A DNA stretch of 64,000 nucleotides from Sphingorhabdus sp. Alg231-15 (GCF_900149705.1 NZ_LT703001.1:868001-932000); one strand, 5' to 3'; counted from the stretch's first letter, positions 1 through 64,000 are shown. Made by a program: numbers and translations. Notes: a model not told the origin generated them from the sequence alone.

Positions 1-2457
1 CAATATCTCAAACATCCGATCATTAAAGATCGAAACCAGAACCTCCAGCTTGCGACTTTCACGAATATTTTCCAGCCCACCGCCTGTTGGCCAAGCAATC
101 AGAGCCGCCGCGCGTTCATTATCGCCCTTGTGCACCAAAATTTCTGGGCCCTGTTTTGGTTCTGGAAATACAGGTGACCGACCGCCATCAGGCATATCGT
201 CCGGCTTGCGTTTCCGCAGCGCGCCAAAAGTTTTTAGCACCGCTTCAACCGCCTTATCCCGGTCAAAATCACCAAATAGCATCAACTCAATTGGTCCACT
301 CGCCAATATGGGCTTCCAGAACTTCTTGAATTCCTTGGGTGTAAGCGCGTTGAAATCATCCTTGTCGGGCGTTTTCCAACGGGGATCCTTTCCGCGCACA
401 AGCCATTCCAGATCACGCTGCAATACCGCCTGGGGAGACGCAGAAAAACTGTCATAGCCAATCAGGGAAGCAGCGCGTCCACGAATGACCGGAGCATCGT
501 CCCAACGCGGCTGCTGCAATTTGGCGGCGATCAGATGGAGCTGATCTTTAAGATCTGCCGCCCGTGTATCCGCCTTAATTTCATAGGCATCGTCATCAAT
601 TTCAAAGCCCAGCCCGATCCGGCGACCGGTGGTTATTTTGTCGAGTTCTTCTTGTCCAAGTTTGCCGACGCCGCTGGCCATCAAAGCCATTGCTCCGGTC
701 CAGGCCAATCCTTCATCATCTGGATTCAGACCGCTATAGCCTTTCCCAAACCGGGCATTGACCATGATCTTGTTGCGTTCGGCTTTGTTCGGAAAAAGCA
801 AAACCCGAACGCCATTTGAAAGAACCAGCTTTTCCATATCAAAGCGTTTGACCTTCTCGGACGACCGCACCCGGCCTTTGCGCCCGATACGCGGCAATGC
901 ATCGAAGCCAAGACTGGCCTGGCGTACCCGTGCATTGCTTGCCGCCTTAACATCTTCGCCAAGCGCAGCGGCCAACTTGTTTTTTCCATCGTCCACCACT
1001 GTCGGTGAAGTGAGCAGCGCTCGTGTGGCAACGCCGCTAAAGAGTTTCTGTGTCGATTCCAGCAATCGTTGGGGCGTGTAGAGGTCACGCATGTCACGGA
1101 ATACATCAAGCGCTGTCTGCGGTGTCGCGACGGTTTCGCGAATATCAACGGCATTGACGATATCATCGGCCTGCTTACGTGCAGCTTCCGTTGCGTAGCC
1201 CTCGACCCCAATCGCAAGAGCCGCATCAAATTCTGCTATTTCTCTCGCAATATCCGCTTCCGACGGCGCTTGAGTCGTAGCGTCGGCAATAACTGCGCGG
1301 ACATCTTTCAACGCTGCGGCCCAGTCATCCGTCAATGGCACAATATTGACGAATGTTCCGTCAACTGAACGACTGACATCATCCTGATTAACATTGGCTT
1401 GAAGATAGCTTCCCCCTGCCCTTGCTCGCGATTCCAATCGACGATTGATCATCTGCAAGGCCAACAGGTCAATCAACAGCTGCTGATTATAGACAATTGT
1501 ATCATCAACCTGTTCCCAAGGGCGCACTGTCGCCAGCGAGATAAAACGCGGCAATGTTGGTTCGATAACCAAACGGCTGCTATCCGCATCAGCGACAGGA
1601 TCACCGAAATCAGGAGCAATCCCGGGTTCGCCTTTTCCGTTCCAATCAGAAAAGTGCTTTTTGAGTAGCGCCTCAAACTCCGCAGGATCACCGTCACCAG
1701 CAATCACCACAACGGTGTTTTCAGGGCGATACCAGCGCTGATGAAAAAGCTGCAGCATCTGCGGTGTTGCCGCTCCCAACGTCTCTGGCGTCCCGATCGG
1801 GGCTCGGCTGGCCAGCCGCTGGTTTGCAAAGAACAATTCACGAGTGGCATCCTGCACTTTCGTTTGCGGCCCTCTGCGTTCTTGCAATTCTGCGAGGACA
1901 ACCGGCCGCTCCGCATTTACTGCAGTAGCATTCAGACCAGGTGCGCTGATCATGCCGGAGATAATCTTTATGCTCTCATCCAAACTCGTCGGATTCGCAT
2001 TCGGCAAGTCCAGTTTGTACACCGTCTGCGTTGGTGTGGTTTCGGCATTGCTGTCGCTGCCGAACGTCGCACCCAATCGCTGCCAAACTCTCTTGGCTTC
2101 GCCGTCGGGCACATATTCCGAACCGCGAAAGGACAGATGCTCCATGAAATGGGCAAAACCCTGTTCATGATTCTGTTCCATCAACGATCCGACATCGATC
2201 CGCACCCGAATCGAAACCTGGCCTGGCGGAACGCCATTCTTTTTGACGGCGTAACGCAATCCGTTATCGAGCACCCCAAAAGTCCAGCTTTTGTCGACCG
2301 GAACATCGCTGCCCTTGTACAACCAAGGTTGCTCGCTGCCCTTTTCAACCTGGGCATCCTTGGATTGCGCCAGGACCATTGGCGGCGCCAATGTCAGTCC
2401 AGTTAAAAGGGCAAGTGTAGTTAGAACGCGACCAGAAGCGCTGATAAATTTATCCAT
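1..2457 (-). CDS. M16 family zinc metalloprotease (pitrilysin/insulinase-like), 3' end outside window
   Basis: This is a periplasmic or membrane-associated zinc peptidase that probably degrades peptides. The reading frame stays open for 819 codons to the left edge, so the C-terminus is missing; two-unit M16 proteins are commonly about 900-960 residues. Residues 1-30 form a signal peptide ending near VLA-QS. The inverted zinc motif HxxEH is seen as HFMEH at residues 103-107, with a candidate third ligand at Glu183 or Glu190. The second half has M16-like sequence without a zinc motif, as expected for the paired inactive unit. The ATG at 2457 was chosen because it begins the signal peptide. It is divergent from the Nfu gene. 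The family call is firm; the substrate is unknown. Confidence 0.9.
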   Translation of the reverse strand, partial: MDKFISASGRVLTTLALLTGLTLAPPMVLAQSKDAQVEKGSEQPWLYKGSDVPVDKSWTFGVLDNGLRYAVKKNGVPPGQVSIRVRIDVGSLMEQNHEQGFAHFMEHLSFRGSEYVPDGEAKRVWQRLGATFGSDSNAETTPTQTVYKLDLPNANPTSLDESIKIISGMISAPGLNATAVNAERPVVLAELQERRGPQTKVQDATRELFFANQRLASRAPIGTPETLGAATPQMLQLFHQRWYRPENTVVVIAGDGDPAEFEALLKKHFSDWNGKGEPGIAPDFGDPVADADSSRLVIEPTLPRFISLATVRPWEQVDDTIVYNQQLLIDLLALQMINRRLESRARAGGSYLQANVNQDDVSRSVDGTFVNIVPLTDDWAAALKDVRAVIADATTQAPSEADIAREIAEFDAALAIGVEGYATEAARKQADDIVNAVDIRETVATPQTALDVFRDMRDLYTPQRLLESTQKLFSGVATRALLTSPTVVDDGKNKLAAALGEDVKAASNARVRQASLGFDALPRIGRKGRVRSSEKVKRFDMEKLVLSNGVRVLLFPNKAERNKIMVNARFGKGYSGLNPDDEGLAWTGAMALMASGVGKLGQEELDKITTGRRIGLGFEIDDDAYEIKADTRAADLKDQLHLIAAKLQQPRWDDAPVIRGRAASLIGYDSFSASPQAVLQRDLEWLVRGKDPRWKTPDKDDFNALTPKEFKKFWKPILASGPIELMLFGDFDRDKAVEAVLKTFGALRKRKPDDMPDGGRSPVFPEPKQGPEILVHKGDNERAAALIAWPTGGGLENIRESRKLEVLVSIFNDRMFEIL

Positions 2458-2608
2458 GGGAGCATGTTATACGCAGGCCTTATCTTACTGGCCAGTGAAT
2501 AAGGCATCAGAGCAACATGCAAAATTTAGATGGCGAACATCGCATAATATGACTGAGTGAGCGCAATTTAAACTTGATAGGCCGGCCAAATACTCCCACA
2601 TATCAAAT

Positions 2609-3181
2609 ATGCTTATAGAAACTGAAAAGACCCCCAATCCGTCCACCCTCAAATTCTTGTTGGGCCAGACGGTCATGGCCGACGGAACCCGAGATTTTGC
2701 TTCGCCAGAAGATGCTGAGATTTCTCCCCTTGCCGAAGCGCTGTTCACACTTGGCGACGTTTCCGGCGTTTTCTTTGGATCAGATTTTGTTTCGGTCACC
2801 GCAGGACCGGGATCAGAATGGTCTGAAGTCAAACCGCAAGTATTGAGCATCTTGCTGGACCATTTCTCTGCTGGACTGCCATTGTTCAAACCCGGATCGG
2901 CGGGCGAGATTCATATCCCGCCCGAAGAAGAAGTCCATGATGATCCGGAAGATGCTGATATTGTCGCGCAGATTAGGGAACTGATCGAAACGCGTGTTCG
3001 CCCTGCCGTCGCCAATGATGGTGGAGATATTATCTATCGCGGTTTTAACCGCGGTGTTGTGTTCCTGAAAATGCAAGGCGCGTGTGCCGGATGCCCGTCA
3101 TCGACGGCGACATTGAAACATGGCATTGAATCACTGCTCAAACATTATGTCCCAGAAGTGATTGAAGTTCGGGCCGCATAA
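2609..3181 (+). CDS. Nfu-type iron-sulfur cluster scaffold/carrier protein
   Basis: This protein carries nascent Fe-S clusters to client enzymes in the cytoplasm. It has the Nfu N-terminal domain (from about residue 2, with the typical TPNPSTLKF start) followed by a NifU-like C-terminal domain. The cluster-binding CxxC is Cys159 and Cys162 (CAGC). At 190 residues it has the usual length of alphaproteobacterial and mitochondrial Nfu1-type proteins. It is the first gene of a co-directional run with the nitroreductase, tsaB and rimI. No strong ribosome site is visible before the ATG, but the start fits the family. Confidence 0.93.
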   Translation: MLIETEKTPNPSTLKFLLGQTVMADGTRDFASPEDAEISPLAEALFTLGDVSGVFFGSDFVSVTAGPGSEWSEVKPQVLSILLDHFSAGLPLFKPGSAGEIHIPPEEEVHDDPEDADIVAQIRELIETRVRPAVANDGGDIIYRGFNRGVVFLKMQGACAGCPSSTATLKHGIESLLKHYVPEVIEVRAA

Positions 3182-3214
3182 CGCGCTTCAACTATAACAG
3201 AAAACGGAAAGCTT

Positions 3215-3808
3215 ATGAATCAGCCACTTGATGATGCTGCACTGGATCAGTTGTTCCGAAATGCGCGCACCTATAACGGATATTACGATAAACCCGTTAC
3301 TACAGAGCAGCTTCATGCGATCTGGGACCTGATGAAAATGGGCCCGACAAGCGCGAACATGTTACCGGCTCGATTGGTCTGGTGTCATAGCTCCGCAGCA
3401 AAACAGCGTCTCGCCGACTGTGCCGGAGAGGGAAATAAAGAGAAGATTATAGAGGCCCCCGTCGCAGTGGTTATCGGCATGGATCAGAATTTTCATGAAT
3501 ATCTCCCTGAACTATTTCCGCATACCGATGCCAAAAGCTGGTTTGACGGCGACCTAGAAGGCAGAATTCAAGGCGCAATGCGCAACAGCTCCTTACAAGG
3601 CGCATATTTTATTCTGGCTGCCCGCGCGATTGGACTGGATACCGGACCGATGTCGGGATTTGACAATGCAGCCGCGGATGAAGTTTTTTTCAGCGACCAG
3701 CCCAGCGTAAAGTCGAATTTCATCTCGACACTTGGCTATGGTGATCCTTCGACTATTTTCGACCGAAGTCCACGGCCCGCATTCGAAAAATTTAACGCCA
3801 TCATCTAA
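3215..3808 (+). CDS. Nitroreductase-fold FMN enzyme, malonic semialdehyde reductase (RutE/HadB-like)
   Basis: This is an NAD(P)H-dependent flavin oxidoreductase. The 197-residue length and the early block GPTSANMLPAR match the RutE/HadB subgroup, which reduces malonic semialdehyde to 3-hydroxypropionate in pyrimidine breakdown. No rut genes are nearby, so the physiological substrate is uncertain. A GGAAAG element lies just before the ATG. It sits 33 bp after the Nfu gene and 17 bp before tsaB, which suggests co-transcription. Confidence 0.85.
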   Translation: MNQPLDDAALDQLFRNARTYNGYYDKPVTTEQLHAIWDLMKMGPTSANMLPARLVWCHSSAAKQRLADCAGEGNKEKIIEAPVAVVIGMDQNFHEYLPELFPHTDAKSWFDGDLEGRIQGAMRNSSLQGAYFILAARAIGLDTGPMSGFDNAAADEVFFSDQPSVKSNFISTLGYGDPSTIFDRSPRPAFEKFNAII

Positions 3809-3825
3809 AGGTCAGTAACAAATTT

Positions 3826-4452
3826 ATGGGCAGCCGTACTCTAACGATAGACACTGCAACTTCGGCTTGCTCGGTGGCCTTGTTTGAAGATGGCAAACTC
3901 ATCGCTAACGACTATGAGGAAATCGGTCGCGGGCACGCCGAAAAACTGGTTCCGATGATTGCACAGCTGCCGAACAAAGGGCATGCAAAACAGATTATCG
4001 TCAATTGCGGCCCAGGCAGTTTTACTGGCGTACGCATCGGTTTATCTGCCGCAAAGGCACTGGCGATGGCTTGGCAAGCCGAAATATGCGGATATCAGTC
4101 TCTGCATCTGGTCGCGGCGCAGGCGTTGAACGAAATGGAACACCCCTCTCCTGTTTTTGTCACTATGTTAGGCGGGCATGGAGAATATTTTGTTCAGAAT
4201 TTTGATGAGCATGGAAACTCTATGGATGATTTGCTTTCTCTAGCCCCCGAGGCCGCTCTTCTCAATACGAAGGCAAAGCATTTCGCTGGCTCCGCCGCAC
4301 TTTCATTGAGCGCACTGACCAGTGGCGTAACCGAGCATAGCGTCTTACCCAATGCAGCAAATTTTGATCTGTTGCCCAAAACATATGGGTATCTGCCGCC
4401 CACTCCTGTTTATGGTCGTGCGCCCGATGCACAGCCCGCACAACAGGTATAG
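3826..4452 (+). CDS. tsaB: tRNA N6-threonylcarbamoyladenosine (t6A) biosynthesis protein TsaB
   Basis: TsaB partners TsaD and TsaE in making t6A37 on tRNAs that read ANN codons. The N-terminus has the ASKHA-fold signature (DTATSACSVAL) and the conserved block CGPGSFTGVRIG at about residue 62. At 208 residues the length is typical. TsaB is a scaffold and lacks the metal site of TsaD. It is followed 4 bp later by the rimI-type acetyltransferase, a widespread pairing. Confidence 0.95.
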   Translation: MGSRTLTIDTATSACSVALFEDGKLIANDYEEIGRGHAEKLVPMIAQLPNKGHAKQIIVNCGPGSFTGVRIGLSAAKALAMAWQAEICGYQSLHLVAAQALNEMEHPSPVFVTMLGGHGEYFVQNFDEHGNSMDDLLSLAPEAALLNTKAKHFAGSAALSLSALTSGVTEHSVLPNAANFDLLPKTYGYLPPTPVYGRAPDAQPAQQV

Positions 4453-4456
4453 AAAT

Positions 4457-4969
4457 ATGGCTGACGGCGCGCGCCATCTGGAAAGCAAAGAGGCAAAGCC
4501 TGACGCGGGCGCCATGATCGATCTGGAACATGGAAGTTTTGGCGATCTGAAAGTCATTATGCGCATCATGGGATCGGCATTTTCCCCGCTTTACGGAGAA
4601 TCTTGGAACGAGCATCAATGCCGCTCAATGCTTGCATTGCCCGGCACGCAATTGTTGATTGCAAGCAATGCAGATCGCCCCTGCGGCTTTACAATCAGTA
4701 GAGAAGTAGCCGGAGAGGAAGAATTACTAATGATTGCGGTGGATCCTCAGTATCAAAATACTGGTATCGGCCTCGCCATGATGCGACGGCTCGTCGAAGA
4801 CGCTATGAAAAACGGCGTCACAGCAATTTTTTTAGAGGTGAGATCCAACAATCCTGCACAAGGCCTCTACAAAAGACTTGGTTTTCAGAAAATTGGACTT
4901 CGACCGGCATATTATACAGGCGACACAGAAGAAAAATTTGATGCCATTACCTACAAAAAATCGCTCTGA
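4457..4969 (+). CDS. rimI: Ribosomal-protein-alanine N-acetyltransferase RimI-like GNAT
   Basis: This is a GNAT-fold acetyltransferase, by family N-acetylating ribosomal protein S18. The acetyl-CoA binding loop is seen as QNTGIGLAMM (a variant of Q/RxxGxG/A), and the C-terminal block NNPAQGLYKRLGF is typical of RimI. The ATG at 4457 lies 4 bp after the tsaB stop. An upstream in-frame start at 4352 would overlap tsaB heavily and adds no conserved residues. A later Met (MIDLEHGS) would give a length even closer to the family norm, so the exact start is open. Confidence 0.9.
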   Translation: MADGARHLESKEAKPDAGAMIDLEHGSFGDLKVIMRIMGSAFSPLYGESWNEHQCRSMLALPGTQLLIASNADRPCGFTISREVAGEEELLMIAVDPQYQNTGIGLAMMRRLVEDAMKNGVTAIFLEVRSNNPAQGLYKRLGFQKIGLRPAYYTGDTEEKFDAITYKKSL

Positions 4970-5095
4970 GGATGAAAGCAACGTAAAATCAACACATGAT
5001 ATAGTTTGATCGTTGATAATCCGACATGTCCATGAAAATAGCGACACAGCATATAATTGCTCAAAACTACAGAATAGTCGTACAAAGAGGTGGAT

Positions 5096-5509
5096 ATGAC
5101 AGAGGAAGATGTTGCTCTGAATGAGACATTGATAACCCTCACTTCAGATATAGTTGCTGCGCATGTCAGCAATAACAGCGTTGCGGTTTCAGACTTGCCG
5201 CTGATCATCAATAATGTGCATGGCGCGCTATCCGGTCTGTCCGGAAAAGCGGCAGAGCAAGCCCGGCCAGAGCCAGCTGTCCCCATAAAATCGTCGATCA
5301 AACCAGATTATATTGTTTGCCTTGAAGATGGCAAAAAGCTGAAAATGCTGAAACGGCATCTGATGACGCACTATGGCATGACACCGGATGAGTACCGGGT
5401 GAAATGGGGACTCCCTAGCAACTATCCCATGGTCTCGCCTAACTATGCAGAACAACGGCGGGAGTTGGCCAAAGCCATTGGTTTGGGCAAGAAAAAGAAG
5501 AAACGTTAA
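5096..5509 (+). CDS. mucR: MucR/Ros family transcriptional regulator
   Basis: This is a global DNA-binding regulator of the alphaproteobacterial MucR/Ros family, which controls exopolysaccharide, motility and cell-cycle genes and binds AT-rich DNA. The Ros-type zinc finger is Cys75-x2-Asp78-x9-His88-x3-His92; Asp in the second position is normal in many MucR proteins. The C-terminal basic tail is GKKKKKR. The ATG at 5096 is preceded by AAAGAGG at good spacing; a GTG two codons earlier lies inside that site and is unlikely. A 17-bp perfect-stem terminator follows. Confidence 0.92.
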   Translation: MTEEDVALNETLITLTSDIVAAHVSNNSVAVSDLPLIINNVHGALSGLSGKAAEQARPEPAVPIKSSIKPDYIVCLEDGKKLKMLKRHLMTHYGMTPDEYRVKWGLPSNYPMVSPNYAEQRRELAKAIGLGKKKKKR

Positions 5510-5533
5510 GCACTCAACTTGATTGGCTTCCGA

Positions 5534-5573
5534 CAAAGGGAAAATTGCGTGAGTTTACGCAATTTTCCCTTTG
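5534..5573 (+). terminator. Rho-independent terminator after mucR
   Basis: A perfect 17-bp stem (arms 5534-5550 and 5557-5573) closes on a 6-nt loop, 25 bp after the mucR stop. It is followed by CTTTATTG. Both arms contain AAAATTG runs, so it could act in either direction. Confidence 0.85.
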
Positions 5574-5586
5574 CTTTATTGCTTCC

Positions 5587-5605
5587 CGATAATAGGGTAT
5601 TATCG
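5587..5605. promoter_or_regulatory. Candidate Fur/Mur operator upstream of fur
   Basis: A perfect inverted repeat, CGATAATA-GGG-TATTATCG, ends 10 bp before the fur start codon. The arms resemble the GATAAT half-sites of classical Fur boxes. Its position over the promoter or leader of fur suggests autoregulation. This is inferred from sequence only. Confidence 0.5.
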
Positions 5606-5615
5606 ATAACGCGGA

Positions 5616-6047
5616 ATGGAGCAGATGCCGGACAAAATTGATCTCGAAAAGCTATGTGCTGAAAAAGGGCTGCGGATAACCGAGCAGCGCCGGGTCATTG
5701 CACGCGTGATATCGGACGCAGATGACCATCCCGATGTGGAGACCATGCATGAGCGGGCTTCTGCCGTTGATTCGCGGATATCCATCGCAACCGTCTATCG
5801 TACCGTCCGCCTGTTTGAGGAAGCCGGCATTCTCGACCGCCATGACTTTGGTGATGGCCGTGCACGCTATGAAGCGGTTCCAGAGTCACATCATGATCAC
5901 CTGATTGATGTCGAAACCGGCAAGGTCATCGAATTTGTCGATCCCGAGCTGGAAGCATTGCAAAAACAAATAGCCGAGAAGCTTGGCTATCGCTTGGTCG
6001 ACCATCGCATGGAGCTATATGGCGTATCCTCTGACCGGAAAAGCTGA
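5616..6047 (+). CDS. fur: Fur family metalloregulator (alphaproteobacterial Fur/Mur type)
   Basis: This is a metal-sensing repressor of iron or manganese homeostasis genes. An N-terminal winged helix (about residues 10-85, SIATVYRTVRLFEEAGI recognition region) is followed by the dimerisation domain with the HHDH metal motif at residues 92-95. The CxxC zinc site of E. coli Fur is absent (DVETGKV in its place), which is usual for alphaproteobacterial Fur/Mur. Either ATG (5616, or 5625 three codons later) could be used; GCGGA touches the first and GGAATGGAG precedes the second. In Alphaproteobacteria this family may sense Mn rather than Fe, so the metal is not settled. Confidence 0.92.
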   Translation: MEQMPDKIDLEKLCAEKGLRITEQRRVIARVISDADDHPDVETMHERASAVDSRISIATVYRTVRLFEEAGILDRHDFGDGRARYEAVPESHHDHLIDVETGKVIEFVDPELEALQKQIAEKLGYRLVDHRMELYGVSSDRKS

Positions 6048-6072
6048 GACGGAACAGCGTTCGATTTCAGTC

Positions 6073-6819
6073 ATGGGATTACTGCTTATTGTTATACGTG
6101 CTCTGGGTATTTTACTCAGCTTGGTTCTTTGTCTTCCCATGCACTATCTGTGGCGGTTCTTCCGACTGCCATCACCATGGCCTCGATTCTTCCTTTGGCT
6201 TGTCGCCACCAATTGCGGAGCGACAGTCAAGACAAAGGGTGATCGACTTAAACAAGATGTTTTCTATGTCTCAAACCATATTAGTTGGTTTGATATTCCC
6301 GTTATTGCAGGTCTGACTGGCTGCACTTTTGTGGCACAGGATGGCATTGCCAGTTGGCCGATAATCGGGTGGTTGTGTCGCATAAACAAGACGATATTCG
6401 TCTCACGAACCGACCGGATGCAGGTCGGTGGTCAGATCGATATCATCCGCGAGGCGATTGAGGAAAAATATCCGATCACTGTGTTTCCGGAAGGCACGAC
6501 GACCGACGGACACAGCTTGCTGCCCTTCAAACCTTCGCTTTTTCAAGCAATGGCTCCACCACCGAAACCCACCATGGTCCAACCGATGTTGCTCGACTAT
6601 GGCAAGGTCAGCAAAGAAATCGCATGGGTTGGCGAGGAGTCCGCTACGGACAATGCAAAACGGCTATTTGCGCGCTTAGGAATTATCCCAGCAACCTTGT
6701 ATTTTCTCGAACCTTTTGATCCTGCTCATTATGGCGACCGCAAGGCGATTTGTGCTGAGGCTGAACGGCGGATTGCTGTTGCGCTTTCCGCTTCCTTGTC
6801 TGGAGAGCCCGTTGTATAG
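6073..6819 (+). CDS. plsC: 1-acyl-sn-glycerol-3-phosphate acyltransferase PlsC
   Basis: This inner-membrane enzyme makes phosphatidic acid by acylating lysophosphatidate. The catalytic NHxxxxD motif is NHISWFD (residues 68-74) and the substrate motif is FPEGTT (138-143). One or two hydrophobic segments lie in the first 45 residues. The ATG at 6073 was chosen; a longer frame from 5983 would run through the end of fur. It begins 25 bp after fur and ends 9 bp before miaB, so it probably belongs to the same operon. Confidence 0.93.
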   Translation: MGLLLIVIRALGILLSLVLCLPMHYLWRFFRLPSPWPRFFLWLVATNCGATVKTKGDRLKQDVFYVSNHISWFDIPVIAGLTGCTFVAQDGIASWPIIGWLCRINKTIFVSRTDRMQVGGQIDIIREAIEEKYPITVFPEGTTTDGHSLLPFKPSLFQAMAPPPKPTMVQPMLLDYGKVSKEIAWVGEESATDNAKRLFARLGIIPATLYFLEPFDPAHYGDRKAICAEAERRIAVALSASLSGEPVV

Positions 6820-6828
6820 GCCGCGGTT

Positions 6829-8166
6829 ATGAATCGATCCGATCCCAAGAAATTCCGCGTCAAGTCATTTGGCTGCCAGATGAATGTCTATGATGGCGAG
6901 CGCATGTCCGAAATGCTCGTCGATCAAGGCATGACCAGCGCCGCAGATGGTGAAGATGCCGATCTGGTGGTGCTCAACACCTGTCATATTCGCGAGAAAG
7001 CGGCCGAGAAAGTCTATTCCGACATCGGTCGGCTGCGCGGGAAAGATGGCAAAAGCCCGATGATCGCTGTTGCTGGCTGTGTTGCCCAAGCGGAGGGCAA
7101 AGAGATTTCCCGGCGTGCGCCCAGCGTGGATATTGTTGTTGGCCCGCAAGCCTATCACCGGCTACCCGCGCTGGTAGAGCGCGCAAAAACCGGCAAAAAG
7201 GCACTGGATACCGATATGCCAGCAGCGTCGAAATTTGATGCGTTGCCAACCCGTAAAAAGCAGGCTCGGCCAAGCGCTTTCTTGACCGTGCAGGAAGGGT
7301 GCGACAAATTTTGCACCTATTGTGTCGTTCCCTATACACGCGGTGCAGAAATTTCCCGTCCCTGGAGTGATTTGATCAGCGAAGCCCAAGCTTTGGTCGA
7401 TGGCGGTGTGAAAGAGATCACTCTACTCGGTCAGAATGTGAATGCATGGACGAGTGAGGATGATAAGGGCCAGAAGCAAGGTCTTGAAGGCCTGATCCGT
7501 GCGCTGGACAAGATTGATGGCCTGCATCGCGTCAGATATACGACCAGCCACCCCAATGACATGACTGAAGCGTTGATCGCCGCCCATGGCGAGATAGCAT
7601 CGCTGATGCCTTATCTGCATCTTCCGGTTCAATCAGGAAGCGATCGCATTCTCAAAGCGATGAATAGATCTCACACAACGGACAGTTATCTGGAAATCCT
7701 TTCGAAAATGCGCCGCGTCAGACCTGACATTGCCATTTCCGGTGATTTCATTGTCGGTTTCCCAGGAGAGAGTGATGCAGATTTCGAAGAGACCTTAGCG
7801 GTTGTTCGCGAAGCCAATTATGCGCAAGCCTATTCGTTTAAATATTCACCGCGACCGGGAACACCAGCAGCGGTAATGGACAATCAGATCGCTCCGGAAG
7901 TCATGGATGAACGGTTGCAACGGCTGCAAGCATTGTTGAACGAACAACAGCATGAGTTTAACAAGCAGGCGCTTGGACGGCGCACCGATATTCTGCTCGA
8001 GCGCAATGGGAAGCTGGAAGGCCAGTTGGTCGGCAAGACGCCTTGGCTCCAATCGGTTCATATCATTGCACCAGACCTTGCGATTGGCGACATGGTCGAT
8101 GTTACCATCGAAAGTGCCGGACCCAACAGCCTGCAAGGCAAATTGACACAGAGAGAAGCTGCTTAA
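6829..8166 (+). CDS. miaB: tRNA-2-methylthio-N6-dimethylallyladenosine synthase MiaB
   Basis: MiaB is a radical-SAM methylthiotransferase that converts i6A37 to ms2i6A37 in tRNAs reading UNN codons. The UPF0004 domain carries cluster cysteines Cys16, Cys52 and Cys84. The radical-SAM CxxxCxxC is Cys158, Cys162 and Cys165 (CDKFCTYC). A TRAM domain occupies the C-terminus. At 445 residues it has the standard length. Its stop overlaps the phoH start by one base (TAATG), which indicates translational coupling. Confidence 0.97.
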
Positions 8167-9194
8167 TGGCAAAAAAAGGCATCGCCGCAGACAAAATCAA
8201 TCTTGTGACGCTGGATGTAGAATTTGATGATCCGCAAATATTGGGTGATTTGTTTGGGGAATATGATCGCAACATTGTTGCGATAGAAAACCGCCTTGGT
8301 GTCTATATTGCCGCCCGCGGAACCAAACTCAAAATCGAAGGCGAGGAAGAGGCTGCCACGCAAGCGCGCGACGTTTTGACGGGCATCTACAACCGCTTGG
8401 AAGAAGGTCAGGAAATCGATGCTGCCGTGGTTGAAGCAATAATCGGAATGGTCGCCGATCCGCGCGTTTCAAAAGCAGAAAAACCCGGCGTCACCAAAAA
8501 GACAACCAAAACTGACGCCTCCGCACCCCCCAAGGTCATGATCAAAACCCGGAAGAAGACAATCTTTCCGCGCTCGGTCCGACAGGCTGATTATATGGAA
8601 AAATTGGCCCGTGACGACATGATCTTTGCGCTGGGCCCCGCTGGTACCGGCAAAACCTATCTGGCGGTGGCGCAGGCGGTTTCGCAGTTGATTACCGGAT
8701 CGGTTGATCGTTTGATATTATCACGGCCCGCGGTTGAAGCCGGCGAGAAAATTGGCTTCCTGCCTGGCGATATGAAGGAAAAGGTCGATCCATTCCTGCG
8801 ACCGCTTTACGATGCGCTTTACGACACTTTGCCGGCGGAACAAGTCGAGCGACGGATTGAAAGCGGCGAAATTGAAATTGCACCCATTGCATTCATGCGT
8901 GGCCGAACGCTAGCGGATGCCTTTGTCATTCTCGATGAGGCACAGAACACAACCACCGCCCAAATGAAAATGTTCCTCACCCGTTTTGGTATGAACAGCC
9001 GGATGGTCATTTGCGGCGATCCCAAGCAAGTTGATTTGCCTGGCGGAGCCACTTCCGGTCTTGCCGATGCCGTTCAAAAGCTTAATCGTGTCGACAGTGT
9101 GAGCACCGTCAAGTTCGGGGCATCTGATGTTGTTCGTCATCCCCTGGTCGGAAAAATTGTTGAAGCCTATGAAGGCAAAGATGCTGCAGATTGA
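8166..9194 (+). CDS. phoH: PhoH family ATPase
   Basis: PhoH is a cytoplasmic P-loop ATPase, often coupled genetically to YbeY and thought to act in RNA metabolism. An N-terminal KH-like region precedes the PhoH domain with Walker A GPAGTGKT and Walker B VILDEAQNTT. The ATG at 8166 overlaps the miaB stop; an upstream in-frame ATG at 8043 would sit deep inside miaB and is rejected. The coding end overlaps ybeY by 14 bp. Confidence 0.95.
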   Translation: MAKKGIAADKINLVTLDVEFDDPQILGDLFGEYDRNIVAIENRLGVYIAARGTKLKIEGEEEAATQARDVLTGIYNRLEEGQEIDAAVVEAIIGMVADPRVSKAEKPGVTKKTTKTDASAPPKVMIKTRKKTIFPRSVRQADYMEKLARDDMIFALGPAGTGKTYLAVAQAVSQLITGSVDRLILSRPAVEAGEKIGFLPGDMKEKVDPFLRPLYDALYDTLPAEQVERRIESGEIEIAPIAFMRGRTLADAFVILDEAQNTTTAQMKMFLTRFGMNSRMVICGDPKQVDLPGGATSGLADAVQKLNRVDSVSTVKFGASDVVRHPLVGKIVEAYEGKDAAD

Positions 9195-9690
9195 ACTCAG
9201 CGTGGGCCGAGAATGGCAAGACGGAAGCGATTGGCAAAAGCGCAGTGAAAAAGCGATTGCAGCCGCGCTTTCGGTTTCCCCCTATGGCGAGCTGACCAAA
9301 GGGAAATTCGCATTGGAAGTCAGCGTCAAACTATCTAACAATGACGAAGTCCAACAGCTTAATGCGGACTATCGCGACAAGGACAAGCCGACAAACGTAC
9401 TGTCTTTTCCTTTGGTGCCACATGATTTGCTCGGCTCTTTGTCGAATAGTGATGACGGCGAGGTGCTGCTTGGCGATATTATCCTGGCGCACGATGTTTG
9501 TAACGCTGAGGCGGCAGAAAAAGCTATATCCATGCCAGATCATGTATCGCATCTGTTAACTCACGGTACCTTGCACTTGCTGGGCTATGATCATGAAACA
9601 GAGGCCGATGCGCTCGTGATGGAGGCATTGGAAGTTAATGCCCTTGATCAATTGGGCATTGCCAATCCCTATGCAGAACCACATATATAA
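9181..9690 (+). CDS. ybeY: Endoribonuclease YbeY (rRNA maturation factor)
   Basis: YbeY is a single-strand-specific metallo-endoribonuclease needed for 16S rRNA 3'-end maturation and ribosome quality control. The zinc motif H-x3-H-x5-H is seen in HGTLHLLGYDH near the C-terminus, and NVLSFP near the middle is the other family hallmark. The ATG at 9181 (MLQIELS) was chosen because an earlier ATG lies well inside phoH. It is 169 residues long, typical of the family. Confidence 0.95.
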   Translation: MLQIELSVGREWQDGSDWQKRSEKAIAAALSVSPYGELTKGKFALEVSVKLSNNDEVQQLNADYRDKDKPTNVLSFPLVPHDLLGSLSNSDDGEVLLGDIILAHDVCNAEAAEKAISMPDHVSHLLTHGTLHLLGYDHETEADALVMEALEVNALDQLGIANPYAEPHI

Positions 9691-9711
9691 TTTATAACCA
9701 AGAACGAAAAA

Positions 9712-10674
9712 ATGTCAGACGATAACAAAACCAACAACACAAACGGGGCGAGCGGCCGATCTTCATCTACGCCTCGCGGCGAGGATGACGAACCCGGGCA
9801 ATTATGGCGCAATCTGAAAGCGATGCTGTTCGGAGAAACGGAAGATAGTTCGCTGCGCGCGCAGCTCGAAGAAGTCATTGATGAACATGAAAATGACGCA
9901 GAGGCCGACAAAAATGGCAACCCGGACATCTCTCCGGTCGAACTGGAAATGCTGCGTAACCTGCTCAATTTTAGTGATCATCGGGTAGATGATATTGCTG
10001 TTCCGCGGGCAGATATTGTCGCGATCGAAGAAAGCGCTCCGTTCAGTGAATATGTAGAGATATTCTCAGAACATGGTCACAGCCGCATTCCGGTTTTTCG
10101 CGAAAATCTCGATACAATTATCGGCATGATCCATATCAAGGATATTTTTGCATTGGTCGCAAAAGGCGGAAATCCGCCCACAGATATCACGCCTTATCTG
10201 CGCCAGCCTCGCTTTGTACCCGAATCGATGGGAGTTCTCGACTTATTGGCGGAAATGCGCGCCACTCGCACCCATCTGGCGATTATTTTCGACGAGTATA
10301 ATGGTACCGAGGGCTTGGTAACCATTGAAGATATTGTTGAGGAAATTGTCGGCGATATCGAAGATGAGCATGATGATGAGCCGGTACAAATGCTGAAACA
10401 ACTGGACGGCGGCATTTGGGAAGCGGATGCGCGCGCAGAGTTGGACGATGTCGGCGAAGAAATTGATCCCGCACTGGCGGAGATTGACGAGGACGTCGAT
10501 ACGATTGGCGGCCTGTCTTTCGTCCTGGCTGGTCATATTCCCAAGACCGGTGAGATGCTGGAACATCCCAGCGGTTGGCAACTCAAAATTCTGGAAGCGG
10601 ATGACCGCCGGGTTACGAGGCTACGCTTGCTTCCGCCCGATCCTGTCAGCGCTGCTACCCATCAGGCAGACTGA
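9712..10674 (+). CDS. corC: CorC/HlyC family transporter-associated protein with paired CBS domains
   Basis: This protein has two CBS domains (about residues 85-210) and a C-terminal CorC_HlyC domain with the DTIGGL motif. It is the soluble form without a DUF21 membrane part. CorC proteins are linked to magnesium/cobalt efflux. The phoH-ybeY-corC order is conserved in many proteobacteria, usually followed by lnt; here lnt is absent and a convergent MOSC gene comes next, overlapping the last 13 bp. Confidence 0.93.
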   Translation: MSDDNKTNNTNGASGRSSSTPRGEDDEPGQLWRNLKAMLFGETEDSSLRAQLEEVIDEHENDAEADKNGNPDISPVELEMLRNLLNFSDHRVDDIAVPRADIVAIEESAPFSEYVEIFSEHGHSRIPVFRENLDTIIGMIHIKDIFALVAKGGNPPTDITPYLRQPRFVPESMGVLDLLAEMRATRTHLAIIFDEYNGTEGLVTIEDIVEEIVGDIEDEHDDEPVQMLKQLDGGIWEADARAELDDVGEEIDPALAEIDEDVDTIGGLSFVLAGHIPKTGEMLEHPSGWQLKILEADDRRVTRLRLLPPDPVSAATHQAD

Positions 10675-11324
10675 GTTTCGGCCAGTTGAGCGGCGCGCTT
10701 GCGCCAGGTTTCCGCCAGAACCGCCATATTTGAGAGCGCTAAGAGGTTCGTGCCCTGCCCTTTGTGTTTACCACCTATGATCATAGCAAACAGGCGTTCC
10801 AGCGGCCATTCAGGATATGATCGATCCTGCTGAATGATGCGATCACCGGCTCGCACCTTACCTGGTTCCAGCACTCTGAAATAACTGCCGGATTTGGTTG
10901 TCTTAATCACGGTTTTCAGAACATCGGATTGTCCGAAATGATGATTGAGCTTCCAACATGGCTGACGGGCATGGCTACACTCAATCAACGCCTCGCCAAG
11001 CCGGAATATATCGCCAAGACATAATGTGTCCTCGGTAAGTCCGACACAGCTTAAGTTCTCGCCAAAAGCGCCCGGATGATCGAGTATTCCCAGGTCGGGA
11101 TATTTGCTTCGCCAGAAGGTATAATGCTCAATCGGATAAAGATGGATCGCTTTGTCGCGTCCTCCATGATGCACCGGATCGGCAACCTGATTGCCGGCTA
11201 GCCCAAACAGTCCAAGCTCCACGGCGTCCGATACCGGTCGCTTTACGATCGCGCTCATTTCACCATCATCACGAAATGGTTTCGGTTTACCAATGAGCAG
11301 CTTATCGAGCGTAGTTTCAATCAT
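10662..11324 (-). CDS. MOSC domain protein (YiiM-like)
   Basis: This protein has a MOSC domain (molybdenum cofactor sulfurase C-terminal type) with the block HHGGRDKAIHLYP, GENL and a conserved Cys in ARQPCWKL. By relation to E. coli YiiM it may reduce N-hydroxylated compounds with molybdenum cofactor; this is inferred from the family. The ATG at 11324 is preferred over a TTG two codons upstream. No strong ribosome site is visible. It converges on corC with a 13-bp overlap. Confidence 0.85.
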   Translation of the reverse strand: MIETTLDKLLIGKPKPFRDDGEMSAIVKRPVSDAVELGLFGLAGNQVADPVHHGGRDKAIHLYPIEHYTFWRSKYPDLGILDHPGAFGENLSCVGLTEDTLCLGDIFRLGEALIECSHARQPCWKLNHHFGQSDVLKTVIKTTKSGSYFRVLEPGKVRAGDRIIQQDRSYPEWPLERLFAMIIGGKHKGQGTNLLALSNMAVLAETWRKRAAQLAETQSA

Positions 11325-11388
11325 TTGCAATAATTAACGGTCCAAGTTCATATTGGCAATTTGCGATTTATTATGCTTCAAGGCGGGA

Positions 11389-12570
11389 ATGGAAATCAGT
11401 GACCTTCGCATTGCCTTGTATAGCGGCAACTATAATTTCGTACGCGATGGCGCCAATCAAGCGTTGAACCGCTTAGCGGAATATCTTTTGCGGCAAGGCG
11501 CTGCAGTGCGCGTCTATTCGCCAACCACTGACACCCCCGCATTTGAGCCGACCGGCGACTTGATCAGCGTGCCTTCTATCGCCTTTCCCGGACGCGGAGA
11601 ATATCGCTTCCCAACCCATCTCTCCAGCAGCGCAAAGCGAGACCTTGAAGCTTTCAATCCCAATATCATGCAAATTTCAAGTCCTGACCGTGTTGGCCAT
11701 CGTATGGTGCACTGGGCGAGAAAACATGATGTACCGGTACTTGCCTCGGTTCATACGCGATTTGAGACCTATCCACGCTATTACAATCTCGCCTTCCTGG
11801 AACCCGTGATCGAGGCCATTTTACGACGCTTGTATCGTCGCTGCGATGCGCTGGTTGCCCCGTCAGAATCGATGGCACAAGTGCTTCGCCAGCAACGGAT
11901 GAACTATGATGTCGGGATTTGGTCGCGCGGCGTCGACAAAGAGATTTTCAATCCCTCTCGTCATGACAAGGTCTGGCGCCAATCTCTCGGAATCGCCGAT
12001 GATGAACTTGTGATCGGCTTTCTTGGCCGGTTGGTGATGGAAAAAGGCCTGGATGTTTTTGCCGACACGATCGACGAATTGCGCCGCCGCGGCGTCAAAC
12101 ATCGCATTCTGGTTATCGGCGAAGGCCCGGCTCAGCAGTGGTTTGAAGACAGAATACCGGATGCCGTCTTTGCCGGATTTCAGCAAGGTTCCGATCTGGG
12201 ACGCGGTGTTGCAAGCATGGACATATTATTCAATCCGTCGGTCACCGAGACCTTTGGCAACGTTACTCTTGAAGCTATGGCATGCGGTTTACCGGTGGTT
12301 GCGGCAAAAGCGACTGGCAGCCAAAGCCTTGTGAAGGACAAACAATCCGGACGGCTGGTTACACCCGGTGCTATTCGTGACTTTGCCGATGTTTTGCAAA
12401 TCTATTGCGAGGATGAAGCCATCCGCAATGCCCATGGAACTGCAGGCGAAAAACGCGCCGATGAATTTAGTTGGGATCAGATCAATCACACTGTGGCCGA
12501 AACCTACCTTCGCCTCATCCGGCAAAGACAGTCAGGACAGAGTCCGATCAAGCAAGCGGCTATTCGCTAA
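11389..12570 (+). CDS. GT4 family glycosyltransferase (GDP-mannose-type mannosyltransferase-like)
   Basis: This is a retaining GT-B glycosyltransferase. The N-terminal acceptor half begins RIALYSGNYNFVRDG. The C-terminal nucleotide-sugar half has GRLVMEKG and the E-x7-E motif in ETFGNVTLEAMACG. It resembles the Mgt/PimB group that adds mannose or glucuronosyl residues to diacylglycerol-type lipids, so a glycolipid role is plausible but unproven. The ATG at 11389 follows GGCGGG closely; a TTG at 11353 would add 12 non-conserved residues. Confidence 0.88.
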   Translation: MEISDLRIALYSGNYNFVRDGANQALNRLAEYLLRQGAAVRVYSPTTDTPAFEPTGDLISVPSIAFPGRGEYRFPTHLSSSAKRDLEAFNPNIMQISSPDRVGHRMVHWARKHDVPVLASVHTRFETYPRYYNLAFLEPVIEAILRRLYRRCDALVAPSESMAQVLRQQRMNYDVGIWSRGVDKEIFNPSRHDKVWRQSLGIADDELVIGFLGRLVMEKGLDVFADTIDELRRRGVKHRILVIGEGPAQQWFEDRIPDAVFAGFQQGSDLGRGVASMDILFNPSVTETFGNVTLEAMACGLPVVAAKATGSQSLVKDKQSGRLVTPGAIRDFADVLQIYCEDEAIRNAHGTAGEKRADEFSWDQINHTVAETYLRLIRQRQSGQSPIKQAAIR

Positions 12571-12575
12571 GGAAG

Positions 12576-13037
12576 TTAGCGCAATACTCCCTTATTTGTC
12601 ATCATACGTGCATACCAGATCAGCAAAATCACTGACAGCCAGATGGCTGCTGTAAAGATCCAGATACCGGGAGTAATGAGACTCACCGGCATATCCACGG
12701 TCATCTGGTAAATGGTCGAACCCAGCAACCCGACCAGAGATATTCCGAAAGCAACGACCGCATGGCGGCTGCGCAGCAATAGCAGCAAGGAGCCGATAAA
12801 CGCCCCCCACACACCCAAAGCCCAGACTGCATCAGCCCAGGCTGGAAAAGCATAAAAATAATCCAGCTGTTCCGGTGTAAAAGCGCTCATGTAAGATTCA
12901 TTGCGCATCTGGGTCATCGTATAATCCACCGCACCGCCAGAATTCCAGATCACGGCAATGACACCGACCACCCAGAGATGCCAAGGCGTTGCTGGCTTGC
13001 CGCCACTTTCAGTCACAGATTCCCCTGTTCCAGACAT
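12576..13037 (-). CDS. Small four-helix inner-membrane protein of unknown function
   Basis: This 153-residue protein has a short hydrophilic N-terminus and four predicted membrane segments (roughly residues 20-42, 67-90, 94-113 and 124-146). I do not recognise a named family; such proteins recur in sphingomonads. The ATG at 13037 is supported by a strong GGGAGG site 6 bp upstream; the longer frame to 13211 would overlap the start of rarA. The gene is divergent from rarA and converges on the glycosyltransferase. Confidence 0.8.
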   Translation of the reverse strand: MSGTGESVTESGGKPATPWHLWVVGVIAVIWNSGGAVDYTMTQMRNESYMSAFTPEQLDYFYAFPAWADAVWALGVWGAFIGSLLLLLRSRHAVVAFGISLVGLLGSTIYQMTVDMPVSLITPGIWIFTAAIWLSVILLIWYARMMTNKGVLR

Positions 13038-13152
13038 TTTTTCCTCCCTATTCTCCGACAATATCATAGCATCGCAATTGCGGATCACAAAATCTGGCAC
13101 GAAGCCGATGAACGTGCTGGTTTTCGGAAAAAAAGTCCCATAACATCGCACG

Positions 13153-14472
13153 ATGGATGATTTCTTCACCACGGACGGCCAGCAGCAGCAACAGGAAGAT
13201 ACTCCTGCCAATGCACCGCTTGCCGAGCGACTCAGACCGCAAGGTCTCGACGATGTCGTTGGTCAGGATCATCTGGTAGGGAAAGACGGCGCGCTCAAAC
13301 GTATGATCGTTGCGGGCAAGCTGTCATCAATCATATTCTGGGGGCCACCGGGAACCGGGAAGACCAGCTTGGCACGATTGCTCGCCAATGAAACAGATCT
13401 ACATTTCCACGCAATATCAGCCGTATTCTCTGGAGTTGCTGATCTAAAAAAGGTTTTTGCAGAGGCCGAGCAACGGCAACGGATAGGCAAACAAACCCTG
13501 TTATTCGTGGATGAAATCCACCGCTTCAATCGCTCTCAGCAAGATAGCTTCTTGCCCTATGTCGAGAAAGGCACAGTGATACTGGTCGGAGCGACAACGG
13601 AAAACCCATCCTTTGAGCTTAACGCTGCCCTGCTCAGTCGGACACAGGTATTGATACTCAATCGCCTGGATAGCGCAGCATTGGATCAGCTGTTGATCAA
13701 GGCAGAAGCATTGAAGGATAGCCCGCTGCCGGTCACCGACGAAGCGCGCGAGGCATTGATTGCCAGCGCCGATGGTGATGGACGCTTCCTGCTCAATCAG
13801 GCCGAAACGCTATTTTCACTGGATATTGCCGAACCGCTCGATTCCGCTGCCTTGGCGAAACTGCTTCATCGGCGCATGGCCGTTTACGACAAGGATCGGG
13901 AGGGACATTATAATCTAATATCAGCCCTGCATAAATCACTACGCGGATCGGATCCTCAGGCTGCGCTCTACTATCTCGCCCGGATGTTGGTGGCAGGCGA
14001 AGAACCGCTCTACGTCCTGCGGCGCATTGTCCGCTTTGCCAGCGAAGATATCGGTCTGGCAGATCCCCAGGCGCTGGTACAGGCGCTGGCCGCCAAAGAC
14101 GCCTATGATTTTCTGGGCAGTCCGGAAGGCGAATTGGCGATAGTACAAGCTTGCCTTTATTGCGCCACCGCCCCCAAATCCAATGCAGCCTACAAGGCGC
14201 AAAAATCCGCCTGGAAATCGGCAAAGCAAACCGGATCGCTGATGCCTCCGCAGAACATTCTCAATGCACCCACTGCCCTGATGAAAGATATCGGCTATGG
14301 CAAAGGCTATAGCTATGATCATGAAAGTGACGAAGGTTTTTCCGGGGACAATTATTGGCCGGAAGAGATGAATCCTGAACTATTCTACCAACCAGTCGAT
14401 CGTGGTTTTGAGCATAAAATTCGGGAACGATTGGACTATTGGCAGCAACTGAGAGGTGAGAAAAATGACTAG
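13153..14472 (+). CDS. rarA: Replication-associated recombination protein RarA (MgsA)
   Basis: RarA is an AAA+ ATPase of the clamp-loader superfamily that acts at stalled replication forks. Walker A is GPPGTGKTS (Lys70-Thr71), Walker B is FVDEIHRFN, and sensor 1 is GATTENPSF. The C-terminal tetramerisation domain ends near YWQQLR. At 439 residues it has the usual length. A Gln-rich stretch occurs at residues 10-14. Its stop overlaps the next gene by 8 bp. Confidence 0.96.
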   Translation: MDDFFTTDGQQQQQEDTPANAPLAERLRPQGLDDVVGQDHLVGKDGALKRMIVAGKLSSIIFWGPPGTGKTSLARLLANETDLHFHAISAVFSGVADLKKVFAEAEQRQRIGKQTLLFVDEIHRFNRSQQDSFLPYVEKGTVILVGATTENPSFELNAALLSRTQVLILNRLDSAALDQLLIKAEALKDSPLPVTDEAREALIASADGDGRFLLNQAETLFSLDIAEPLDSAALAKLLHRRMAVYDKDREGHYNLISALHKSLRGSDPQAALYYLARMLVAGEEPLYVLRRIVRFASEDIGLADPQALVQALAAKDAYDFLGSPEGELAIVQACLYCATAPKSNAAYKAQKSAWKSAKQTGSLMPPQNILNAPTALMKDIGYGKGYSYDHESDEGFSGDNYWPEEMNPELFYQPVDRGFEHKIRERLDYWQQLRGEKND

Positions 14473-15001
14473 ATATCTCGTATTTCTGTCATTGATCATA
14501 TTTGCGTTGTCTTTCACTCAAGCTGCAAAAGCAAAAGACAAAACCAATTCACCCGACTGGTATCTCGTTGACGAAGTCATTGTGGATGAAGCCCCGGACT
14601 ATCGCTCGGACATCTTCTTTGCAGACAAAACCAGTATTGAGAGGATAGATGACCTCGTTTCGGTTTCCATCTCTCAGATCGTCTTGGCTGAATCCAATAA
14701 GGGTGCTGACGACATCTCCAAGATCAGAGATATTCGTTCGATAATATTGGTTGATTGCAACAGGCATATCTATGGCGTCACGGAGCTTTCCGAATTTGAC
14801 GGAAACGAGACCCTGATCCGATCAGAGACCCAGTCCAGGGAATCTACAAAATGGATACTACCTTATGCAAATTCCGGATATGTTAGTGTTTTCAGATTTG
14901 TCTGTGAACCCGACAAGCAATTTGGCTCGCAAGAATTTCCCGGTCATATTCAACCTTTGACATCGCTCAAAGCTTACCTGAGCGCAGATTGGAGCAAATA
15001 G
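14465..15001 (+). CDS. Exported protein of unknown function
   Basis: This 178-residue protein has a clear signal peptide (TRYLVFLSLIIFALSFTQAAKA). The mature part is acidic and has two cysteines (DCNRHIYGV and RFVCEP), which could form a disulfide. I do not recognise the family. The ATG at 14465 follows GAGAGGTGAG; a GTG at 14456 is part of that site. It overlaps rarA by 8 bp, and its own stop overlaps the next start by one base, so the three genes are probably co-translated. Confidence 0.75.
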   Translation: MTRYLVFLSLIIFALSFTQAAKAKDKTNSPDWYLVDEVIVDEAPDYRSDIFFADKTSIERIDDLVSVSISQIVLAESNKGADDISKIRDIRSIILVDCNRHIYGVTELSEFDGNETLIRSETQSRESTKWILPYANSGYVSVFRFVCEPDKQFGSQEFPGHIQPLTSLKAYLSADWSK

Positions 15002-16350
15002 TGAATTTTCGAACCCTATTAGCGATCGCTTTTACCTTGCTGTCGGCTCCGGTTGCGGCGCAGATTAGTGACAAACCCAGTGAGTATGAAAAGGCGTTGG
15101 CGGCCGGCTATAAAGCCCAGTTCATCTGTTCGGGACTGTGGAATGGCGGAAAGTCGTTGCAGGACATCGAGGCGGATGAGTTAAGCGGCATCTATGATCG
15201 TATCGGAAAACTTGTCCCCACATTGGCAGCTGAAATTGATGAGGAAGAGCGGCAGGTCCGCGTCAGCTATACTGACGGCATGCCGCCACGCACGGCGATT
15301 TGGAACCGCCGGACCGGTTGCACTTCAATGCCTATTGGTTTTACCGGAATAAAAATTGGCAAACCCGTAAAATTGCGTGAGTTTAAAGATGATCTGCCAT
15401 GGCCTATGGGAGACCGCAACGCAGTCCTGACACAAGCTGCAGCAAACGAGGCTTTGCAACAGATCACGTCGCGTGCGTCAGATAATAGCCAATATGGAGG
15501 TAAAACCAGCGCGGTTCTGGTGATCAAGAACGGCAAGATACTGACCGAGAAATACAAGAATGGGCATGATCTTCACACCGCTCAACGCACCTGGTCGGTT
15601 GCCAAATCGATTGCTGGCACGCTTATCGGACACAGCGTTCAGGAGGGTTTTTCCGACGTGAATGCCCCGGCCAAAATCCTAGAATGGATGAAATTTGGCG
15701 ACCCACGCAGCAGCATAACACTTGATCATCTCATGCGGATGTCCAGCGGATTGACAAGCGATACCGCCGGAAATCGAACTGATCCCATCTATATGGGCGG
15801 TGCCAGCGTGACCGAGCGCACCACCAGTTGGCCCTTACTCTACAAGCCGGGTACGCGGTTTCGCTATGCCAATAATGACACGCTTCTGGCAATCCATGCC
15901 ACGCGTTCTGGTCGTTTCAATCCCGATTTTTTCTTCGAGAAAGTTGGTATGACTAGGACCTACGCAGAAACCGACTGGCAGGATAACTATATATTATCCA
16001 GTCAAGTATGGACAACAGCCCGCGACCTTGGCCGCATGGGCATGCTCTATCTCAACAATGGTGTCTGGAATGGTGAGCGCTTGCTTCCCAAAAACTGGCG
16101 TGACTATGTCAGCACGCCATCCGGACCGCAGCCGGACCGGGAGTTTGGCTATGGCGCAACCTTCTGGCTAATGAACAAGACCGACGGCGTTCCGGCCAGC
16201 ACATTTGCCGCCTTCGGTAATCGTGGTCAATATCTCGTGATCATCCCCTCCCGCGATCTGGTGATCGTCAGACGCGGCTATGACACCCGCGAAAATCGCT
16301 TTGATATCTCGGCCTTTACGCGTGATGTTCTGAAAGCCACTGCAGAATGA
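15001..16350 (+). CDS. Serine hydrolase, class C beta-lactamase-like
   Basis: This is an exported penicillin-binding-protein-like esterase or peptidase. The signal peptide ends at VAAQ (about residue 20). An N-terminal Cys-containing extension of about 120 residues precedes the beta-lactamase fold. The SxxK motif is Ser199-Val-Ala-Lys202 and YxN is Tyr289-Ala-Asn291. The GTG at 15001 overlaps the previous stop and follows TTGGAG at good spacing. Such sphingomonad proteins are rarely true beta-lactamases, and the substrate is unknown. The stop overlaps the next gene (ATGA). Confidence 0.85.
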   Translation: MNFRTLLAIAFTLLSAPVAAQISDKPSEYEKALAAGYKAQFICSGLWNGGKSLQDIEADELSGIYDRIGKLVPTLAAEIDEEERQVRVSYTDGMPPRTAIWNRRTGCTSMPIGFTGIKIGKPVKLREFKDDLPWPMGDRNAVLTQAAANEALQQITSRASDNSQYGGKTSAVLVIKNGKILTEKYKNGHDLHTAQRTWSVAKSIAGTLIGHSVQEGFSDVNAPAKILEWMKFGDPRSSITLDHLMRMSSGLTSDTAGNRTDPIYMGGASVTERTTSWPLLYKPGTRFRYANNDTLLAIHATRSGRFNPDFFFEKVGMTRTYAETDWQDNYILSSQVWTTARDLGRMGMLYLNNGVWNGERLLPKNWRDYVSTPSGPQPDREFGYGATFWLMNKTDGVPASTFAAFGNRGQYLVIIPSRDLVIVRRGYDTRENRFDISAFTRDVLKATAE

Positions 16351-17339
16351 GCAATTTCTATCGCGCAGCTGTCTGCACGGCATTGACCGGACCGGATTCA
16401 ATTCGTCTGGAAGAGAAACAGGCAGAACCGCTACAAGCCGGTCAAATTCGTATCGCGGCAAAAGCTGCGGGTCTTAACTTTCCTGATCTGCTGATGACCT
16501 ATGGCAAATATCAATTTCGTCCCGACCCGCCTTTCATCCCTGGGCTCGAAGTTGCTGGGGAGATCATCGAGATTGCACCAGACGTGACCGCTTTCTCAAC
16601 CGGAGATCGCGTCATGGGTGGCAGCAAAGGAAATGGTTTTGCGCAGCAGATAGTCTTGCCCGACACAGCTGTAAGACCTTTACCCGCAGCCTTGTCCTTT
16701 ACTGAAGGAGCCTGCTGGCATGGTGCGGCAATAACCGCCTGGCATGCCTTGAACGACAAAGCCATGCTGCAGCAGGGCGAGAGCATTCTCATCCTTGGTG
16801 CCAGCGGCGGCGTCGGCATGGCTGCCGTCAAATTGGCAGAGCACAAAGGCGCGGTCGTGATCGCTACCGGCTCCAGTGAAGAGAAGCGCCAGGCGCTTCA
16901 GAATGCAGGCGCTGACCATTGTCTGGACCCCGCCGACTCAGAACTGGCCGCCAAAGTAAAAGCGCTGACCGATGGCAAGGGCGTCGATGTTGTGTTTGAT
17001 CCGGTCGGCGGCGAACTGGCAATAACCGCAACCCGGTCCATTAGCTGGGGCGGTCGTTATCTGATCGTCGGTTTCGCCAGCGGTAATATACCTTCCTTCC
17101 CGGCCAATCATGCGTTGATAAAAGGCTATAGCCTTATCGGATTGCGCGCTGGAGAAAGTGCGCGGCGTGATCCGGAACTGGCGAAACGCGGTGAACAGGC
17201 ACTACGCGGCTTGGCCGAACAAGGCGTGATGCGGCCGCATATCTCGCATAGCTTTGCTTTGGATGATGCAACAGCTGCCTTGAAGGTGCTCGAACAGCGT
17301 GCTGTTATTGGTCGAGCTGTCATTGACATGACGCTCTGA
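16347..17339 (+). CDS. Zinc-independent NADPH:quinone oxidoreductase family protein (MDR superfamily)
   Basis: This is a medium-chain dehydrogenase/reductase of the quinone oxidoreductase type. The GroES-like N-terminal domain lacks the catalytic zinc cysteines and histidines. The Rossmann part has GASGGVGMAAVKLA. At 330 residues it has the standard length. The ATG overlaps the preceding stop by 4 bp, so it is translationally coupled to the serine hydrolase. NADPH preference is family-based, and the electron acceptor is not known. Confidence 0.9.
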   Translation: MSNFYRAAVCTALTGPDSIRLEEKQAEPLQAGQIRIAAKAAGLNFPDLLMTYGKYQFRPDPPFIPGLEVAGEIIEIAPDVTAFSTGDRVMGGSKGNGFAQQIVLPDTAVRPLPAALSFTEGACWHGAAITAWHALNDKAMLQQGESILILGASGGVGMAAVKLAEHKGAVVIATGSSEEKRQALQNAGADHCLDPADSELAAKVKALTDGKGVDVVFDPVGGELAITATRSISWGGRYLIVGFASGNIPSFPANHALIKGYSLIGLRAGESARRDPELAKRGEQALRGLAEQGVMRPHISHSFALDDATAALKVLEQRAVIGRAVIDMTL

Positions 17340-17460
17340 CTTTCTGCGTTACACATGATTACATAATTGCGCTGAATAACGGCCACTCCACTCTATATCT
17401 CACATAGGGAACGTGTTAACCTTCGGTGGACTCATAATTGTTCACAATAGGGGAAACAAA

Positions 17461-18687
17461 ATGGATGGATTGAGAATAGGCAACTATGCGCTCGATACAG
17501 AGCTTATGATGGAATGGGGAGAAAAGATCGGCGTTGCGCTTATCATTCTCCTGCTCACATGGATCGTTGCGAAAGCCGCCAAATGGGCTTTTGCCAAACT
17601 TGTCGATAACATCAGCTTACTGCAACGCGACACCGGCTCTGGCGAGTCAATTGGCATGTCGCTGGGTAAGATTGTTTCGCTACTCATTTGGCTTTTCGGT
17701 CTCATTGCGGTGCTTTCCACCTTTGGACTGAACAGCGTCATTGAACCCCTGCAAACCCTGCTGGATGATGTGATGGGCTTTATTCCTAACATTATTGGTG
17801 CAGGTATTATCTTCTTTGTCGGTTCGATTGTTGCGAACATCGTGAAGCAGATTGTTGAAACTGCCATGATGACGGTGAATCTGGACAAATGGGCTAATAA
17901 AGCCGGTGCTGAAGAGGTTACCGGTAACAGTACCATCAGCAAGACTATTGGTACGATTGTCTATGTACTGATCATCATTCCGATCGCCATATTGGCGCTG
18001 GATGCACTCAACATGTCGAGCATTACCGAGCCAGCGACATCGCTGCTCAATACAATCTTCACCTCAATTCCACTGGTTATCGGCGCGGCAATATTGCTTG
18101 GCATCGCCTATATGATTGCCCGCTGGGTTGGCGGTTTGATTGAAGAAGTATTGCCTGGTCTTGGTGTTGACCGTTCGGTTGATGCGCTTGGAATTCTTCC
18201 CGAGAAGACAACCGTTTCATCCGTCGTTTCAAAAGTTGTGATCATTGCGATCATGCTTTTCGCGGCGATCGCGGCAACACGCATGCTGCAATTCCCAGAA
18301 CTGACCAACATCCTGAACGAGGTATTGGCGCTTGGCGGCAAGGTCATATTTGGTGGGGTGATTATTGGCCTCGGCTTCATGATCGCCAACATATTGGCAA
18401 GAATAGTCGGCGGTGCATCTGAAGGCAGTATGGGTAGCCAGATTGTCAAATATGCGACAATCGTCCTGTTCGTCGCCATGGGCCTCAAATATATGGGTCT
18501 CGCTGATAGCATCATCAATATGGCGTTCGGTGCACTGGTCATTGGCGGCGGCGTTGCTGCAGCCCTGGCCTTCGGACTGGGCGGACGCGACGCAGCAGCA
18601 AAAACGCTGGAAGATATGCGGTCCAATAAGCCAAAAGCGCCAGCGGCACGGAAAAGCGCTGCGCGGAAGCCTGCGGCTGACAAATAA
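17461..18687 (+). CDS. Mechanosensitive ion channel family protein with conserved TM-helix repeats (CmpX-like)
   Basis: This 408-residue polytopic inner-membrane protein is made of repeated TM-helix units (Pfam TM_helix type), each with a pattern like PxIIGAxIIxxxG, seen at FIPNIIGAGIIF, SIPLVIGAAILL and LGGKVIFGGVIIG. The C-terminus is basic and Ala/Lys-rich (residues about 385-408). It resembles Pseudomonas CmpX-type channels that respond to membrane tension. The ATG at 17461 is preceded by AGGGGAA; a longer GTG frame at 17413 lacks support. A strong terminator follows. Confidence 0.88.
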   Translation: MDGLRIGNYALDTELMMEWGEKIGVALIILLLTWIVAKAAKWAFAKLVDNISLLQRDTGSGESIGMSLGKIVSLLIWLFGLIAVLSTFGLNSVIEPLQTLLDDVMGFIPNIIGAGIIFFVGSIVANIVKQIVETAMMTVNLDKWANKAGAEEVTGNSTISKTIGTIVYVLIIIPIAILALDALNMSSITEPATSLLNTIFTSIPLVIGAAILLGIAYMIARWVGGLIEEVLPGLGVDRSVDALGILPEKTTVSSVVSKVVIIAIMLFAAIAATRMLQFPELTNILNEVLALGGKVIFGGVIIGLGFMIANILARIVGGASEGSMGSQIVKYATIVLFVAMGLKYMGLADSIINMAFGALVIGGGVAAALAFGLGGRDAAAKTLEDMRSNKPKAPAARKSAARKPAADK

Positions 18688-18709
18688 ACCAACGCAGACC
18701 GTAAAGAAC

Positions 18710-18740
18710 AAGGGCGGGTCCGGTTGGACCTGCCCTTTTC
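18710..18740 (+). terminator. Rho-independent terminator after the mechanosensitive channel gene
   Basis: Arms GGGCGGGTCC (18712-18721) and GGACCTGCCC (18726-18735) form a 10-bp stem with one G-T pair and a GGTT loop. They are flanked by AA and by TTTTCTTTTG, a classic terminator layout. Confidence 0.9.
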
Positions 18741-18771
18741 TTTTGTCCAGTTGATGGGTTAGAGAATATCC

Positions 18772-19644
18772 ATGCGCCGTTTCACTCATTTTACCTGTGT
18801 TGACTGGTCTGGCGCGAAGACCGAGCGGCCCAATGGCATTGCCGCCGCCACTATTGGACCGGAGGGACCGCCTGCCCTTCTCCGCCCCGAACCGAGATGG
18901 TCTCGTGCAGATGTACGCGACTGGTTGCTGCAGATTGCCGCTGCGAAGCAGGACATGCTGATCGGATTTGACCTGTCCATGGCTCTGCCTTTTCACGACA
19001 TTGGCGGCTATTTCCCGCAATGGGATGACAGTCCCTCCGATGCATCTGAATTGTGGAAATTGGTAGAGCGCTTGTCCGCTACCGATCCGCATTTGAATAT
19101 TCTCTCCTTTCTCGAACACCCGCAAGCCGCGCGCCATTTCCGCCACAGCCGTGACCATGTTGGCGACTTATTTACTGGCGGGACGGGACGACTACGCGTG
19201 GTTGAGCACCATCAACGCGAAACCGGTCAAGCCAATAGCGCCAGTTGCTTCAATCTGGTTGGCGCGGCACAAGTTGGCAAATCCAGCCTTACCGGGATGC
19301 GGATGCTGAATCAGCTCAATCGCGTCATACCGGTCTGGCCTTTCGATCCGGTACCGCAAAGCGGACCAATGATTGTCGAGATTTACACGACCATTGCGGC
19401 GCTGGCCGCTGGATTGCCCAAAGGAAAAAGCAAGATACGGGATCGCGAGGGACTGGAGACAGCTCTACATAATCTGGCAACACAGTTACCGGCCAAATTG
19501 GAACGCTATGATGATCATAGTACAGACGCACTGATAACTGCGGCATGGATGAAGAATGCCAGTGCAGACAGGCGCTTGTGGTGCCCACCAAAGCTGACAG
19601 ATGAAATAGCGCAAAAAGAGGGCTGGACCTTTGGTGTTTTTTGA
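18772..19644 (+). CDS. Conserved protein with RNase H-like acidic motifs, unknown function
   Basis: This 290-residue soluble protein begins with a strand motif CVDWSGAK and continues with IGFDLSMAL (about residue 63), EIYTTIAAL (about 203) and STDALITAAW (about 246). The spacing of the acids Asp, Asp, Glu, Asp on alternating strands and helices recalls the RNase H-like fold, as in DUF429-type proteins. I cannot assign a function. It follows a terminator and precedes tRNA-Thr, so it is probably transcribed alone. Confidence 0.72.
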   Translation: MRRFTHFTCVDWSGAKTERPNGIAAATIGPEGPPALLRPEPRWSRADVRDWLLQIAAAKQDMLIGFDLSMALPFHDIGGYFPQWDDSPSDASELWKLVERLSATDPHLNILSFLEHPQAARHFRHSRDHVGDLFTGGTGRLRVVEHHQRETGQANSASCFNLVGAAQVGKSSLTGMRMLNQLNRVIPVWPFDPVPQSGPMIVEIYTTIAALAAGLPKGKSKIRDREGLETALHNLATQLPAKLERYDDHSTDALITAAWMKNASADRRLWCPPKLTDEIAQKEGWTFGVF

Positions 19645-19685
19645 AGCAAAGAGCGCTCGTTCGTGGCTAAGGCCATCAAACCAGC

Positions 19686-19761
19686 GCCGAATTAGCTCAG
19701 CTGGTAGAGCAACCGCCTTGTAAGCGGTAGGTCATCCGTTCGAGTCGGATATTCGGCACCA
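19686..19761 (+). tRNA. tRNA-Thr (anticodon TGT)
   Basis: The acceptor arms are GCCGAAT and ATTCGGC, the anticodon stem is ACCGC/GCGGT, and the loop CTTGTAA gives anticodon TGT (19719-19721). The T-arm contains GTTCGAGTC. The CCA end is encoded (19759-19761). Confidence 0.97.
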
Positions 19762-19806
19762 TTTTTGCGGATCAAAGTTCGTCCGGGGGACGAACGCCCG
19801 CAAAAA
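19762..19806. other. Long hairpin directly after tRNA-Thr
   Basis: Outer arms TTTTTGCGG (19762-19770) and CCGCAAAAA (19798-19806) enclose inner arms GTTCGTCC (19777-19784) and GGACGAAC (19788-19795). The T-tract precedes the stem instead of following it, on both strands, so it is not a canonical terminator. It may be a tRNA 3' processing or attenuation structure. Confidence 0.55.
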
Positions 19807-19944
19807 CCCCGCAGCATAAGCAAGGGTGGCCGCAAATAACAGCAACGACCGCCAAAACCTCCCCGAGCGGCCTGAACACCCTCCTCAACATCTCATTCAG
19901 TTTCCAGATGAAACTCGCCATAACCTCACCGCACCCACAAAAAA

Positions 19945-19970
19945 AGCCCTGCCAGTTTCCCGGCAGGGCT
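19945..19970 (-). terminator. Rho-independent terminator of the first TonB-dependent receptor gene
   Basis: Arms AGCCCTGCC (19945-19953) and GGCAGGGCT (19962-19970) pair perfectly. On the minus strand the stem is followed by a run of T (complement of the A run at 19939-19945). It lies 21 bp after the receptor stop and closely matches the terminator at 23038-23063. Confidence 0.9.
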
Positions 19971-19991
19971 CCTTTCCACGTGACGATCTCT

Positions 19992-22859
19992 TTAGAACCT
20001 GATGCCAGCTCCAATGCCATAGCGGCGTGGGTCCAGCGTAAAGATATTCGTGAACAATCCCGAAGACGCATCAGTCAGATAGAGACCTGTCGTCGAGTTG
20101 CTGTCGAAGATATTCTGGACAAAGGCCCGGACATACCAGCGGTCATCCCCACCATTTAGCTGGATCTGCGCATTGGCTTGGGTGAAGCCTTCGATCTTGT
20201 TGACATTACCGTTAAAGACGCTGCCCGTCTGATCACCGGTATAAGCAATATCGACGCGCGGAACGAGGGTCCAGCCACTGTCAAAGTTATGCGTGTACTG
20301 GACGCCGGCCGATACCTTCACATTCGGAGCCTGTGGCAGATCATTGCCGCGCAGGTTAACCTGAACACCAGGGCTCAGCACCTGAATGCCGGCAGCATCA
20401 AAACCAGCACCGATCGCGGCAGCCTGAGCTTCCAACACACCGCAAATGCCGAACGCACCAGTAGATGCGATCCCGCCATCTGTCGGGAAAGGCGTGGTTG
20501 GTTGTAGCCCAAGTCCGCCGTTAATGGCATTGACGAAGGCATTGGTACCAGCGCTATTGCCTGCCGTTCCAGGCACGACCGCACAATTTGCGCCATTGGT
20601 GATATCCTTGATGATCACGGCATCTGCTCGGCCACCGCCTGGATCACGTGGGTTTGAAAACAGCTGATCGCCCTTCACTTCGGTGTTCAGATAGCTGAAG
20701 CCCATATTGATCACCCAGTCAGGGTCGGGCCGCACGATCGCTTCAATCTCGACACCGTAAATATCGGCATCAATTGTGTCATTGACCGATGTCCTTGCGA
20801 TAATCCGGCTCAGCTGCAAGTCCTTGTATTTATAGTAGAACGCAGTCGCATTCAGCTGGAGCATACCACCTGCGATGGTGTTTTTCGAACCGATTTCAAA
20901 AGCATCAATCTGCTCAGGATCGAATGATTCTGGCACCGCGAAAATCGGCTGCAGCGGCGGATTGATACCGCCGGACTTATAGCCCCGAGAATAGGATGCA
21001 TAGATCAGGTTATCCGGCGAGAATTGCCAATCGACAACGAAACGGCCAGTAATCTCATCGAAGGACACGTTGCGTGACTGAACGAGCTGATTGCCCGGTG
21101 TCCCCGGGTCCGCATCAAAGGCCCCGACGAAAGGCGAATCAAAGACATCTCCGGTCTGGTTAAAAGGCACCAGGAAGCTGGCTAGTGTCGAGCGTGCCGT
21201 GACCGATTTCTTGTCATTATTATAACGCAAACCACCAGTAATTTTCAGTGTGTCGGACAGATCAAAATAGGCCTCACCAAAAATACCGTAAGATTTTAGT
21301 CTGAAGTCCTGGGTGTTGTTGCGGAAGAACGGTGTACCAAGATATCCGGCTCCGCCACCAAGAACACCAGAGATATAGTCAATCGCAAATGTGTTCACAT
21401 AATAGCTGTTTTGCCCGAGATCATTCTCCGCATAAATCCCGCCAAGAAGGAAATTAAATGGGCCATCAAGATCGGAACTGACAATGCCCTCAACCGACCA
21501 TGACGTATTGTCCTGATCAGACCGGTCGAGCGAAATCGGCGTATCGGCACATATACGGTTGCCGCCGAAACTGCCTAGACCGGTTGGGTCAGTATCCGAA
21601 GTACATAGCTGTGTACCAGAGGTCACCGCATCAAGAACTGGCTGAAATGCACCCAGTGGTCCGGCGCCGCCGGCAGACAGTGCATTAAAAGTCGCTAGGG
21701 CAGCATCAATGTCCGTCCGGGTCAGGACCGAAGTGTTATAGTCTTGCCGGGAGTCGACCTCAGTTTCCTGATAGGTGCCGGTTAATGCAACATTGATCGG
21801 GCCAAAATCATGCTCGAAATGGGCCTGCAACTGCAGCTCGTCAGTAAAATATTCCGGCGTGAAATCCGTCCGGACTTGGCGAACGTCATTAGGTTCAACA
21901 AATCCAGCATGGCCATCGGGACCGTAAAGACTGTTCAGCCCCAGTGCGCCAGGCAAACCGTTAATGGCGAAAAATTCAGCAGAACCGAGCGTCCCGGTGA
22001 AGGTTGCATTGGTATTGACCTTGTCAAAGTCGCGGCGCGAGTTGAGACAACCAAGCACACCGGTCGGGTCACGTTGACACAGCTGCTTTTGAATACGGGC
22101 TCGGTCATCATCCTCGCGGAAATAATATGCCATCAGGTCGATAGAGGTATCAGGCGTTGGCTCCCATTTTATTGATGCGCGCACAGCGTACATGTCACGC
22201 CCGTCGATCCGACTGTTGTCGAACAGGTTTTCAGTATAGCCGTCCCGGTTCAGGTAAAAGCCAGCAACCCGAACGCCAAGCGTGTCCCCAAGCGGTACAT
22301 TGATCATGCCCTTCAGCTTGATTGACTGGAAATTGCCATATTCGCCATCAACCGACGCGCCGAATTCGCTGAGGTCAGGCTTAGCGGTCACAACATTGAC
22401 CACACCCGAAGTAGCGTTGCGTCCAAATAGCGTGCCTTGCGGACCGCGCAGCACTTCAACCCGTTCAAGATCGAAATATTCGGTTTCGAACAATCGCGTG
22501 TTGAACAGCGGCGAATCATTCAAGTGAATCGCCGTGGCGGAGTCACAGGACACACCGACGCAAAGGTCGCCAATACCACGGATGGTAAAGCTCGACGCGG
22601 TAAAGTTACTTTTGGTGAACGAGACATTGGGCAGCGTTAGTTGTAGATCCGATGCATTCTCGATCTGCTGTGCCTCGAGCGCTTTTGAGTCAAATGCCGA
22701 AACAGCAATCGGTACTTCTTGTAGGCTTTGCGCCTGACGCTGTGCGGTCACGATAATGACATTGTCATCAAAGTCATCATTCGCCTGATCTGCTTGCGCC
22801 CATGCTGGTGTAGCCACAGCAGATATAGCTGTGGCGGCTAATAGTAACGATTTACGCAT
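19992..22859 (-). CDS. TonB-dependent outer-membrane receptor
   Basis: This energy-dependent outer-membrane importer is 955 residues long. A signal peptide ends near AWAQ (residue 22). The TonB box lies in NVIIVTAQR, the plug domain contains VEVLRGPQGTLFGRNATSG, and a long 22-strand-type barrel ends in GIRF with terminal Phe. The substrate is unknown; sphingomonad genomes carry many such receptors for siderophores, oligosaccharides or aromatic compounds. The ATG at 22859 is 3 bp inside an adjacent ATG and has GGGAGAG at better spacing. It is probably monocistronic, with its own terminator and a 14-bp palindrome upstream. Confidence 0.94.
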   Translation of the reverse strand: MRKSLLLAATAISAVATPAWAQADQANDDFDDNVIIVTAQRQAQSLQEVPIAVSAFDSKALEAQQIENASDLQLTLPNVSFTKSNFTASSFTIRGIGDLCVGVSCDSATAIHLNDSPLFNTRLFETEYFDLERVEVLRGPQGTLFGRNATSGVVNVVTAKPDLSEFGASVDGEYGNFQSIKLKGMINVPLGDTLGVRVAGFYLNRDGYTENLFDNSRIDGRDMYAVRASIKWEPTPDTSIDLMAYYFREDDDRARIQKQLCQRDPTGVLGCLNSRRDFDKVNTNATFTGTLGSAEFFAINGLPGALGLNSLYGPDGHAGFVEPNDVRQVRTDFTPEYFTDELQLQAHFEHDFGPINVALTGTYQETEVDSRQDYNTSVLTRTDIDAALATFNALSAGGAGPLGAFQPVLDAVTSGTQLCTSDTDPTGLGSFGGNRICADTPISLDRSDQDNTSWSVEGIVSSDLDGPFNFLLGGIYAENDLGQNSYYVNTFAIDYISGVLGGGAGYLGTPFFRNNTQDFRLKSYGIFGEAYFDLSDTLKITGGLRYNNDKKSVTARSTLASFLVPFNQTGDVFDSPFVGAFDADPGTPGNQLVQSRNVSFDEITGRFVVDWQFSPDNLIYASYSRGYKSGGINPPLQPIFAVPESFDPEQIDAFEIGSKNTIAGGMLQLNATAFYYKYKDLQLSRIIARTSVNDTIDADIYGVEIEAIVRPDPDWVINMGFSYLNTEVKGDQLFSNPRDPGGGRADAVIIKDITNGANCAVVPGTAGNSAGTNAFVNAINGGLGLQPTTPFPTDGGIASTGAFGICGVLEAQAAAIGAGFDAAGIQVLSPGVQVNLRGNDLPQAPNVKVSAGVQYTHNFDSGWTLVPRVDIAYTGDQTGSVFNGNVNKIEGFTQANAQIQLNGGDDRWYVRAFVQNIFDSNSTTGLYLTDASSGLFTNIFTLDPRRYGIGAGIRF

Positions 22860-22936
22860 CATTCTCTCCCAATCCCGAACCATCATTCTGGAGAGTGAAG
22901 CTTTTGCTCATCCCCCCAGATGTCCTAATCTTCAAC

Positions 22937-22950
22937 TAATCGATCGATTA
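22937..22950. promoter_or_regulatory. 14-bp perfect palindrome upstream of the first TonB receptor
   Basis: TAATCGATCGATTA is a perfect palindrome located about 80 bp before the receptor ATG at 22859. Its size and form suit a homodimeric repressor such as a TetR-type protein. No regulator gene is adjacent. The operator role is inferred. Confidence 0.4.
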
Positions 22951-23037
22951 AGTCCAGACTGAAATGATAAAATTGCACCAGCACGTTACATTTTTGCACC
23001 TATATTTCTGAAATTGGCGGAAATTAAACATAAAAAA

Positions 23038-23063
23038 AGCCCCGCCAGTTTCCTGGCAGGGCT
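23038..23063 (-). terminator. Rho-independent terminator of the second TonB-dependent receptor gene
   Basis: Arms AGCCCCGCCA (23038-23047) and TGGCAGGGCT (23054-23063) pair with one C-A mismatch around a GTTTCC loop. A T-run follows on both strands. It ends 23 bp from the receptor stop. Confidence 0.9.
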
Positions 23064-23085
23064 CTTTTTTGGATTCTGGCTTCGC

Positions 23086-25644
23086 TTAGAATTTAAAGCG
23101 AACAACACCGCCGTAAGTGCGCGGTGGGCTTGGGTAACCTGAGACGGTACCAGACTGTGCCACACCATCGAATACCGTCGCAATATACCGGTCATCGAGC
23201 AAGTTACGCGCATACACGCCAACTTCAAGACCATTGTCGAGAGCAAGCGTCATCGAAGCATTCACAAGATTTACTTCGCGGCGGAAGATCTCGGTGTTGC
23301 CCACATTCGTATTAAACTCTGGCAAACCGTTGTTGATATCCGTGTTGCTCTCGTGATTGAAGTCCACGCGCGTGATCAGACGATTGCCCGAAGCTCCGAA
23401 TTCGTGGGTATATGTCGCCGAAGTTGCGATTGCCCACGCTGGAATACCACCTGGGCGTGCACCGGTAAGATCACCAAGCACACTGCCTGGGAAATCATCG
23501 AACAACGGATCAAGGTGGGTCATCGCGAATGTAAACACCAGACCGTCGGTTGGCTGAACGTTAACATCCAGCTCAAAACCCTGCACCGACTGCTCACCAG
23601 CGTTACGCAGCGCAAAACCGGTTCCGGTGAAAGCAAAGCTCTGGAAGCCCTCAATTGTCTGATCGAACAGAGCAAGGTTGACTCCAATTCCTGGCCATTG
23701 CGCCTTGATGCCGACTTCATAGACTTCGGCTTCTTCTGGCCCGGCAAAGCGTGAACCCGTGACCAGATTTGGTACTGCCAAGCCCGCATCCAGGATTGGC
23801 GACGATGGAGCCGCGAAGGTTGATCCACCCGGCCCCGCCGTGAAGTCTGCATTCGACGGACGGCTATCGCGCGACAGGTTGATCGAGCTCGCTTTAAAAC
23901 CGGTCGCATAGCTGGCGTAGACGTTCACTTCCGGTGAAATTTCATAAGAAGCGCGCAGCAAGTATGTGAACTTGTCGTCGTTTGTCCGACCATCTTCAAC
24001 CGCGTTTGGAATGGTCACAAATGGCGGCTGGAACTGGAATGCCGCAAGACCGATCAACGGGTTTACGGTTGGATCGGTTGCCGCAGCAAGCAGAGCGGCC
24101 TGGTTCGCAGCCGGCAATGCCTGGAACTGGTCACGATTAGTGACGGCGCCAGCAGTCGCACCAACGATAAAGGCATCAACCAGGTTAACTTGACCAAGCG
24201 GGTCGAAAGACTGCTGCGCAAGCGCGAAGTCCTTTGAATCGTCGGTGTAGTTAAATCCGCCGGTAAACACGAGGCCATCAAGTGGTTCGAAATCGACTGT
24301 ACCGAAGATCGACCAAGAGGTGTTGTCCATGCTGAACTGCTCAGAAGTCAGCAGAGGCGTGTTGAAGATGCTCTCTTGTGGCAAGCCGAGACCAGCTTCT
24401 ACACCGTTGAACACGGATGGCAGGCCGGCCAGCACGTCGGCAGGGTTGCCGCCAGCGAGAATTTCGAACACGTCGCGGATATCGCTGCCGTTCTGAATAG
24501 CGCTGTCCTGTGAAATGGACTCATCAAAATAGAAACCACCAAGCAGGAAGTTGATCGGACCATCGAAATCCGAAGTAATTCGGATTTCCTGTGTGAAGGT
24601 TTCGACATCCTGATCACGCGTTTCCGTCGCGAGGGAAGCACTGGTGTAATCAATATCTGACAGGAAGAAGTTCTTCAGTTCACGATAAGAGGTGATCGAT
24701 GTAACCGAGATCGGGCCGGTATCCCAATCGACTTGTATCGAACCGCCATAATTGTCGACTTCGTTGGTCGGCACAAAGTTGAGGAACACTTCATCACTAA
24801 AGAAATCAGTGTTTAGCTGTCCGCCCACTAGATTGAGTGCGCCGGTAACAGGCCCGGAAACAACCGTGCTCACCTGACAGCAGACCTCATCGATACGCGA
24901 GTAATCTGCAATCGCACGGATACGTAAATCTGGCGTTGGCTCAATCAGCAACTGTCCACGTGCGGACCAGCGGTTGCGATCATTCTGCTCTTCATCAAGA
25001 TTAATGATGGTGGAGTAACCGTCGCGGCGGTTATAGCTGCCGTCGACAGAGAATGCGATGTTTTCGGTGATAGGGCCGGTTACATCAGCCTTAAGGACGA
25101 CCGAATTGAAATTACCGTAGCTGGCCTCAACCGCACCGCCGAATTCAAATTGTGGCTCACGCGTAATAACCGAAATAACGCCTGCGGATGCGTTCTTACC
25201 AAACAGCGTCGATTGCGGGCCGTTCAGAACCTCGATGCGCTGGACGTTGGGAAGATCTGACAAAGCAGCAGCCGAACGTGAGCGGAAAACACCATCGATA
25301 AAGACACCAACTGACGGCTCGATGCCAAAGTTGTTATCGCCATTACCGAAACCGCGAATGATGAAGGTTGAAGCCGAAGAGGTCTGGAGCTGGCTGACGC
25401 GCAGTGAAGGCGTAACTGTCTGCAGGTCGAGCACATCTCGGATTTGCGCAGCTTCGAGCGTTTCTCCGGTTGTTACCGAGACCGAAATCGGGGTCTCTTG
25501 CAGCGACTGCGCGCGTTTGGTCGCTGTCACGATGATGACATTATCGTCAACGAATTCTTCGTCTTGCACGTCCTGCGCATAAGCAGGCACAGCAGACATC
25601 AGGCCACCTAGAGCGGTAGCGGTCAAAAATTTGGTTATCTTCAT
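23086..25644 (-). CDS. TonB-dependent outer-membrane receptor
   Basis: This is a second 852-residue TonB-dependent importer. The signal peptide ends near AYAQ (residue 24). The TonB box lies in NVIIVTATKRAQSLQE, the plug has IEVLNGPQSTLFGKNASAG, and the barrel ends in VVRFKF. Its N-terminal region closely parallels that of the downstream receptor, but the barrels differ in length. GGGAG precedes the ATG at 25644. The substrate is unknown. Its own terminator separates it from the next receptor. Confidence 0.94.
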   Translation of the reverse strand: MKITKFLTATALGGLMSAVPAYAQDVQDEEFVDDNVIIVTATKRAQSLQETPISVSVTTGETLEAAQIRDVLDLQTVTPSLRVSQLQTSSASTFIIRGFGNGDNNFGIEPSVGVFIDGVFRSRSAAALSDLPNVQRIEVLNGPQSTLFGKNASAGVISVITREPQFEFGGAVEASYGNFNSVVLKADVTGPITENIAFSVDGSYNRRDGYSTIINLDEEQNDRNRWSARGQLLIEPTPDLRIRAIADYSRIDEVCCQVSTVVSGPVTGALNLVGGQLNTDFFSDEVFLNFVPTNEVDNYGGSIQVDWDTGPISVTSITSYRELKNFFLSDIDYTSASLATETRDQDVETFTQEIRITSDFDGPINFLLGGFYFDESISQDSAIQNGSDIRDVFEILAGGNPADVLAGLPSVFNGVEAGLGLPQESIFNTPLLTSEQFSMDNTSWSIFGTVDFEPLDGLVFTGGFNYTDDSKDFALAQQSFDPLGQVNLVDAFIVGATAGAVTNRDQFQALPAANQAALLAAATDPTVNPLIGLAAFQFQPPFVTIPNAVEDGRTNDDKFTYLLRASYEISPEVNVYASYATGFKASSINLSRDSRPSNADFTAGPGGSTFAAPSSPILDAGLAVPNLVTGSRFAGPEEAEVYEVGIKAQWPGIGVNLALFDQTIEGFQSFAFTGTGFALRNAGEQSVQGFELDVNVQPTDGLVFTFAMTHLDPLFDDFPGSVLGDLTGARPGGIPAWAIATSATYTHEFGASGNRLITRVDFNHESNTDINNGLPEFNTNVGNTEIFRREVNLVNASMTLALDNGLEVGVYARNLLDDRYIATVFDGVAQSGTVSGYPSPPRTYGGVVRFKF

Positions 25645-25675
25645 TATCTACTCCCGAAAACTTTTAGTGCGGAGA

Positions 25676-25689
25676 TCTAGTAAACTAGA
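25676..25689. promoter_or_regulatory. Inverted repeat upstream of the second TonB receptor
   Basis: TCTAGT-AA-ACTAGA lies about 32 bp before the receptor start, where it would overlap the leader or promoter. An operator role is only suggested by position and symmetry. Confidence 0.3.
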
Positions 25690-25836
25690 ACGACCCTCCA
25701 ACTAAGCCCGCATTGAGAGAATTCATGGCATTAGTCCACCGCTTCTCATGCTTTACAGACCAGTAAGTATTATTATTGCACGAAAGGGCCCAAAAACGTT
25801 GCAACCAAGCAACAGATGGCACGTGAATGTAAGGAA

Positions 25837-25921
25837 TGGTGCCCCTGGCCCGACTCGAACGGGCACTCCTTGCGGAACTCGATTTTGAGTCGAGCGCGTC
25901 TACCAATTCCACCACAGGGGC
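25837..25921 (-). tRNA. tRNA-Leu (anticodon CAA)
   Basis: The gene is 85 nt with acceptor arms GCCCCTG/CAGGGGC. The anticodon stem CTCGA/TCGAG encloses loop CTCAAAA, giving anticodon CAA. A long variable arm of the class II type and an encoded CCA are present. Confidence 0.97.
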
Positions 25922-26013
25922 TGATTTGCGTTGCCGCAGACTGGCACTTGCGAAATCGACGCTCTGTTAGCGGAGTAAAATTTTGCTGGCAACCCTCTGC
26001 GTGCCATTTCCTG

Positions 26014-26775
26014 CTAGAGTAGATTTCCGCCCATCATTGTCTGGACGATCCACAAAGGAAAGGCAGTGATCGCCATAAAGCTACCAAGCGGTAGAGCGCT
26101 ATCTGTCGTAACCGTTTGGCCGCGGACGCGCATGGTCAACGCAGACAGCAATCCGACCAGCGCTGCCCCCAAAATCACCAATGGAAGCGCTGACCACCCC
26201 AGCCAGCAGCCAATAGCCCCCAGCATTTTCGGATCACCGCCCCCCAAACCTTCGCGGCCGCGAAGCAACCGATAGCTCCAACCAATGATAAAAAGCGCTG
26301 CAAAGCCGGCAGCACCGCCAATCAACCGGTCAATAATATCGGGGGTATCAATGAAAAATGATGCGGCCAAGCCGCTTATTGCCAATGTCAAAGTAAGCCG
26401 GTCCGGCAACCAGTGATGCTGTGCATCCAACGCTGCCAATGCGATCAAAAGCCAGCCAAAAATCGCGCCCACCAATCCTGCACTTCCAGGGTCGACCAGA
26501 AAAGCCAGACCACCAATCAAAGCAGCACCGAGCTCTATCATCAAATGATCGGGGTTTATTGTGGCGCCGCATCTGGCGCATTTTCCAGAACGCAGCAAAT
26601 AGCTGATCACTGGGATCAGATCTATCGCCCGGAGCTGCTGATCGCAGCTGTCGCAGCGCGAACGCCCTGACATCACTGATTGACCCTTCGGCCATCGAAC
26701 AACAATAGTTGCCAGAAAACTACCGATTATGAGCCCGAAAATGGCACCAACAAGAGGATAGACATGATCTGGCAA
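26014..26775 (-). CDS. Prepilin peptidase (A24 aspartic protease, PilD/GspO-like)
   Basis: This inner-membrane enzyme cleaves and methylates type IV prepilins or type II secretion pseudopilins. Two CxxC pairs in the cytosolic loop (CDSCDQQL and CARCGA) form the zinc site. Catalytic aspartates lie in LDAQHHWLPD and GGGDPKMLG. Around seven or eight membrane helices are visible. I chose a TTG at 26775 because GGAG lies 6 bp upstream and the N-terminus then matches the family; an earlier TTG at 26832 adds 19 hydrophilic residues. No pilin or secretion genes are nearby. Confidence 0.88.
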   Translation of the reverse strand: MPDHVYPLVGAIFGLIIGSFLATIVVRWPKGQSVMSGRSRCDSCDQQLRAIDLIPVISYLLRSGKCARCGATINPDHLMIELGAALIGGLAFLVDPGSAGLVGAIFGWLLIALAALDAQHHWLPDRLTLTLAISGLAASFFIDTPDIIDRLIGGAAGFAALFIIGWSYRLLRGREGLGGGDPKMLGAIGCWLGWSALPLVILGAALVGLLSALTMRVRGQTVTTDSALPLGSFMAITAFPLWIVQTMMGGNLL

Positions 26776-26926
26776 TATCAGCTCCGGAAAAACACAAGAA
26801 AGCCGATTGGCATGGTGTGCATAGATGTTCAATGCTGCGATTGAAAAAGCAGCCGGCCACCACTATGTGGAGAACCAAGATTCAATATGCCAATGCGGCC
26901 CAGATATCCTTTGAAAGGTAAGCCTA

Positions 26927-28117
26927 ATGTCTCAAACCGATCCCGTCGTCATTCTGTCCTATGCCCGTACGCCGATGGGCGGCATGCAAGGCGCCTTGGG
27001 TGATGTGAGCGCACCGGACCTCGGTGCCGTGGCGGTTCGCGCTGCAGTTGAGCGTGCAGGTATTGACGGCGCTGACGTTGAACGCATTTATATGGGCAAT
27101 GTCCTGTCCGCCGGACAAGGTCAGGCCCCTGCCCGCCAGGCCGCGATATTGGGCGGTCTGCCGGAATCGGTTGAAGCCACGACTGTAAACAAGATGTGTG
27201 GATCAGGCATGCAAACCGCGATCATGGGCGCAGAAGCGCTGGCTGCCGGCTCGGTTGATATCATCGTCACTGGCGGGATGGAGAGCATGACCAACGCGCC
27301 CTATCTGTTGCCAAAAATGCGTGGCGGTGCGCGACTGGGGCATGCACAGGCCATGGACCACATGTTTCTCGATGGTCTGGAGGATGCCTATGATAAAGGC
27401 CGGGCCATGGGCAGCTTTGCTGAAGAAACCGCTGGCGAGTATCAGTTGACCCGCGAAGCGCAGGATGAATATGCGATCGAATCCCTCGCCCGGGCCAAAG
27501 CTGCGGTCGAAGGTGATGCATTTAATGACGAGGTTGTCGCGGTTGAAGTCAAAACACGCAAGGGCAGCGTCACTGTGGACAAAGACGAGCAACCTCTGAA
27601 AGGCAATCCGGACAAAATTCCACAATTGCGCCCTGCATTTGCCAAGGATGGCACCATCACGGCAGCCAATGCTTCCTCTATCTCCGATGGCTCAGCAGCA
27701 ATGGTCCTGACCCGCGCCAGCGTCGCCGATGCCAAGGGCCTGAAGCCGGTTGCACATATTGTAGCCCATGCCGCCCATGCCCATGCGCCTGCCAAGTTCA
27801 CCACTGCGCCGGTTTCGGCAATCCAGAAAGTTCTCGAGAAAGCGAACTGGAGCGTTGACGAAGTTGATCTCTGGGAAGTCAATGAAGCGTTCGCCTGTGT
27901 TGCCATGTTTGCGATGCAGGATATTGGCATATCGCGAGACAAGCTGAACATTAATGGCGGCGCCACTGCTTTAGGCCATCCTATCGGGGCCAGTGGTGCA
28001 CGGATCATGGTCACCCTGATCGCTGCCTTGAAGAAGCAGGGACTCAAGAAAGGCGTTGCAGCGCTATGCATCGGCGGCGGTGAAGCAACAGCGGTCGCTG
28101 TCGAGCTTGCTGACTAG
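26927..28117 (+). CDS. Acetyl-CoA C-acetyltransferase (thiolase)
   Basis: This is a biosynthetic-type thiolase condensing two acetyl-CoA to acetoacetyl-CoA, or acting reversibly in degradation. The nucleophile is Cys91 (NKMCGSG), with His351 (GHPIGASG) and Cys381 (CIGGGEA) completing the site. At 396 residues it has the usual length. GAAAGG precedes the ATG. It is not clustered with phaB or fadB genes, so the pathway cannot be fixed from context. Confidence 0.94.
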   Translation: MSQTDPVVILSYARTPMGGMQGALGDVSAPDLGAVAVRAAVERAGIDGADVERIYMGNVLSAGQGQAPARQAAILGGLPESVEATTVNKMCGSGMQTAIMGAEALAAGSVDIIVTGGMESMTNAPYLLPKMRGGARLGHAQAMDHMFLDGLEDAYDKGRAMGSFAEETAGEYQLTREAQDEYAIESLARAKAAVEGDAFNDEVVAVEVKTRKGSVTVDKDEQPLKGNPDKIPQLRPAFAKDGTITAANASSISDGSAAMVLTRASVADAKGLKPVAHIVAHAAHAHAPAKFTTAPVSAIQKVLEKANWSVDEVDLWEVNEAFACVAMFAMQDIGISRDKLNINGGATALGHPIGASGARIMVTLIAALKKQGLKKGVAALCIGGGEATAVAVELAD

Positions 28118-28142
28118 ATCAAGCCATTAAAATCAAAAAAAA

Positions 28143-28172
28143 GGGGTCGGAGAAGCAATGCTCTCCGACCCC
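28143..28172. terminator. Bidirectional terminator between thiolase and PEPxxWA gene
   Basis: Arms GGGGTCGGAGA (28143-28153) and TCTCCGACCCC (28162-28172) pair perfectly. The stem is flanked by an A-run on the left and a T-run on the right, so it serves both convergent genes. Confidence 0.92.
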
Positions 28173-28193
28173 TTTTTGTATTTCCAATGCAGC

Positions 28194-28883
28194 TTAAGCG
28201 AAACTAACCGCTTGCCGGGACTTCTTGCGACGCAAGGCGCCGCCAACAGCGCCAAAGCCAAAGATCATGAAGGCCCATGTGGCTGGCTCTGGCACAGCTG
28301 CCAGATTAACATTGATATCCCAGTGCCGCGGCCGTTCGCCACCTTCGCCTTCAACCAGCAGCCAAGATGACGCTCCGAAGGCTCCGTTTTTGGCATTTGC
28401 CCCTACGCCATATTGAAACGCATGATTGCCAGCAAAAGGATCAGATTGCAGCATATAGGAATAGCCATCAATCGCGATGGATCCGGTCGCGGTGGTGAAA
28501 AAATCCACGTCCTGCGTGTCGGTCAGCGGATCATAAGCCAAGCCACCTTCCTTTTTATAGGTGAAGGCAGATCCTTGGGTTGTTTCGAGAAAACCGCCAA
28601 AGCTCAGGTTGATGTCAGCAACATTGTTCGATCCGTTAATTGCGGTGCCGGTCAGGGTTGCGGTACCCGCCGTCGTATCGACAGTGAAGATTGTGCCCGT
28701 TTGAAATGCATAGAAACGGTCTGAGCCGGTATTCGTATTGTTTGTCCAAAGGCCGTGCTTATTGTTGCCGCTGGTGTAGTTGCTTGCGTTGAAAACCAGT
28801 ATTTCGGCAGATGCAGTGGTTGCCATCATCCCCGATGCAGCCAATGCCAAAGCAGACATCGTCAAATTCTTGATATTCTTCAT
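28194..28883 (-). CDS. PEPxxWA-CTERM sorting-domain exported protein
   Basis: This 229-residue exported protein has a signal peptide ending near ASA-EI (residue 26), a beta-rich Gly/Asn/Thr-rich body, and a C-terminal sorting signal: VPEPATWAFM, a short hydrophobic helix, then RRKK. That tripartite tail is the PEPxxWA-CTERM type of sphingomonads, which predicts processing by an exosortase-like enzyme and surface or matrix location. The ATG at 28883 has GGGG upstream; a start 7 codons earlier lacks one. Body function is unknown. Confidence 0.88.
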   Translation of the reverse strand: MKNIKNLTMSALALAASGMMATTASAEILVFNASNYTSGNNKHGLWTNNTNTGSDRFYAFQTGTIFTVDTTAGTATLTGTAINGSNNVADINLSFGGFLETTQGSAFTYKKEGGLAYDPLTDTQDVDFFTTATGSIAIDGYSYMLQSDPFAGNHAFQYGVGANAKNGAFGASSWLLVEGEGGERPRHWDINVNLAAVPEPATWAFMIFGFGAVGGALRRKKSRQAVSFA

Positions 28884-29217
28884 TCTAATTGCCCCAATAT
28901 TCATGCGGACCCGGCCCCGAAGCAGCGAATGCTGCGACTATCAACAACATTCCAGGAATGTTAAAGATTGGATCCAGACTTCATCAGGCTTTCGCCTGTT
29001 CGTATCGCAAACTCACTCCTGCGACCGATCCGAGGGGATATTAGAACATTGTTAACCTTCCAGGCAAATGCCTATCGGCTGAAATCTGCAAAATTTACCA
29101 ATATTGACATTAACATCACCGAAAAGCGCTACACCGTCTGGCGTCCATGACCCCGCATGTGTCATTTTGACACAGCCGCTATTAACTATGCACCCTGATA
29201 TCCAACGGTGCAGATCG
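28884..29217. other. 334-bp intergenic region with two inverted repeats
   Basis: No coding sequence is convincing here. AACATTCC-A-GGAATGTT (28946-28962) lies about 63 bp upstream of the PEPxxWA start and is placed like an operator. TGTGTC-ATTTT-GACACA (29158-29174) is a 6-bp hairpin 44 bp from the SH3 gene stop. It could be a weak terminator or a binding site. Confidence 0.5.
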
Positions 29218-29709
29218 CTATTTCAGCGGATCATCACCCCAAATCAGTTTCCGATCAATATATCCGCGTCTTCCGGTGACATCGAGCAAACACCAACTAT
29301 CTTCACATTGTGTGATCTTGCCAACCACTCCAGGCTCCACGCGCCAGATAATTCTGGCATCACTTTGTGGATTGGATCGCAGCGGTTGCGCTAATCCCTT
29401 TTCCCCAAGCACCATCGCGGTCTGCGTTGCACTTAACAGCCGGGCATGCATCCAGCCCTGCGCGCCATCAGGATCTTCAACCTTGCGCCATGCCTTGTAA
29501 CGCGCCAAAATCTTAATCGGCAAACGCTCCCGTTTATAAATCCACATTGTCGGATATTCGGTACTCGGTCCGGTCCGCATCCGCGCCTCTGGTTCATCGA
29601 TCGAAGCCCAATAAGGCGGGTCCTGCTGTGCCATAGCGGGAGCAGTACCGGTCAAAATGAACACCACAAAAGCAAAAGACGCGATTATTTCGGATATATT
29701 TTTATACAT
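29218..29709 (-). CDS. Exported bacterial SH3 domain protein
   Basis: This 163-residue protein has a signal peptide ending near AMAQ (residue 28) and two SH3b-type units (about residues 36-92 and 98-160). The first contains ARMRTGPSTEYP and the second ends WCLLDVTGRRGYI. Such proteins bind peptidoglycan or other envelope components; the role is inferred. It is divergently arranged with the 2-hydroxyacid dehydrogenase across 112 bp. Confidence 0.87.
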   Translation of the reverse strand: MYKNISEIIASFAFVVFILTGTAPAMAQQDPPYWASIDEPEARMRTGPSTEYPTMWIYKRERLPIKILARYKAWRKVEDPDGAQGWMHARLLSATQTAMVLGEKGLAQPLRSNPQSDARIIWRVEPGVVGKITQCEDSWCLLDVTGRRGYIDRKLIWGDDPLK

Positions 29710-29821
29710 ATTTCAAAACTTATTCATTCCCTCGACAACACAAAGCCATAAACTGAAAGCCAAGAGCGCATCAAGCGCCACCTGCTTGACCTGATGTAAA
29801 ATTCAGGCATAGCAATCCCCC

Positions 29822-30835
29822 ATGGCTGAAACACCCCGACCTGAAGAAGATCGCCCGGCGAAACCGCGCGTCATCGTAACACGAGAGCTGGCGGATGCCA
29901 TTCATGATCGGATGGGTGAACTGTTTGATGTCGTACCAAATTTAACCGATCGCGCCTTTTCTCGCGATGATTTGATAGCGGCCATGGCTGACTGCGATGT
30001 CCTCGTTCCCACCGTCACCGACCATATTGATGCAGAGATGATCGCCGGTGCGCCAGACCGATTGAAGCTCATTGCAAGCTTTGGAGCAGGCGTTGATCAT
30101 ATCGATCTTGCTGCTGCGCGCGCACGCAAAATTTTGGTGACCAACACACCTGGCGTCTTCACTGAAGACACGGCCGATATGACCATGGCACTGATCCTCT
30201 CGGTTCCACGCCGCTTGGCGGAAGGCGAGAAATTGATGCGCTCTGGTCAGTGGGAAGGATGGAAACCCTCTGGCATGCTTGGCCACTGTATTGGCGGAAA
30301 GAAACTGGGCATAATCGGCATGGGCCGCATCGGTCAGGCCGTCGCGCGCCGCGCCTCGGGATTCGGCCTTTCGATTGTTTATCATAACCGGCGGCAATTG
30401 CCTCCCGCAGTCGAAGAATCGTTCAACGCCAGCTATATTGAAAATCTGGATGAGCTGATCCAGACCTGCGATATCATCACTATCCATTGTCCGCATACGC
30501 CGGAAACCCATGAGCTGATTAACGCCGAGCGGATCGAGATGATGAAGCCGTCTACCTATTTGATCAACACAGCACGCGGTGAACTGATCGATGAGAATGC
30601 CATGATCGAAGCATTGCAGCAGGAGAAGATCGGTGGAGCCGGCTTGGATGTCTATACCCATGAACCGGCAGTAGACGAACGCCTGCTCAAGCTTAAAAAT
30701 GTTGTGCTTCTGCCGCATATGGGCAGCGCCACCTTTGAAGGACGCGAAGCATCAGGTGAGCGGGTCATCGCCAACATACGCGTATGGGCCGACGGACACC
30801 GCCCCCCGGATCAAGTGCTGGAAGGCTGGGCCTGA
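29822..30835 (+). CDS. D-2-hydroxyacid dehydrogenase (glyoxylate/hydroxypyruvate reductase-like)
   Basis: This is a cytoplasmic NAD(P)-dependent reductase of 2-keto acids. The nucleotide-binding motif GMGRIGQ lies at about residue 163. The catalytic Arg is in NTARGELID, the Glu in THEPAVDE and the His in LLPHMGSAT. At 337 residues it fits the glyoxylate reductase subgroup. Substrate choice among glyoxylate, hydroxypyruvate and others cannot be read from sequence. Confidence 0.92.
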   Translation: MAETPRPEEDRPAKPRVIVTRELADAIHDRMGELFDVVPNLTDRAFSRDDLIAAMADCDVLVPTVTDHIDAEMIAGAPDRLKLIASFGAGVDHIDLAAARARKILVTNTPGVFTEDTADMTMALILSVPRRLAEGEKLMRSGQWEGWKPSGMLGHCIGGKKLGIIGMGRIGQAVARRASGFGLSIVYHNRRQLPPAVEESFNASYIENLDELIQTCDIITIHCPHTPETHELINAERIEMMKPSTYLINTARGELIDENAMIEALQQEKIGGAGLDVYTHEPAVDERLLKLKNVVLLPHMGSATFEGREASGERVIANIRVWADGHRPPDQVLEGWA

Positions 30836-30974
30836 GAATAGCCACTAAAGCTCAACTCAGCGTATAAGCGACGGGTTGCCGGTTGTGTCTCAAGCGGCTC
30901 TCGACTAGAAACCCGCCAAAATATGATTCGTCCAGACGTTCATGCGTAATATAATTATATCCTCGGGGGATTTG

Positions 30975-32288
30975 ATGAAATATCTGAGTAAGTTTCTTGC
31001 CACTATCAGTGTTGCGATATTGGCATCGGTACCCGCCACCGCGCAGGATGTAGTTGATCAAACCACGGATGTTGCCAATAGCGGTGACACCGCCTGGATA
31101 TTAACATCAACCGCCTTGGTGCTGCTGATGACCCTTCCCGGCCTTGCCCTGTTTTACGGCGGCCTGGTCCGTTCCAAGAACTTCCTTTCGGTGCTGGTGC
31201 AATGCATGGCCGTTGCCGCGATCGCCTCAGTCCTGTGGGTTGTGGTTGGTTACACATTGGCGTTCGGAACTGTTACCAACGGTATATTAGGTAATGGAAT
31301 CAACTGGATGTTCCAGAATCTTGGGAATGTTCGTGAAGATACGACCATTCCCGAATCCGCTTTTGCGATGTTCCAAATGACCTTTGCTGTGATCACCCCC
31401 GCTCTCATGGTGGGCGCATGGGTAGACCGCGCCCGCTTCGGTTGGGTCGTAGCTTTCTGTTCGCTTTGGTTGCTCGTCGTATATGCGCCCGTAACCCACT
31501 GGGTATGGGGCGGTGGATGGCTTGCCAGCATGGGTGTTCTCGATTTTGCTGGCGGCATTGTCGTTCACACCACAGCCGGTGTATCCGCACTTGTCGTGGC
31601 CATGATGATGGGCAAGCGTATCGGCTGGCCCAAGACGCTTATGTTGCCTCATAGCCCTGCCCTGACCGTTGCGGGTGCAGGCCTGCTCTGGGTCGGCTGG
31701 TTCGGCTTTAACGGTGGCTCAGCCCTAACTGCAACCGATGACGCTTCATCTGCAATCATCAACACCCATATTGCCGCCTCCATGGCCGCATTGGTTTGGA
31801 TTTTGATCGAGCGGATTAAGGTTGGGAAGTCAACCGCGGTGGGCGTTGCAACTGGCGCTATTGCAGGTTTGGCAACGATCACGCCTGCGGCCGGATTTGT
31901 TGGCCCTGGCGCATCTATCATTATCGGCGGTGTTGCCGGTCTCGTCTGTTTCTTTGCCGTCGGACTGGTCAAAAATGGCTTCAAGATTGATGACAGCCTC
32001 GATGTTTTTGCGGTGCACGGTGTCGGAGGAATGCTTGGTTCGTTGCTGCTCGCGCTGTTCATCAGCGAAGGCTTCGAAGGCACCGGCTATCCCGAAGGCA
32101 TGGCCTTTGGTAGCCAGTTTGTCGCGCAGCTCATCGGTGTCGGCGCTGTAGCCATCTGGTCCGCGGTTGCGACGGCAATTCTGGGCTATGGTATCAGCTT
32201 CATCCTGCCGATGCGGGTCAATGAAGATGATGAACGTGATGGCCTGGACATTGCCAGCCATGGCGAACGGGCATGGGATCTAGACTAG
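30975..32288 (+). CDS. amt: Ammonium transporter (Amt family)
   Basis: This inner-membrane ammonium channel has 11 expected helices after an N-terminal signal-like segment ending near ATAQ. Conserved blocks include FYGGLVRSKN, THWVWGGGWL, DFAGGIVVHTTAG (with the first pore His) and FAVHGVGG (with the second pore His). The ATG at 30975 follows CGGGGGA; an ATG at 30942 lacks such a site. No glnK gene is adjacent in the window, although amt and glnK are usually paired. Confidence 0.94.
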   Translation: MKYLSKFLATISVAILASVPATAQDVVDQTTDVANSGDTAWILTSTALVLLMTLPGLALFYGGLVRSKNFLSVLVQCMAVAAIASVLWVVVGYTLAFGTVTNGILGNGINWMFQNLGNVREDTTIPESAFAMFQMTFAVITPALMVGAWVDRARFGWVVAFCSLWLLVVYAPVTHWVWGGGWLASMGVLDFAGGIVVHTTAGVSALVVAMMMGKRIGWPKTLMLPHSPALTVAGAGLLWVGWFGFNGGSALTATDDASSAIINTHIAASMAALVWILIERIKVGKSTAVGVATGAIAGLATITPAAGFVGPGASIIIGGVAGLVCFFAVGLVKNGFKIDDSLDVFAVHGVGGMLGSLLLALFISEGFEGTGYPEGMAFGSQFVAQLIGVGAVAIWSAVATAILGYGISFILPMRVNEDDERDGLDIASHGERAWDLD

Positions 32289-32305
32289 CGGCCTGAAACC
32301 AACGT

Positions 32306-33052
32306 CTAAAAGTTGAAAAACTCCGGCCGGAGCACTGATCCGGCACGGGCAAAGAGCAGATCAATTTGCACCAGATGATTGCGTGGTCGGCTGAAACCGG
32401 ACACTTCGGTCGGATAGAGCCCGCGTTCGGCCATGAATGAAACGACTTCCGGCAACAGAGGTGCGCCTTCATTATATTGCAGCATCGCGGTTTCGAGCTG
32501 CACTAAACCAGCGCGCTCCAGCACCTTGTCGGCACCCTGCAACACTTGAAGTTCTGCTCCTTGAACGTCTATTTTCAGGAAGATATCATCAGCGGGTTCG
32601 AGATGCTCGTCAACCACGTCGTCCAGCGTCCGCGTTTGCAGCTTCAGCTCCTTGCGCGGCGCATCGCTCGCCTCGGGCATGAAGGATGATCCGGTTCCCA
32701 TTTCGTAAAAGGTAACCTCCTGCCCTGCTTTTGCACCGAGAACCGCTGTTTCGCATTTAACATGCGGCAATTCTTGCGTCAGCGCATCAAGGCCAGCACG
32801 CAGCGATGGTTGCGCTTCCACCATCAGCATCGGCATGGGACCGAAAATCTGTCCTGCCAGCCGTGTCCAATCGCCTTTGAAGGCACCCACATCAATAATT
32901 GCACCTGGCTTGAAACCATTTTCGACCAGGCGGTGATAGACAATTTCTTCAGAAGCCCGTGCAACCATGTCGGCCACATGCCTTTGAAGAGTTGGCGAAC
33001 CCGTCCGAAACAGACGGCCGATAATGCGTTGAGCTATGGAAGGCGATGACAT
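32306..33052 (-). CDS. FkbM family SAM-dependent methyltransferase
   Basis: This is a class I methyltransferase of the FkbM type, which O-methylates sugars or other secondary products. The SAM site is IIDVGAFKGDW at about residue 53, and the FkbM block TLDDVVDE...FLKIDVQGAELQVLQGA is present. It is 248 residues from the ATG at 33052; a TTG at 33091 is possible. It converges on the ammonium transporter gene and is separate from the nearby glycosyltransferases. Confidence 0.88.
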   Translation of the reverse strand: MSSPSIAQRIIGRLFRTGSPTLQRHVADMVARASEEIVYHRLVENGFKPGAIIDVGAFKGDWTRLAGQIFGPMPMLMVEAQPSLRAGLDALTQELPHVKCETAVLGAKAGQEVTFYEMGTGSSFMPEASDAPRKELKLQTRTLDDVVDEHLEPADDIFLKIDVQGAELQVLQGADKVLERAGLVQLETAMLQYNEGAPLLPEVVSFMAERGLYPTEVSGFSRPRNHLVQIDLLFARAGSVLRPEFFNF

Positions 33053-33138
33053 GTTCGGGCTATTGCGAGAAATGCTACAGCTGTCAAACAAACTGAAATC
33101 CTGTAACCATCTTCGTTAGGAAACCAGCGACGGCGGCG

Positions 33139-33501
33139 TCAGCTGGCGAGAAAGGCCCGCCATCCGACAAAAGCCAGGAACGGCAATCCCGCAAGATCTG
33201 CCACGGCAATCGAGCGCAAGGAAACGGGCTGTCCATATAGAGCAAATATCAGAAGAAAGCTGATCATGGAGAGCGCAACAATCGTAACCGCGAGCTTGCG
33301 TGTACTCGGATCAAAAGCTGACCAAAGGCAAGCGATGAGGACGACCCCAAACAAAGCGGCACGGTGCTGCAGAAGCGCAAAATTCACATCATCAGAGGCT
33401 ACGTTATAGAGACGAGTGATCAGCGACGGCACAAAAAATGCTGCAAAAGGCGGCAGGTGAATAAGTCCCAGAATAATCCAGCAAATTCGCTCCCCCATCA
33501 T
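33139..33501 (-). CDS. Small integral membrane protein of unknown function
   Basis: This 120-residue protein has four predicted membrane helices (about residues 5-27, 44-63, 69-90 and 97-117). I do not recognise the family. AAGGGG lies upstream of the double ATG. It is 12 bp downstream of the acetyltransferase gene on the same strand, so the two are probably co-transcribed. Confidence 0.68.
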   Translation of the reverse strand: MMGERICWIILGLIHLPPFAAFFVPSLITRLYNVASDDVNFALLQHRAALFGVVLIACLWSAFDPSTRKLAVTIVALSMISFLLIFALYGQPVSLRSIAVADLAGLPFLAFVGWRAFLAS

Positions 33502-33513
33502 ATATCCCCTTCG

Positions 33514-33969
33514 TCAAAGGCTCTTGTGCAGAAATTGGTTGAATGCACTCGCTTCGTAATTGCCAAAAGCTTCACCATTTTCAAAACCGCGCTTGCGGTA
33601 AAGGCGAAGTGCTGGCTCGAATTCATCACCTGACCCTGTTTCCAGGCTTATCCGTTTATATCCTCGCCGCCGCGCCTCCTCAATTATGTGGTTGAGAATT
33701 GACAGGCCAACACCTTTGCGCAGATGCGCCGAATCGGTGCGCATGGATTTGATTTCACCGGCCGTATCAGACAGTTGTTTCAGCGCCCCAACTCCCATCA
33801 GATGACCGCTGTCCCAAGCAGTCCAGACAGAGACATCGGGTGTCTTCAGTCCGGAGAGGTCCAACGCATAAACACTTCCGGGCGGAGAATTGCTCTGCAT
33901 GCCGGAAAGATGAGCGGCCAGTAGCGCCTGAACCGGTTTACCGGTGAGATCATCTAATCGAATATCCAT
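33514..33969 (-). CDS. GNAT family N-acetyltransferase
   Basis: This 151-residue acetyltransferase has the acetyl-CoA loop at LRKGVGLSIL (R/QxxGxG) and the C-terminal LYRKRGFENG block. It resembles the small putative acetyltransferases with a STDSAHLRKGVG-type core; the substrate is unknown. It starts the two-gene unit with the small membrane protein. Confidence 0.88.
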   Translation of the reverse strand: MDIRLDDLTGKPVQALLAAHLSGMQSNSPPGSVYALDLSGLKTPDVSVWTAWDSGHLMGVGALKQLSDTAGEIKSMRTDSAHLRKGVGLSILNHIIEEARRRGYKRISLETGSGDEFEPALRLYRKRGFENGEAFGNYEASAFNQFLHKSL

Positions 33970-34286
33970 CGGCCTTGCTCTTTCCTACAGCCCTCCCAAG
34001 ATGCTATATGTCGACTTGGCTCTTTGACAATTTAAATCTTTTCTATCTGTTTGTTACACCATGTTCGCGAACACGAGCCGCTTTGCGCCACGAGAAGCGA
34101 AAAGCGCGTGTGATTTGTGTGAACTTTGGAAAGCCGAGTAACGGAAGACGTCTTCTTATGATCGACAAAAAGACAGTATGATATGTGTGAACTTTGAACG
34201 CTCAGCTCTTGTCATTTTGATAGCATGATCAGCAAAGATCATATGTGAACCATGTGAACTTTGAAAGCGGATCGGGTTGATCCGTC
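33970..34286. repeat. Intergenic region with degenerate ~68-bp direct repeats
   Basis: No gene is supported. The core GTGAACTTTG occurs three times with near-regular spacing: its GAACTTTG part begins at 34121, 34189 and 34256 (68 and 67 bp apart). Sequence before the second and third cores is also related (ATGATC..CAAA..GAT..TATGTG). CGGATC-GGGTT-GATCCG (34268-34284) forms a hairpin just after the PilZ stop. No ORF of useful length explains the conservation. Confidence 0.6.
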
Positions 34287-34616
34287 TTAGGAAGCCAGTG
34301 TCAGAGTCCGTAATATCTCGGTATCGAGAGCGTCGGCAAAGCGGCAACCGGCCTGCTTTGTTTTTTGCCAGACCAATGTCGCTTTCATAGGCGCCTGTTG
34401 ATTGACGGTGACGGTGACTTTTTCGCCTTCCTGAAACACAGCGTCTGCTTCAAACCGGCACCCGTAGATCGAAATATCCAGCAATGTGGCGACTATGGAT
34501 TTATCGCCTCGGCGTTTTAAAGATGCGCTGGACACGGTCACTTCATGACGCGGAACCGCCCGCCGGTTCAATGCTGCTGGCTCCACTTTGCGGTATCTTG
34601 TCGACTTCAACGCCAC
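34287..34616 (-). CDS. PilZ domain protein (c-di-GMP receptor)
   Basis: This single-domain 109-residue PilZ protein binds cyclic di-GMP. The RxxxR motif is Arg19-x3-Arg23 (RAVPR) and the DxSxxG motif is DISIYG at residues 47-52. Both ligand motifs are intact, so binding is likely. The output is unknown, as no motility or cellulose gene is adjacent. Confidence 0.9.
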   Translation of the reverse strand: MALKSTRYRKVEPAALNRRAVPRHEVTVSSASLKRRGDKSIVATLLDISIYGCRFEADAVFQEGEKVTVTVNQQAPMKATLVWQKTKQAGCRFADALDTEILRTLTLAS

Positions 34617-34701
34617 GCCTACCTCCTGCCTAATATCAACCCACCTGTATCGACAAGTAAATGGAAAAAGGTATCAAAAGGTTAACGGCACGAAAGCATG
34701 T

Positions 34702-36105
34702 CTATTCGCCAGTCAGAATACGATCCACCAACTGCTTCACGGTTGGCACAAAGCCATTGGAATAAAATGGATCTTTACCGAAATTATAGGCGCCATGTCC
34801 GGCGAACATTAAATGTTCCTCGATTGGCGAACCATGGACAATTTCCTGCAAGGACTTTTGAATGCAGAAACTGCGAGGATCAGCGAGCCGCCCGGTGCTG
34901 TAATTATCATGGTCTTTCCACGAAGAGAATCCGCAATGGGAAAGACAACCCATGCAGTCAGCCTGATCCTTGCGGATCATCTTCGCCTCTTCCGGCGTTG
35001 TGAACACTATTGTGTTATCCGGCGTTTTCAGCGCCATGGTGAAGCCAAGACCATCCCATTCGCGTGCGCGTAACAAATCGTTGCGCGTTACCCAGAAATT
35101 CTTGCCCTTTACACCGACATCCAGCTGATGGGTGTGCTCTCCTGCTTTTTCAGTGGAGTAAGGTATCTGACGCTCCGAACGCGCTTCGAGACTACGCAGA
35201 AACTCGTTGCGGACAGCGGATGAATAGAAACCGGTCGGCGAAAATTTATGCAGCAGCACATCGCCTTCCTTGATCTTGGTCAACTCGTTTTTCCAGCTGT
35301 CTGGGATCGGGCTTTCTTTGGTCAGCAAGGGGCGTGTGCCAAATTGGAAGGCGATCTGGCCAAGCTCGTCATTGTCGATCCAGTTGTCCCAATCCTTCAA
35401 TGCCCAGACACCGCCAGCCATGATGATTGGCACGCTGTCATCAATGCCTTCGCCGCGCATTGTGTCGCGCAGGGCTTTAACGCGAGGATAGGGATCTTCC
35501 GGCTTACGCGGATCTTCGGCATTGCTGAGTCCATTGTGCCCGCCGGCAAGCCACGGATCCTCGTAGACGACGGCTGCCATGAGATCCGAAACCTTGTGAT
35601 AGGCTCTCTTCCACAAGGCACGGAACGCCCGAGCCGAACTGATGATCGGTAAGTAACTCACACCATATTGCTGGGCAATCTCAGACAGTTTATACGGCAT
35701 ACCAGCGCCGCAAGTAACACCAGCTACCATACCCTTGGTCTGCTCAAGCACACCGTGCAAGACCTGCTGGGCACCGCCCATTTCCCAAAGAACGTTGATG
35801 TTGATCGCACCCTTGCCATTGGACATTTCAAAGGCACGAGTAACCTGCGCTACCGCCCCATCAATTGCATATTTGACGAGTTCTTCATGCCGGGCACCAC
35901 GGGTCTTGCCGTGATAAATCTGTGGGATGACGTTACCCTCGGCGTCATAACTGTCCGCATTGACGGCGGAAACTGTGCCGATACCACCAGCAGCTGCCCA
36001 TGCACCGGAACTGGCATGATTGGTCGCAGCAACGCCTTTGCCACCCTCTATCAACGGCCAGACTTCGCGACCGTTATACTGGATTGGCTTCACCCCTTTA
36101 AACAA
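34702..36105 (-). CDS. Nitronate monooxygenase / 2-nitropropane dioxygenase-like FMN protein
   Basis: This is an FMN TIM-barrel flavoprotein of the NPD family, 467 residues long and longer than classical nitronate monooxygenases (about 320-380). The phosphate-binding region includes PIIMAGGVWALKDW. A C-terminal extension contains CMGCLSHCGF, a Cys cluster that could bind metal or an Fe-S centre. The start is a TTG at 36105 with AGGAGAG 5 bp before it. The family call is fair; nitronate as substrate is not established. Confidence 0.82.
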   Translation of the reverse strand: MFKGVKPIQYNGREVWPLIEGGKGVAATNHASSGAWAAAGGIGTVSAVNADSYDAEGNVIPQIYHGKTRGARHEELVKYAIDGAVAQVTRAFEMSNGKGAININVLWEMGGAQQVLHGVLEQTKGMVAGVTCGAGMPYKLSEIAQQYGVSYLPIISSARAFRALWKRAYHKVSDLMAAVVYEDPWLAGGHNGLSNAEDPRKPEDPYPRVKALRDTMRGEGIDDSVPIIMAGGVWALKDWDNWIDNDELGQIAFQFGTRPLLTKESPIPDSWKNELTKIKEGDVLLHKFSPTGFYSSAVRNEFLRSLEARSERQIPYSTEKAGEHTHQLDVGVKGKNFWVTRNDLLRAREWDGLGFTMALKTPDNTIVFTTPEEAKMIRKDQADCMGCLSHCGFSSWKDHDNYSTGRLADPRSFCIQKSLQEIVHGSPIEEHLMFAGHGAYNFGKDPFYSNGFVPTVKQLVDRILTGE

Positions 36106-36203
36106 TATACTCTCCTATAGACCCCAAGTCTGCCTTATAGACAGCGCATGGCAAATTTGTGCGAAAAAAATCTGTAAATATTCAAACTATTTTGAGTCGC
36201 TAA

Positions 36204-37343
36204 CTACTGACCAAATTTTGGTCGCCCAAGGGCATGACCATATAGTAAAGCATAACGTGCCAACATCTTGTTTTCATTATACTCTGCTTGCGCTTTCATC
36301 TGGTTCAGTGTGCCGATTTCCTCTCGAAGCTGTTCATGTTGGACCAATGTGGTCAGTGCTTCAGTAAACTGCGCTTCGTCATCCACGGGCTTAATCAGGC
36401 CGTGATTGGCCTGACATACCATAGATTTTACGTCACCGACATCGGTCGCGGCTACCGGCAAACCGGCCGCCATCGCCTCGATAAGCGATATCGGGAATTG
36501 CTCGCTATCGGAAGAGAGCGCAAAAATATCGAAAAGACCGACATATCGCGATGGCCTTGCTAGAAAACCCGGCATCAACAAGCGATCTTCCATACCGCAG
36601 TTTTTTGCCTCGGACAGGATCGCTTCCTTTTCCGGCCCTTCGCCAACAATGACCAGCCGGACATTATCTCCGGCCGCTGCACAGGCACGCACCAAACGTG
36701 GTAGGTTCTTGATCGCTCGCAGGCCTGCCAGAGTTCCGACGACAACTTCACCCTTGTTTTTCTTGAATCCCGTCAGCGCGCCGCGTTGCGGTTTTTTCTC
36801 AAACAGCTTCACGTCAATACCATTGGGAATCCGATGAATCTTCTCAGCCGGTTGTTTCCAGACGGATGTCGCAATATCTTCCAGACGCTCAGAGGGAACG
36901 ACCAGCGACTGGCTGCCGCCTAATGCGAATTTTCGGAAGAAATTTCGTTTCCAGTTTAGTTTCTTGCGTTCGTCTTCATTGAATCCATCTTCATGATGAA
37001 TAAGCGGCGGCAATCCTTCCACCCGGGAAAACAAGGTTCGTGCCATCACCCCATCCATCGAGCCCCAATTGTAGGACAGGATCAGGTCGAACTGCCGAAA
37101 ATAGGAGACCAGTTCCTTATACCGACCCAATGAAGGCTTGCCAGCGAGGGATGGAGCGTCATCAGGAAAATTTACTTTGATTTTGCCATCAATGGCATCC
37201 CGCGCCGAGAGGCTCTGCGGCTCTGCAGACAGGATCGTGTGCTCCGCCTGATCACCGAAATGATTCATCAGACGCACGGCGCGCGCTTCTTTTCCGCCCA
37301 GATTGAACGTGCTGTGCAGATGCAGGATTTTGGAAGATTTCAT
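36204..37343 (-). CDS. GT4 family glycosyltransferase
   Basis: This is a 379-residue GT-B enzyme. The N-terminus FNLGGKEARAVRL matches acceptor-side loops of GT4 enzymes. The donor side has VGEGPEKEAI and the E-x7-E motif in EQFPISLIEAMAAG. It lacks close polysaccharide gene neighbours, so the acceptor (capsule, lipopolysaccharide or lipid) is unknown. Confidence 0.88.
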   Translation of the reverse strand: MKSSKILHLHSTFNLGGKEARAVRLMNHFGDQAEHTILSAEPQSLSARDAIDGKIKVNFPDDAPSLAGKPSLGRYKELVSYFRQFDLILSYNWGSMDGVMARTLFSRVEGLPPLIHHEDGFNEDERKKLNWKRNFFRKFALGGSQSLVVPSERLEDIATSVWKQPAEKIHRIPNGIDVKLFEKKPQRGALTGFKKNKGEVVVGTLAGLRAIKNLPRLVRACAAAGDNVRLVIVGEGPEKEAILSEAKNCGMEDRLLMPGFLARPSRYVGLFDIFALSSDSEQFPISLIEAMAAGLPVAATDVGDVKSMVCQANHGLIKPVDDEAQFTEALTTLVQHEQLREEIGTLNQMKAQAEYNENKMLARYALLYGHALGRPKFGQ

Positions 37344-37376
37344 CGGATATATTCGGCTATTTCAAATATGGAATAA

Positions 37377-38249
37377 TTACTCGACCCGTTGAAGCAATGC
37401 GGCAATTGCGTCAAGCGATTGGGGTTCTTCTAATGTGGGAGCATGCCCGACACGCGGCACGGTCACGAGCTCCCCGTTTTGCATCATGCCTAACATCTTT
37501 GTTGCTGTCGCTTCGCTAAACAGGTCTGATGTCTCCCCCCGCAAGATCAGTGTTGGCAGGTCCTTGAAGGCTTCCAACGCCCGCCACATGGCATCGCTGC
37601 CATTCCCTTTGCGATCAAATGGCTCTGATATCTTCATATCATAATCCAGCTTGATCCGACCGGAGCTGTTCATCCGATAGAGTTTCTTGGCGAAGCTTAT
37701 CCATTCTTTCAGGGTATAGTCAGGGAAGATGTTAGCGCTGGATTCGGCAAGGTCACGTGCAGCATGTGCCCATGTGTCAAAACTGCGCCCCTGCCCCACA
37801 TATTCGCCGATCCGGTCTAAACCGCGCTGATCTATTTCGGGCCCAATATCGTTCAGCAACGCCCCAGCAACACGGCCTGAATGCATGGACGCCATCAGCA
37901 TCGTCACAATACCGCCCAGAGACGTTCCAAAAAAAACAGCTTTCGGCAGATCAATTTCGTCCATGAGCCGGACAATATCCGCTACATAGGTTTTCGGATT
38001 ATATGTTGTGCTATCCTTCGCATAGTCGCTCTGGCCGCGACCGCGCAGGTTGACCATGATGACTCGGCGATCGCCGCATAACAGCGCACCCAGATGTTCG
38101 AAATCCCGACTATTGCGCGTCAGACCTGGTACGCAAATGATCGGCGTCTTCGTGCTATTGGAAGCGTAATCCCGATAATGCAGACTCAGGTCATCTTCTG
38201 ACTGCCAAAATTGATCCTGATAGTTTTTCACTTCGGTCATATTTGTCAT
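37377..38249 (-). CDS. Alpha/beta hydrolase
   Basis: This 290-residue hydrolase has the nucleophile elbow GTSLGG (Ser110) and a C-terminal catalytic His269 in RVGHAPTLEEP. The oxyanion segment is CVPGLTRNS, and VNLRGRGQSD follows. It belongs to the broad esterase/lactonase group. The ATG at 38249 follows GGGGGA. It is divergent from the SelO gene by 53 bp, so the two may share a promoter region. Confidence 0.9.
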   Translation of the reverse strand: MTNMTEVKNYQDQFWQSEDDLSLHYRDYASNSTKTPIICVPGLTRNSRDFEHLGALLCGDRRVIMVNLRGRGQSDYAKDSTTYNPKTYVADIVRLMDEIDLPKAVFFGTSLGGIVTMLMASMHSGRVAGALLNDIGPEIDQRGLDRIGEYVGQGRSFDTWAHAARDLAESSANIFPDYTLKEWISFAKKLYRMNSSGRIKLDYDMKISEPFDRKGNGSDAMWRALEAFKDLPTLILRGETSDLFSEATATKMLGMMQNGELVTVPRVGHAPTLEEPQSLDAIAALLQRVE

Positions 38250-38302
38250 TCATCCCCCGGTTCTGACTTGCCGCGAACCCGATTAGTCCCCACTATCAGA
38301 AA

Positions 38303-39703
38303 ATGCCATATAAACCGCAAGCCGAACCCGTCCCATCACCCTATCGTGCGGATGTCAAGATAACTGATCTGGGAGAGAAAATTGGCGATCCGGTTCAGGC
38401 AGCACAATTTCCCGAACATATCTTGCGCTTCCGCAATGATCGATGGGGCCAGACAGTTGGTCTGTCTGATCTGAGCGACGAAGAATGGCTCAATCATTTT
38501 GGCCGTTTCGCCCCTTTACCGGACAATTTGGATCCGCCTCTGGCCCTGCGCTATCACGGCCATCAATTTCGCAACTATAATCCAGAAATCGGTGATGGCC
38601 GCGGCTTTCTGTTTGGCCAAATGCGTGATCATGAGGACCGATTGATGGATTTGGCCACCAAAGGCTCCGGCACTACGCCCTGGAGCCGATCGGGCGATGG
38701 GCGATTGACTCTGAAAGGCGGTGTCCGCGAAGTTCTGGCCACAGAGATGCTAGAAGCGCTGGGCGTCGATACATCCAAAACCTTTGCGCTCGTTGAAACG
38801 GGTGAGGCATTGGAACGTGGTGACGAACCGTCCCCAACGCGATCCGCGGTCATGACGCGGCTTAGCCATAGTCACATCCGGTTTGGTACTTTCCAAAGGA
38901 TCGCAGCAGAACAGAATGAGGAACTGATGCATGCGCTGGTGGACTATTGTCTGACCCAATTTTACGGCGGCGCAAAAACCGACAATCCCGCTATTGAGCT
39001 TTTCCAGCATGTTTCCAAGAAAGCCGCACAACTGGCCGCCAGCTATATGACGGCAGGCTTTGTTCATGGTGTACTGAATACAGACAATATCAACATAACC
39101 GGTGAAAGTTTTGACTACGGACCCTGGCGCTTCACGCCTTATTGGGAACCCGGCTTTACGGCCGCCTATTTTGATCAGGAAGGCCTTTACTGTTTTGCCA
39201 GGCAGCCAGAAGCTTTGCATTGGAACCTTGCGCAGTTGGCCAGCGCGTTAAGGCTGATTTGCGACAGTGATCCGTTAGTCACCACGCTTGAAGGATTTCC
39301 TAGGTCATATGGCGAAGCTTTTACCGAACATTTCTGCTGGCGGTTGGGAGTCGAAAGCGAAGGTTTTGAAAAGGACAAACCGCTTGTTGTCGCTGCTGAA
39401 CAGGCATTGAGCCTGAAAACAGTCACTATTGACCAGTTCTTTTTCGACTGGGGTTGCGGCACGCCGACCAACATGAAATGTTACGAGTCAGATGAGTTCG
39501 ACGCCTTTGCCAAAGAGATAAGTCAACGAAAGCGTGCAAGACAGTCAAAACACGACTATTGGCGATCAAAAGCCCCCTGTTCGATGCATATCGAAGAAGT
39601 CGAAGCAATTTGGGATGCGATTGCCCGTGATGATGATTGGCAACCGTTAACCAGAAAGATTGAGGCAATCAGAAATATGGGTCAGGCACTCAGGAATTTG
39701 TAA
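38303..39703 (+). CDS. selO: SelO/YdiU family protein adenylyltransferase (pseudokinase fold)
   Basis: SelO proteins transfer AMP to Ser, Thr or Tyr of target proteins and are linked to redox stress. Seen here are LATKGSGTTPWSR, the HGVLNTDNINI catalytic segment and the DYGPW metal motif. The C-terminus stops at ALRNL without the Cys-x2-Cys/Sec end present in several SelO proteins. At 466 residues it is only slightly shorter than E. coli YdiU. Confidence 0.88.
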   Translation: MPYKPQAEPVPSPYRADVKITDLGEKIGDPVQAAQFPEHILRFRNDRWGQTVGLSDLSDEEWLNHFGRFAPLPDNLDPPLALRYHGHQFRNYNPEIGDGRGFLFGQMRDHEDRLMDLATKGSGTTPWSRSGDGRLTLKGGVREVLATEMLEALGVDTSKTFALVETGEALERGDEPSPTRSAVMTRLSHSHIRFGTFQRIAAEQNEELMHALVDYCLTQFYGGAKTDNPAIELFQHVSKKAAQLAASYMTAGFVHGVLNTDNINITGESFDYGPWRFTPYWEPGFTAAYFDQEGLYCFARQPEALHWNLAQLASALRLICDSDPLVTTLEGFPRSYGEAFTEHFCWRLGVESEGFEKDKPLVVAAEQALSLKTVTIDQFFFDWGCGTPTNMKCYESDEFDAFAKEISQRKRARQSKHDYWRSKAPCSMHIEEVEAIWDAIARDDDWQPLTRKIEAIRNMGQALRNL

Positions 39704-39847
39704 CAAAAAGTAACGCCCAGTAAGAGGATAAACATAAGAAAAGGACTTTATAGTTACTGGATTTTTAAGCTGTATCAGCTAGTTAGGATTGAACTGACAA
39801 GAGCGCTATGTGGGCTGGACTCAGACAACTAAAATAACGGACCAATT

Positions 39848-41260
39848 TTGACACAACTAATTTCGATAGAACCGGCAACCGGTGCGACTTTATGGAAAGG
39901 CAATGCCGGCGATGCAGATGCAGCCGTTGCCAAAGCACGAAAAGCCTGGCCGACATGGGCCGCCCTGCCGCTCACCAAACGGATTGAAGCGGTGCGCCGA
40001 TATGCCAATCGCATTAGAACCAAGTCCGAACAGTTGGCCGAATTGATCGCCAGAGAAACAGGAAAACCGATCTGGGAGTCGAGAACCGAAGCCGAAGCGG
40101 TCATCAAAAAGGTCGATATTTCGATCAAAGCTTATGCTGAACGAACCTCACAGCGGCAACTATCAAGCCAGCCTAACATGCGGGCGGCGATGCGACACAA
40201 ACCCCACGGTGTAATGGCCGTGCTAGGGCCTTATAATTTCCCGGCCCACCTGCCAAATGGTCACATCGTTCCGGCGTTGATCGCGGGTAATGTGGTTGTT
40301 TTCAAACCCTCCGAAAAAACGCCCGCTGTTGGGCAGTTTCTCGTTGATGCACTCGCCAAATCCGGCCTGCCAGATGGGGTTGTAAACATCCTGCATGGCG
40401 GTCCAGAAGTTGGCAAAAAATTGACCGCCAATCAAGACATTGATGGCGTTCTGTTTACCGGGTCAGCGCAGACCGGCATTGCGCTCAATCGCCAGTTCGC
40501 GGCGCGGCCCGATGTCATTCTTGCGCTGGAAATGGGCGGCAACAACCCGATCATTGTCTGGGATACTGATGATATCCACAGCGCTGCAGTGCTGGTGGTT
40601 CAATCGGCATTTCTCTCCGCCGGACAGCGCTGTTCCGCCGCAAGCCGGATGATCGTAAAAGATGAGCTTTACGATCGCGTAGTGAAGGAAGTGAAACGCA
40701 TCTCAGATCGCTTGATCATCGATGAACCTTTTAGCAAACCCGCACCATTTATGGGCCCGGTCATCGACAATGATGTTGCGGATGGCCTGACCGAAAGCTT
40801 CCTGGCACTGATGAGCCACGGTGGCCGCCCTATCAAGCATATGGCTCGCCCGATTGATGATCGCCCGTTCCTGACACCCGGCATTATCGATGTCACCGAT
40901 ATGGAAGAACGGCCTGATATCGAATTATTTGGCCCGATATTACAGATCATTCGTGTAGAAGATTTCGAAACGGCCATCGCGGAAGCCAACAACACCCGAT
41001 ATGGCCTTTCGGCCGCTCTGATTGGCGGCACCGCCACGCAATATGATCAATTCTGGTCCAACAGCAGAGCCGGTATTGTGAACTGGAACAAGATGACCGT
41101 CGGCGCGTCATCAGAGGCACCATTTGGCGGCATCGGACTCTCCGGCAATCATCGCCCGAGTGCCTATTATGCAGCCGATTATTGTGCCTATCCAGTCGTT
41201 TCGATGGAAGCGGAACAGACCCGCGCATCAATAGGCGTTGGCTTGAAAGACGAAGAATAG
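39848..41260 (+). CDS. astD: Aldehyde dehydrogenase, succinylglutamate-semialdehyde dehydrogenase (AstD-like)
   Basis: This NAD(P)-dependent aldehyde dehydrogenase is of the AstD type, which acts in arginine succinyltransferase breakdown. The coenzyme loop FTGSAQTG, catalytic Glu in ALEMGGNNP and catalytic Cys in SAGQRCSA are present. At 470 residues it fits AstD. An in-frame stop at 39830-39832 leaves only TTG at 39848 as a plausible start. No astA or astB is nearby, so the exact substrate is uncertain. Confidence 0.85.
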   Translation: MTQLISIEPATGATLWKGNAGDADAAVAKARKAWPTWAALPLTKRIEAVRRYANRIRTKSEQLAELIARETGKPIWESRTEAEAVIKKVDISIKAYAERTSQRQLSSQPNMRAAMRHKPHGVMAVLGPYNFPAHLPNGHIVPALIAGNVVVFKPSEKTPAVGQFLVDALAKSGLPDGVVNILHGGPEVGKKLTANQDIDGVLFTGSAQTGIALNRQFAARPDVILALEMGGNNPIIVWDTDDIHSAAVLVVQSAFLSAGQRCSAASRMIVKDELYDRVVKEVKRISDRLIIDEPFSKPAPFMGPVIDNDVADGLTESFLALMSHGGRPIKHMARPIDDRPFLTPGIIDVTDMEERPDIELFGPILQIIRVEDFETAIAEANNTRYGLSAALIGGTATQYDQFWSNSRAGIVNWNKMTVGASSEAPFGGIGLSGNHRPSAYYAADYCAYPVVSMEAEQTRASIGVGLKDEE

Positions 41261-41353
41261 GCAAAGCCGCGGATCAGAAGCGAATAGTATATCTTAGGTC
41301 GATGAAAAAACTTCTGCTTTGATCACGGCGCCTTAACATCGCATATCGGTGCC

Positions 41354-42157
41354 ATGGAAAAATTTGATCACCTTGCAACCGAAAATATGCCGAATAGCGG
41401 CATTGTCTATCTGGTCGGTGCCGGCCCGGGCGATCCGGAACTGCTGACACTCCGTGCTGCCCGCTTGCTGGCTGAGGCCGATATAATCGTTCATGATGGA
41501 CTGGTTAGCTCTGATATCCTGGCCATGGCACCCGAAACAACCACGAAAATTTCTGTCGCCAAGCAGCGATCTCGACATAGCATGGCGCAGGACGCCATTA
41601 ATGCGCTACTGGTTGCGGAAGCCCAAAAGGGACATAAGGTCGTCCGCCTAAAGGGCGGAGACCCTTTCATTTTTGGGCGCGGCGGAGAAGAAGCCAGTGA
41701 TTGCATCAAAGCGGGCATAAGAGTCGAGGTTGTTCCTGGAATCAGCGCCGCATTAGGCTGTGCTGCTCAGGCAAAAATGCCGCTCACTCATCGCGACGCA
41801 TCCAGCGCGGTTTCGTTTGTTGCGGGTCAATGCAAAGGCCTTTCGGATCAAAACTGGTCAGGATTGGCCGGCAAAGGAAGAACGTTGGTGATCTACATGG
41901 GTGTCGCCAATGCCGAAGCGATTGTTGAGAAATTGATTGCCGACGGTGCGTCGCCAGATTTGCCGGTTGCCGTTTTGGAAAATGGGACGCGAGACAATTT
42001 TCGCGCCTTGCAGACTCTGTTGACCGATCTCGGTGATCTCGTGCTGCGTGAGAATGTCAAAAGCCCGGCCCTGTTGGTCGTCGGCGAGGTCGCGCGTTAC
42101 GGCAATGCAAATGACAAGTTTCGTGAATATGCCCAAATGGCGGGAGTGGAATTTTGA
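41354..42157 (+). CDS. cobA: Uroporphyrinogen-III C-methyltransferase
   Basis: This enzyme makes precorrin-2 with two SAM, the first step toward siroheme, the cofactor of the sulfite reductase encoded two genes downstream. Conserved blocks are VGAGPGDPELLTLRA, VRLKGGDPFIFGRGGEE and VVPGISAALG. It is the stand-alone form without the CysG oxidase/ferrochelatase part, so those steps must be encoded elsewhere. Its stop overlaps the DUF2849 start (TTGA). Confidence 0.94.
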   Translation: MEKFDHLATENMPNSGIVYLVGAGPGDPELLTLRAARLLAEADIIVHDGLVSSDILAMAPETTTKISVAKQRSRHSMAQDAINALLVAEAQKGHKVVRLKGGDPFIFGRGGEEASDCIKAGIRVEVVPGISAALGCAAQAKMPLTHRDASSAVSFVAGQCKGLSDQNWSGLAGKGRTLVIYMGVANAEAIVEKLIADGASPDLPVAVLENGTRDNFRALQTLLTDLGDLVLRENVKSPALLVVGEVARYGNANDKFREYAQMAGVEF

Positions 42158-42450
42158 AGATACTAACTGGAAATGATTTGAAAACAGGTGATGTAACCTG
42201 GTGGACTGGAAACGACTGGTCCCGCCATGTCGAAGATGCTGTTGATGTGGGTGAAAATTTCGAATCCATCCTGCATGAGGAGGAAGCCTCCCGCCGGGTC
42301 AACGTTCCCTATGCCATTGAAGCGGAAATGACCGACGATGGCCCTCGCCCTGCCCATATCAAGGACCGCGTAAGAGCGCTTGGCCCGACTGTAAGACCGG
42401 ATTTAACATTAAAGCCAGCCGATCCCGAGGCTGGAAACTGGGTGATATAA
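42154..42450 (+). CDS. DUF2849 family protein of the sulfite reduction operon
   Basis: This is a 98-residue soluble protein of unknown function. It is found next to cysI in many Alphaproteobacteria. Visible features are VTWWTGNDW near the N-terminus and an HEEEASRRVN segment in the middle; no cysteines are present. The start is TTG within the cobA stop (TTGA), preceded by GGGAG. The tight coupling between cobA and cysI suggests a role in sulfite reductase assembly or activity. Confidence 0.85.
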   Translation: MKILTGNDLKTGDVTWWTGNDWSRHVEDAVDVGENFESILHEEEASRRVNVPYAIEAEMTDDGPRPAHIKDRVRALGPTVRPDLTLKPADPEAGNWVI

Positions 42451-42452
42451 GC

Positions 42453-44084
42453 ATGTATCAATATGACAAATATGACCAGCAGATGGTCGATACACGGGTT
42501 GCGGAATTTCGCGATCAGGTCGAACGCCGCCTGGCCGGTGAACTGACTGAAGACCAGTTCAAACCGCTCCGTCTGATGAATGGACTTTATCTCCAGTTGC
42601 ACGCTTACATGCTGCGCGTCGCCATTCCTTATGGCACATTGAACGGCAAGCAGATGCGGATGCTGGGTCACATCGCACGCAAATATGACCGCGACTACGG
42701 GCATTTTACTACGCGCCAGAATATTCAATATAACTGGATCAAGCTGGAAGATGCGCCTGATATTCTCACCGATCTGGCATCGGTTGAAATGCACGCAATC
42801 CAGACCAGCGGCAATTGCATCCGCAATATCTCATCTGACCAATATGCAGGTGCGGCGGCTGACGAGATTGCGGATCCGCGTCCTTGGGCGGAAATCCTCC
42901 GTCAATGGTCGAGTTTCCACCCTGAATTTTCTTACCTGCCTCGCAAGTTCAAGATCGCGGTCATTGCCAGCGACGAAGACCGCGCGGCGATGCGCCTTCA
43001 TGATATCGGGATCCAGCTTGTTCACAAGGACGGCGAACTGGGAGCGAAATTCTTTGTCGGTGGCGGCATGGGCCGGACGCCAATGATCGCTCCTGAAATC
43101 CGTGATTTCGTCCCGGCAGACGAGTTGATCAGCTATGCCGAAGCCTGCCTGCGGGTCTATAATCGCTACGGGCGGCGCGACAACAAATATAAAGCGCGGA
43201 TCAAAATCCTCGTCCATGAACTCGGCAAGGAAGAATATACCCGCCAGGTCGAAGAAGAATTCGCCCATATGAAAACGCTGGGCCTCAATCCGCCAGTGGA
43301 AGAGCTTGCGCGGATCACCGAGTATTTTGCTGATCCGGCATTTGACAAAGACGCCAGCGATGATCTCGATCTCTCGGATCCCGACTTCAACCTTTGGGTC
43401 GACCAGAATACGGTCGCACACAAACAGCCCGGCTATGCCATTGCTACAATCAGCCTGAAGCCAAAAAGCGGTATTCCGGGCGACGCATCCTCTGCGCAGA
43501 TTGACCTGATGGCTGATCTGGCGGAACAATATAGCTTTGATGAGATGCGGGTTACGCACAGTCAGAATATCGTTTTGCCTCACGTCAAAAAGAGCGATCT
43601 TTATGCCCTCTGGCAGAAGCTGGATGAAGCGGGCCTGGCGCCAGCCAATCTCGATTTGATCACTGACAGCATTGCCTGCCCTGGTCTGGATTATTGCAGC
43701 CTTGCCAATGCACGTTCCATTCCGCTGGCACAGAAGATCAGCGAGCGCTTTGCTGATCTCGGTCGCCAACGCGAACTGGGCGAACTGAAACTCAAAATAT
43801 CTGGCTGCATAAATGCCTGCGGGCACCATCATGCGGGTCATATCGGTATATTGGGTGTCGATCGGAAAGGTACAGAAAATTACCAGTTACTGCTTGGCGG
43901 ATCAGCTGCCGAAGACACCAGCCTTGCCAAAATAACCGGCCCCGGCTTTGACGAAGATGGCGTGATCGACGCGATCGAGACGGTGACCGATTTGTATCTG
44001 AAGGAACGGCAGGAGGATGAGCGGTTTATCGACACTTATCGGCGTGTTGGCATGGCAGCGTTCAAGGAGGCTATTTATGGTTGA
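42453..44084 (+). CDS. cysI: Nitrite/sulfite reductase hemoprotein (sulfite reductase CysI-type)
   Basis: This siroheme/4Fe-4S enzyme reduces sulfite to sulfide by six electrons. Cluster and siroheme ligands are Cys409, Cys415, Cys452 and Cys456 (CPGLDYC and CINAC). The ferredoxin-like half-domain has TTRQNIQYNW. It is 543 residues. No CysJ flavoprotein gene is present in the operon, so electrons may come from ferredoxin or another partner. It overlaps the DUF934 gene by 8 bp. Confidence 0.93.
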   Translation: MYQYDKYDQQMVDTRVAEFRDQVERRLAGELTEDQFKPLRLMNGLYLQLHAYMLRVAIPYGTLNGKQMRMLGHIARKYDRDYGHFTTRQNIQYNWIKLEDAPDILTDLASVEMHAIQTSGNCIRNISSDQYAGAAADEIADPRPWAEILRQWSSFHPEFSYLPRKFKIAVIASDEDRAAMRLHDIGIQLVHKDGELGAKFFVGGGMGRTPMIAPEIRDFVPADELISYAEACLRVYNRYGRRDNKYKARIKILVHELGKEEYTRQVEEEFAHMKTLGLNPPVEELARITEYFADPAFDKDASDDLDLSDPDFNLWVDQNTVAHKQPGYAIATISLKPKSGIPGDASSAQIDLMADLAEQYSFDEMRVTHSQNIVLPHVKKSDLYALWQKLDEAGLAPANLDLITDSIACPGLDYCSLANARSIPLAQKISERFADLGRQRELGELKLKISGCINACGHHHAGHIGILGVDRKGTENYQLLLGGSAAEDTSLAKITGPGFDEDGVIDAIETVTDLYLKERQEDERFIDTYRRVGMAAFKEAIYG

Positions 44085-44502
44085 GGCAATCCGTTTTCGC
44101 GATGACGACGTCCACGAAGAGCCAGCGGTTTCGCTGGATGCCTTTCTGGATCAATCCAATGCCACCGCTGTGCGGATCGAAGCCGGCGAAGATGCCCGGC
44201 TGTTGCTGCCGTTACTAGACCGTCTGGCACTAATAGAGATCGATTTTCCTGTCTTCGGTGATGGTCGCGGCTATTCTGCAGCACAGATTTTGCGCGAAGC
44301 AGGTTATAAAGGAGAATTGCGCGCCAGCGGAGACGTGCTGGTCGATCAGATCGCCTATATGCGCCGCTGCGGCTTTGACGCGTTCGCACCTGATGCTCCG
44401 ATCGATGCCAAGGTCATGAAAAAAGCGCTGGACCTCTATGATGAGGTCTATCAGGGCACAACCGATTCCCGTGCCCCAATATGGAATTTGCGCCATGGGT
44501 GA
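44077..44502 (+). CDS. DUF934 family protein of the assimilatory sulfur operon
   Basis: This 141-residue soluble protein belongs to DUF934, found almost always between cysI and cysH. Conserved segments are IEIDFPVFGDGRGYSAA and MRRCGFDAF. The family function is not experimentally settled to my knowledge. The ATG at 44077 follows a strong AAGGAGG inside the cysI end. It overlaps cysH by 8 bp. Confidence 0.9.
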   Translation: MVEAIRFRDDDVHEEPAVSLDAFLDQSNATAVRIEAGEDARLLLPLLDRLALIEIDFPVFGDGRGYSAAQILREAGYKGELRASGDVLVDQIAYMRRCGFDAFAPDAPIDAKVMKKALDLYDEVYQGTTDSRAPIWNLRHG

Positions 44503-45283
44503 ACCAGCTCGCAAAATTGACATTATCGATGCACGTCCAGACTTTACGCAGGCGGATGCAGATGCGCTGAACGCACGCTTTGAAGGCGTGCATGCATCAG
44601 CCATGCTCAAAACGCTGTTCGAGGAAGGCAATCTCGGCGAAGTCGCTGTTGTTTCATCATTTGGTACAGAAAGCGCGGTCCTGCTGCACTTAGTTGCAAC
44701 GGCCGACCCTTCGATTCCCGTGACCTTTGTCGATACGTTGAAGATGTTTCCAGAAACGCTGGAATATCGTGAGACTCTTATCAAGACGTTGGGCATTCAA
44801 AATGGAAATGTGGTGAAGCCCGACCCTGTCGTTCTCGCCGCAAAGGACGGGAACGAATTACGCTGGTCATTTGACCCGGATGGCTGCTGTGAAATCCGCA
44901 AGGTCGAGCCTTTGGCACGCGCCAAAGCTGATCTCAACAGCTGGATTTCCGGCCGCAAGGCTTTTCAATCTGTCACCCGGCAAAATCTGCCGCGCTTTGA
45001 AGTCGAAGACGGTCGCCTGAAAATCAACCCGCTGGGCGATTGGGTCAAAGATGATCTCGAAGCTTATTTTGAAGAACATGACCTGCCCCGGCACCCCCTG
45101 GAGGCGCAAGGATATCTCTCCGTCGGCTGTGCGCCGTGCACCTCAAAGGTGAAACCCGGCGAAGACCCCCGCGCAGGCCGGTGGCGCGGTTGGGACAAAA
45201 CCGAATGTGGTATTCATGACGAAGTCACACCTCTGCCAATCGCGGATGATGATGAAAGTGGCGCAAACGATCCGATCTTTTAG
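44495..45283 (+). CDS. cysH: Phosphoadenylyl/adenylyl-sulfate reductase CysH (Fe-S APS-type)
   Basis: This enzyme reduces activated sulfate to sulfite with thioredoxin. The ATP-sulfurylase-like PP-loop is SSFGTESAVL. The catalytic Cys238 lies in ECGIH. Cys131-Cys132 and Cys212-x2-Cys215 match the ligand pairs of the 4Fe-4S cluster that marks APS reductases, whereas PAPS-specific enzymes such as E. coli CysH lack them. The ATG at 44495 overlaps DUF934. The operon ends here, followed by a palindromic repeat. Confidence 0.93.
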   Translation: MGEPARKIDIIDARPDFTQADADALNARFEGVHASAMLKTLFEEGNLGEVAVVSSFGTESAVLLHLVATADPSIPVTFVDTLKMFPETLEYRETLIKTLGIQNGNVVKPDPVVLAAKDGNELRWSFDPDGCCEIRKVEPLARAKADLNSWISGRKAFQSVTRQNLPRFEVEDGRLKINPLGDWVKDDLEAYFEEHDLPRHPLEAQGYLSVGCAPCTSKVKPGEDPRAGRWRGWDKTECGIHDEVTPLPIADDDESGANDPIF

Positions 45284-45294
45284 TGGGATTGATT

Positions 45295-45324
45295 GTCATC
45301 TGCTTCATCCCGAAAGCGGACGTT
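45295..45324. repeat. Dispersed palindromic repeat, copy 1
   Basis: The right arm AGCGGACGTT (45315-45324) and the loop TCATCCCGAA are identical to copy 5. The left arm is partly eroded (TCTGCT). It lies between convergent cysH and the first DUF1330 gene, and its last bases are part of the DUF1330 stop codon. Confidence 0.75.
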
Positions 45325-45841
45325 AATTGGGCACGGGAGCAGATGCCATGCGCACCAGCCGTGAATCCGCAACCGCAGCGCTACGATGGAAGGCGTGTTT
45401 TTTATATTCCGGATCACCGACGAGCGCTAAAAAGGATGCAAGATTGGGATAAGAGACAATGAAAACTGCATCCCATTTTTCATGTTCTGGTCCGATCAAG
45501 GTAAGCTGGGGCATTCCGAAATACACTACCTTTCCACCAGCCCGATTGGCAATAGGACCTGAATGGCGACTATATTCCGCGTAAGCCTGCTGGCCGGTCC
45601 AACCCTTGACTGCAAATGCGCTACCGTCTTCATAGCTCGCTTTGTCTTTGAACCGGATCATATTGAGCATGTGCAGCGGTTCATCTGCAGGAAGCTTCTG
45701 CATGGCAGCATAGGCTTTTGCATCGGAGTTTACGTATGTTGCGGGTGCCGTTTCATTGTCTTTGGCACCGACGGGCAAGGCCAATAATGAGGCCATCGTT
45801 AATGTCACAATGGATGTGACCTGGGCGGTAAATATTTTCAT
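45323..45841 (-). CDS. Exported DUF1330 domain protein (first tandem copy)
   Basis: This 172-residue protein has a signal peptide (cleavage near GAKD, residue 26) and a DUF1330 dimeric alpha-beta barrel domain: MLNMIRFKDKASY, then AYAEYSRHSGPIANRAGG, ending DPEYKKHAFHRSAAVADSRL. DUF1330 proteins are usually small and cytoplasmic, so export is notable. It is closely similar over its whole length to the neighbouring copy. Function is unknown. Confidence 0.87.
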   Translation of the reverse strand: MKIFTAQVTSIVTLTMASLLALPVGAKDNETAPATYVNSDAKAYAAMQKLPADEPLHMLNMIRFKDKASYEDGSAFAVKGWTGQQAYAEYSRHSGPIANRAGGKVVYFGMPQLTLIGPEHEKWDAVFIVSYPNLASFLALVGDPEYKKHAFHRSAAVADSRLVRMASAPVPN

Positions 45842-45904
45842 GGTTCAGATACCTTTCAAATGTTTGACTGAATTGACGATTCCCTTGCACTAAAGAATAA
45901 GCAG

Positions 45905-46429
45905 TTACTGTTTTGGAGCAGGCGCAGGAGCCATGCGAATTAGTCTGGAATCCGCGACCCCGGCCTTCCGATGAAAGGCATGTTTCTGATACTCCGGATC
46001 TTCAAAAAGAGCCTGTAAAATGGTCACATCGGGATAGTAGATGATGAAGATCGAGTCCCATTGCTCGTCTTCCGGGCCGATTAAAGTAAGCTGCGGTACA
46101 CCGGTATAGTGTGTGCTGCCACCCAGCCGCGCCACAATTGGCCCTGCGTGGCGGCGATATTCCGCATAGGCCTGAGCGCCAGTCCAGCCTTTCTTCGCAA
46201 ATTCACTGCCATCCGGATATTCTGCTTTGTCCTTTAGCTTGATCATATTGAGCATATGAATTTCTTCATCCATCGGCAGCTTGAACATTTCGCCCAGCGC
46301 CTTTGGGTTGGCATCGATATGACCGTGGTTCGCTGCCGCCTGGTGGTGTTCCGCAGCGGCTGGTGCTGCAGTGGATAGAACCAAAGAGGAGGCCATGATC
46401 GAAGTGATGAGTTTGATGATGAATTTCAT
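45905..46429 (-). CDS. Exported DUF1330 domain protein (second tandem copy)
   Basis: This 174-residue paralogue of the adjacent gene has a signal peptide ending near AAAEH (residue 28), a short His-rich linker (EHHQAAANHGH), and the DUF1330 domain. Shared blocks include HMLNMI, KGWTG, QAYAEY, PQLTLIGPE and KHAFHR. AAAGGTG precedes the ATG. It lies between the MAPEG gene and the other DUF1330 gene, with gaps of about 65 bp, so the three may form one transcript. Confidence 0.87.
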   Translation of the reverse strand: MKFIIKLITSIMASSLVLSTAAPAAAEHHQAAANHGHIDANPKALGEMFKLPMDEEIHMLNMIKLKDKAEYPDGSEFAKKGWTGAQAYAEYRRHAGPIVARLGGSTHYTGVPQLTLIGPEDEQWDSIFIIYYPDVTILQALFEDPEYQKHAFHRKAGVADSRLIRMAPAPAPKQ

Positions 46430-46495
46430 AATGTGAGCACCTTTAGAGAATTCGGTCGAAAACTTGCTAATTGTGGTTATTGATGACGCCTGTTT

Positions 46496-46921
46496 TCAAA
46501 GTGTTGCAAGAAGGTAGGCAAGATACAGACCGAGTGCGATGCCGGTTAATCCAGTACCCATCGCACCGATCATTCTGAAAAATACAAATGGCGTGAATGA
46601 ACTGCCATCGGCATGAGAGCCGGAAAGCGATGAGAACCCAACTGCATGCGATATGCGTGCAATCACAAAAATAGCCGCAAAAATAGTCACGGCGGTGCCT
46701 CCGCCTGTAATTCCTTCGACCAGTGCAAGGATGACAAGAAACAGCGCTCCATTCTCAGCAAGATTGCCATGACGCCGAACCTTCCGTTCAAGCTCCCGGT
46801 CTTCAGAATAGCCAACACCAATTTTGGCCTTTGCCCGGTGCGAGCCCGCATTCATCATCAAACACTGCTGCAATATTATCAGGAAAGCGCCTGCCATTGC
46901 TGTGGTAAGAGGATAGACCAT
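46496..46921 (-). CDS. MAPEG family membrane protein
   Basis: This 141-residue inner-membrane protein has four helices and MAPEG signatures (RAKAKIGVGYSEDRELERKVRRHGN, shown here in parts as DRELERKVR and RHGNLAEN). Family members are glutathione-dependent transferases or peroxidases. Start 46921 follows GGCGGAG; an upstream frame to 46963 lacks a site. Its placement beside GST and peroxiredoxin genes supports a detoxification role. Confidence 0.87.
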   Translation of the reverse strand: MVYPLTTAMAGAFLIILQQCLMMNAGSHRAKAKIGVGYSEDRELERKVRRHGNLAENGALFLVILALVEGITGGGTAVTIFAAIFVIARISHAVGFSSLSGSHADGSSFTPFVFFRMIGAMGTGLTGIALGLYLAYLLATL

Positions 46922-47080
46922 TTTAGTACTCCGCCATTTTTGTGGTTTGATTTGAATGATCACCGAGGATCGTTCATCCGTTATTGGCGGTGCACTAATC
47001 TGTTGTCATTTGGTAGTTGTGCAACTTGGTGGCTTACTCATGCGCCATTGAATTTTGCTCAAGCGTTATTTGCCGTTGAT

Positions 47081-47980
47081 CTAAATGATCCCCAGGAACT
47101 CATGTTTGGCATCACGAAGGACCTTTTCGGCAAAAGTCATGAACGCCTTGATCCGCGCCGTCCGCTTTAGATCACTGTGCGTCAGCAGCCAGATATCACG
47201 TGCCTTGATCGGTTTCTTTTTTGTGGCCCGGACCAGTTGCGGTTCGCGGTCTCCTATAAAACAGGGGATCATGGCTAGACCTAGGCCGCCCTTAGCCGCT
47301 GACAATTGCATCGCCGCTCCCGGAAAACATCCCCACATCGGCACTTTGCTAAACTCTGTTTCCTTCGTCCATTCCGGGAATTTGTTATCATCAGCATCCC
47401 ACGCAACCCATCTTGCAGCTTCCGGATCATTTTCGAAATCCTGAGAATCCAGATATTCCTGAGTTGCGTATACGGTTTGATTATAGGTGATGATGCGTTT
47501 TCCCACGAGCGATTGCGGTGGATTGTTATCAATGCGGATCGCTATATCAGCCTCCCTTCTCGAAACATCCAATATACTGGTCGTCGCGATCATATGCACT
47601 TCGATGCCCGGATGCATGTCGGTAAATTCTGACAATCTGGGGCCAAATGTATGAACGGCAATCGGCTCCGCCATTGTTACGGTCACGACACCGCTCATAT
47701 CGCCATCCTGCCCTGATATTGATCGTTCGGCGCTATTCAGCCGCCCCCCGCAATCTTGTACAGCGGTGACAAATTCCTCGCCGGCGGCGTTCAGGACAAA
47801 GCCTTCAGGCTGTCGATCAAAGAGCTTTGTACCCAGTGCGTATTCGAGACTATCTATCCGGCGGCTCACTGTGGAATGATGAACGCCAAGCGCCCGAGCA
47901 GCCCGTCGGACCGATCCAGCATCCGCAACTACGGCGAAGCTTTTCACCTCTTCCCAATCCAGATGTTGTGCGCCCAGCAT
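47081..47980 (-). CDS. LysR family transcriptional regulator
   Basis: This 299-residue regulator has an N-terminal winged helix-turn-helix (about residues 10-68, with SVRRAARALGVHHSTVSRR in the recognition region) and a substrate-binding domain. It is divergent from the peroxiredoxin-GST-hydrolase-GST genes across 130 bp, the usual place for a LysR regulator of the opposite operon. Repeats of TCAGCAA/TTGCTGA lie in that gap. Confidence 0.92.
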   Translation of the reverse strand: MLGAQHLDWEEVKSFAVVADAGSVRRAARALGVHHSTVSRRIDSLEYALGTKLFDRQPEGFVLNAAGEEFVTAVQDCGGRLNSAERSISGQDGDMSGVVTVTMAEPIAVHTFGPRLSEFTDMHPGIEVHMIATTSILDVSRREADIAIRIDNNPPQSLVGKRIITYNQTVYATQEYLDSQDFENDPEAARWVAWDADDNKFPEWTKETEFSKVPMWGCFPGAAMQLSAAKGGLGLAMIPCFIGDREPQLVRATKKKPIKARDIWLLTHSDLKRTARIKAFMTFAEKVLRDAKHEFLGII

Positions 47981-47992
47981 GCATTGTCTCCC

Positions 47993-48048
47993 TCAGCAAC
48001 TCGTAGTGGCTATCTGATGCAACAGCAAGGTGCGATGTGAATTGCTGA
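47993..48048. promoter_or_regulatory. Candidate LysR binding region with CAGCAA/TTGCTG repeats
   Basis: TCAGCAA (47993-47999) and TTGCTGA (48042-48048) are exact inverted copies 42 bp apart. CAGCAA occurs again at 48023-48028, forming a closer inverted pair with TTGCTG. LysR regulators often bind two such sites in the divergent promoter; here this is inferred. Confidence 0.4.
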
Positions 48049-48110
48049 CGGCTCACTGGTGAAACGATATCAGCACGATCTAGATCATTAGCCTATGGAG
48101 AATTTCCAAC

Positions 48111-48770
48111 ATGTCGCTTCAATCCTTGCTTCAGGCGCAAATGGCAAACTCTGTCACGCAAATCCCACCTGAAGCACTCGAGGTCATGCGCGCCGCAGAC
48201 GACGAACTTAAAGAACGGAAGGTTGGTGCAGATGCGCTAAAGGTTGGAGATTTTCTGCCTTATGCAACGCTCAGTGATGCAACTGGAAACGCTGTTTCAT
48301 TGTCTAGCCTCAACGAGGAAGGTCCCCTCATCATAACCTTTTATCGAGGCGGATGGTGTCCCTACTGCAATCTGGAGCTTAAGGCGTATCAGAATATTCT
48401 TGGCGAGATCACCGGCCTTGGCGGTCAACTGATTGCAATTTCACCCGAGAAGCCAGACAATTCGCTGACGACCATCGAAAAAAATGCTCTCACATTTCCG
48501 GTTTTAACGGACACCGGAAATCGACTTGCCAAAGCCCTAGGAATTGCATTCGAGTTACCCGCGGAACTGCAGCAGCTATTCACAAATTTTGGCATGAATC
48601 TGGATGGACTAAATGCCGAAACCGGTTGGGCGCTTCCTATCCCGGCAACATTTGTAGTGGGCGGCAATGGCCAGATAGTTCTTGCCGATGTTGATATAAA
48701 ATATACCCGCAGACTTGAACCATCGGAGGCACTCGCCGCGTTAAAGTCCTTAACCGCTGCAACAGCTTGA
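48111..48770 (+). CDS. Peroxiredoxin-like AhpC/TSA thioredoxin-fold protein
   Basis: This 219-residue thiol protein has the AhpC/TSA domain with the redox pair Cys83-Pro-Tyr-Cys86 (GGWCPYC) in place of the usual Prx PxxxTxxC. That motif points to a peroxiredoxin-like or thioredoxin-like reductant. GGAG precedes the ATG. It heads a four-gene run with two GSTs and a hydrolase, divergent from LysR. Confidence 0.88.
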   Translation: MSLQSLLQAQMANSVTQIPPEALEVMRAADDELKERKVGADALKVGDFLPYATLSDATGNAVSLSSLNEEGPLIITFYRGGWCPYCNLELKAYQNILGEITGLGGQLIAISPEKPDNSLTTIEKNALTFPVLTDTGNRLAKALGIAFELPAELQQLFTNFGMNLDGLNAETGWALPIPATFVVGGNGQIVLADVDIKYTRRLEPSEALAALKSLTAATA

Positions 48771-48824
48771 ATGCTTTCAAATTCTACTCAATGATCATCA
48801 CGCATAACATAAAGGGAGCATGCG

Positions 48825-49439
48825 ATGATTGATCTATATACTTCAACGACACCAAATGGCCGTAAGATATCAATAGCGTTGGAGGAAATGGGGCTGCCTT
48901 ATCAGGTTCACGCCATTAACCTTCAAAATGATGAGCAGTATGCGCCAGATTTTCTAAAAATAAGCCCAAACAACAAAATACCAGCCATTGTGGATAGTGA
49001 TAATGGCGTGAGCGTTTTTGAATCGGGTGCAATCCTCACATATCTGGCAGAGAAGACAGGTCAGTTTTTGCCCACCGATACACCTGCAAGGATAGAAGTT
49101 CTGGAATGGCTTGCTTGGCAAACAGCTGGGCTGGGACCGATGCTTGGGCAATTAAATCACTTCCTCAATGTCGCCGATGAAAAACTCCCCTACGCGATAA
49201 AACGCTTCTCGGATGAAATGATCAGACTTCTTGGTGTTCTCGATAAGCAACTGGCGAAGCATGAAAATGTGGCAGGCGATTATTCCATTGCGGATATGGC
49301 CATCTATCCGTGGTCATCGGCCGCCTATGACGGTGCAAAAGCCTTAATCGGAACTTCATTCAAAAATCTGGAAACCTGGCATGAAACCATGGCGGCTCGG
49401 CCAGCAGTTCAGGCGGGTATGGCGGTTCCGGACGTCTAG
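48825..49439 (+). CDS. Glutathione S-transferase (YfcG/Ure2p-like)
   Basis: This is a 204-residue soluble GST with a thioredoxin-fold N-terminal domain (LYTSTTPNGRKISIALEE, with the TPNG active segment) and SPNNKIPAI for glutathione binding. The all-helical C-terminal domain contains YSIADMAIYPW. The TTPNG motif groups it with YfcG-type disulfide-bond reductases. GGGAG precedes the ATG. Confidence 0.9.
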   Translation: MIDLYTSTTPNGRKISIALEEMGLPYQVHAINLQNDEQYAPDFLKISPNNKIPAIVDSDNGVSVFESGAILTYLAEKTGQFLPTDTPARIEVLEWLAWQTAGLGPMLGQLNHFLNVADEKLPYAIKRFSDEMIRLLGVLDKQLAKHENVAGDYSIADMAIYPWSSAAYDGAKALIGTSFKNLETWHETMAARPAVQAGMAVPDV

Positions 49440-49487
49440 TTCATATTCGCGCATTGTGGCGCGACAATTCTAAACGGGAGTAAGATA

Positions 49488-50531
49488 GTGAAGAAAATAT
49501 TGCTGAGTATATTGGGGATAGCTGTTCTTGCCGTGGCAATTGCGGGCATTGTTTTAACCCGTGATGGAGAATTGAAAACGCCTACTGGAGAGGGCATGGT
49601 AGCCTTAGAGAATGGTAATTTTGAAGCATTTCCTTTGCCTGACTATGCCGCCAAGTTTGTCGGAGACGACTATAAAAGCTACTTCGTCGAGGTAGAGCCC
49701 AACATCAAAGTCCACGTGTTGGAGGTTGGCTCTGGCTATCCTGTTTATATGCAGCACGGTCTTCCCACATCCGGGTTCCTTTATCGCAAGGTTGCAGATG
49801 AATTGCCGCGGGACCAATTCCGTATCATCATGCCCACTATCGTCGGGCTGGGTTTTTCAAGCAAGATTCCAGCCGGCCAGCACACGCTTGAGAATCATAT
49901 CAGCTGGATGAACGCGACCTTGAATGGATTGGCGATCGAAGAAGCCATTTTTGTCGGCCATGATTGGGGCGGTCCCATTGGCATGGGCGCGCTTGCCCGT
50001 TCTCCTGAATTATTGAAGGGCGCAGTGATCCTGAATACCGTACTCGATTCGGCTAAAGAAGAACGAGATCTGGCGCCCCCTCTTGTCGTCGCGAATACGC
50101 CTGTGGCTGGTGAGATTTTGTTTGAGGGCCTTGTATCCATATTTGGGCAACTACCGTCCTTTCAGGCAGACCCTGCCTCGATGCCGGAAGACGTCATCCA
50201 GCTTTATGAAAAACCGGTGCGGGATAGCGGTAATGCCAAGGGCATATTGGCGATGATGCGCATGTCCCCAGACGGCCCGGATCACCCCAGTTCAAAACAG
50301 TATCGAGAACTGGAAGAATATTATCAGGGACGCGAGTTTCCGACGGAAATAGTTTGGGGAATGCAGGATTCCATTTTGGCTAAAAGACTGTCGGACATGA
50401 AAAAGAATTTCCCCAATGCGGTCGTGACCGAAACGCAAGGAGGGCATTTTTTGCAGGAAGAAACACCTGAAGAAATTGCCTCCGCCGTGCTGCGGGTTTA
50501 CTCCCGAATTCAACCCGTCGCAGAAGAATAG
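49488..50531 (+). CDS. Membrane-anchored alpha/beta hydrolase, haloalkane dehalogenase/epoxide hydrolase-like
   Basis: This 347-residue protein has one N-terminal hydrophobic segment (residues 4-23) that is a signal peptide or anchor. The nucleophile elbow GHDWGG holds Asp159 instead of Ser, as in haloalkane dehalogenases and epoxide hydrolases. The oxyanion block HGLPTSGFLYRKV resembles the HGxPTxSYLYRK of those enzymes. The catalytic His is probably His320 in GGHFLQEE. The start is GTG with GGGAG upstream. Dehalogenation versus epoxide hydrolysis is not resolved by sequence. Confidence 0.87.
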   Translation: MKKILLSILGIAVLAVAIAGIVLTRDGELKTPTGEGMVALENGNFEAFPLPDYAAKFVGDDYKSYFVEVEPNIKVHVLEVGSGYPVYMQHGLPTSGFLYRKVADELPRDQFRIIMPTIVGLGFSSKIPAGQHTLENHISWMNATLNGLAIEEAIFVGHDWGGPIGMGALARSPELLKGAVILNTVLDSAKEERDLAPPLVVANTPVAGEILFEGLVSIFGQLPSFQADPASMPEDVIQLYEKPVRDSGNAKGILAMMRMSPDGPDHPSSKQYRELEEYYQGREFPTEIVWGMQDSILAKRLSDMKKNFPNAVVTETQGGHFLQEETPEEIASAVLRVYSRIQPVAEE

Positions 50532-50551
50532 AATCAAATGGAACCCAGCAT

Positions 50552-51319
50552 ATGAAATCAGTAAAACTATTCGGTTATTCAACCAGCCCCTATGTCCGGA
50601 AAACTGGTTGTTTTCTCTACTATAAAGGTATCGATTTTACACATGTTCCTGTCAATCCTATGGAGCCTGAAGCCACCATTGGATTCACCGAACAAACTCA
50701 GGTTCCTGTGCTGGAAATTGACGGCGAATGGAGACTGGAATCTTCTGCCCATGCGCATTGGCTAGACGAGCTATTTCCGGAAAAGCCTCTTTGCCCTGCA
50801 CAGCATAAAGCAAAGATCGAAGAAATCGACAAATGGGTTAGCGATACTTTTCTTCTGAGCATCTTCAGATATTCGATTGATGGTGAAATGAATCACCGCT
50901 TCCGGCAAGCAGGCTGGCGTTTAGCCGCGATCCTAAGCGCACAGACACCGCTTCCCGAACAAGCTCGCCATCTATGGCCCGAAGCTTTGAAAAAAGCACC
51001 GTTCATTCAAGATATGGCTAAACATATGGATTTGACCGAAAGCTACCAAGATATGCAGCTTCGGATAGCGGGCGAACTTGTAGGCCATATTGGTGATGGC
51101 CCCTATCTGGGATCACTCGATCAGCCAACCATGCTCGACTTTGCCATTTTTCCACAAATGGTATGGGGATATATGTTCGGATTGGAAGAACATCTGAGCG
51201 CGGCAGCACATCCAGTTATCAAAGCATGGCTGCAGCGCGTTGCAGTCCATTTGCCCGACAATCCTACGCTATCGCCGGATTTTATGCAGGTACACTCAAT
51301 TGCTGATGGTTTGAGTTGA
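50552..51319 (+). CDS. Glutathione S-transferase-like protein
   Basis: This is a 255-residue GST-fold protein with an N-terminal thioredoxin-like domain (YSTSPYVRKTGCFLYYKG, with Ser/Pro-Tyr active segment and a nearby Cys) and QVPVLEIDGEW. The C-terminal helical domain includes YLGSLDQPTMLDFAIFPQ. It is the last gene of the peroxiredoxin-led run. Substrate is unknown. Confidence 0.85.
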   Translation: MKSVKLFGYSTSPYVRKTGCFLYYKGIDFTHVPVNPMEPEATIGFTEQTQVPVLEIDGEWRLESSAHAHWLDELFPEKPLCPAQHKAKIEEIDKWVSDTFLLSIFRYSIDGEMNHRFRQAGWRLAAILSAQTPLPEQARHLWPEALKKAPFIQDMAKHMDLTESYQDMQLRIAGELVGHIGDGPYLGSLDQPTMLDFAIFPQMVWGYMFGLEEHLSAAAHPVIKAWLQRVAVHLPDNPTLSPDFMQVHSIADGLS

Positions 51320-51332
51320 TTGTGATTAGCTC

Positions 51333-51362
51333 ATGTCCGCTTTTGCGTCCTTAGCGGACGTT
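51333..51362. repeat. Dispersed palindromic repeat, copy 2
   Basis: Arms ATGTCCGCT (51333-51341) and AGCGGACGT (51353-51361) enclose a TTTGCG-type loop. It lies between the GST gene and the convergent lipoprotein gene. Confidence 0.82.
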
Positions 51363-51395
51363 GGCGATTTCGTATCGCGAAGATATATTGAACGA

Positions 51396-51779
51396 TCACA
51401 ACTTGATGCAGCGTTGTTCGAAATCAGAATAGCGAAAATTCTCAACATCAATAAAAATTGAATTTTCCGAACCATCGGGGTTCGTAATCGGATCACGACG
51501 GAATCTAGATCGAACTTTCAACCCAGTGGCATTACATATTTTGATCAATAGATGATTTGGGCCGACCCAGTCCAACTCGATCTCATCTACTATGGCTCCG
51601 TCTGCTTCCAGTGCAATACCAGGATGCAGCAATTTGCCATCGTTTCGGTTCTCCAAATTGATACGTGTTAGATTGCTGCTCATTGCTCCACGCAACATCA
51701 CCGAAACTTTCGCAACAGCCTTTCCATCCGGAGATTGTGCTGACGATTTTGATGTCCAGTTTCCGCAGGAGCAAACCAA
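51396..51779 (-). CDS. Small lipoprotein-like unknown with disrupted signal sequence
   Basis: This 127-residue frame begins at a TTG with VCSCGNW, then SPDGKAVAKVSVMLRG and LDWVGPNHLLIKI, a pattern seen in small envelope lipoproteins (DUF5412-like at most; not certain). An ATG at 51817 encodes a good signal start, MTLKFILALPF, but in another frame. One extra A in the six-A run (51783-51788) would join the two into a lipoprotein with LVCSC as lipobox. So the gene is either a recent frameshift, a phase-variable site or a sequencing error. Confidence 0.55.
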   Translation of the reverse strand: MVCSCGNWTSKSSAQSPDGKAVAKVSVMLRGAMSSNLTRINLENRNDGKLLHPGIALEADGAIVDEIELDWVGPNHLLIKICNATGLKVRSRFRRDPITNPDGSENSIFIDVENFRYSDFEQRCIKL

Positions 51780-51856
51780 ACTAAAAAAGGCAAAGCCAAA
51801 ATGAATTTAAGTGTCATTTCGATATGCTATCAGGTGATAATGATCGTCACAAATAC

Positions 51857-51887
51857 AATGTCCGCTCTTGCACCCAATGCGGACATT
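51857..51887. repeat. Dispersed palindromic repeat, copy 3
   Basis: Perfect arms AATGTCCGC (51857-51865) and GCGGACATT (51879-51887) enclose a CTTGCACCCA-type loop. It lies in the divergent gap between the lipoprotein and the acylase, so it cannot be a terminator for either gene. Confidence 0.85.
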
Positions 51888-51906
51888 AGCGTTGCGGCGA
51901 CTATAT

Positions 51907-51922
51907 CCCGACAGCGGACATT
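51907..51922. repeat. Dispersed palindromic repeat, half copy 4
   Basis: CCCGACAGCGGACATT matches the loop end and right arm of the repeat family. The left arm is missing. It lies 20 bp after copy 3. Confidence 0.6.
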
Positions 51923-52021
51923 GTCGCTTAACTCAAATTTCGATCAGTCGAACATTGCACTCTCCTTCACGATAGCTATGCTTTTCAATACGGAAACTAA
52001 TAGAGTTTGGATCAACAGATA

Positions 52022-54184
52022 ATGCCATGGAAACGCGGACTAAAATGGAGCGGCGTCCTGATGATCTTTGGGATCATTGCAGCGAGCGTTTTCCTGTGGG
52101 ATCCCTTGCCCGCTAATCCCTCTTCGGAAATATTGGCAGCTAATGCATCCAAATATGATGCCGAGATTATCCGGGACAATTATGGCGTCCCGCATATATT
52201 TGGTAAAACCGATGCCGATGTGACCTTTGGCGTCGGCTATGCCCATGCCGAAGATGATTTTCAGACCATTCAGGAAAGCGTGGCTGCGACACGCGGACTA
52301 ATGGCAAGGTATAACGGCAGCGACGGAGCGCCCACCGATTATATTGTGGCGTTGTTTGATGTTTGGGACACGGTCGATGCTAAATATGAGAGCGAAGTCT
52401 CCGATGAAGTCAAAGCAATAGCCGATGCTTACGTTGCGGGACTAAACCTCTACGCGTCGGAGAACCCCGATAAAATCATGCATGGCCTCGCTCCGTTTAA
52501 AGCCAAGGATGTCATTGCGGGCTCCTTGTTTAAGACGCCATTTTTCTATGGTTTGGATGGCACCTTGCTCGAACTATTCTCGGATGACCGGATGGCCGAA
52601 ATTGCGCTTGATCCCGGCAACGGCGAAACCGCATGGATGGTCTCCGACCGCAAGGCGCCAAAGCGCGGTTCCAATGCTTTTGCGGTCGCGCCATCGCGTT
52701 CGACTGATGATGTGACGCGGTTGATCATTAATTCCCATCAGCCCATGACAGGACCCGTTGCCTGGTGGGAAGCCCATTTGGTTTCGGAAGAGGGCCTGGA
52801 TATTCAGGGCGGCATGTTCCCCGGATCACCGATGGTTTTGCATGGCTTTAATCGCAATCTTGGATGGGCCAATACGGTCAGCAATCCTGATCTTAGCGAT
52901 GTCTATAAACTCGTGATCAATCCGAAGAATGAAAACCAATACCGACTTGACGGTAAATGGGAGAATTTCGAAGTCAAAACTGCAAAGATCAGAATCAAAA
53001 TTTTTGGCCCATTTGCTTACACGTCGGAACAAAAAATCTTGCGCTCCCAACATGGTCCGGTGATTCAATCTAAAAAAGGCAGCTTTGCGATCCGCTACGC
53101 CGGCATGGGGGAGATGCGGCAAACCGAGCAACGGTTGAAAGTCAGCAAAGCCAGAAACTGGGATGAGTTTTATGCGGCCATGTCTATGAACGCGTTGCCC
53201 AGCATCAATTATGTCTATGCTGACAAAGACGGTGTTGTTGCACTGATCCACAACGGACAGTATCCCAATCGCGTCGAGGGTTGGGATTGGACTAAGGACA
53301 TGCCCGGCGACCGTTCCGATCTGATCTGGGATGGCTATCGCCCCTATGACGCGGTTCCGATATTGCTCAATCCAAAATCTGGTTTTGTCTATAATTCCAA
53401 TAACCAGCCCTATGACGCCACCGATGGCCCGGACAATTTACGCCCTGAAGATTTTCCCAAATCCATGGGGTTGCAAACCGATCAGACCAATCGGTCGCTG
53501 CGGATCATGGAGCTAACCGACGGGATTACCAAATTGGACCGCGCAGCGCTCCTCGCGATCAAATTTGATACCGGCTACGCGAAGAATTCTCAGGCGGATA
53601 AGGTCGTATCGGCGGTTCTGGGACACGATTGGAGCGCCGAACCGGATATGGCTGCAGCGGCGAAACATCTGGCCGCATGGAATCGCAAGATGGACATTAA
53701 AAATCGGCACGCAGCGCTTGGCGGCCTGACCGTAGTGCACGAAATCACCGAGCGGTTTACAAAGATACCAGCGCCCGAGCCGCTTGATGCGTTTCGCCAA
53801 GCAGTCGATTATCTCAACAAGCATTATGGCCGCATTGATCCTGAATGGGGAGAGATTAACCGGTTGGTTCGTGGTGACCTCAGCCTGCCTGTCAGCGGGG
53901 CATCAGATACATTACGCGCTATCTATCCCGCTGAAGTGCGCGATGATGGAAAACTACATGCAATCGCAGGCGACACTTGGATTGCTATGGTCGAATGGGA
54001 TCGGTCGGGCAAACAATCTGCCAGGGTTATCCATCAATTTGGCAACGCCACGTTGGATAAAAACTCACCCCATTATGCCGATCAAGCCGAGCTATTTGTT
54101 GCTGAAAAATGGCGTACTGCCTTAATTGAACGCGGTGAGATTGAGGCGGCGGCAACTAGGCGTTATCGTCCCGGTCGTGAGTGA
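52022..54184 (+). CDS. Penicillin acylase family Ntn-hydrolase (acylase precursor)
   Basis: This 720-residue precursor probably splits itself into two chains to give an amidase such as an acyl-homoserine lactone or beta-lactam acylase. The beta-chain nucleophile is Ser217 in RGSNAFAV, after a linker typical of the family. An N-terminal membrane segment (residues 7-25) anchors or exports it. Other family blocks are RDNYGVPHIFG and YAHAEDDFQ. The ATG at 52022 is preferred over a TTG five codons earlier, but neither has a strong ribosome site. Quorum quenching is possible, not shown. Confidence 0.9.
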   Translation: MPWKRGLKWSGVLMIFGIIAASVFLWDPLPANPSSEILAANASKYDAEIIRDNYGVPHIFGKTDADVTFGVGYAHAEDDFQTIQESVAATRGLMARYNGSDGAPTDYIVALFDVWDTVDAKYESEVSDEVKAIADAYVAGLNLYASENPDKIMHGLAPFKAKDVIAGSLFKTPFFYGLDGTLLELFSDDRMAEIALDPGNGETAWMVSDRKAPKRGSNAFAVAPSRSTDDVTRLIINSHQPMTGPVAWWEAHLVSEEGLDIQGGMFPGSPMVLHGFNRNLGWANTVSNPDLSDVYKLVINPKNENQYRLDGKWENFEVKTAKIRIKIFGPFAYTSEQKILRSQHGPVIQSKKGSFAIRYAGMGEMRQTEQRLKVSKARNWDEFYAAMSMNALPSINYVYADKDGVVALIHNGQYPNRVEGWDWTKDMPGDRSDLIWDGYRPYDAVPILLNPKSGFVYNSNNQPYDATDGPDNLRPEDFPKSMGLQTDQTNRSLRIMELTDGITKLDRAALLAIKFDTGYAKNSQADKVVSAVLGHDWSAEPDMAAAAKHLAAWNRKMDIKNRHAALGGLTVVHEITERFTKIPAPEPLDAFRQAVDYLNKHYGRIDPEWGEINRLVRGDLSLPVSGASDTLRAIYPAEVRDDGKLHAIAGDTWIAMVEWDRSGKQSARVIHQFGNATLDKNSPHYADQAELFVAEKWRTALIERGEIEAAATRRYRPGRE

Positions 54185-54200
54185 CTAGCGAAATTCGAAC

Positions 54201-54230
54201 AATGTCCGCTTCATCCCGAAAGCGGACGTT
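54201..54230. repeat. Dispersed palindromic repeat, copy 5
   Basis: Arms AATGTCCGCT (54201-54210) and AGCGGACGTT (54221-54230) enclose loop TCATCCCGAA, the same loop as copy 1. It starts 16 bp after the acylase stop, so it could act as a 3' hairpin. Confidence 0.85.
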
Positions 54231-54335
54231 GGATTTGAGATCGTGGATAATTTCTTTACATTGCTGAATTGTGCAGTTTGCTTTGTTGCGAGATTAAGCA
54301 GTCGTATGTGTGTCAATTTATTGTTGAAAGCAAAT

Positions 54336-54755
54336 ATGAAATTAGCTCTTCCGGCCTTGGCGATCCTTCTTCTAACCATGGCAAGTTGTGGATCGCGACC
54401 TTTACCTTCTGAACCCTGCGTTGCGATGTCTCATTCCAACTGGCAGGTTATTGGTGATGCCGAACCGCCCGGTCCACCTCGGCTTTTCTTATCAGGAGAA
54501 GTTATCTTGCCGGACGAAGGATACAAACCCGTTTTTGTTCGCCGGAAATCAAACCTTTCGGGCAATGCTCAGACACTGATTCTCGATTTACAATTTCGCT
54601 CGCCGGTTAATCTGAGCAATCCCAAACTGACAGCAGATCCTATCAATCCAACGCAACTTAAAGTGAGTCATCGAGCACAGGGAAAGTACCAACGCATTCA
54701 ACTGATCTGTGGGGACTTGGTGCTCTGGGAAAATGATATCGGATATGGCCTCTGA
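54336..54755 (+). CDS. Small lipoprotein of unknown function
   Basis: This 139-residue protein has a lipoprotein signal: KLALPALAILLLTMASC, with Cys19 as lipidation site (MASC). The mature part is beta-rich and has two more cysteines (EPCVAM and LICGDL). I do not recognise a family. The ATG at 54336 gives a standard signal length; upstream starts at 54243 and 54306 would lengthen it unnaturally. Confidence 0.72.
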   Translation: MKLALPALAILLLTMASCGSRPLPSEPCVAMSHSNWQVIGDAEPPGPPRLFLSGEVILPDEGYKPVFVRRKSNLSGNAQTLILDLQFRSPVNLSNPKLTADPINPTQLKVSHRAQGKYQRIQLICGDLVLWENDIGYGL

Positions 54756-54800
54756 GTGTGGCGCCTTGCAATTGAGCAATCAACAGCGGTTGCTAAAATT

Positions 54801-54828
54801 GTGACCGCTCCATACCGAAAGCGGACAC
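54801..54828. repeat. Dispersed palindromic repeat, copy 6
   Basis: Arms GTGACCGCT (54801-54809) and AGCGGACAC (54820-54828) pair with one mismatch. The loop CCATACCGAA belongs to the TCATCCCGAA subtype. It lies between the convergent lipoprotein and NmrA genes. Confidence 0.75.
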
Positions 54829-54853
54829 TAGCACTCGATCCTCACGATGCTCC

Positions 54854-55702
54854 TTAGATGTTTCGAGGAACTTTCCAACGCTCGATATTGCGTGCGACAA
54901 AGCCAGTGAAGTCTTGCGGCGCGATTCCGGTCAGCTCCGTGACTGAACCGGAAAGCTGAGCTTCACCGCCGACCGCAATAGCGGTATCCATTGCAGCAAG
55001 TAACTCCGCATAGGTTCTGTTCATTCCGTCCGTTTCGAAGCGCTCTATCAATTCTCGTTCACTCAGATGATGATGGGTAATCGTACAACCCAAAGCATCG
55101 GACAGGACCTCGGCAACCTCGTCATAGGAAAGCAACTGTGGTCCAGTCAGAATCGCGTCATCGTCGGGAATGTTAGGGTCCGTTAGCGCAGCAGCGGCCA
55201 CCGCCGCAATATCATCGGCGTCAACGAATGGAACCCGTCCATCTCCTGTCGCTGAATAGATCGCCTGTTCATCGCGAATGGTTGGCAGATGCTGCTGCTC
55301 CGAAAAATTCTGCATGAACCAGGTGGGACGCAAGACGAACCAGCCTGGCGCATGTTCATGCAGGTAACGGTGCACAGCACCCATCATCGGACCGCCTTCC
55401 TCGAGCGAGGAGGCGCTGAGCAACACAAAGCGCTCCACACCACTGTCAATCGCGCGGTCGATAAATGGTTTCATGGCGGCCAGCGGTTCCGGAACGTTCG
55501 CAGGTGCGACAAGATATATCGCTTTGACTTCATCCAGTGCCGCTTGGTAGCTGCCTTGATCTGCCCAATCAAACCAGACCTGATCGGCTCCATCGGGGTT
55601 TCTGGTTGCAATACGGGGGCTATGCCCGCTTGCGCGCAGTTGTTTGGCAAGACGGCTTCCCGTCTTGCCGGTTCCGCCGGTGACAAGGATTTTATTAAGC
55701 AT
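54854..55702 (-). CDS. NmrA-like NAD(P)-binding protein (atypical SDR)
   Basis: This 282-residue atypical short-chain dehydrogenase has the Rossmann motif TGGTGKTGSRLA at the N-terminus and ATRNP after the second strand. The active-site YxxxK of classical SDRs is lacking, as in NmrA/QOR2-like sensors or NAD(P)H-binding reductases. GGAGG precedes the ATG inside the end of the SnoaL gene. It is the last gene of a four-part unit facing AraC. Confidence 0.88.
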   Translation of the reverse strand: MLNKILVTGGTGKTGSRLAKQLRASGHSPRIATRNPDGADQVWFDWADQGSYQAALDEVKAIYLVAPANVPEPLAAMKPFIDRAIDSGVERFVLLSASSLEEGGPMMGAVHRYLHEHAPGWFVLRPTWFMQNFSEQQHLPTIRDEQAIYSATGDGRVPFVDADDIAAVAAAALTDPNIPDDDAILTGPQLLSYDEVAEVLSDALGCTITHHHLSERELIERFETDGMNRTYAELLAAMDTAIAVGGEAQLSGSVTELTGIAPQDFTGFVARNIERWKVPRNI

Positions 55703-56159
55703 TGTCGGCCTCCTTCAATGCTGCGGCAATGGCGTCATCGCCGCCCATCGCGCGCAGTGCGATCAGGGGGTTCCAGTAGTCGCGATAGTGGGTGATATGC
55801 CCATCCGCCAAGGTCACCACAGATATATAGGTTTGATCGTAGGCAATCCCGGTTTCGGTGCCATGACCGGTGCAGGTGAATTCCAATATTATGATATTGG
55901 AATTCTGTGCGCGATGCACCACCGGCTCTGACATTGACTCGATCGTGATGAGCGAGGCGGCTCCCGGCAGATATTCTACTAGTGCTGCCTTCCCTTCCAC
56001 ACGGGGCACAGCGGCCGGCGGTGCATAGGGAAATTCCATGACGATATCATCGGCTACCATATCCAGAAACGTTTCAGCATCCGGGACTAGAAAGTCATCA
56101 AGCGCTTCCCGCAGCAGACCGGAGAAGCTGGAAAATTGATCGGGTTGATTGGTCATCAT
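55695..56159 (-). CDS. SnoaL-like NTF2-fold protein
   Basis: This 154-residue protein has a SnoaL-like fold (about residues 15-135; DDFLVPDAETFLDMVADDIVMEF in parts, HYRDYWNPL at the C-terminal strand). Such proteins are isomerases, cyclases or ligand binders. AAAGGAG precedes the ATG. Its start overlaps the stop of the aldo/keto reductase remnant, and its end overlaps NmrA by 8 bp. Confidence 0.85.
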   Translation of the reverse strand: MMTNQPDQFSSFSGLLREALDDFLVPDAETFLDMVADDIVMEFPYAPPAAVPRVEGKAALVEYLPGAASLITIESMSEPVVHRAQNSNIIILEFTCTGHGTETGIAYDQTYISVVTLADGHITHYRDYWNPLIALRAMGGDDAIAAALKEADNA

Positions 56160-56308
56160 GCCGCACTCCTTTCGCTATCCAGATGTGCCAGCTGAGACTC
56201 CGGAAACCGGGCACCTGCGGCACTGCCATAGACATCCGACATGCCCATACAGCCTAAGCCAACAACAACGGTGGTGGGTCCTGCATTTCCTAGTTTACGC
56301 TGTTCCAT
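56156..56308 (-). pseudogene. Aldo/keto reductase N-terminal remnant
   Basis: A 50-codon frame begins MEQRKLGNAG and continues VVGLGCMGMSDVYGSA, which is the conserved first strand and loop of aldo/keto reductases (normally about 330 residues). After residue 30 the sequence departs from the family and ends at a TGA overlapping the SnoaL start. An AAAGGA ribosome site is kept. A large internal deletion is the simplest explanation. Confidence 0.75.
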
Positions 56309-56338
56309 ATATAGTTCCTTTCGCGCCGGGGGGGGGAG

Positions 56339-57073
56339 TTAAAAGTCACTCGCGGTTGGGCGAACAATCACTTCGCTGACGTCGACATCGTCCGGTTGTT
56401 CGATGGCAAAACGGATCGCGCGGGCAATGGCATCGGGTTCGATCGCCACTTTGCGAAAGTCCGCCATGGCTTGAATGGAGGCGCCATCCGTTATGTCGCC
56501 GCCCAATTCGGAGGTTACGACGCCGGGCGAGATGATCGTCGCGCGAATGTCCTTATGCTCTTGCCTTATGCCGTCGGTAATGGCCCAGACAGCAAATTTT
56601 GTTGCGCAATAGACCGCGCCGGTTGGCACAACATAATGTGCTCCAAGCGATGCAATATTGACGAACTGACCTGTCCCGCGCGCAATAAAATGCGGCAATA
56701 CAGCGGCGACTCCGTTCAACACGCCGCGCATATTGACATCAATCATCCGGTCCCACTCATCGACCTTTAGAGCGGACAATGGCGATACCGGCATGATGCC
56801 AGCATTGTTGACAAGCACGTCTATCGAGCCAAATCTGTCGATAGCGGCATTACCAAAGGCGCGCATTTCATCGCGGTCGGTAACATCGACCTTTTGATAA
56901 ATCGCGTTGCCGCCGGCAGCATTAATCTCGTCGCACAGCGAAGCCAATGGTTCCGTGCGCCGTGCGCCGAGAACGAGCTTGGTCCCACTCTGGCCGAGCA
57001 AGCGGCAGGTTGCGGCGCCAATCCCGCTGCTGGCACCGGTAATCAGCACCACTTTTTCCATTGCTGGTTTCAT
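56339..57073 (-). CDS. Classical short-chain dehydrogenase/reductase (SDR)
   Basis: This 244-residue oxidoreductase has TGASSGIG for the cofactor, NNAGIMP after the fourth strand, catalytic Ser in NIASLGAHY and YCATKFA (Tyr-x3-Lys). It belongs to the YdfG-like group; the substrate is unknown. The ATG at 57073 follows GAGGAG; the longer frame to 57271 runs through the divergent promoter. A G9 run (56328-56336) lies just after the stop. It heads the unit divergent from AraC. Confidence 0.92.
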   Translation of the reverse strand: MKPAMEKVVLITGASSGIGAATCRLLGQSGTKLVLGARRTEPLASLCDEINAAGGNAIYQKVDVTDRDEMRAFGNAAIDRFGSIDVLVNNAGIMPVSPLSALKVDEWDRMIDVNMRGVLNGVAAVLPHFIARGTGQFVNIASLGAHYVVPTGAVYCATKFAVWAITDGIRQEHKDIRATIISPGVVTSELGGDITDGASIQAMADFRKVAIEPDAIARAIRFAIEQPDDVDVSEVIVRPTASDF

Positions 57074-57239
57074 TTCAATCTCCTCAAACATGATCCGAGA
57101 CATCATCGTCTCTTGGCATTCTGAATATGGCTGATGCTTGTCCGAAGGCGGTAGAATGCTAATCCGCAAGTCTTGCCTGATCCTCCAGAATGAATGGCTT
57201 GTGGTTGTCTGGATGCAAAATCCGTGAGATAAAGTGGTC

Positions 57240-58136
57240 ATGAACAAAGCGCAGGAATTGAGCGATATCATCGGTCGTCATCAGACTTTTGACGGCATCG
57301 AGCCGTGCGCATTGCCGCGGGTTAAGCTTATACGATCCAAGACGACCACGGCATCCATGCCGACAATTTATGAGCCTTCTCTATGCCTTGTCGCGCAAGG
57401 CCGGAAACATGTGGTCCTGGGTCATTTGGACTATGTTTATGATGCATCCCAATATCTTGTGGCGTCCGTTGATCTGCCGCTGCAAGGTTCCATCATCGAA
57501 GCAAGCGAGGAACGCCCTTATTTATGCATCAGCCTTGACCTCAATGTAACGGTTCTCAGTGAACTGTTGCTGGAACATGGGACCGGTGCACCCAAGACCA
57601 CATCAAAACCTGGAATAGCACTCAGTACCGTCACGCCAGATCTTATCGACGCGATGGTCCGCTTGCTGCGTCTACTCGACACGCCAGAAGATATTCCTGC
57701 ACTTGCCCCTTTGGCGGAGCGCGAAATTCTTTACCGGCTGTTGACCGGTGAACAGAGGGAGATGATGCGTCATATTGCCAATGCTGAAAGTCATCTCAGC
57801 CAGATCAGCAGAGCAATTATCTGGATCAAAAACCATTATGCTAAGCCATTCAGCATTGATCGGCTGGCACAGGAAGCTGGAATGAGTAGCTCGTCATTGC
57901 ACGAGCATTTCAAGGCTGTGACAACCTACACTCCGCTACAATATCGGACTCGCCTTCGCTTGCAGGAAGCCCGTAGGATCATGGTTTCCGACGCCCTGGA
58001 CGCGGCCAGTGCGGGTTTCAAGGTGGGTTATGAAAGCCCGTCCCAGTTCAGCCGTGACTATTCCCGGATATTTGGCGCGCCGCCGATGCAAGATGCGCAA
58101 CGGCTGCGGGCGACTCCCGATTTTGCCATGGCGTAA
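57240..58136 (+). CDS. AraC family transcriptional regulator
   Basis: This 298-residue regulator has the AraC-type N-terminal cupin-like domain (PF06719 group, PTIYEPSLCLVAQGRK) and a C-terminal double HTH (about residues 190-290; FSIDRLAQEAGMSSSSLHEHF in parts, VGYESPSQFSRDY). It faces the SDR unit across 166 bp and probably activates it. The ATG at 57240 is preferred over a GTG two codons earlier. Confidence 0.92.
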   Translation: MNKAQELSDIIGRHQTFDGIEPCALPRVKLIRSKTTTASMPTIYEPSLCLVAQGRKHVVLGHLDYVYDASQYLVASVDLPLQGSIIEASEERPYLCISLDLNVTVLSELLLEHGTGAPKTTSKPGIALSTVTPDLIDAMVRLLRLLDTPEDIPALAPLAEREILYRLLTGEQREMMRHIANAESHLSQISRAIIWIKNHYAKPFSIDRLAQEAGMSSSSLHEHFKAVTTYTPLQYRTRLRLQEARRIMVSDALDAASAGFKVGYESPSQFSRDYSRIFGAPPMQDAQRLRATPDFAMA

Positions 58137-58249
58137 AACTTTGTTGCTTCACATCCTAGTCGTCAAGCCGATAGTTGCCCGGAATTACTACGCCAATTCC
58201 GTGCGGTTGTCAGATTCCCATGCCGGCATGTCCCTCACTTACGATTTCT

Positions 58250-58280
58250 AACGTCCGCTTTTGCGCCCAAAGCGGACATT
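58250..58280. repeat. Dispersed palindromic repeat, copy 7
   Basis: Arms AACGTCCGCTTT (58250-58261) and AAAGCGGACATT (58269-58280) pair with one C-A mismatch around TGCGCCC. It lies between the AraC gene and the convergent tRNA-Cys, and is the longest-stemmed copy. Confidence 0.85.
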
Positions 58281-58413
58281 AGAATGACCATCAAAGCCCA
58301 TCAAATATCGACGTTCTAGTCTGGTTGAAACTTTCATTTTGGCTAGGATGGTCTTCCGCAGAATTGGCCAATCCAAAAATAGTCCATCATTTTCAATGCT
58401 TTGCAATGAAAAA

Positions 58414-58487
58414 TGGAGGCCCGAGCCGGAATCGAACCGGCGTACACGGATTTGCAATCCGCTGCGTCACCACTCCGCCATCGGGCC
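58414..58487 (-). tRNA. tRNA-Cys (anticodon GCA)
   Basis: The 74-nt gene has acceptor arms GGCCCGA/TCGGGCC, anticodon loop TTGCAAA with anticodon GCA, discriminator U and an encoded CCA. The T-arm contains GTTCGATTC. A U discriminator is a tRNA-Cys identity element. Confidence 0.97.
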
Positions 58488-58651
58488 GGAGAGGAAGCGC
58501 AATTGCTTCGCTTTACCGCCAATGTCAACCCCAACCTGCTCATGCACATCGATGATAATGTAACGCAAAAGTCGCGGTAGAAAGAAAAACCCTGAAATCC
58601 GTCTTGGCGATACCGCTAAGTAAGGCTAGAAGCTCCTGAAAAATATTCATA

Positions 58652-58673
58652 CTGTATTGCCTTAATAATACAG
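58652..58673. promoter_or_regulatory. Inverted repeat upstream of the pcm-tolC-popZ genes
   Basis: CTGTATT (58652-58658) and AATACAG (58667-58673) are perfect inverted arms separated by 8 bp, about 70 bp before the pcm start. They are placed like an operator; no binding protein can be named. Confidence 0.35.
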
Positions 58674-58740
58674 AGATGGCATAGCCGTTTCAGAGAATTG
58701 AATTTTTAGGGCAAAACATGGACGTCTTAAGGGTGGTATA

Positions 58741-59394
58741 GTGGGTCACGAAAACTTCAGTGAAATGCGCAAAGCGATGGTTGTCAGCCAATTACGAACG
58801 ACCGATGTCAGCGATCCTCGTGTTATTGCTGCGATGAGCCATGTGGCTCGCGAAAATTTTGTTCCAGCCTCCGCCCGCAATATCGCTTATTCTGATCGTG
58901 GTGTTAATATTGGTGAAGGGCGTTCGCTCAACGCACCGCTCGCCACCGGTCGATTGCTGAACACCGCAGAACTGACCAAAAATGATACGGTCCTGCTTAT
59001 CGGTGCAGCGACCGGCTATACGGCTGCGGTCATCGCAGATCTGGCGGGCTCGGTCGTCGCAGTCGAACAGTCAGCCAAGCTGGCCGCAAAAGCGAAGTCT
59101 AATCTTGCTGACCTGGACAATGTGCAGGTCGAAAGAAGAAATCATGTTGATGGCTTCGCCGCCCAGGGTCCTTATTCCGTTATCGTTATTGACGGTATTG
59201 TCGAAGAATTTCCGGCAGCATTGGCCAAGCAACTGGCTCCCGAAGGTCGTCTGGTTGGCGCGATCATGGATAAGGGTGTTGCAAGACTTGCGATCGGGCA
59301 CAAGGTTGGCGAGACAATCGGATACCAATATTTCGCGGATTGTGGCGGCGTTGCCCTGCCCGGCTTCGAAAAAGCGAAAAGTTTCAGTTTCTAA
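58741..59394 (+). CDS. pcm: Protein-L-isoaspartate O-methyltransferase-like protein
   Basis: This 217-residue SAM-dependent methyltransferase is of the PCMT family, which repairs isoaspartyl residues. It has RENFVP, NIGEGRSLNAPLATGR and VLLIGAATGYTAAVIA (SAM site). Alphaproteobacteria often place this divergent pcm directly before tolC, as here. The start is GTG with AAGGGTGG upstream. Whether it truly acts on isoaspartate is not established for this subgroup. Confidence 0.9.
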   Translation: MGHENFSEMRKAMVVSQLRTTDVSDPRVIAAMSHVARENFVPASARNIAYSDRGVNIGEGRSLNAPLATGRLLNTAELTKNDTVLLIGAATGYTAAVIADLAGSVVAVEQSAKLAAKAKSNLADLDNVQVERRNHVDGFAAQGPYSVIVIDGIVEEFPAALAKQLAPEGRLVGAIMDKGVARLAIGHKVGETIGYQYFADCGGVALPGFEKAKSFSF

Positions 59395-59437
59395 TATGCG
59401 GTCTGCACTGCACATAAATTCCAGGAGACGTTTTTTG

Positions 59438-60901
59438 ATGAGTAAGCGCATTATGTTGCTTAGCGCTGTCGCCATTGCAACTTTCTCCACATCAGCGCAT
59501 GCGGACACACTTCGCGAAGCGTTTGTCGCGGCATACAAGACGAACCCGACATTATCCGGCGCTCAGGCAGCGCAGCGTGCGGAGGATGAAAATGTCGCAA
59601 TCGCTAAAGCCGATGGACGACCGAATTCGGGTTCCAGATTTACTTTTCAGGAAAATTTCCTGCGCAACTCGAATAGTTTTAATGCTCCTCTTCGCCAAGT
59701 CAGCGCGGGCGGCGAGCTTAATGTCCCGATTTATTCTGGTGGCAGAGTCAAAAACGCGGTGCGTGCAGCGAAGACCCGGGTTGCCGCTGGCCAATATAGT
59801 CTGCGCGGAACTGAAGCCAGCCTGTTCAGCAATGTGGTCGCAGCCTATATGGATGTAATGCGCGACGAAGCTGTGGTGCGACTAAATCGTGCGAATGTCG
59901 GCGTGCTTTCCGTAAATTTGGAAGCGACCAGTGATCGCTTCGAAATTGGTGACCTGACCCGGACCGATGTCGCCCAGTCCGAATCACGACTAGAGGTCGC
60001 TAAAGGAGAACTAGAATCGGCTCGGGCTAATCTGATCTCAAGCAAGGAAAACTATATCGCCTTGGTAGGACAGGTTCCCGGCGAATTGCAATCGCCTCCA
60101 CCGCTGCCCAATCTCCCGAAAGCGCCTGACGAAGCAGTGGATATCGCTCTGCAATCTAATCCTGATCTGCTCGCCGCCAAAGAACGAAGCGCAGCATCGG
60201 AAATTGATATCAAGGCGGCCCGCGGCGCTGTTAAACCCACTATCGAAGCCTATGCACAAGGCAGTTATGTGAATTTTCTCAACACATTGGGCGGTAATGT
60301 TCCGGGAGTGAACGTTGTTCAGGAACAATCGAACGCGGAAGCTGGAGTGCGCCTGACCGTGCCAATCTACCAAGGAGGTCGGCCCGCCGCGCAAGTCCGC
60401 CAAGCACAAGCGCGGTCTGGCCAAGCCTATGAGCAGGTCATTGCAGCAGAGCGCGATGTCATCGCGCAAACGCGCGCGGCCTATTCCAGCTGGCGCGCGT
60501 CCGAACGGGTGATCCAGTCTTCTGAACGTGCTGTAGCGGCCAGCGCCTTGTCTCTGGAAGGTGTTCGCGCTGAAAATAGTGTTGGAAACAGGACTATATT
60601 GGATATTTTGAATGCCGAACAAGAATTGCTGAACGCTCAGGTCCAACTGGTGACAGCGCGTCGAAACAGCTATGTTGCAGGATTTACTTTACTTGCGGCA
60701 ATGGGCCGTGCCGAAGCACGTGATCTCGGGTTGGAAGGCGGACCGCTCTATGATCCCGAAGTCAATTACGAGCGCGTAAAGGATCAGTTTTACGATTTTC
60801 AGACGGATCCTGATCCTGAACCGAAGGCGACACGTACGATTGATACGCCAGCACAAACCGCTGATATTGAACCTCTGCCTGAAACAGGACAACGCGACTA
60901 A
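59438..60901 (+). CDS. tolC: TolC family outer-membrane efflux/type I secretion channel
   Basis: This 487-residue protein forms the trimeric outer-membrane channel for efflux pumps or type I secretion. A signal peptide ends near AHAD (residue 21). Two repeated coiled-coil and strand halves follow: the first has LREAFVAAYKTNPTL, the second VRLTVPIYQGGRPAAQVRQA. The ATG at 59438 follows CAGGAGACG; a longer frame from 58982 runs inside pcm and is rejected. A Pro-rich acidic tail follows the barrel. Confidence 0.94.
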   Translation: MSKRIMLLSAVAIATFSTSAHADTLREAFVAAYKTNPTLSGAQAAQRAEDENVAIAKADGRPNSGSRFTFQENFLRNSNSFNAPLRQVSAGGELNVPIYSGGRVKNAVRAAKTRVAAGQYSLRGTEASLFSNVVAAYMDVMRDEAVVRLNRANVGVLSVNLEATSDRFEIGDLTRTDVAQSESRLEVAKGELESARANLISSKENYIALVGQVPGELQSPPPLPNLPKAPDEAVDIALQSNPDLLAAKERSAASEIDIKAARGAVKPTIEAYAQGSYVNFLNTLGGNVPGVNVVQEQSNAEAGVRLTVPIYQGGRPAAQVRQAQARSGQAYEQVIAAERDVIAQTRAAYSSWRASERVIQSSERAVAASALSLEGVRAENSVGNRTILDILNAEQELLNAQVQLVTARRNSYVAGFTLLAAMGRAEARDLGLEGGPLYDPEVNYERVKDQFYDFQTDPDPEPKATRTIDTPAQTADIEPLPETGQRD

Positions 60902-60998
60902 TCACATCTGATGTGCCGGGAATGGTTGCCGACAATGTGGTTAATGCGCTAAGCAACCAATAGCAGCGTTAGTTTTTTGAGCTTTAGGGGTTTTGCAC

Positions 60999-61565
60999 AT
61001 GGCGGAACAAAATAAAGAATCGTCCATGGAAGAGATTCTGTCATCAATTAAGCGAATCATCGCCGAGGATAAAGCGATTGAGACCGATCGCCCAGCGGAC
61101 AAAGAAGAAGATGCTGCCGAAGCGAAAGCCACTTCGCCTCGCCTCAAGCCTGTCGTTGACAATGTGACACCGATCGCACCATTGCCGAAAAACATAGCCA
61201 CCAAAAAAGAAAACACCAAAAAGCCTGTTGTAAACACCACAGATGATGACGGTGTGCTTGAATTGACCAACGAGGTCATGGACAACGGCCCAAGTTCGGC
61301 GCACGGTGTTTTTGGTGACCGCCGTAAGGAAGAACGGCTGATCAACGATCAAAAGCTTGATTCGATGCGCCAATCGCTGTCTGCGCTTGTAGCCATGGAA
61401 GGTACCAAGAGCTCGCAACCAGCCAAGTCCAGCCAGCAGACATCCTTGGAAGACCTGACCCGTGACCTCATGCGGCCGATGCTAAAAGAATGGCTCGATC
61501 AGAATTTACCGCAACTGGTTGAGGAAATGGTTGCTCGCGAAATTCAGCGCCTTAACGACCAGTAA
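60999..61565 (+). CDS. popZ: PopZ-like polar organizing protein (DUF2497)
   Basis: PopZ proteins condense at the cell pole and anchor the chromosome origin via ParB. The 188-residue protein has the conserved N-terminal helix MEEILSSIKRIIAED (residues 10-24), a long acidic and disordered linker, and C-terminal helices LEDLTRDLMRPMLKEWL and LVEEMVAREIQRL for oligomerisation. The ATG at 60999 follows TTTAGGGG. The linker is less Pro-rich than in Caulobacter. Confidence 0.9.
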   Translation: MAEQNKESSMEEILSSIKRIIAEDKAIETDRPADKEEDAAEAKATSPRLKPVVDNVTPIAPLPKNIATKKENTKKPVVNTTDDDGVLELTNEVMDNGPSSAHGVFGDRRKEERLINDQKLDSMRQSLSALVAMEGTKSSQPAKSSQQTSLEDLTRDLMRPMLKEWLDQNLPQLVEEMVAREIQRLNDQ

Positions 61566-61605
61566 TCTCGATTGATAACATTGTGAGCCGTGCTAAACTC
61601 TGCTC

Positions 61606-63699
61606 ATGAAAAATCGATCAAAACTGTCATGCCTTGCCCTGTTGATAACGGGCAGCGTTCTAACCACCCCCATCGCCTCTGCGCGACCGATGACTGCGGA
61701 AGACCTAGCGACGCTAAAACGAGTCGGTTCCGTTGCCGTGTCTCCTGACGAAAAATGGACAGCCTTTGGCGTCACCGAGACCAATCCCGAAAGCTATAAA
61801 CGAACAACGGCGCTCTATTTGCTCGATCTGAGCACACCGAAAGCTCGTCCGGTTCGCATTGCCGACCAAGCGAATGCCAGTGAACATAGCCCATCATTCT
61901 CTGCGGACGGCAAGCGGCTGTATTATCTCTCTGATATCAGCGAATCGGAGCAGCTTTGGCAAGTCGCGATAAACGCAGGGGGGCAAACCGGAGAGCCGGT
62001 ACAGGCCAGTGATCTCAAGGCCGATATTGCCGGTTTCAAATTGTCACCAAAGGGCGATAAGATTGCGGTCTGGGGCGATATCGCAAAAGACTGCCCGACA
62101 TTTGGTTGTGCTGAAATCAAAGACAATGATGGCAATCGCGCCCTGCCCGGCCCCGGCACCGGACGCGAATATGACGAACTTTTCGTCCGTCACTGGTCGA
62201 GTTGGGAAACCCCTGGAGTTTACAGCCGTATTTTTGCTTTTGACTTACAGGATGGAAAACTCAGCGGCACAGCCATGCCACTAGATGGAGATCTCGTCGG
62301 CGACAGTCCCTCAAAGCCTTTTGGCGGCGGGGAAGAAATTTCCTGGTCCCCAAGCGGACGTGGGCTCGCCTTTGTTCTGCGTAAAGCGGATCGCAATGAA
62401 CCCAAGTCGACTGATTTAGATATCTACGGTGTTGCCATATCTTCTGGTAAGCCCAAGCAAATGCCGGGTAATGGCGATGCTACCGACACACTCCCTGCTT
62501 TTTCTCCGGATGACGAATGGCGGGCATGGGCCGCGATGGAGCGCCCTGGCTATGAGAGCGACCGGAAAGTGATCAAATTGCACCGCAAGGGCGAGAAAGA
62601 ACCGGTGGTACTTGCCGGTGACTGGGATCGCTCTGTCAGTTCAATCACCTGGACGCCCGATAGCAAGGCTTTGATCGTCACCGCTTCTGAAGTCCTGGAC
62701 TATGCCGCCTTTCGTGTTGATATTGCCGATGGCAGCGTGACACGTCTGACCAAAAACGGCAGTGTCGGTAATATCATACCGCTTAAAGACGGATCAATGA
62801 TCTTCACCAAAAAGAGCCTGCAGGCACCTGTTGATATCTATCGGCGGGCTGCTGATGGGACGGTGACGCAGCTTACCAATATCAACGGTAATGCGTTGGC
62901 GGAGATTGACGAAGTGGCCGTGGAACGGTTCAATTTCAAAGGGGCTGGAGGCCATCAGGTCTGGGGTCAGATCATCAAGCCGGCAGGCGCGAAGGGCAAG
63001 CTGCCGATGGCGTTCCTGGTTCATGGCGGCCCTCAGGGCAGCTTCGGTGATAGCTGGTCAACCCGTTGGAATCCCAAGGTAATGGCGTCGCAAGGCTATG
63101 CGGTCGTGACAATCGATTTCCATGGCTCGGCTGGCTATGGTCAGGAATTCATGGATAGCATCAATCAGGATTGGGGGGGCAAGCCGCTCGAAGACCTGAA
63201 ACTCGGTCATGCAGCGGCGCTGAAAGTTGACAAGCAGATTGACGGTACACGGTCCTGCGCCTTGGGTGCCAGCTATGGCGGCTATATGATGAACTGGATT
63301 GCTGGCCAATGGCCGGACCAGTTTGACTGCATCATCAACCATGCCGGTATATTCGACCTGCGCAGCTTTGCCTTCTCGACCGAAGAATTGTGGTTCGATC
63401 AATGGGATCATGGCGGCCCGTGGTGGGAACGTGCTGATCCGGAAAAATGGAATCCGATCCAGCATATCGACAAATGGAAGACACCGACTTTGTTCATCCA
63501 TGGCGAGAAGGATTTCCGCATACCCTATACCCAGTCACTAATGCCGTTCACCTATGCACAGGAACGCAATATCCCATCCAAGCTGTTGATTTTCGCAGAT
63601 GAAAACCACTGGGTACTGAAGGGAAAAAATAGCGTCCAATGGCACAATACGGTGTTCGACTGGATGGCTCGATGGACCAAGGAAGGCCAAAGCGAATGA
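61606..63699 (+). CDS. S9 family serine peptidase (dipeptidyl-peptidase/acylaminoacyl-peptidase type)
   Basis: This 697-residue exported peptidase has a signal peptide ending near ASAR (residue 27), an N-terminal beta-propeller (about residues 30-420; repeats such as SPDEKWTAFG and FSADGKRLYYLSD), and a C-terminal alpha/beta hydrolase. The triad is Ser556 (GASYGG), Asp636 (GEKDFRIP) and His668 (ENHWV). It resembles periplasmic DPP V-like enzymes. Its stop overlaps the next gene by 4 bp. Confidence 0.94.
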   Translation: MKNRSKLSCLALLITGSVLTTPIASARPMTAEDLATLKRVGSVAVSPDEKWTAFGVTETNPESYKRTTALYLLDLSTPKARPVRIADQANASEHSPSFSADGKRLYYLSDISESEQLWQVAINAGGQTGEPVQASDLKADIAGFKLSPKGDKIAVWGDIAKDCPTFGCAEIKDNDGNRALPGPGTGREYDELFVRHWSSWETPGVYSRIFAFDLQDGKLSGTAMPLDGDLVGDSPSKPFGGGEEISWSPSGRGLAFVLRKADRNEPKSTDLDIYGVAISSGKPKQMPGNGDATDTLPAFSPDDEWRAWAAMERPGYESDRKVIKLHRKGEKEPVVLAGDWDRSVSSITWTPDSKALIVTASEVLDYAAFRVDIADGSVTRLTKNGSVGNIIPLKDGSMIFTKKSLQAPVDIYRRAADGTVTQLTNINGNALAEIDEVAVERFNFKGAGGHQVWGQIIKPAGAKGKLPMAFLVHGGPQGSFGDSWSTRWNPKVMASQGYAVVTIDFHGSAGYGQEFMDSINQDWGGKPLEDLKLGHAAALKVDKQIDGTRSCALGASYGGYMMNWIAGQWPDQFDCIINHAGIFDLRSFAFSTEELWFDQWDHGGPWWERADPEKWNPIQHIDKWKTPTLFIHGEKDFRIPYTQSLMPFTYAQERNIPSKLLIFADENHWVLKGKNSVQWHNTVFDWMARWTKEGQSE

Positions 63700-64000
63700 G
63701 CTTTTTTCCCACCGAAACTGATGGCGACACCGTTATCGTCACCCTAACCAACGCGCCGCGTAACACGCTGTCGACCGAATTGCTCAATGAGGGCACCGAA
63801 GTTTTCCGGAAATTGGCGGAAGATGAACCTAAGGGTGGCGTTGTGCTTACCGGTGCTGGCGAGCATTTCACCTGCGGAATGGATACCAAGATCGCCGCGT
63901 CACTCGATGAAGAAGGACAAAAACAAGCCATTGCGGCGATCAACGCTTTTGCCGCATCGCTTCACCGCCTACCCTGTGCGTTTGTCTGCGCGGTGAATGG
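63696..64000 (+). CDS. Enoyl-CoA hydratase/isomerase (crotonase family), 5' part
   Basis: The first 101 codons of a crotonase-fold protein are visible before the window ends. The start overlaps the S9 peptidase stop (ATGA). TLTNAPRNTLSTELL and VVLTGAGEHFTCGMDTK match the first strands and the oxyanion-hole region, where the usual F(S/C)AGxD is seen as FTCGMD. The reaction cannot be decided from this half. Confidence 0.85.
   Translation, partial: MSFFPTETDGDTVIVTLTNAPRNTLSTELLNEGTEVFRKLAEDEPKGGVVLTGAGEHFTCGMDTKIAASLDEEGQKQAIAAINAFAASLHRLPCAFVCAVN

Follow-up and report, generated by a model that had tools for sequence, protein, structure and literature searches.

The window analysed here is a 64,000-nucleotide stretch (G000:C1:868001-932000) of the 3.62-Mb genome of Sphingorhabdus sp. 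Alg231-15, a member of the family Sphingomonadaceae referred to below as G000. Between 45.3 and 58.3 kb it carries a region of gene cassettes separated by palindromic sites and enclosed by conserved flanks (Table 1). Two tandem DUF1330-like secreted-protein genes, which are tandem paralogues, open this region at 45323-46429. Repeats of other kinds were also observed: a unit of ~67 bp (AAAAG...TGTGAACTTTG) lies in three tandem copies at 34100-34263 with spacings of 68 and 67, two near-identical terminator-like hairpins stand 3.1 kb apart at 19936-19975 and 23029-23068, and beyond the window about 1 kb is duplicated in tandem within G000:C1:788287-790538 (91-94% identity).

Table 1. Palindromic sites, cassettes and flanking genes of the cassette region, in window coordinates
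Feature	Position	Strand	Details
Conserved left flank, cysH-like	44438-45283	+
Type-2 site, weak left arm	45295-45324	+	Outermost border on the left, closely following cysH; spacer ATCCCG at 45307-45312
Multi-gene cassette segment	45325-51331		Two DUF1330-like genes, MAPEG, LysR, AhpC/TSA, GST, alpha/beta hydrolase, GST
Type-1 site	51332-51362	+	Spacer TGCGTCC
One-small-ORF cassette	51363-51856		ORF 51396-51779, minus strand; no Pfam match
Double site	51857-51922	+	Type-1 unit 51857-51887 and degenerate type-2 unit 51893-51922
Acylase cassette	51923-54200		Penicillin-amidase-family acylase 52007-54184
Type-2 site	54201-54230	+
One-small-ORF cassette	54231-54799		ORF 54243-54755; no Pfam match
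Type-2 site, weak left arm	54800-54829	+
NmrA-like, SDR and AraC-type gene cassette	54830-58249
Type-1 site	58250-58280	+	Outermost border on the right
tRNA-Cys, start of conserved right flank	58414-58487	-

The palindrome is a 30-31 bp site of the tyrosine-recombinase type, with arms AATGTCCGCTTT and AAAGCGGACATT around a spacer of 6 or 7 bp. Type-1 sites have the layout AATGTCCGCTTT-TGCGCCC-AAAGCGGACATT (12-7-12) and type-2 sites the layout AATGTCCGCTTT-ATCCCG-AAAGCGGACATT (12-6-12), the left arm of the latter often being degenerate. Double sites, found in many copies in the genome, consist of a type-1 site, a short link (typically TAGCGTT) and then a type-2 site, ~66 bp in all; their outer arms are conserved, their inner arms are degenerate, and one position is mismatched in most copies. 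As the patterns used to collect sites included the spacers, these look somewhat more conserved than they are. Two inverted arms of 11-13 bp, an overlap of 6-8 bp and crossover within that overlap define a tyrosine-recombinase core site, and these sites qualify because of their 12-7-12 or 12-6-12 layout and because arms are exchanged at TGCGCCC in the empty-site comparison described below.

This anatomy is shown, as is orientation, which is identical in all six sites of the window. The window's double site matches four further double sites in the genome at 86%, and AATGTCCGCT with no more than one mismatch occurs 16 times in the window against 5.4 expected from shuffles, with 10 of the 16 inside the listed sites. 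The original prediction, made from the sequence alone, had counted seven copies and none in the remaining 50 kb. Arms are present at all seven named places; however, the copies at 51857 and 51907 form one double site, which corrects the count to six sites. Those named at 45295 and 54801 belong to type 2 and have a weak left arm, and that at 58250 is intact. The claimed absence held for full sites, none of which was found in the window outside 45.3-58.3 kb, where a single 12-nt arm at no more than one mismatch lies at 14026.

The sites are predicted to be able to fold, but without covariation exceeding column make-up: it rose above the level of shuffles neither for a pair of local hairpins nor for a fold like that of attC. 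Thus, dyad protein-binding sites account for their conservation no less well than folding does, and recombination of a folded single strand, as in attC, stays possible without being supported. An Rfam search of the window returned tRNAs only.

Comparison with related genomes places several gene-content differences at these sites. The closest relative, G020 (93% identity), is colinear with both window flanks (40689-45326 and 58248-62421), and the gap from flank to flank is 2.2 kb in G020 versus 12.9 kb in G000, with both breaks inside palindromes. On the left, G020 homology runs across the first site and ends at 45326, and a block starting at 45322, part of the multi-gene segment with its left edge at the palindrome, is located elsewhere in G020. 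Right-flank homology of both G020 and G011 starts at 58248, and the cysH homology of 15 other genus members stops at or before the cysH stop codon. The acylase cassette also occurs in G019:C4, at a different place, and the NmrA-like, SDR and AraC-type cassette was found in G017, G019, G023 and G013, with homology in G017 and G019 beginning at 54829.

Cassettes are also duplicated within the genome. At 953026-953633 lies a cassette of 608 bp whose second copy, at 3107742-3108349, is inverted and 100% identical, and one of ~700 bp (777987-778685) recurs at 99% identity across a contig end; the edges of both lie within ATCCCGAAAGCGGAC or directly beside it. At the 777.3-780.0 kb locus, G000 and G020 again differ between two palindromes. 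The clearest junctions come from an 8-kb array at 1173.1-1181.2 kb, where G020 is continuous and has one degenerate site (spacer TCCGCCC). The left junction in G000 consists of the target left arm, TGCGCCC and the element right arm, and the right junction of the element left arm, TGCGCCC and the target right arm. This arrangement corresponds to the attB, attL and attR of a tyrosine recombinase whose overlap is 7 bp, although insertion in G000 and deletion in G020 cannot be distinguished. The duplicated cassettes, the in-site breakpoints and the exchange of arms at the spacer of the empty site are shown, and a cassette defined as a gene plus one site, with edges inside the site, is met by the two duplicated cassettes and the one empty site. 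Overall, 10 of the 32 distinct homology ends have a palindrome within 10 bp, versus 2% expected (P=6e-10, from three loci); ends were merged within 15 bp and are not fully independent, and certain breakpoints are 30-250 bp away from a site or have none near them.

Genome-wide, 30 perfect-core palindromes were found, versus 1 for a reversed-pattern control. The at least 76 type-2 anchors are strongly clustered: when the genome is divided into 73 bins of 50 kb, 52 contain none, and the variance/mean ratio is 7.2 versus 0.99 under uniform placement. Neighbours within 1.5 kb of each other form 35 pairs against 2.3 expected, and all 35 are co-oriented, whereas only 7 of 15 pairs more than 30 kb apart agree. 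Spacing between sites within arrays, also shown, is typically 400-900 bp, and most arrays hold one small, mostly unknown ORF per gap. Among 20 array ORFs tested, 15 had no Pfam family and the others gave an APH-type kinase, DUF4262, DUF3885, PD40 and a weak TIR match just under the cut-off. Array ORFs point in both directions, which counts against the cassette reading. A 20-kb array at 3.104-3.124 Mb yielded few inter-species breakpoints because its cassettes are almost absent from the seven relatives searched. Members of the genus carry from 0 to 53 perfect cores, and sampled members of the order's other families 0 or 1.

These data bear on the remaining claims of the original prediction, which saw the palindromes as borders of every cassette, proposed no mechanism for them and named uniform density across the genome as a refutation. 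The border claim held, supported by the homology breakpoints, both outer borders in G020 and the crossover at the empty site, and the genome-wide density test did not refute it. 'Every cassette' needs refinement, as some gene-content borders have no palindrome, for example the end of G020 homology at 49315 and another border at 56226. A terminator role, which the original prediction had called insufficient alone, was rejected as the main explanation, as the sites border duplicated and replaced segments.

A candidate enzyme, R1, was reached through a weak match to the integron-integrase model TIGR02249 (24 bits, cut-off 265). It is a 208-aa protein consisting of the catalytic domain only (G000:C1:3115046-3115669; PF00589, E=2e-20), and it satisfies the R-K-H-R-H-Y criterion, with R59, K87, H156, R160, H182 and Y191 invariant in 14 homologues. 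All five intact copies (G000, G011, G017 and two in G020) lie between inverted type-1 sites ~698 bp apart, and the resulting ~760-bp modules are similar only as far as the palindromes' outer edges. Core sites number 30, 40, 53, 33 and 34 in the genomes with R1 or its fragments, versus 15 or fewer in other scanned genus members, a comparison without phylogeny correction; G019, with 34, has R1 fragments only. In G000, G011 and G014 a site is found close to R2, a second relative (56% identity).

The R1 family is common in Proteobacteria (at least 582 confirmed stretches), and AGCGGACA is enriched about twelvefold downstream of its genes (0.27 versus 0.022 per kb). Near-identical elements carrying distant relatives of R1 diverge after GGCCA, beyond which come target half-sites near NNAGCGGACA / AAGCGGACA. 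As a side observation, R1 relatives mostly from Pseudomonas and its relatives form ~750-bp elements with termini TGGCCGGTTAGCG / CGCTAACCGGCCA that are flanked by target half-sites similar to TGTCCGCTTT and AAAGCGGACA. Class-level co-occurrence of the recombinase family with site number was unsupported in one sample outside the genus. G045, a MAG that is 93% complete, has 45 palindromes and no R1-family member that we could find; G057 and G164 have an R1-family gene and no arrays. Thus, as the link between recombinase and palindrome fails in this sample, R1 as the acting enzyme is an inference. Separately, G007:C29:126568-127368 and G001:C31:173-997 encode tyrosine recombinases of 299-320 aa that score ~100 bits against the integron-integrase model, under its cut-off.

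We propose that the palindromes are core sites of conservative site-specific recombination by a tyrosine recombinase. Their two inverted ~12-bp arms would bind the recombinase, and strands would be exchanged in the 6- or 7-bp overlap. DNA between like-oriented sites would leave as a circle, a form we infer, and enter another site; such transfer from site to site would build cassette arrays as well as hot spots in the chromosome, window 45.3-58.3 kb among them. We infer that the recombination is probably performed by R1 and its kin, small tyrosine recombinases that have hardly been studied. That the palindromes act as cassette borders is very probable, and conservative site-specific recombination within the spacer is similarly well supported, although no recombination was directly observed. 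The whole model, in which recombinase core sites build cassette arrays, is likely under the same reservation. For an R1-family enzyme as the actor, which is inferred and again without recombination directly observed, the balance of evidence is moderately in favour.

Three rival explanations deserve consideration, each of which we regard as unlikely. The palindromes could be REP/MITE-like repeats that insert between genes, with apparent borders arising from their build-up in acquired, weakly constrained DNA. Their many copies, mostly intergenic position, restriction to the genus and variation from 0 to 53 copies between species are consistent with this. However, orientation is uniform in 35 of 35 close neighbours, entire cassettes occur in duplicate, their edges falling inside the site, and the empty site shows arms exchanged rather than a repeat gained. 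No conserved tetranucleotide foot of the REP GTAG/GGAG type was evident in the aligned sites. We therefore disfavour this reading, with the caveat that the genome was not searched for RAYT.

Alternatively, RecA-dependent homologous recombination between dispersed repeats could suffice, without a dedicated recombinase acting on the sites. The sites are repeats of 30-70 bp, and such exchange would also put breakpoints inside them, as seen. Against this, the empty-site target in G020 shares only ~15 bp with the G000 junctions, with one mismatch and diverged arms, and the R1 modules are bounded by the sites. It could also be that XerC/XerD, as in Acinetobacter dif modules, or another recombinase uses the sites and that R1 is a passenger. 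XerC/D-like genes are present, and the R1 family and site number do not track each other outside the genus; but each of the four genomes with an intact R1 has it between type-1 sites, and the same half-site motif also flanks its distant relatives. The arms of dif are unlike AAAGCGGACATT, and neighbouring sites of dif modules are inverted, whereas those here are co-oriented. Core sites of a dedicated tyrosine recombinase remain our preferred reading.

In the open-access literature searched we found no description of this cassette system (subscription papers were outside reach). The arm sequence occurred in open-access paper texts only within primers, and the RepRanger and Sphingopyxis papers contained nothing on the palindrome. 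Integrons are the textbook gene-capture platform of bacteria, and they are extremely rare in Alphaproteobacteria according to IntegronFinder 2.0 (PMC9024848). A bolder reading is that an integron-like cassette system arose in Alphaproteobacteria independently of IntI/attC, using catalytic-domain-only tyrosine recombinases and simple and double GTCCGC/GCGGAC sites, and that small mobile elements across Proteobacteria are driven by the same recombinase family. We consider this as likely to fail as to hold. If it is true, there is a second cassette platform, unrelated to integrons and with an enzyme and sites of its own, and such a design has evolved more than once; an explanation would follow for a class of puzzling intergenic palindromes, as some alphaproteobacterial 'palindromic repeats' may be cassette sites of R1's recombinase family; and a compact recombinase with short, defined sites would be available for genome engineering. 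The sites also offer a sequence handle for mobile genes missed by integron tools that rely on IntI and attC models.

Among known systems, FimB/FimE-type invertases resemble R1 in its ~200 aa, its catalytic domain alone and the sites placed as inverted repeats around it. R1 matches them weakly, however (23 bits, cut-off 221), and is linked to cassette arrays, not a phase switch. REP/BIME, RIME and similar repeats, including the 'MSALPPKAD' palindromes, are likewise intergenic palindromes in tens of copies; the sites here in addition border mobile cassettes and, as inferred from sequence comparison, act as crossover sites. Three other Alphaproteobacteria (G045, G053 and G159) contain palindromes with the same arms and other spacers (for example ATGACCC and ACCCCCG), G045 having double sites as well. 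These are likely repeats of the 'MSALPPKAD' kind, and it is possible that they too are cassette sites. The likeness to palindromes of other Alphaproteobacteria that the original prediction had mentioned fits those of G045 and G053.

Acinetobacter dif (pdif) modules are moved by XerC/XerD and swap between replicons. Like the cassettes described here, they are gene modules bordered by arm-spacer-arm sites of ~28-30 bp, with a 6-bp spacer. Our system differs in its arms, its co-oriented rather than alternating sites, its chromosomal arrays and its non-Xer candidate enzyme of 208 aa. A definition of dif modules by XerC/XerD arms and alternately inverted sites does not fit it, as neighbours are co-oriented and the arms differ.

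Chromosomal integrons and CALINs share more with this system: co-oriented palindromic sites separate mostly unknown small genes, a gene moves with its site, and the enzyme is a tyrosine recombinase. The integron-type arrangement of a co-oriented array with one small gene per cassette is met, and the double site recalls the attC layout, with its two simple sites in inverted order. Unlike in integrons and CALINs, single simple sites also serve here, arrays are scattered over the genome, arms are ~12 bp, a conserved fold is not shown, and boxes AAAGCGGACATT stand in place of GTTRRRY/RYYYAAC. No IntI was found: a TIGR02249 search of 24 genomes, including 15 of this genus, gave nothing over the cut-off. 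The attC consensus is also not met, with GTTRRRY ends in 4 of 196 units and RYYYAAC starts in 1 of 196. Although it fails the IntI and attC membership tests, the system works like an integron.
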